This document shows positions 1 to 17,829 of a stretch of 17,829 nucleotides of DNA, one piece after another. The stretch lies in assembly GCA_949289625.1 (NCBI GenBank), contig CASEPH010000065.1, forward strand, positions 1 to 17,829, in the 5' to 3' direction. Made by a program: the position numbers and the translations under genes. Each line of letters begins with the position of its first letter. Position 1 is the stretch's first letter. Origin of the DNA: an uncultured Clostridia bacterium (lineage in GTDB: Bacteria; Bacillota_A; Clostridia; Oscillospirales; Oscillospiraceae). A model generated the notes under the pieces. The model ran no database searches. It had not been told where the DNA came from and saw only the letters and a list, made by a program, of their open reading frames with translations.

Positions 1-25
1 ACAAGCGGCATAACTGTTGTTTTGT

Positions 26-205
26 TTAGATGTATTGCACGGTAATCTTTTTCTTTCGTGCTTTTGTAAATTTGATAAGGACATCATCTACTGCGTCCGT
101 ATATCTACCTTGCGCTATGAGATCATTTTTGAGAGTAATAAGGGACTGTATGACCTGAGAGTATTCCTGCTCATCTAAATAAATATGGTAGTCTTTCTGT
201 TTCAT
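26..205 (-). CDS. Small mobile-element-associated hypothetical protein, 59 aa
   Basis: The protein starts MKQKDYHIYLDEQEYSQVIQ, contains the stretch AQGRYTDAVDDVLIK and ends in a basic tail (KARKKKITVQYI). The start is fixed by an AGGAGGT ribosome binding site (213-219) seven bases upstream of ATG, and a plausible promoter lies further up. From memory, short proteins with the AQGRYTDAVDDV stretch recur in integrative and conjugative elements of clostridia, normally annotated as hypothetical. The function is unknown to me. The charged helical pattern with a basic C-terminus could suit a small regulatory or nucleic-acid-binding protein, but no domain is recognisable. It lies on the element side of the guaA junction and supports reading that side as mobile DNA. 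Confidence 0.8.
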   Translation of the reverse strand: MKQKDYHIYLDEQEYSQVIQSLITLKNDLIAQGRYTDAVDDVLIKFTKARKKKITVQYI

Positions 206-229
206 CTGTCGTACCTCCTGCCTAGGCTT

Positions 230-258
230 ACTATATAAGATCGCAATTGACTTAACAA
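230..258 (-). promoter_or_regulatory. Putative sigma-A promoter of the 59-aa gene
   Basis: On the minus strand TTGTTA (253-258) and TATAGT (230-235) are separated by 17 bases. The pair lies between the terminator at 292-331 and the ribosome binding site at 213-219, so the small gene can be transcribed independently of guaA. This rests on sequence match only. Confidence 0.5.
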
Positions 259-291
259 GTATGCAAAAGTTTCCGAAAGTGTTATAAGACA

Positions 292-331
292 GACGAAAAA
301 AGGACTCTGACTTTTTTCGTCAGAGTCCTTT
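292..331 (-). terminator. Terminator with two overlapping, mutually exclusive hairpins
   Basis: A perfect 12-bp stem pairs AAAGGACTCTGA (299-310) with TCAGAGTCCTTT (320-331). On the minus strand it runs into TTTTTT, as expected for an intrinsic terminator ending transcription from guaA. The plus-strand exit (TTTCATTTT) is also T-rich, so it may work both ways. A second perfect 11-bp stem, GACGAAAAAAG (292-302) with CTTTTTTCGTC (311-321), shares bases with the first and cannot form at the same time. Confidence 0.75.
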
Positions 332-380
332 CATTTTCATTGTTCAGCTTTACCACAAAGCCACTTATAACTATTTCATC

Positions 381-428
381 TGTTGCAAAACTTTTTTGTG
401 CGTGATGTGTTGCAAAAGTGTTGCAAAA
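381..428. repeat. Three direct repeats of TGTTGCAAAA
   Basis: TGTTGCAAAA occurs at 381-390, 408-417 and 419-428, and a related TGCAAAAGT at 262-270. They lie 80-135 bases inside the proposed element from the guaA junction. Spaced short direct repeats near an element end are typical of arm-type binding sites for tyrosine integrases or excision factors. That role is inferred from position only. Confidence 0.6.
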
Positions 429-504
429 ACGAATCGACGATTCAAGCTATACCCGCAAACCCGCATAAATACTGGCTTTTTAAGCACATCTCAGCCGAGA
501 GTCA

Positions 505-516
505 TCACTCCCACTC
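505..516 (-). other. Candidate attachment site (att core) in the 3' end of guaA
   Basis: The last codons of the short guaA read GAG TGG GAG TGA on the minus strand. GAGTGGGA is the core I recall for elements entering guaA, with an 11-bp form GAGTGGGAATA in the Tn5801 family; here nine of those eleven bases match. The site keeps the final IEWE residues, so integration would not disrupt the protein. The match is seen, while the crossover point is inferred. Confidence 0.55.
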
Positions 517-1485
517 AATGGTCCCACAAGGCTTAGGTGTAAGATCATAGAGCACACGGTTCACACCCGGTACCTCTTTGGTGATACGATCTGTGATATG
601 CTGCAGCAGTGCAAAGGGCACATCCTCCACCGTCGCAGTCATGGCATCCACGGTATTGACCGCGCGAATGATAACGGGATACGCATAGGTCCGCGCACCA
701 TCCTTCACGCCGACAGAGCGGAAATCCGGCACAGCCGTAAAGTACTGCCACACCTTGCCTTCCAGGCCATTCTTGGCAAACTCCTCCCGCAGGATGGCGT
801 CGGACTCCCGCACCGCCTCCAGTCTGTCTCTGGTGATGGCACCCAGGCACCGCACGCCCAAGCCCGGTCCCGGGAAGGGCTGACGGTATACCATGCTGTC
901 CGGCAGGCTAAGAGCCTTACCTACCACACGCACCTCATCCTTGAACAGGAACTTCAGGGGCTCCACCAGGGTGAACTGCAGATCCTCCGGCAAGCCACCC
1001 ACGTTATGATGGGCTTTCACGCCGTCGCTCTCCAAAATATCCGGATAGATGGTCCCCTGGGCCAGAAATTCAATCCCGGACTGCTTTCTCGCTTCTTCCT
1101 CAAAGACCCGAATAAACTCGGCACCAATGATCTTGCGCTTTTTCTCAGGATCGCTGACACCCTCCAGTTTGCCCAAGAAGCGCTCCACTGCGTCAACATA
1201 GACAAGATTCGCATCCATCTGATGCCGGAATACGTCTACCACCTGTTCCGGTTCACCCTTACGCAAAAGGCCGTGATTGACATGGACGCACACCAGCTGC
1301 TTGCCGATGGCTTTGATCAGCAACGCCGCCACTACCGAGGAATCCACGCCGCCGGAAAGGGCCAAAAGCACCTTTTTATCTCCTACCTGCTGCTTGATCT
1401 CGTTTACCTGCTCTTGGATAAACGCCTCCGCCTGCTCTTTTGTGGCAATGCGGCACATATTCTCCGGACGCTTGTTGTTCTCCAT
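505..1485 (-). CDS. GMP synthase-like protein lacking the glutaminase domain (ATP-PPase plus dimerisation domain)
   Basis: This 326-aa protein aligns over nearly its whole length with the C-terminal two thirds of the full-length GuaA encoded just upstream. It keeps the PP-loop SGGVDSS (residues 44-50), the KRKIIGAEFIRVF stretch, [18 protein letters not shown] and the C-terminal IEWE. It has no class I amidotransferase domain; only about 35 residues precede the PP-loop domain. It should adenylate XMP, and would need free ammonia or a glutaminase supplied in trans, as in the two-subunit archaeal GMP synthase. The start is supported by AGGAGG seven bases before ATG. No promoter or terminator is evident in the 78-base gap after guaA, so co-transcription is likely. 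The gene's 3' end forms the putative att site. Confidence 0.9.
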   Translation of the reverse strand: MENNKRPENMCRIATKEQAEAFIQEQVNEIKQQVGDKKVLLALSGGVDSSVVAALLIKAIGKQLVCVHVNHGLLRKGEPEQVVDVFRHQMDANLVYVDAVERFLGKLEGVSDPEKKRKIIGAEFIRVFEEEARKQSGIEFLAQGTIYPDILESDGVKAHHNVGGLPEDLQFTLVEPLKFLFKDEVRVVGKALSLPDSMVYRQPFPGPGLGVRCLGAITRDRLEAVRESDAILREEFAKNGLEGKVWQYFTAVPDFRSVGVKDGARTYAYPVIIRAVNTVDAMTATVEDVPFALLQHITDRITKEVPGVNRVLYDLTPKPCGTIEWE

Positions 1486-1563
1486 AATATAGCCTCCTCA
1501 TTTTAGATCAATACTTGTTTTCACCTGTAGGCCAGGCAATCTTCCATCCTGTGACAAACAAAT

Positions 1564-3105
1564 TCAAAGCCATTCAATGGTCGCCGGGGGTTTGCTGGTG
1601 ATGTCGTAGACGATCCGGTTGATTCCCTTTACCTCGTTGACAATACGGACTGAAATTTTATCCAAAACATCATAGGGAATGCGGGCCCAGTCGGCGGTCA
1701 TAAAGTCGCTGGTGGTCACCGCGCGAAGGGCCAGCGTATAGTCATAGGTCCTTCCGTCCCCCATAACGCCCACAGACTGCACATTAGTCAGCACCGCAAA
1801 ATACTGGCTGATCTGTGTATCCAGCCCGGCGTTGGCGATTTCCTCCCGGTAAATGGCATCCGCATCCCGCAGGGTATCCGCCTTTTCCTTGGTAATGTCG
1901 CCAATGATCCGAATGGCCAGACCCGGTCCCGGGAAGGGCTGCCGCTGCACCAGATACTGGGGCAGTCCCAACTCTCGTCCGAGCTGCCGAACTTCATCCT
2001 TAAACAGCATCCGCAGGGGCTCGATGATCTCTTTAAAATCTACATAGTCTGGCAAGCCCCCCACGTTGTGGTGGCTTTTGATGACTGCGGCGTCCCCTGC
2101 GCCGGATTCGATCACGTCGGGATAGATGGTGCCCTGGACCAGATAGTCCACAGAGCCGATCTTCTTTCCCTCTTCCTCAAAGACCCGGATGAACTCCTCG
2201 CCGATGATCTTGCGTTTCTCTTCCGGATCCGTAACGCCGGAAAGCTTGGAGAGGAACCGCTGCTCCGCATCTACACGGACAAAGTTGATATCCCATTTGG
2301 AGAAGGCAGCCTCTACCTCATCGCCCTCGTTTTTCCGCATCAAGCCGTGATCCACGAACACGCAGGTGAGCTGATTTCCCACGGCTTCCGCCAGCAGCGC
2401 AGCAGCCACGGAGGAATCCACGCCACCGGATAGGGCCAGCAGAACCTTGCCGTCCCCCACCTTTTCCCGGATGGAAGCCACCGCTGTTTTGCAGTAGTCC
2501 TCCATGGTCCAGTCCCCGATGGCATGGCAGACCTCATAGAGGAAATTCCGGATCATTTTCACGCCGTTTTCCGTATGGTTGACCTCCGGGTGATATTGCA
2601 CCCCGTAGAATCCCCGGCTCTCATCACAGATGGCCGCAGTGGGACACATATCCGTATGGGCCACCAGAGAAAATCCGTCGGGAACCTTCGCCATATAGTC
2701 TCCATGGCTCATCCAGGACACCCCCTCTTCCGGCAGTCCCCGGAAGAGCTTACAATCGGTGTTGTAGTAGGTCTTGGTCTTACCGTATTCTCTGGCGGTA
2801 TCCTCCTGGGCTGCCGTTACCTGGCCCCCCAGGGTGTGGGCCATCAGCTGACAGCCATAGCAGATCCCCAGCACCGGTACCCCCAGTTCAAAAATCGCCG
2901 GATCGCAGTGGGGCGATTTCTCGTCATAGACACTGTTGGGACCACCGGTAAAGATTAGCCCTATGGGGTTCATCGCCCGGATCTCCTCCAGAGACGTGGT
3001 ATAGGGCTTGACCTCACAGTATACATTGCATTCCCGGACTCTGCGGGCGATCAGCTGATTATACTGACCGCCGAAATCCAGGACTAGGACCATCTGATGG
3101 TTCAT
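1564..3105 (-). CDS. guaA: GMP synthase (glutamine-hydrolysing), full length
   Basis: Converts XMP to GMP using ATP and glutamine, the last step of guanine nucleotide synthesis in the cytoplasm. At 513 aa it has the usual family length. The N-terminal class I GATase domain (about 1-195) shows the nucleophile in GICYGCQ (Cys82) and His172/Glu174 in QYHPE. The ATP-pyrophosphatase domain has the PP-loop SGGVDSS (226-232), followed by the dimerisation domain with [12 protein letters not shown] and a C-terminal SKPPATIEW. The last residue is Leu where the family nearly always has Glu (IEWE). AAAGGAG lies eight bases before the ATG. The upstream gap is filled by a terminator-like hairpin, so the promoter is unclear. 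A second GMP synthase gene without the GATase domain follows. Confidence 0.97.
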
Positions 3106-3123
3106 GCACTTTTCTCCTTTCCG

Positions 3124-3165
3124 AAAAACACGGAGCGAGAAGCCAAAAGGTTTCTCGCCGTGTTT
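3124..3165 (-). terminator. Hairpin with T-run after carB and before guaA
   Basis: AAACACGG (3126-3133) pairs with CCGTGTTT (3158-3165), and CGAGAA (3136-3141) with TTCTCG (3152-3157), extended by CC/GG at the top and interrupted by a two-base bulge. On the minus strand the stem exits into TTTTT. It starts four bases after the carB stop and ends 18 bases before the guaA ATG, so it may terminate carAB, attenuate guaA, or both. Confidence 0.75.
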
Positions 3166-3169
3166 ATAT

Positions 3170-6100
3170 TTATCGGTTGTTGATTTTTGTCACATCCACT
3201 GCCTGGAGCTCGCTGGCCCGTCCCATGGTTCTGGCCTGGATCACAGCCCGGGCCGTATCAATGGCGGTAATGACGGGAATGGAATGCTCTGTTGCCGCCC
3301 GGCGGATGGTAAAGCCGTCCTTGTTGTGTTTTCTGTCGTTGGCCGGCGTATTGATGACCATATCAAACATGCCGATCTCAATCATATCCAGGATGGAGGG
3401 GCTGCCCTCAGAAATCCGGTTGACCTTCTGGCAGCTCACGTCATGGCGGGTCAGAAAATCATAGGTGCCTGCGGTGGCATACAGGTGCATCCCCAAGTCC
3501 TCCATGCTTCTGGCAATAGGAAGGATCTCCGCCTTGTCGGCGTCCTTCACCGTTAAAAGGATATTGCTGTCCTTCTTGGGAATCTGCATACCGACGCCCT
3601 TGAAGGCCTTCAGCAGCGCCTGGTTGAAGTCCCGGTCAATGCCAAGCACTTCGCCGGTGGATTTCATCTCCGGCCCAAGGGAGGTATCCACATCTGTCAG
3701 CTTGGAGAAGGAGAACACAGGCATCTTCACCGCATAATAGGGCGACTCAGGATACAGTCCCGTGCCATAGCCCAGATCCCGCAGCTTCTCCCCCAGCATG
3801 ACCCGGGTAGCCAGCTCAATGATGGGTACACCGGTGACCTTGGTGATATAGGGAATGGTCCGGGAGGACCGGGGATTGACCTCGATCACATAGACCTTAT
3901 CGTTATAAATCACGAACTGGATGTTGACCAGTCCCACCACATGGAGGGCCGTGGCCAGCCGTTTGCTGTAATCCGCAATGATCTCCTGATGCCGCCGTTC
4001 GATCTTTACCGGCGGATACACGGAGATGGAGTCGCCGGAATGGATGCCGGCCCGTTCGATGTGCTCCATGATACCGGGGATGAGAATGTCCTCTCCATCA
4101 CAGACGGCGTCCACCTCCAGCTCCCGGCCCATGAGGTATTTGTCCACCAGAATGGGATGCTCCTGGGAATACATATTGATGATCGCCATATAGTCGTCGA
4201 TGTCCTTGTCATTGTAGGCAATCTGCATGCCCTGGCCACCCAGCACATAGGAGGGCCGCACCAGCACCGGATAACCGATCCGATTGGCGATTTCCTTACC
4301 GTCCTCAGCGGTGAAGCAGGTGCCAGCCTCCGCCTTTTCAATGTGGGTCTGCTTCAGAATCTCGTCGAATTTCTCCCGATCCTCCGCCGCGTCCACACCT
4401 TCGGCGTCGGTGCCCAGAATCCGGACGCCCATATTGGTCAGATCCTGGGTCAGCTTGATAGCGGTCTGTCCGCCAAACTGCACCACAGCGCCCCAGGGCT
4501 TTTCCAGTTCCACAATGTTCTGGACATCTTCCGGGGTCAAAGGCTCGAAATACAGCTTGTCCGCCACGTCAAAGTCCGTGGACACCGTCTCCGGGTTATT
4601 GTTGACAATGATGGTGTAGCAACCCTGTTTTTTCAGGCTCCACACGGAGTGGACGGAGCAGAAGTCAAATTCAATGCCCTGTCCAATGCGGATAGGACCG
4701 GAGCCCAGCACCAGCACCTTTTTGGGTACATCCGTTCCATCGGCCTCATTTTCATCGTCATAGGTGGAGTAGTAATAGGGTGTGGCAGCGTCAAACTCCG
4801 CTGCGCAAGTATCCACCATCTTGAAGGAGGCATGGATTCCCAGCTGATCCCGCAGGGCCTTGATGTCAAAGTGGGTCTTGCCGCACAGCTCCCCAATGAA
4901 GGCATCGGTAAAGCCCATCTCCTTGGCCTGCCGCAGCAGGGCATAGTCCAAGGGCTCGCTGGCAATACGCCGTTCCATCTCCACAATGTCCCGGAACCGA
5001 TCCAGGAACCAGATGTCCACCTTGGTGATCCGGTTGATCTCCTCTGGGGAAATTCCCCGGCGCAGGGCCTCCGCCATCACGAACAGCCGCTGATCGTCAA
5101 TGAGTTCCAGACGAGCATGGATCTCCGCGTCGGACAGGGATTTCAGGCTGTCCAGCTGCAGGGAATTCACATGCTGCTCCAGGGACCGCACCGCCTTCAT
5201 GAGGGCACCCTCGAAGCTGTTGTCGATGGCCATGACCTCGCCGGTGGCCTTCATCTGGGTACCCAGCTTCCGGCTGGCATGGACAAACTTATCAAAGGGC
5301 CACTTGGGGATCTTCACCACACAGTAGTCCAGGGCAGGCTCAAAGCAAGCACAGGTTTTGCCGGTGACGCTGTTTTTAATTTCATCCAGCGTATATCCCA
5401 GGGCGATCTTTGCCGCCACCTTAGCGATGGGATAGCCGGTGGCCTTAGAGGCCAGGGCGGAAGAACGGCTCACACGAGGATTGACCTCGATGACCGCATA
5501 CTCAAAGCTGTCGGGTTTTAAGGCAAACTGAACGTTACAGCCGCCCTCAATCTCCAGAGCGGAGATGATGTCCAGCGCAGCTGTCCGGAGCATCTGATAC
5601 TCCTTGTCCGCCAGCGTCTGGGAAGGGGCCACCACGATGGAGTCGCCGGTATGGACGCCCACCGGATCGATATTCTCCATATTACAGACGGTGATCACAT
5701 TACCGGCGCCATCCCGGATCACCTCATATTCGATCTCCTTCCAGCCGGAGATGCACCGCTCGATGAGGACCTGTCCCACCCGGGACAGCCGAATGCCGTT
5801 GGAGGCGATCTCGTGGAGGTCCTTCATGGTGTAGGCGATACCGCCGCCGGTGCCACCCAAGGTATAGGCAGGCCGAACGATCACCGGCAGGCCAATTTCC
5901 TTGGTAAAGGCCATGGCGTCCTCTACGCTCTCCACAACCTTGGAGGTGACGCAGGGCTGGCCGATGGCCTCCATGGTATCCTTAAAGCCCTGCCGATCCT
6001 CCGCCTTTCGGATGGATTCCGCACTGGTACCCAGCAGACGCACCCCGTAACGCTCCAGGGTGCCGTCCTCTGCCAGAGCCATGGCCAGATTCAAGCCGGT

Positions 6101-6379
6101 CTGTCCGCCCAGGGTAGGCAGAATGGAGTCCGGCCGTTCCATTTCGATGATCTGGGTCACGGAAGCGGTGTTCAGGGGCTCGATATAGACATGGTCCGCA
6201 ATATCCTTGTCGGTCATAATGGTGGCCGGGTTGGAGTTCACCAGGACCACCTCGATGCCCTCCTCCCGGAGGCTGCGGCAGGCCTGGGTGCCGGCATAGT
6301 CAAATTCCGCCGCCTGGCCGATAATGATGGGGCCGGAGCCCAGCACCAGGACCTTCTTGATGCTTTCATTCTTAGGCAT
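3170..6379 (-). CDS. carB: Carbamoyl phosphate synthase, large subunit
   Basis: Makes carbamoyl phosphate from bicarbonate, ATP and ammonia channelled from CarA, feeding pyrimidine and arginine synthesis. At 1069 aa it is full length. The start [17 protein letters not shown] is the typical N-terminus; an in-frame extension upstream has no family similarity and lies inside carA. The protein shows the expected internal duplication: [20 protein letters not shown] opens the first ATP-grasp half and [20 protein letters not shown] the second, near residue 560. Each half has its ATP-grasp glycine-rich segment (YTLGGTGGG and YVLGGQGM). The C-terminal MGS-like allosteric domain follows (about 935-1069). 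The first eight bases overlap the end of carA, implying translational coupling. No missing residue was noticed. Confidence 0.97.
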
Positions 6380-7451
6380 GCTTCTTCGCCTCCATCTTCT
6401 CAATAAACTGGTCAAACAGATAGCTGGTATCCCGGGGACCTGGGGAGGCCTCGGGATGGAACTGCACCGTAAACACATGGCCGTTCTTGTACCGCAGTCC
6501 CTCCACGGTGCCGTCGTTCACATTGATATGACTGATCTCCGCCACAGCCGGATCCACGCTCTCAGCCTTCACCACATAGCCATGGTTTTGGGAGGTGATG
6601 TACACTCTGCCGGCCGCCACATCCCGGACAGGATGGTTGGCGCCCCGATGACCGTATTTCAGTTTTTCCGTCACCGCACCGGTGGCCAGGGCCATGATCT
6701 GGTGACCAAGGCACACCGCAAAAATCACCAAATCCGAATCATAGAGCTTCCGCACCTCGGAAATGATCTGGAGGTTGTCCGCCGGATCTCCGGGGCCGTT
6801 GCTGAGCATCACTCCGTCAAAGCCCCCTTCCAGGATCACCTGGGCCGGGGTATGGGCCGGAAATACGGTCACATCGCAGCCCCGATTGTGGAGGCAGCGA
6901 ATCATATTCTCCTTGACGCCCAGATCCAGCAGGGCCACCCTGGGACCGCTGCCGGGATAGATCTGCATCTGAGAACGGGTGGTTTTTTCCACCGTGCCCT
7001 GGACCCGGTAGGCATGGATCAGTTTCAGCTTGGCCGCCACATCTGGATTCTCCTCCACGGTAATCATGCCGTTCATGGTGCCTTGATCCCGCAGCATCCG
7101 GGTGATGGCACGGGTATCCACCCCGTGAATGCCGGTGATATTGTGGGCCTTTAAATAATCGTCCAGCGTACCCTCATTGCGGAAATTGCTTCCTCTTGGG
7201 CTCAAACGCCGGACGATCATAGCAGCAGCCCAGGGATTCCTGGACTCATCATCTTCAGAATTGACTCCGTAATTGCCGATCAGGGGATACGTCATCACAA
7301 CGCCCTGTCCCGCATAGGATGGGTCCGTCAAAATTTCCTGATAACCAACCATGGAGGTGTTGAATACCATCTCGCAGATACAATCTGCGGTGGCACCCAT
7401 GCTCTCGCCATGGAAGACCACACCGTTCTCCAAAATCAAAGTTGCTTTCAT
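6372..7451 (-). CDS. carA: Carbamoyl phosphate synthase, small (glutaminase) subunit
   Basis: Hydrolyses glutamine and passes ammonia to CarB. The 359-aa protein has the N-terminal CPSase small-chain domain (about 1-150, beginning [16 protein letters not shown]) and a class I GATase domain. The nucleophile is Cys247 in FAVCLGHQ, with His332/Glu334 in FHPEASPGP, so the catalytic triad is complete. GGAGAAAGG lies about twelve bases before the ATG, a rather long spacing, but no better in-frame start is seen. carA is first in the operon, with a promoter about 70 bases upstream, and its stop overlaps the carB start by eight bases. Confidence 0.97.
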
Positions 7452-7522
7452 TTGGCCACGCTACCTTTCTCCAATTTTCAGGCACACGCCCAGAGGCCCG
7501 CACTGCCTCCATCTTACCTGAT

Positions 7523-7551
7523 ATGATACCCGATTTTTACAAAAAAGGCAA
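7523..7551 (-). promoter_or_regulatory. Putative sigma-A promoter of carAB
   Basis: On the minus strand TTGCCT (7546-7551) and TATCAT (7523-7528) are exactly 17 bases apart. They lie about 70 bases upstream of the carA ATG. The resulting leader of roughly 65 bases holds no clear attenuator or riboswitch. Confidence 0.6.
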
Positions 7552-7620
7552 GGGGAGATTTTGCATGAATGCATGCGTCTTTCCCATATATTTGTTGTGC
7601 AGAATCTTTTGGGCACAGAA

Positions 7621-7654
7621 TATGGGGAACCGGCCCGTGGTCCGATTCCCCATA
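7621..7654 (-). terminator. Hairpin ending the tagA-to-U32 gene run
   Basis: TATGGGGAA (7621-7629) pairs with TTCCCCATA (7646-7654), and CGG/CCG extends the stem inward past one mismatch. It begins seven bases after the stop of the U32 gene. The downstream minus-strand sequence is only weakly T-rich, so it may serve as a terminator or as a transcript-stabilising 3' stem. Confidence 0.55.
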
Positions 7655-7660
7655 ATGTGT

Positions 7661-8884
7661 TTATTTCCTGGTTTTCTCATCCACCTGACGCCGCAAAATC
7701 GCATATTCCGGTGCAGCCACCGGCAAACGCATCCGGATCTCCATTTCGGGATGGGGACAGTACTCAATGGTCTCCCCTTCCCCGTTGGTCATATCCCCCA
7801 CTGTAAAGGAAAGGGGCTTTTGTCCGGGAATCAGCAGCTCCAGGGTATCCCCCTTCCAGAACCGGCCTCGCTGGGTCAGCACTGCATTGCCCTCCTGGTC
7901 GCAGGATACCACATAGGCCACCACATCCCAATCCCGGATATAGCGGGCGTCGTCATAGAACTGCTCCGGCTGTCCAAAATAGAACCCCGTGCAGTAGTGC
8001 CGGTGGCTGATCTTGTCCACCTCATCCCGCCAAACGGCCTCCAGAGGCACGCCGGCGGCAGCGGCGTCGATACCGTGCCGATAGGCATTGGTGACACAGG
8101 CCGCATAATAGGCGGATTTCGCCCGGCCTTCGATTTTGAAGGAGTTGATCCCTGCTTCTATCAGCTCCGGGATATGGTCGATCATGCACATATCCTTGGC
8201 ATTCATGATGTAGGTACCGCCGTCGTCCTCCTCAATGGGGAAATACTCCCCGGGACGCTTTTCTTCCATCAGGGCGTATTTCCACCGGCAGGGCTGGGCA
8301 CAGGCCCCATGGTTGGCATCCCGTCCCGCCAGATAGTTACTCAGCAGGCATCGGCCGGAAAAGCTCACGCACATGGCGCCGTGGACAAAGGCCTCCAGTT
8401 CCAGGTCCTCAGGAATGTTGTCCCGGATCTCCCGGATCTCGGAAAGACGCAGCTCCCTGGCCAGCACCACACGCTTGGCCCCCAGGTCATACCAGGCTTT
8501 GGCCGTATCCGCGGACACCACGCCCATCTGGGTGCTGATGTGCCGTTCCACCTGGGGTGCATACCGGGCAGCGGTCTGAAACACCCCCAGATCCCCCAGG
8601 ATAAAGGCGTCCACACCCACATCTTGGCAAAACTCCAGAAATGGGATCATCTGGCGGATCTCCCCGGTTCGGGCCAGGATGTTTGCGGTGACGTTGACTT
8701 TCACGCCGTTGGCATGGCAGAATCGCACAGCCTCCGCCAGCTCCGTGTCGCTGAAATTGCCGCACTTTGCCCGCATGCCGAAGGCTTTTCCCGCCAGATA
8801 CACCGCATCGGCCCCAAACCGCACCGCCATTTGCAGCCGTTCCGGATCTCCTGCCGGGGAGAGCAGCTCCGGTTTAACCGTCAT
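7661..8884 (-). CDS. Peptidase U32-family protein, TrhP-like tRNA uridine hydroxylation protein
   Basis: The 407-aa protein starts KPELLSPAGDPERLQMAV and carries the U32 signature around residues 164-181 (EAFVHGAMCVSFSGRCLLS). Cys172, Cys179, Cys195 and Cys199 form a cluster suited to an iron-sulfur site. Although named for a collagenase, this family is known for prephenate-dependent 5-hydroxyuridine formation at tRNA position 34 (TrhP/YegQ in E. coli, YrrN and YrrO in Bacillus). The position directly after mltG matches the Bacillus yrrL-yrrM-yrrN-yrrO region, except that the methyltransferase gene yrrM is absent. The start is set by AGGAG seven bases before ATG and overlaps the mltG end by 11 bases; a 57-residue in-frame extension is a shadow of mltG. 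Which of the Bacillus paralogues it matches is not clear. Confidence 0.88.
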   Translation of the reverse strand: MTVKPELLSPAGDPERLQMAVRFGADAVYLAGKAFGMRAKCGNFSDTELAEAVRFCHANGVKVNVTANILARTGEIRQMIPFLEFCQDVGVDAFILGDLGVFQTAARYAPQVERHISTQMGVVSADTAKAWYDLGAKRVVLARELRLSEIREIRDNIPEDLELEAFVHGAMCVSFSGRCLLSNYLAGRDANHGACAQPCRWKYALMEEKRPGEYFPIEEDDGGTYIMNAKDMCMIDHIPELIEAGINSFKIEGRAKSAYYAACVTNAYRHGIDAAAAGVPLEAVWRDEVDKISHRHYCTGFYFGQPEQFYDDARYIRDWDVVAYVVSCDQEGNAVLTQRGRFWKGDTLELLIPGQKPLSFTVGDMTNGEGETIEYCPHPEMEIRMRLPVAAPEYAILRRQVDEKTRK

Positions 8885-10418
8885 CGTCGGTCTCCTCTCC
8901 CGCTTCAATGGGCACCTGTTCGTAGGGCGCATCTCCCTCTGTATCCTCGTTCCCAGGCCCAGCCGGGGCTTCAATGTCGGGACCTTCGTCCGTTTCCGCA
9001 GCAGGATCCACCTCAGCCGGATCGTCGGCCTCCACCACATCGGTCTCCTCCGCATCGTCGGACTCCGGCTCTACGCCGTCCAGGAAATCCTGCTGATCCA
9101 TATAGGTCTCAAAGAACCGGTGGGTACCGTCGCTGTCCAGCGCATAGAAGAAGTAGTCCGACTCCTCGGGATAGATGGCCGCCATAATGCTGGCCAGGCC
9201 CGGGTTTGCAATGGGTCCAGGCGGCAGGCCCTTGTACTTGTAGGTATTGTAGGGGTTGTCCACCGCCAAATCGTTGGCCGTCAACTCTGTTTTATGCTCA
9301 CCCAGGGCATATTCCACCGTTGCGTCGATCTGCAAAAGCTCGTGGACATGGGTGGTCAAACGGTTGTAGATGACCGAGGAAATCAGCGACCGTTCCTGAT
9401 CGGAACCGGCTTCCTTCTCGATGAGAGATGCCACCGTCAGAACCTTATACACATCCATCATGGAATTTTCAATTTCCTCTTCGGTGAAGGTTCCCTCCTC
9501 CTCCATGCTCTGCCGGATGAAGGCATTGAGCTCATCAATGGCGGCAAGCATTTCGTCGGACATCTTTCCGGAGAGGTTGCTCAGGAATTTATTGATGACA
9601 CGCTCCGGGTCATCGTCCACATAGAACTCATAGGTATCGGGGAATAGGTAGCCCTCCAGCCGATTGGGCTCGCCATAGGGCAGATCCGCCAAAAAATCGT
9701 AATCAAACTCATAATTGGCCGCAGTGTCCTCCAACTCCTCCAGGGTGCAGACCCCATTCTCCGCTAAAATCTCAAAGATCTGATCGCAGGTATAGCCCTC
9801 GGGGAAGGTCAGCGTCACCGTCTTACGGCTCTCGCTGGAGGAAGCCAGGCCGTAGACCAGGGCATGATAGTCAAACTGCTGGTTCAGCTCAAAGGTACCG
9901 GTGCCGATTTTTTCCTCCGCGTTGCTGAATTTCCCATAGAGGACGAACAGGAACTTATAGTTGATGAGGCCGTGATCCTTGAGATTCTGGGCCACATCCT
10001 CCAGGGTATCCCCCTGGTTGATGGTGATGGTAACTACGTTGTCGGGCTTGGTCAGGGCCAGCACATCGTCTGCGGCAAACCACATCACCACCGCCAGCAC
10101 CACAGAGGCCACCAGCACACTGAGCATATACGCCACGGTGCGTTTTAGGGATTTCGGTCGTGGCCCGCCCTGGTCCTCCTCGTCATAGTAATCTTCGTAG
10201 TCCTCGTCATAATACTCGCCATCGTAGTCGTCGTCATAGACCACGTCCTCGTCATAGCCGTCGTATTCGCCCGCATCCTCGTAGGCCATGTCTTCGTCAT
10301 AGCCCATATCGTCGCCGTCGTATTCCATTCCGTCGGCGTTGTAATCAAGGCTGTCGTTGTCCACGGACATCGGCTCCTCCATAGGCTCCTCCGCCTGTCC
10401 GCGCTTCTTTTTAAACAT
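8874..10418 (-). CDS. mltG: Endolytic murein transglycosylase MltG with acidic extensions
   Basis: MltG (YceG/YrrL) cleaves nascent glycan strands at the membrane and limits peptidoglycan chain length. This 514-aa protein has a short basic start (MFKKKRGQ), a cytoplasmic Asp/Tyr/Glu-rich tract (about residues 20-82), one membrane segment (about 95-117), a LysM-like region (about 127-180) and the catalytic domain. The catalytic Glu is probably Glu334 in SLIEKEAG, and the hallmark YKYKGLPPGPIANPG follows (about 394-407). An extracytoplasmic acidic Pro/Ala-rich tail (about 450-514) ends it. Typical members have about 340-380 residues, so both extensions are additions. The ATG at 10418 follows GGAGG by seven bases; a GTG six codons earlier would put that ribosome binding site inside the gene. 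It overlaps the upstream gene by eight bases. Confidence 0.93.
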   Translation of the reverse strand: MFKKKRGQAEEPMEEPMSVDNDSLDYNADGMEYDGDDMGYDEDMAYEDAGEYDGYDEDVVYDDDYDGEYYDEDYEDYYDEEDQGGPRPKSLKRTVAYMLSVLVASVVLAVVMWFAADDVLALTKPDNVVTITINQGDTLEDVAQNLKDHGLINYKFLFVLYGKFSNAEEKIGTGTFELNQQFDYHALVYGLASSSESRKTVTLTFPEGYTCDQIFEILAENGVCTLEELEDTAANYEFDYDFLADLPYGEPNRLEGYLFPDTYEFYVDDDPERVINKFLSNLSGKMSDEMLAAIDELNAFIRQSMEEEGTFTEEEIENSMMDVYKVLTVASLIEKEAGSDQERSLISSVIYNRLTTHVHELLQIDATVEYALGEHKTELTANDLAVDNPYNTYKYKGLPPGPIANPGLASIMAAIYPEESDYFFYALDSDGTHRFFETYMDQQDFLDGVEPESDDAEETDVVEADDPAEVDPAAETDEGPDIEAPAGPGNEDTEGDAPYEQVPIEAGEETDDDG

Positions 10419-10971
10419 GCCTCGCCCTCCGTTCACACTGAATAATTGTTTGATCCGTTACCACGGCGTCCATTGTTTTGTCGTGCCCCTCCATGGGCAC
10501 TGCCTCCAGGAGATTGCCATGATAGCATATCCCCACGGACTTTCCCGGATATTCCGCCAAAAAGCGGTCATAGTATCCTTTGCCCCGGCCCAATCTGCCG
10601 CCCAAAGGATCAAAGGCCATTCCGGGCACCAAGACCAGGTCAATTTCCTCCGGCATTACCTTCGGGGCATCCTCTTGGGGTTCTGAGATTCCCATGGTTC
10701 CGGGGACCAGTTCCTTCAAATCTGAAATCAGCCGTGCCGTCATCGTACCGTCCGGCTCGCATCGCGGCAGCACCAATCGTTTCCCCTGCTCCAGGGTCTC
10801 CCGCAGCACCTGTCCCAGATTTGCTTCTCCCGGCATAGCCGCATAGGCCATCACCGTTTTCGCCTGATGAAACCAGGGATGACCCAGCACATGCCGGCAC
10901 AGCCGATGGTCGTCGCCCGGCCGAGGATTTTGGCGGAGCCGCTGGCGCAGCTGACGCTTATCTTCTCTCAT
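10411..10971 (-). CDS. 5-formyltetrahydrofolate cyclo-ligase
   Basis: Converts 5-formyl-THF to 5,10-methenyl-THF with ATP, returning folate to the one-carbon pool. The 186-aa length fits the family. It begins MREDKRQLRQRLRQ with the usual basic helix. The signature VPGMAFDPLGGRLGRGKGYY (about 115-134), followed by a DR pair, contains the conserved nucleotide and folate site residues. The chosen ATG overlaps the end of the DJ-1-like gene by 14 bases; only a distant GAGGTGG is present, so expression is probably coupled. A longer in-frame reading adds 63 residues with no family similarity. The family is named MTHFS or YgfA/FAU. Confidence 0.93.
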   Translation of the reverse strand: MREDKRQLRQRLRQNPRPGDDHRLCRHVLGHPWFHQAKTVMAYAAMPGEANLGQVLRETLEQGKRLVLPRCEPDGTMTARLISDLKELVPGTMGISEPQEDAPKVMPEEIDLVLVPGMAFDPLGGRLGRGKGYYDRFLAEYPGKSVGICYHGNLLEAVPMEGHDKTMDAVVTDQTIIQCERRARHV

Positions 10972-11506
10972 ACACCATATATCCGGCCACCTCATCCGGG
11001 GTATAGCTGCCCTGGAAAACACCGGCAAGTTGAAGTCCAAATTCAATGGCTGCCCCAGGGGCCCGTCCGGTGATGATCTTTCCGTCCACCACCGTCTCCC
11101 GTTCCGGATGGACGATGGCCTGACCCATACCGCTTTCACAGCCGGGATAGCAAACGGCATTCCGTCCGTCCAGATAGCCCCGTTTGCCCAGGATCATGGG
11201 TGCTGCGCAAATGGCAGCCACATAGCGGTCCTGTTTCAGGGCGTATTCCACTGCGGCCATGGCGCCTTCGCTCTCCTCAATGGAGGTAACGCCGCCCATA
11301 CCGCCAGGCAGCACGATCATGTCCATGTGTGCCAGGTCCATCTCCTCCAAGGTGATGTCCGCCTGGATGGAAATGCCGTGAGCACCTTCCACCAGCTTGC
11401 CGCCGATCCCCACATACTGCACCGGGATCTGTGCCCGCCGAAGCACATCGCCGGGGGCGATGGCCTCCGTCTCTTCAAAGCCTTTTCCCAACAGAATATA
11501 TACCAT
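10958..11506 (-). CDS. DJ-1/PfpI family protein
   Basis: The 182-aa protein has the DJ-1/PfpI fold signals: an N-terminal VYILLGKGFEETEAIAPGDV with the conserved acidic residue, a MIVLPGGMGG segment (about 63-72), and a nucleophile elbow AAICAAPMIL with Cys100. Relatives include human DJ-1 and the YajL/ThiJ group, variously linked to protein or glyoxal damage repair and stress response; the substrate here cannot be told from sequence. AGGAG lies eight bases before the ATG, and an adjacent GTG one codon earlier is also possible. The ATG shares its first base with the stop of the kinase gene (TGATG), indicating coupled translation. Confidence 0.92.
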   Translation of the reverse strand: MVYILLGKGFEETEAIAPGDVLRRAQIPVQYVGIGGKLVEGAHGISIQADITLEEMDLAHMDMIVLPGGMGGVTSIEESEGAMAAVEYALKQDRYVAAICAAPMILGKRGYLDGRNAVCYPGCESGMGQAIVHPERETVVDGKIITGRAPGAAIEFGLQLAGVFQGSYTPDEVAGYMVYERR

Positions 11507-12168
11507 CACAATATCTCCTTTACCGCCTGATAGACATCCTCGTGAATCTCCTCAATGGAGCGCATTTTTCCGTCCCTGGTACAGGCGATCCTGTGCCAGC
11601 CAAACCGGTCCGCAGCCTCTGCCGCTGCGATTCTGCACTGCCGCAGGTAGCTGATATCCTTCTCGTGGATGTCCGCTTCCGTATTGGTCAGAAGCTCCCG
11701 CCGGTGCATGTTGATCTCCGTCAGGTCCACCGGCACATCCAGATAGAGCACCAGATCCGGAGCAGGAAGCCCCAGAAGCCCATATTCAAAATCAAAGAGC
11801 CAATCCAAAAACGCCTTCCGTTCCTCTGGCGGAAGCTTGGAACCCTGATGCACCGCGTTAGAGGTGGTGTACCGGTCCGAAAGCACCAGGCCGCCTGCTT
11901 CATAATAGCCGCCCCAATCCTGTTTATAGGAGGCGTACCGGTCCACCGCAAAGAAGGTGGACGCCGCATAGGCGTTGACGTCCGACGGCTTATCGCCAAA
12001 GTCCCCGTTCAAATACATCTGGATCAGGGCCGAGGAGCGCTCCGAATATCGAGGAAACTCCACCTTCCGGCAATCCACATGCTCCCGCACCAGCCGCTCC
12101 ATCAGCGCCGCGCACTGGGTTGCTTTTCCGGAACCATCCGTTCCCTCCAGTACGATCAGTTTCCCCAT
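11506..12168 (-). CDS. Thymidylate kinase-like nucleoside monophosphate kinase
   Basis: A P-loop kinase of 220 aa, starting GKLIVLEGTDGSGKATQ. The LSDRYTTSNAVHQG stretch (about 96-109) matches the DRY/NMP-binding motif of dTMP kinases, and PAPDLVLYLDVP is the typical following strand. The likely reaction is dTMP to dTDP in DNA precursor synthesis. The Walker A lysine is followed by Ala rather than the usual Ser/Thr (GSGKAT), which is worth noting because that side chain normally helps bind magnesium; the adjacent Thr may substitute. The gene starts four bases after the glycosyltransferase stop with AAAGGA as ribosome binding site. It is not next to holB, the common tmk neighbour, so it might be a second or variant kinase. 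Confidence 0.87.
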   Translation of the reverse strand: MGKLIVLEGTDGSGKATQCAALMERLVREHVDCRKVEFPRYSERSSALIQMYLNGDFGDKPSDVNAYAASTFFAVDRYASYKQDWGGYYEAGGLVLSDRYTTSNAVHQGSKLPPEERKAFLDWLFDFEYGLLGLPAPDLVLYLDVPVDLTEINMHRRELLTNTEADIHEKDISYLRQCRIAAAEAADRFGWHRIACTRDGKMRSIEEIHEDVYQAVKEIL

Positions 12169-12172
12169 GGTA

Positions 12173-12892
12173 TCATCCTTTCATCCGCTGCAAAATGACC
12201 TTTCCCACAAACTTGGGCAGGCGCAGCATACGGCCAAATCGTTTTGGTTCCTGGATCAGCCGGTATAGCCACTCCAGATTGCAGCGGATCATCCACCGGG
12301 GCGCACGTTTCACATTGCCGGCAAAGCCGTCCAGGCTGCCGCCCAAACCGGCCATCATGCCCACCTGGAGTTCCTGTCGGTGCCCAAACATAAAGTATTC
12401 CTGCTTGGGCGCACCCAGACAGACAAAGAGCACATCCGGTTTCTTTGCATTGATCTCCGCCACCACCGGCCCATCCTCCTGGAAGTAGCCGTCATGGGTG
12501 CCGCAGATCCGCAGGCCGGGAAACCGGGCTTTCAGCTTTTCCGCAGCGGCTTCTGCCACGCCGGGCTTGCTGCCCAGAAAGAAAAAGGTTTTCTCCGTTT
12601 TCGACAGCCGTTCCATCAACGCCGCGGCAAAATCGATCCCCGCCACCTTCTGTTTCAGGGGCGTTCCCAGGATCTTCGCCCCCAGCACCACACCGGCACC
12701 GTCCGGCAGCACCAGGTCCGCCTGGGACAGCAGCTGCCGCAGTTCCGAATTCTGCATGGCCTCGTAGACGATCTCCGCATTGGGCGTCACACAGCAGGCA
12801 GCGCCCGGAGCATCCATGAGCCGAATCGCTTGATCCAGCGCTTCTTCCATGGTTACATTGTCAAAGGGGACGCCCATTACCTCCACACGCAT
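12173..12892 (-). CDS. WecG/TagA/CpsF family glycosyltransferase
   Basis: The 239-aa protein carries the family landmarks: VEVMGVPFDNVTMEEAL at the start, TPNAE (about 36-40), LPDGAGVV (about 62-69) with the probable catalytic Asp64, FFLGSKPGVAEAA, and VCLGAPKQE (about 157-165). The C-terminal basic helix is the membrane-association appendage seen in TagA. Family members transfer N-acetylmannosamine to lipid-linked N-acetylglucosamine (wall teichoic acid linkage) or make related surface glycans; the product here is not determined. The ATG at 12892 follows AGGAG. Two earlier in-frame starts are rejected because they fall at or upstream of the likely transcription start. It is first in a six-gene run. 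Confidence 0.93.
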   Translation of the reverse strand: MRVEVMGVPFDNVTMEEALDQAIRLMDAPGAACCVTPNAEIVYEAMQNSELRQLLSQADLVLPDGAGVVLGAKILGTPLKQKVAGIDFAAALMERLSKTEKTFFFLGSKPGVAEAAAEKLKARFPGLRICGTHDGYFQEDGPVVAEINAKKPDVLFVCLGAPKQEYFMFGHRQELQVGMMAGLGGSLDGFAGNVKRAPRWMIRCNLEWLYRLIQEPKRFGRMLRLPKFVGKVILQRMKG

Positions 12893-12935
12893 TCCTGTAC
12901 CCACTCCTGACGCAAAAATTCTCATAGGTCTGTCT

Positions 12936-12964
12936 ATTTTAGCACAGTTTCTTCCCATTGTCTA
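12936..12964 (-). promoter_or_regulatory. Sigma-A promoter of the tagA-to-U32 operon
   Basis: On the minus strand TAGACA (12959-12964), a 17-base spacer and TAAAAT (12936-12941), preceded by TGC, give a near-consensus extended promoter. Transcription would start near 12929, about 37 bases before the chosen tagA ATG. No further promoter is evident down to 7661. Confidence 0.75.
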
Positions 12965-12996
12965 CGAAAATTTCCCTGCTTTGGGAACGAGAAAGG

Positions 12997-13030
12997 CCGG
13001 AGTCCAAAGGGTTTCCCCTTGGGACTCCGG
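12997..13030 (-). terminator. Terminator of the transporter operon
   Basis: CCGGAGTCC (12997-13005) pairs with GGACTCCGG (13022-13030). After one mismatch, AAGG (13007-13010) pairs with CCTT (13017-13020). The stem starts eight bases after the ATPase stop and is followed on the minus strand by a moderately pyrimidine-rich CCTTTCTCG. It also separates this operon from the next promoter. Confidence 0.75.
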
Positions 13031-13037
13031 CGCAATA

Positions 13038-13787
13038 TCACTTGACTTCATGGAGGAACCGGCTCAGGAATTCCTGGGTCCGGGGCTGACTGGGATGCTC
13101 AAACACCGACTCGGGATCTCCCTCCTCACAGATGACCCCTTCGGACATAAAGACCACATGGTTGCTCACGTCCCGAGCAAAGGCCATCTCATGGGTCACC
13201 ACGATCATGGTCATGCCTTCCCTTGCCAGGTCCCGCATGACTGCCAGCACCTCACCCACCATTTCCGGGTCCAGAGCCGAAGTAGGCTCGTCAAAGAGCA
13301 GCAGCTCCGGTTCCATGGCCAGCGCCCGGGCAATGGCCACCCGCTGCTTCTGTCCGCCGGACAGCTGCCGGGGCCGGGCATTGATATAAGGTGCCATACC
13401 CACCTTTTCCAGATACTTCATGGCGTTCTCCCGAGCTGCTTCCTTTTTGCGGTGAAGGACCTTGGTCTGTCCCACCATACAGTTTTCCAGCACGGTCATA
13501 TTGTCGAAGAGGTTGAAGGACTGGAACACCATCCCCACTTTGGTCCGGTATTCCCAGGCCTTGACTCCCTTGCCGTTGATCTTCTGATCGTGGAAACAGA
13601 TCTCGCCGCTGGTGGGAGTCTCCAGCAGATTGATGCACCGCAGCAGCGTGGATTTACCGGAGCCGGAAGCGCCGATGATACAAGTCACGTCTCCCTGGGA
13701 TACGGTAAAATCAATATCCTTGAGCACCGCGTTTGCTCCGAAGGATTTGGACAGATGCTTCACCTGAAGAATCACATTGCCTGCCAT
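13038..13787 (-). CDS. Amino acid ABC transporter ATP-binding protein, probably for lysine
   Basis: A 249-aa ATPase of the polar amino acid (GlnQ/HisP) type. Walker A is GASGSGKST (39-47), the Q-loop Gln is at 89, the signature is LSGGQ (142-146), Walker B is LLLFDEP (162-168) and the H-loop His is at 199, so all catalytic elements are present. It would power import through the permease encoded one base upstream. The substrate cannot be read from the ATPase; lysine is inferred from the riboswitch heading the operon. A purine-rich AAAGGGGA precedes the ATG. It is the last gene of the operon and is followed by a strong hairpin. Confidence 0.95.
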
Positions 13788-13788
13788 A

Positions 13789-14637
13789 TCACCGTCCCCT
13801 TTCTATGGTCTGTTCGTGTTCCGGGCTGCGCTCATCAAAATTGCTGCCCTTGCCAGGATAATTCAGCATGCCTGCCGTAGGAGCCAGCTGATCCGTCGTG
13901 GCAAGAGAATAGCTGGAACTGCCAGCCAGCACTTTCTCCCAGAGCCGGAGCAGGAAGGAGGCGATCAGAGTCATGCAGAGATACCCCACCATCTCAATGG
14001 TAGCCGAGGGGAAATAAAGATATGTAGCGCCCACCACAGCCCGGTGTGTGGCGAAGAAGTCCGTAAAGGAGATGATGAACATGACGGAGGTATCCTTCAC
14101 GTTGATAATAAAGTTGTTTCCGATCTGGGGCAGGATGTTCCGCAGAGCCTGGGGCAGGATCACATACAGCATAGTTTTCACATGATTCATGCCGATGGCC
14201 TTGGCCCCCTCGGTCTGTCCCGGGTCAATGGACAAAATGCCGCCCCGGACCGTTTCCGCCATATAGGCGCCCGTATTGATGGACACCACCAGAATGGCTG
14301 CCAGCCACACATTGGAGAACTGCACCGCGTTATTGGTGAAATAGGGCAGTCCGTAGTAGACAAACACCGCCTGGAGCACCATAGGGGTCCCGCGGAACAC
14401 CTCCACATAGATCCGGACCACCACCCGGATCACCGCCAGGAAAAACCGCTTTACGGGGTGATCGGTCTTGGTATGGGGAATGGTCTGGAGCACGCCGCAG
14501 ATAAAGCCGATGATGCAGCCAATGACCGTAGCCACCAGTGCAAGCACCAGCGTATTTTTAATACCTGAGAAATAAGAGCCGCTGTATTTGGTCCATAGCT
14601 TTGCAATGTCCTGCCCCAGTTGTAGGATTCGATCCAA
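13789..14637 (-). CDS. Amino acid ABC transporter permease, probably for lysine
   Basis: A 282-aa inner-membrane permease of the HisM/GlnP type. Hydrophobic segments begin with [20 protein letters not shown], followed by [20 protein letters not shown], and the EAA loop that contacts the ATPase is [20 protein letters not shown] with the downstream [17 protein letters not shown] hydrophilic tail of about 45 residues follows the last membrane segment. The start appears to be TTG at 14637: AAGGGAG lies nine bases before it, an in-frame TAA occurs nine codons upstream, and no other suitable start precedes the first membrane segment. Two hairpins separate it from the binding protein gene. Confidence 0.93.
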
Positions 14638-14664
14638 TTGGAAGCACTCCCTTCTCTTTTCTTA

Positions 14665-14710
14665 GGCCCCAAAGCAGGGGCCCAGGCGAGGGGCACTATC
14701 CCCTCGCCTG
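14665..14710 (-). promoter_or_regulatory. Two adjacent hairpins between binding protein and permease genes
   Basis: A perfect 11-bp stem CAGGCGAGGGG/CCCCTCGCCTG (14683-14693 with 14700-14710) is followed on the minus strand by a smaller GGCCCC/GGGGCC stem (14665-14670 with 14677-14682). No T-run follows. Such stems between binding protein and permease genes commonly stabilise the upstream mRNA or reduce read-through, giving excess binding protein. That role is inference. Confidence 0.6.
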
Positions 14711-14726
14711 CTATACAATGTTTGGA

Positions 14727-15668
14727 TTATTCGCCCACAGGCTGCACAGCGATTGCTTCGTTCATGAGATCGTTAAAATCGTCCGCAGTCATAGTGCCCA
14801 GCACGCTGTTGATGGCGTCCACCAGGGCGGTGTTGCCCTTCTGGACAGAGATGCCGATATTGATCTCGCCCTCATCCACGGTAAAACCGTCCTCGGAATC
14901 GCTGAAATCCAGGATCTTCATGTCAGGATAGGCGGCTACAGCACCCATGGCAGTGGGCATATCCGTGCAGATGAAGTCCACCTGATCGGTCTCCAGGGCC
15001 ATCAGCATGGCAGGGGCGGTCTCTGCTGCGGTCTGGATCTGAGCTCCCTCGATCTGGGGCAGCATGGAGTCATACCAGATGGTGGCGATCTGGGCGGTGC
15101 AGGTACCGCCGGAGAGATCGGAAAGCCCTGCCGCATTGGCATAGGGGCCATCTGCCTTGGTCACGCAGACAATGGAGGCATAGAAGTAGGGACCGGCAAA
15201 GTCCACCTGCTCCATCCGTTCCGCCGTCATGGACTGACCGGCAATCACCGCGTCATAGGTACCGGTCTGAACGCCGGGCACCAGGGAATCCCAGTCGGTG
15301 CGGATGACTTCCAGTTCCCAGCCGTTGGCTTCGCAGATCTTCTTCGCGATCATCACGTCGTAGCCGTTGGCATAGTCGGTGGAATCCTTGATGGGCACAG
15401 CGCCGTTGCTGTCGTCGGTCTGGGTCCAGTTATAGGGGGCGTAGGCGCACTCCATCGCGATAGTGAGCACGCCGTCCTCCAAACCGGGAATGGCAGCGCT
15501 GTCACCGGCAGAAGCCGCCTCGGTGGCTGCCGCCTCAGTGGTAGCCGTTTCCGCAGACTCAGCCGAAGTTGCTGTTTCCTCGGACGCCACGGACGTCTCT
15601 TCCGTACCGCAGGCCGTCATACCAAGCAGCATGGCCGCAGCCAAAAGCAAAGCAAAAATTTTCTTCAT
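14727..15668 (-). CDS. Amino acid ABC transporter substrate-binding lipoprotein, probably lysine-binding
   Basis: A 313-aa family 3 solute-binding protein. The signal peptide KKIFALLLAAAMLLGMTAC ends in a lipobox with lipidated Cys20, so it is anchored on the outer face of the membrane. A low-complexity Ala/Thr/Ser/Glu linker (about 22-58) leads to the binding domain, opening with VLTIAMECAYAPYNW and continuing with NGYDVMIAKKICEA and YDAVIAGQSMTAERMEQVDF, all typical of polar amino acid binders. The ATG at 15668 follows GGAGG by eight bases; an upstream GTG would include that site. It is the first gene after the lysine riboswitch, which is the basis for assigning lysine; the pocket residues alone do not prove it. 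Confidence 0.93.
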   Translation of the reverse strand: MKKIFALLLAAAMLLGMTACGTEETSVASEETATSAESAETATTEAAATEAASAGDSAAIPGLEDGVLTIAMECAYAPYNWTQTDDSNGAVPIKDSTDYANGYDVMIAKKICEANGWELEVIRTDWDSLVPGVQTGTYDAVIAGQSMTAERMEQVDFAGPYFYASIVCVTKADGPYANAAGLSDLSGGTCTAQIATIWYDSMLPQIEGAQIQTAAETAPAMLMALETDQVDFICTDMPTAMGAVAAYPDMKILDFSDSEDGFTVDEGEINIGISVQKGNTALVDAINSVLGTMTADDFNDLMNEAIAVQPVGE

Positions 15669-15690
15669 GATCGTTTCCTCCACTTTTTAC

Positions 15691-15732
15691 AAAATAAATC
15701 AGCCATGGACAACTGGAGTCATCCATGGCTGA
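15691..15732 (-). terminator. Riboswitch expression-platform terminator hairpin
   Basis: TCAGCCATGGA (15699-15709) pairs perfectly with TCCATGGCTGA (15722-15732) around a 12-base loop. On the minus strand it exits into TTTATTTT. It lies between the lysine aptamer and the binding-protein ribosome binding site, where a lysine-induced premature terminator is expected. Confidence 0.85.
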
Positions 15733-15768
15733 ATACACGACTAAATCTTTAGACAGTATCATGACCGG

Positions 15769-15930
15769 CCGATAGCGCTCCACAGTTTGTGGCAGTCCGG
15801 CGGATATTTTCCGACGGCCCAGGCAACCATGGCACAGGCATACCACAGCCCTTCGGCGAAACTCCCTTTCTCCCGGACGGATGCCTGTCCTTGCCCTGGG
15901 ATACTGATGGGCTTCGCGCCTCTATTCGTA
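15769..15930 (-). ncRNA. Lysine riboswitch (L box) aptamer
   Basis: The minus-strand leader shows the conserved L-box blocks in order: AGAGGCGCG (15915-15923), an AGTA loop element, GAGAAAGGGAG, TCGCCGAAG (15851-15859), CTGGGCCGTC, GGACTGCC, a P5 hairpin (15780-15792) and the closing GGAGCGCTATC (15771-15781). This order and spacing match the lysC/asd lysine riboswitches of Bacillus and Thermotoga as I recall them. P1 forms between the ATAG near the 5' end and CTAT at the 3' end. Binding of lysine would favour the downstream terminator hairpin, shutting off the ABC transporter. This is the main evidence that the transporter carries lysine. Confidence 0.92.
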
Positions 15931-15945
15931 GCTTGATCTGATAGT

Positions 15946-15975
15946 ATCTTATCACGCAGTTCCTCGAGCTGTCAA
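15946..15975 (-). promoter_or_regulatory. Sigma-A promoter of the riboswitch-transporter operon
   Basis: A consensus TTGACA (15970-15975) and TAAGAT (15946-15951) are separated by 18 bases on the minus strand. Transcription would start just before the lysine aptamer, giving a leader of about 270 bases before the binding-protein ATG. The remaining 15976-16061 holds nothing I recognise. Confidence 0.8.
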
Positions 15976-16061
15976 GCCTTTTGGGGATTTTTGTATAAAC
16001 ACTACAGAACGCATTTCATTTCTCTCCAAAATCCGGCAAAATCCACAGCCATGTTAATAAT

Positions 16062-16089
16062 GCCCCCGAAAGCACCGACTTTCGGGGGC
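16062..16089 (-). terminator. Terminator of the cysteine-rich protein gene
   Basis: GCCCCCGAAAG (16062-16072) pairs perfectly with CTTTCGGGGGC (16079-16089) around a six-base loop. The stem begins seven bases after the stop codon of the upstream gene and is followed on the minus strand by ATTATTAAC, a weak T-tract. Confidence 0.8.
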
Positions 16090-16096
16090 TTCACCA

Positions 16097-17041
16097 TTAT
16101 CTCCGACGATTTGACATTTGGCAATTGCTGCGATTTTCCGTCCGGCAGGCTACGTCTACGGATTGCTGTGCCGTAGCCAGGGCATTCTGGGCTGCCTCGC
16201 AGGCCGTCTCTCGGCTGCTGGTCTCGCAGCAGCAGTTCTTACCGCCCTGACGGGAATTGCTGCAGATAGTGGTCCCTTCCTGGGTGGGGAAGAAGGCGCT
16301 CACCGGGAACTGCATTTTGGCAAAGGCCTCGCAGGGATTCTCGGGGCAGCCGCAGCTTCCCTCGCAGCACTCCTTGGAGGGGATGCAATAGTCATAGCTG
16401 GGGATCAGGATCTGGGTCTCCCGCTCCAGCCGCACCAGGCTGAACTGTCCCAGCGTCACCTGAAGCTGCCGGCTCATGCCGTTAAACACCAGGTTGTCGT
16501 CAAAGGCAGCCGCCACCTCCGCCGGCAGGTCGCTGTCACTGCAGCAGCAGGGACTCTGAGCGTGGCAGTGGCACAGGTCCTCGATCTTGGCGCAGAGGAT
16601 CACCGGATCCACCGCTTCCACCACGCCGGTGGGTTGCTGCAGCGCCACATCTCCGTTGCTGGTAAAGGTACTGGCGCAGCCCTCGCCGCCATACAGCATC
16701 GCCTGCTTGCTGAAGGTGGCCAGGCCATAGATGGTCACAGGCTTCACGGCGCACAGCACCGCGTCGGCAATGATTCGATAGTAGTACTGGATTCCCACGC
16801 AGTAGTATCCGTTCTGATAGCCCACCGGCTCTACGCACACGCTGGCATACAGCAGTTCAGCAGACCGGGCTTTGACGGATGTAGCGCACTCCAGGGTATT
16901 CTGGCTCTCCGTTGTGAGGTAAACCGGGACATTTTCCATGCAGTCCTGATCCCGGCAGGCATCCATGATCTTCTGAGTGCTGATGCAAACAGCTTCCCGG
17001 ATGTTGCCGAAATCGGAAACAGTATTGATGCAGTCATGCAT
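16097..17041 (-). CDS. Cysteine-rich protein of unknown function, 314 aa
   Basis: I do not recognise a named domain. The protein has 28 cysteines in 314 residues, spread along the chain with clusters SPCCC, KECCEGSCGCPENPC and KNCCC. It begins MHDCINTVSDFGNIREAVC and contains MDACRDQDCMENVPVYLT; similar starts occur, as far as I recall, in uncharacterised proteins of gut clostridia. There is no signal peptide or membrane segment, so it is cytoplasmic or assembles without classic export. The cysteine richness, filament-like beta-prone middle and Arg-rich end (NRRR) would suit a spore-coat or other cross-linked surface layer protein, or a metal-binding protein, but this is speculation. AGGAGG lies eight bases before the ATG. 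It appears to be a single-gene unit with its own terminator. Confidence 0.85.
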   Translation of the reverse strand: MHDCINTVSDFGNIREAVCISTQKIMDACRDQDCMENVPVYLTTESQNTLECATSVKARSAELLYASVCVEPVGYQNGYYCVGIQYYYRIIADAVLCAVKPVTIYGLATFSKQAMLYGGEGCASTFTSNGDVALQQPTGVVEAVDPVILCAKIEDLCHCHAQSPCCCSDSDLPAEVAAAFDDNLVFNGMSRQLQVTLGQFSLVRLERETQILIPSYDYCIPSKECCEGSCGCPENPCEAFAKMQFPVSAFFPTQEGTTICSNSRQGGKNCCCETSSRETACEAAQNALATAQQSVDVACRTENRSNCQMSNRRR

Positions 17042-17070
17042 TGCAATTTCCTCCTAAATAAATGCAAAAT

Positions 17071-17131
17071 AGTGGATCGCTTCCACTGCAGTCTATGTAG
17101 AACGGAAATTTTGGTTCCGATTTCGTCGGAA
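17071..17131 (-). terminator. Weak hairpins in the gap between the RNase M5-like and cysteine-rich genes
   Basis: Two small stems lie in this 130-base gap: TTCCGA/TCGGAA (17115-17120 with 17126-17131) and AGTGGA/TCCACT (17071-17076 with 17082-17087). The latter is followed on the minus strand by ATTTTGCATTTATTT. They may end transcription of the upstream gene. No convincing promoter for the cysteine-rich gene was found here. Confidence 0.3.
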
Positions 17132-17171
17132 ATCCGTGGTTCCATGCATGTCCTGCCATTCCCAGGCTGGT

Positions 17172-17780
17172 TTACGCTTCCGATGGGTCGTCTATTGTTC
17201 TCAGCAGTGCCGTCAGGCCCTGCCGATCCGTCATTAAATTCAGGGCGTCCAAAAAGGCCCCGGTCCCCAGATGGGACGGAAGCTGCAGCTTCCGCTTCAC
17301 CAGTTCCCGACGCTGGGCGCTGTTGTCCCCGCCCATAAGGCCCAGGGCATAGAGATCCTGCCGGGTGATTTCGCTGCCACCCGAGACTTCTCGTTCCTCC
17401 TCCAGAATATGGGCGCCGCTGCGCCGAAGTGCCTCCAAAATGATCTCCGGGGTCATCCCTTCCACCCCCAGGAGCCCCTCCTTGGAGCCCTTGCGTTTTC
17501 TCTTCTCCTTGCCGGGAATATCGGGGATATAGGCATGATACACCCGATCCGGAGGCAGCAGGCCCTTGAGCCTGTTTCGGATCACAAATCCGGCCCCGTC
17601 GCTGTCTGTAAACAGCACAAGGCCCCGTTTCTCCGCCACCTGACGAAGAAATGCAATTTTCTCCCGATCCTTCAGAATTCCGAAGCCACCCGCTTCAATG
17701 ATTGGGGCCTTTACCACCTGGCTCAGGGCGTTTTTGTCATAGCGGCCTTCCACCAAAATTGCCTCCCGCACCTCCACCAT
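17172..17780 (-). CDS. rnmV: TOPRIM-domain protein, RNase M5-like 5S rRNA maturation nuclease
   Basis: A 202-aa protein with an N-terminal TOPRIM domain: the acidic motif ILVEGRYDK (about 8-16, catalytic Glu) and the DxD motif in VLFTDSDGAG (about 55-64). The region after it (YIPDIPGKEKRKRKGSKEGLL, then GVEGMTPEIILEALR) matches the layout of RNase M5, whose C-terminal part is the DUF4093 domain. RNase M5 trims 5S rRNA precursors with ribosomal protein L18 in low-GC Gram-positives. The ATG shares one base with the stop of the preceding gene (TGATG) and has GGAGG nine bases upstream. The family call is good; the exact RNA substrate is inferred. Confidence 0.85.
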   Translation of the reverse strand: MVEVREAILVEGRYDKNALSQVVKAPIIEAGGFGILKDREKIAFLRQVAEKRGLVLFTDSDGAGFVIRNRLKGLLPPDRVYHAYIPDIPGKEKRKRKGSKEGLLGVEGMTPEIILEALRRSGAHILEEEREVSGGSEITRQDLYALGLMGGDNSAQRRELVKRKLQLPSHLGTGAFLDALNLMTDRQGLTALLRTIDDPSEA

Positions 17781-17829
17781 CAGCGGGTCCCTCCACAGGC
17801 CTGGGCCAGCTCCAGAACCATCATCTCCA
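17780..17829 (-). CDS. C-terminal end of an upstream gene, cut by the window edge
   Basis: The last 15 codons of a reading frame are visible, ending MMVLELAQACGGTR and a TGA that shares its A with the RNase M5-like start codon. The tight stop-start overlap makes it a likely real, co-transcribed gene. Too little remains to identify it. In Bacillus the gene order near rnmV includes tatD and yabE, but nothing here tests that. Confidence 0.5.
   Translation of the reverse strand, partial: EMMVLELAQACGGTR

Follow-up and report, generated by a model that had tools for sequence, protein, structure and literature searches.

A GMP-synthase paralogue next to canonical guaA

The stretch of DNA analysed here (hereafter, the window) comprises 17,829 nt from an uncultured Clostridia bacterium (assembly GCA_949289625.1, contig CASEPH010000065.1, positions 1 to 17,829, forward strand). 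Its minus strand includes two genes that we take, from their sequences, to be carA and carB, ahead of a canonical guaA and a shorter GMP-synthase paralogue, here termed guaA' (Table 1). The guaA product comprises GATase, PP-loop and C-terminal domains; guaA' contains the latter two only, without a match to the class-I GATase family PF00117, and the two proteins are 52% identical over their shared part. The PP-loop SGGVDS and the GMP_synt_C domain of guaA' correspond to the ATP-pyrophosphatase part of GMP synthase, and the protein also matches the solved GMP synthase subunits B 6jp9 and 2dpl; it is predicted to use ammonia. It passes the cut-off of the NCBIfam model NF000848 for glutamine-hydrolysing enzymes (464.6 vs 400), which draws attention to a widespread GMP synthase that lacks the glutaminase and is named glutamine-hydrolysing by database models. 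Elsewhere in the window, a cysteine-rich 314-aa ORF (16097-17041) had no Pfam family.

Table 1. Features of the window at the two GMP-synthase genes and the adjoining element end.
Feature	Position	Strand	Basis
Very probable end of an integrated mobile element	1..504	.	Ends in G108, G715 and G575; the window stops inside the element
59-aa ORF	26..205	-	Same place in three related ends (92% G715, 84% G575, 81% G627)
Intrinsic-terminator-like hairpin, 13-bp perfect stem	299..331	.	Inverted repeat and folding
Third, imperfect repeat copy	380..390	-	Repeat search, alignment
Two exact 11-nt direct repeats, TTTTGCAACAC	407..428	-	Repeat search, period-11 test, alignment
Conserved motif of element ends, AAAAAGCCAGTATTTATGCGGGTTTGCGG	453..481	-	Comparison of ends
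att core GAGTGGGAGTGA, last codons and stop of guaA'	505..516	-	GARTGGGA at readable guaA' ends and element ends
guaA', 326-aa GMP-synthase paralogue without GATase, probable integration target	505..1485	-	Domain search
Canonical guaA, 513 aa with GATase; 3' end GAATGGCTTTGA without core	1564..3105	-	Domain search, end comparison

In the window, guaA-type DNA stops at GAGTGGGAGTGA (516-505, minus strand), where GAGTGGGA (516-509, minus strand) lies in the last codons, GAG TGG GAG TGA, of the ORF 1485-505, and we infer that this core is the crossover site. The GC content falls here from 59.0% (501-1000) to 37.8% (1-500). The original prediction, made from the sequence alone, had pointed to this motif, to an abrupt AT-rich shift and to a 59-aa gene and repeats nearby, all of which were recovered. 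It had also named the junction gene guaA; this was right with regard to a GMP-synthase gene, but the gene concerned is not the ordinary guaA, being instead the GATase-less paralogue that adjoins an intact guaA. Since guaA itself ends in GAATGGCTTTGA, within this pair the GAGTGGGA core is offered by guaA' only. Where guaA lacks the core, as in the window, guaA' may remain as a landing site, which would spare the main enzyme.

Among the best 80 of at least 590 guaA' loci, GARTGGGA was present at all 79 guaA' ends with a stop in the contig, 59 of them being GAGTGGGA. It was also found in 19 of the 26 full guaA genes of the same loci, the core being lost in 7. In the family genomes, core loss was seen in 4 of 30 full guaA genes (2 of 9 with a second GMP-synthase match and 2 of 21 without one); as these counts are too few, we do not claim that guaA' relaxes the guaA site.

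In a tree of 81 rows, 45 guaA' proteins formed one group (100/100) and 32 full guaA proteins another. The four intermediate proteins, of which three were read at full length (429-435 aa), branched first, on the guaA' side under midpoint rooting; in the two that come from Bacteroides and Parabacteroides records, the match to the 190-position GATase model covers positions 1-76 only. These sequences suggest that the glutaminase may have been lost stepwise. The paralogue series thus runs from a full GATase through half a GATase (429-435 aa; L095:18085-19392, L145:1541-2830) to none (326 aa; window 505-1485), the intermediates of L095 and L096 being annotated as glutamine-hydrolysing. When 25 genomes were searched with the full-length protein, 8 yielded no full-length guaA (one of the eight has fragments), an absence that is uncertain because the assemblies are mostly drafts. 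Judged by titles and abstract starts, no description of guaA' as a GATase-less or second guaA, nor of its use as a target, was recognised in the literature. Separately, three IMG/VR contigs (L091-L093) encode a guaA'-like protein (82%, 80% and 73% identity) and may be misassigned chromosomal DNA, and an unannotated guaA-like stretch (L097:5072-6040; 58.5% identity) adjoins cfr(D) on an Enterococcus faecium plasmid.

Organisation of the element end

The window contains neither an integrase nor a relaxase nor a second core. GTGTTGCAAAA occupies 407-417 and 418-428, and these repeats are probable arm-type integrase binding sites. The hairpin folds with -22.7 kcal/mol (z -5.95), and its stem is retained in genomes G575 and G627 despite base changes; folding of the motif at 453-481 was no better than that of shuffled sequences (z -0.52). 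In an alignment of eight ends, near-constant spacing was kept by the core, by a short motif and by TTTTGCAACA, which is present three times (twice at period 11). A version of the end motif, either GTATTTATGCGGGTTTGCGG itself or a near variant, likewise lies next to tRNA-like sequences (L136, L151, L152, L154; L139, L142, tRNA by eye), and the motif may therefore mark the ends of elements that use different targets.

The 59-aa ORF has matches to 520 proteins, and the 120 listed among these are all without a Pfam domain. The longest contig found to encode the window's own copy of the ORF measures 17829 bases, so the window is probably an entire contig. Relatives occur in 29 of the 300 family genomes, with identities of at most 56%. 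A search of 391 class genomes gave a match in 37, and the surroundings of the four best were compared. More distant relatives sit in other surroundings, and the ORF is not tied to the guaA integration site. In L083, a relative directly precedes a TnpV-looking frame, the Pfam TnpV match itself belonging to the similar L160 protein. In viral contigs, 39 stretches matched the pattern and none was upheld as a relative.

The same end in other genomes

We searched 300 genomes of one family with the 504 nt, and 29 of them had a match at E <= 0.001; among the matches listed, most correspond to the short motif approximately 24-52 nt past the stop. In G108, the first 86 nt are 97% identical and stand directly behind a full-length guaA that ends in the same 12 nt and matches the window guaA' at 55%. 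Full guaA also precedes the end in G575 (72.8% over 493 nt), G177 (88% over 113 nt) and G213 (72% over 146 nt), and guaA' does so in G145 (74% over 160 nt). The end in G715 is 94.3% identical over 489 nt, its contig ending 8 nt short of the junction. In G627 (71% over 469 nt) and G272 (76% over 72 nt), no guaA was found ahead of the core that precedes the end, and these two are read as putative element-element junctions. The match in G477 (66% over 173 nt) falls within the ORF region only. We consider the junction real because the element DNA is alike across hosts whose target genes differ. No DNA match to window 1-504 was obtained in plasmid records or in phage records.

Element-like ends were also counted by a period-11 test, which asks for at least 7 exact nt at period 11 within 40-125 nt past the stop, stretches further downstream serving as controls; 7 of 80 guaA' loci and 3 of 30 guaA loci were excluded for having no stop or fewer than 125 nt beyond it. 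The test was passed by 18 of 73 guaA' genes, drawn from the best 80 of at least 590 loci (controls, 1/207), and by 15 of 27 full guaA genes (controls, 0/78). Under a stricter test (10/11 positions), the numbers were 10/73 for guaA', from the same best 80 of at least 590, and 6/27 for guaA (controls, 0/70 and 0/26, respectively); the window itself matches at 11/11 positions. The period-11 repeat is more than chance. Neither sample is a survey, the guaA' loci being the best 80 of at least 590 and the 30 full guaA loci the best matches to the window guaA among 150 genomes; given this, and given that full guaA is struck as well as guaA', no target preference is claimed. Within the guaA' loci, 1 of 26 full guaA genes had the repeat, a count that misses pairs split by a long insertion.

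Elements, modules and second cores beyond the end

In G575, cores at 23172 (after full guaA) and 84484 delimit a 61.3-kb element. It carries the 59-aa ORF, a ParB-like gene, a MobA/VirD2-like relaxase (PF03432), an N6/N4 DNA methylase, a VirD4 of the CD1115 family and a VirB4-like ATPase of the CD1110 family (both by NCBIfam), and, at its far end, a tyrosine integrase (PF00589) and a NikA-like protein just ahead of the second core. The integrase showed a weak match (E 1.3e-6) to the solved structure 6emy, which we take to be Tn1549 Int.

Second cores were present in G575, G004, G008, G012, G013 and G014. Six genomes had been selected because their ends looked element-like, and five of them had one on the same strand downstream of guaA', with core-to-core distances of 10.4, 19.9, 15.2, 12.3 and 14.7 kb; none was detected within approximately 99 kb of guaA' in G005. 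Across 50 guaA' loci, a second same-strand core within 10 kb (beyond the first 300 nt) was seen once; as a control, the same 50 stretches, each of up to 10 kb, were read on the opposite strand, and no core was found there. Upstream of guaA', a same-strand core occurred in 13 of 50 loci, and these are taken as putative full guaA ends. Of 50 loci that offer 3 kb or more downstream of guaA', 9 had integrase matches in that stretch, vs 1 of 70 loci on the upstream side. L072 has a Mob_Pre relaxase downstream of guaA', and in G213 the integrase behind full guaA is adjoined by a NikA-like gene.

Shorter modules were observed as well. In G715, approximately 1.1 kb before the next core contains the 59-aa ORF and a NikA-type gene only (by likeness to G575 and G213), and in G627, with the same end, the next core follows at 4.7 kb. 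Rows of cores (1585, 2989 and 6203 in L160; 1556 and 3424 in L159) suggest that several modules have accreted, a process that the available part of one source describes for elements of this kind (PMC5704250). The tandem modules of L159:1556-3424 and L160:1585-6203 lie behind guaA' or guaA, one of them with a NUDIX-domain protein; between the cores of L160, no integrase was seen by eye.

Nature of the integrated element

We regard it as very probable that window 1-504 is the junction of an integrated element, intact or not. The element behind guaA' is most likely conjugative, or a deletion derivative of a conjugative one. A tyrosine integrase would have recombined the att site of the element with GAGTGGGA in the last codons of guaA', an event that left guaA' with its reading frame. 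The element continues to the left past the window edge, with its integrase probably at the far end, as in G575; by analogy, the window's own element would also have transfer genes and a second att. That a conjugative element or island begins here, as originally predicted, is supported by the sharp core junction, by the second cores and by the integrase and relaxase of G575; the search proposed for integrase, relaxase and second core, run on relatives, detected all of them in G575.

Within the integrated-element reading, it is possible, though not what we favor, that the window holds a remnant, that is, an att-flanked deletion derivative (dICE/CIME) without integrase or transfer genes of its own. 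The closest end found, that of G715, belongs to a module of about 1.1 kb, G627 has the same end on its 4.7-kb module, and short inter-core modules exist in L159 and L160; against this, the 61.3-kb G575 element has the same end organisation. Given short modules on one side and the G575 element on the other, the window end may belong to an intact ICE or to a remnant.

It is unlikely that the window holds the end of a prophage or of an integrative mobilizable element instead of an ICE. The 10-20 kb core-to-core spans behind guaA' in five relatives would suit such a reading, as would the Mob_Pre relaxase of L072 and the NikA-like gene beside the integrase of G213, but the end with the 59-aa ORF matches the conjugative element of G575 over nearly its whole length, and neither window 1-504 in phage records nor the ORF in viral contigs found a confirmed counterpart. 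A reading without any element, in which the AT-rich DNA is ordinary intergenic sequence holding a small host gene, is left some room by a visible stretch of only 504 nt but is hardly tenable, being contradicted by closely similar DNA that starts at the core behind differing guaA genes elsewhere.

Comparison with known elements

Transfer genes of the CD1110 and CD1115 families are, as we assume, grouped with C. difficile CTn and Tn1549-like ICEs. The G575 element resembles these in its CD1115-family VirD4 and CD1110-family VirB4, but it differs in integration site, and its Int is only distantly like Tn1549 Int.

Site-specific integration at guaA 3' ends, which the original prediction had invoked, is established in the available parts of the sources for several systems. 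Tn5801-like genomic islands (25 kb, Tn916 family, tet(M), 11-bp flanking direct repeats) share the guaA 3' end as integration site (PMC4844618); by their descriptions they differ from our case in that the related G575 element has CD1110/CD1115-type ATPases and the window target is guaA'. GIsul2 integrates at GAGTGGGA in the guaA 3' end, with several att copies in a row and a tyrosine integrase (PMC9376610; table in PMC5704250), features similar to those described here, whereas its hosts are gamma-proteobacteria and its other genes differ. ICE_SmiB6_guaA of streptococci, with a Tn916-type conjugation module, is likewise an ICE specific for the guaA 3' end, and the available part of its source mentions no guaA paralogue (PMC4701971). 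ATE-1 and others are listed with the same site (table in PMC5704250), and guaA is named near a mobile element with cfr(B) in a figure legend (PMC12955701).

In the window, too, the junction lies at GAGTGGGA in the last codons, and the gene, guaA', is intact. Elements that integrate site-specifically at guaA 3' ends are known; what is new is the paralogue guaA' as a target, full guaA being struck too, so that a known integration hotspot is extended to a second GMP-synthase gene. In literature on guaA as a hot spot, or on guaA together with Tn1549 and Ruminococcaceae, guaA' as a target was not recognised, judging by titles and abstract starts.

guaA' as a possible mobile cassette

In tandem loci, guaA' is flanked by two direct cores, one at the guaA end and one at its own, so that guaA-specific integrases could excise guaA' and place it downstream of guaA in new hosts. 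Each new host would then gain an extra landing site. That guaA' is itself a small mobile cassette seems to us improbable.

The pattern that bears most directly on it comes from the genus of G016 (Mailhella; 19 genomes, 14 with full guaA). In G016, G720 and G730, guaA' follows guaA after approximately 40 nt, and in G732, G733 and G734, guaA is directly followed by a terminator resembling the one that comes after guaA' in the first group; past the core, G016 and G734 are nearly letter-for-letter alike. This precise presence or absence at the core could mean that guaA' also moves, and the guaA' of these Desulfovibrionaceae nests among Clostridia copies in the tree. GC-rich terminators of the Mailhella form are common enough for caution, and an identical picture would arise from ordinary transfer followed by slippage deletion between two similar gene ends. 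Different sequences lie downstream of the remaining full guaA genes in this genus that have no guaA' behind them: by eye, a tatB-like frame comes next in four, other DNA in G731, G735 and G728, and the G724 locus is truncated by its contig end. In the 450 nt upstream of guaA', a core was present at 9 of 12 tandem loci (the end of guaA itself), at none of 14 with guaA further away and at 1 of 53 with no full guaA found nearby (L038); as upstream cores away from guaA are this rare, frequent insertion of guaA' there is unsupported.

In the genus of G739, two single-copy genomes have a terminator like that after guaA' in some tandem kin, and other kin have a terminator between both genes too, a picture less clean than that of Mailhella. 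In the genus of G742, single-copy genomes often have element-like ends at guaA. As a further observation by eye, in G728, which belongs to the genus of G016 (L234-L255), guaA' lies between IMP-dehydrogenase-like and tatB-like frames, whereas four relatives have full guaA ahead of the tatB-like frame.
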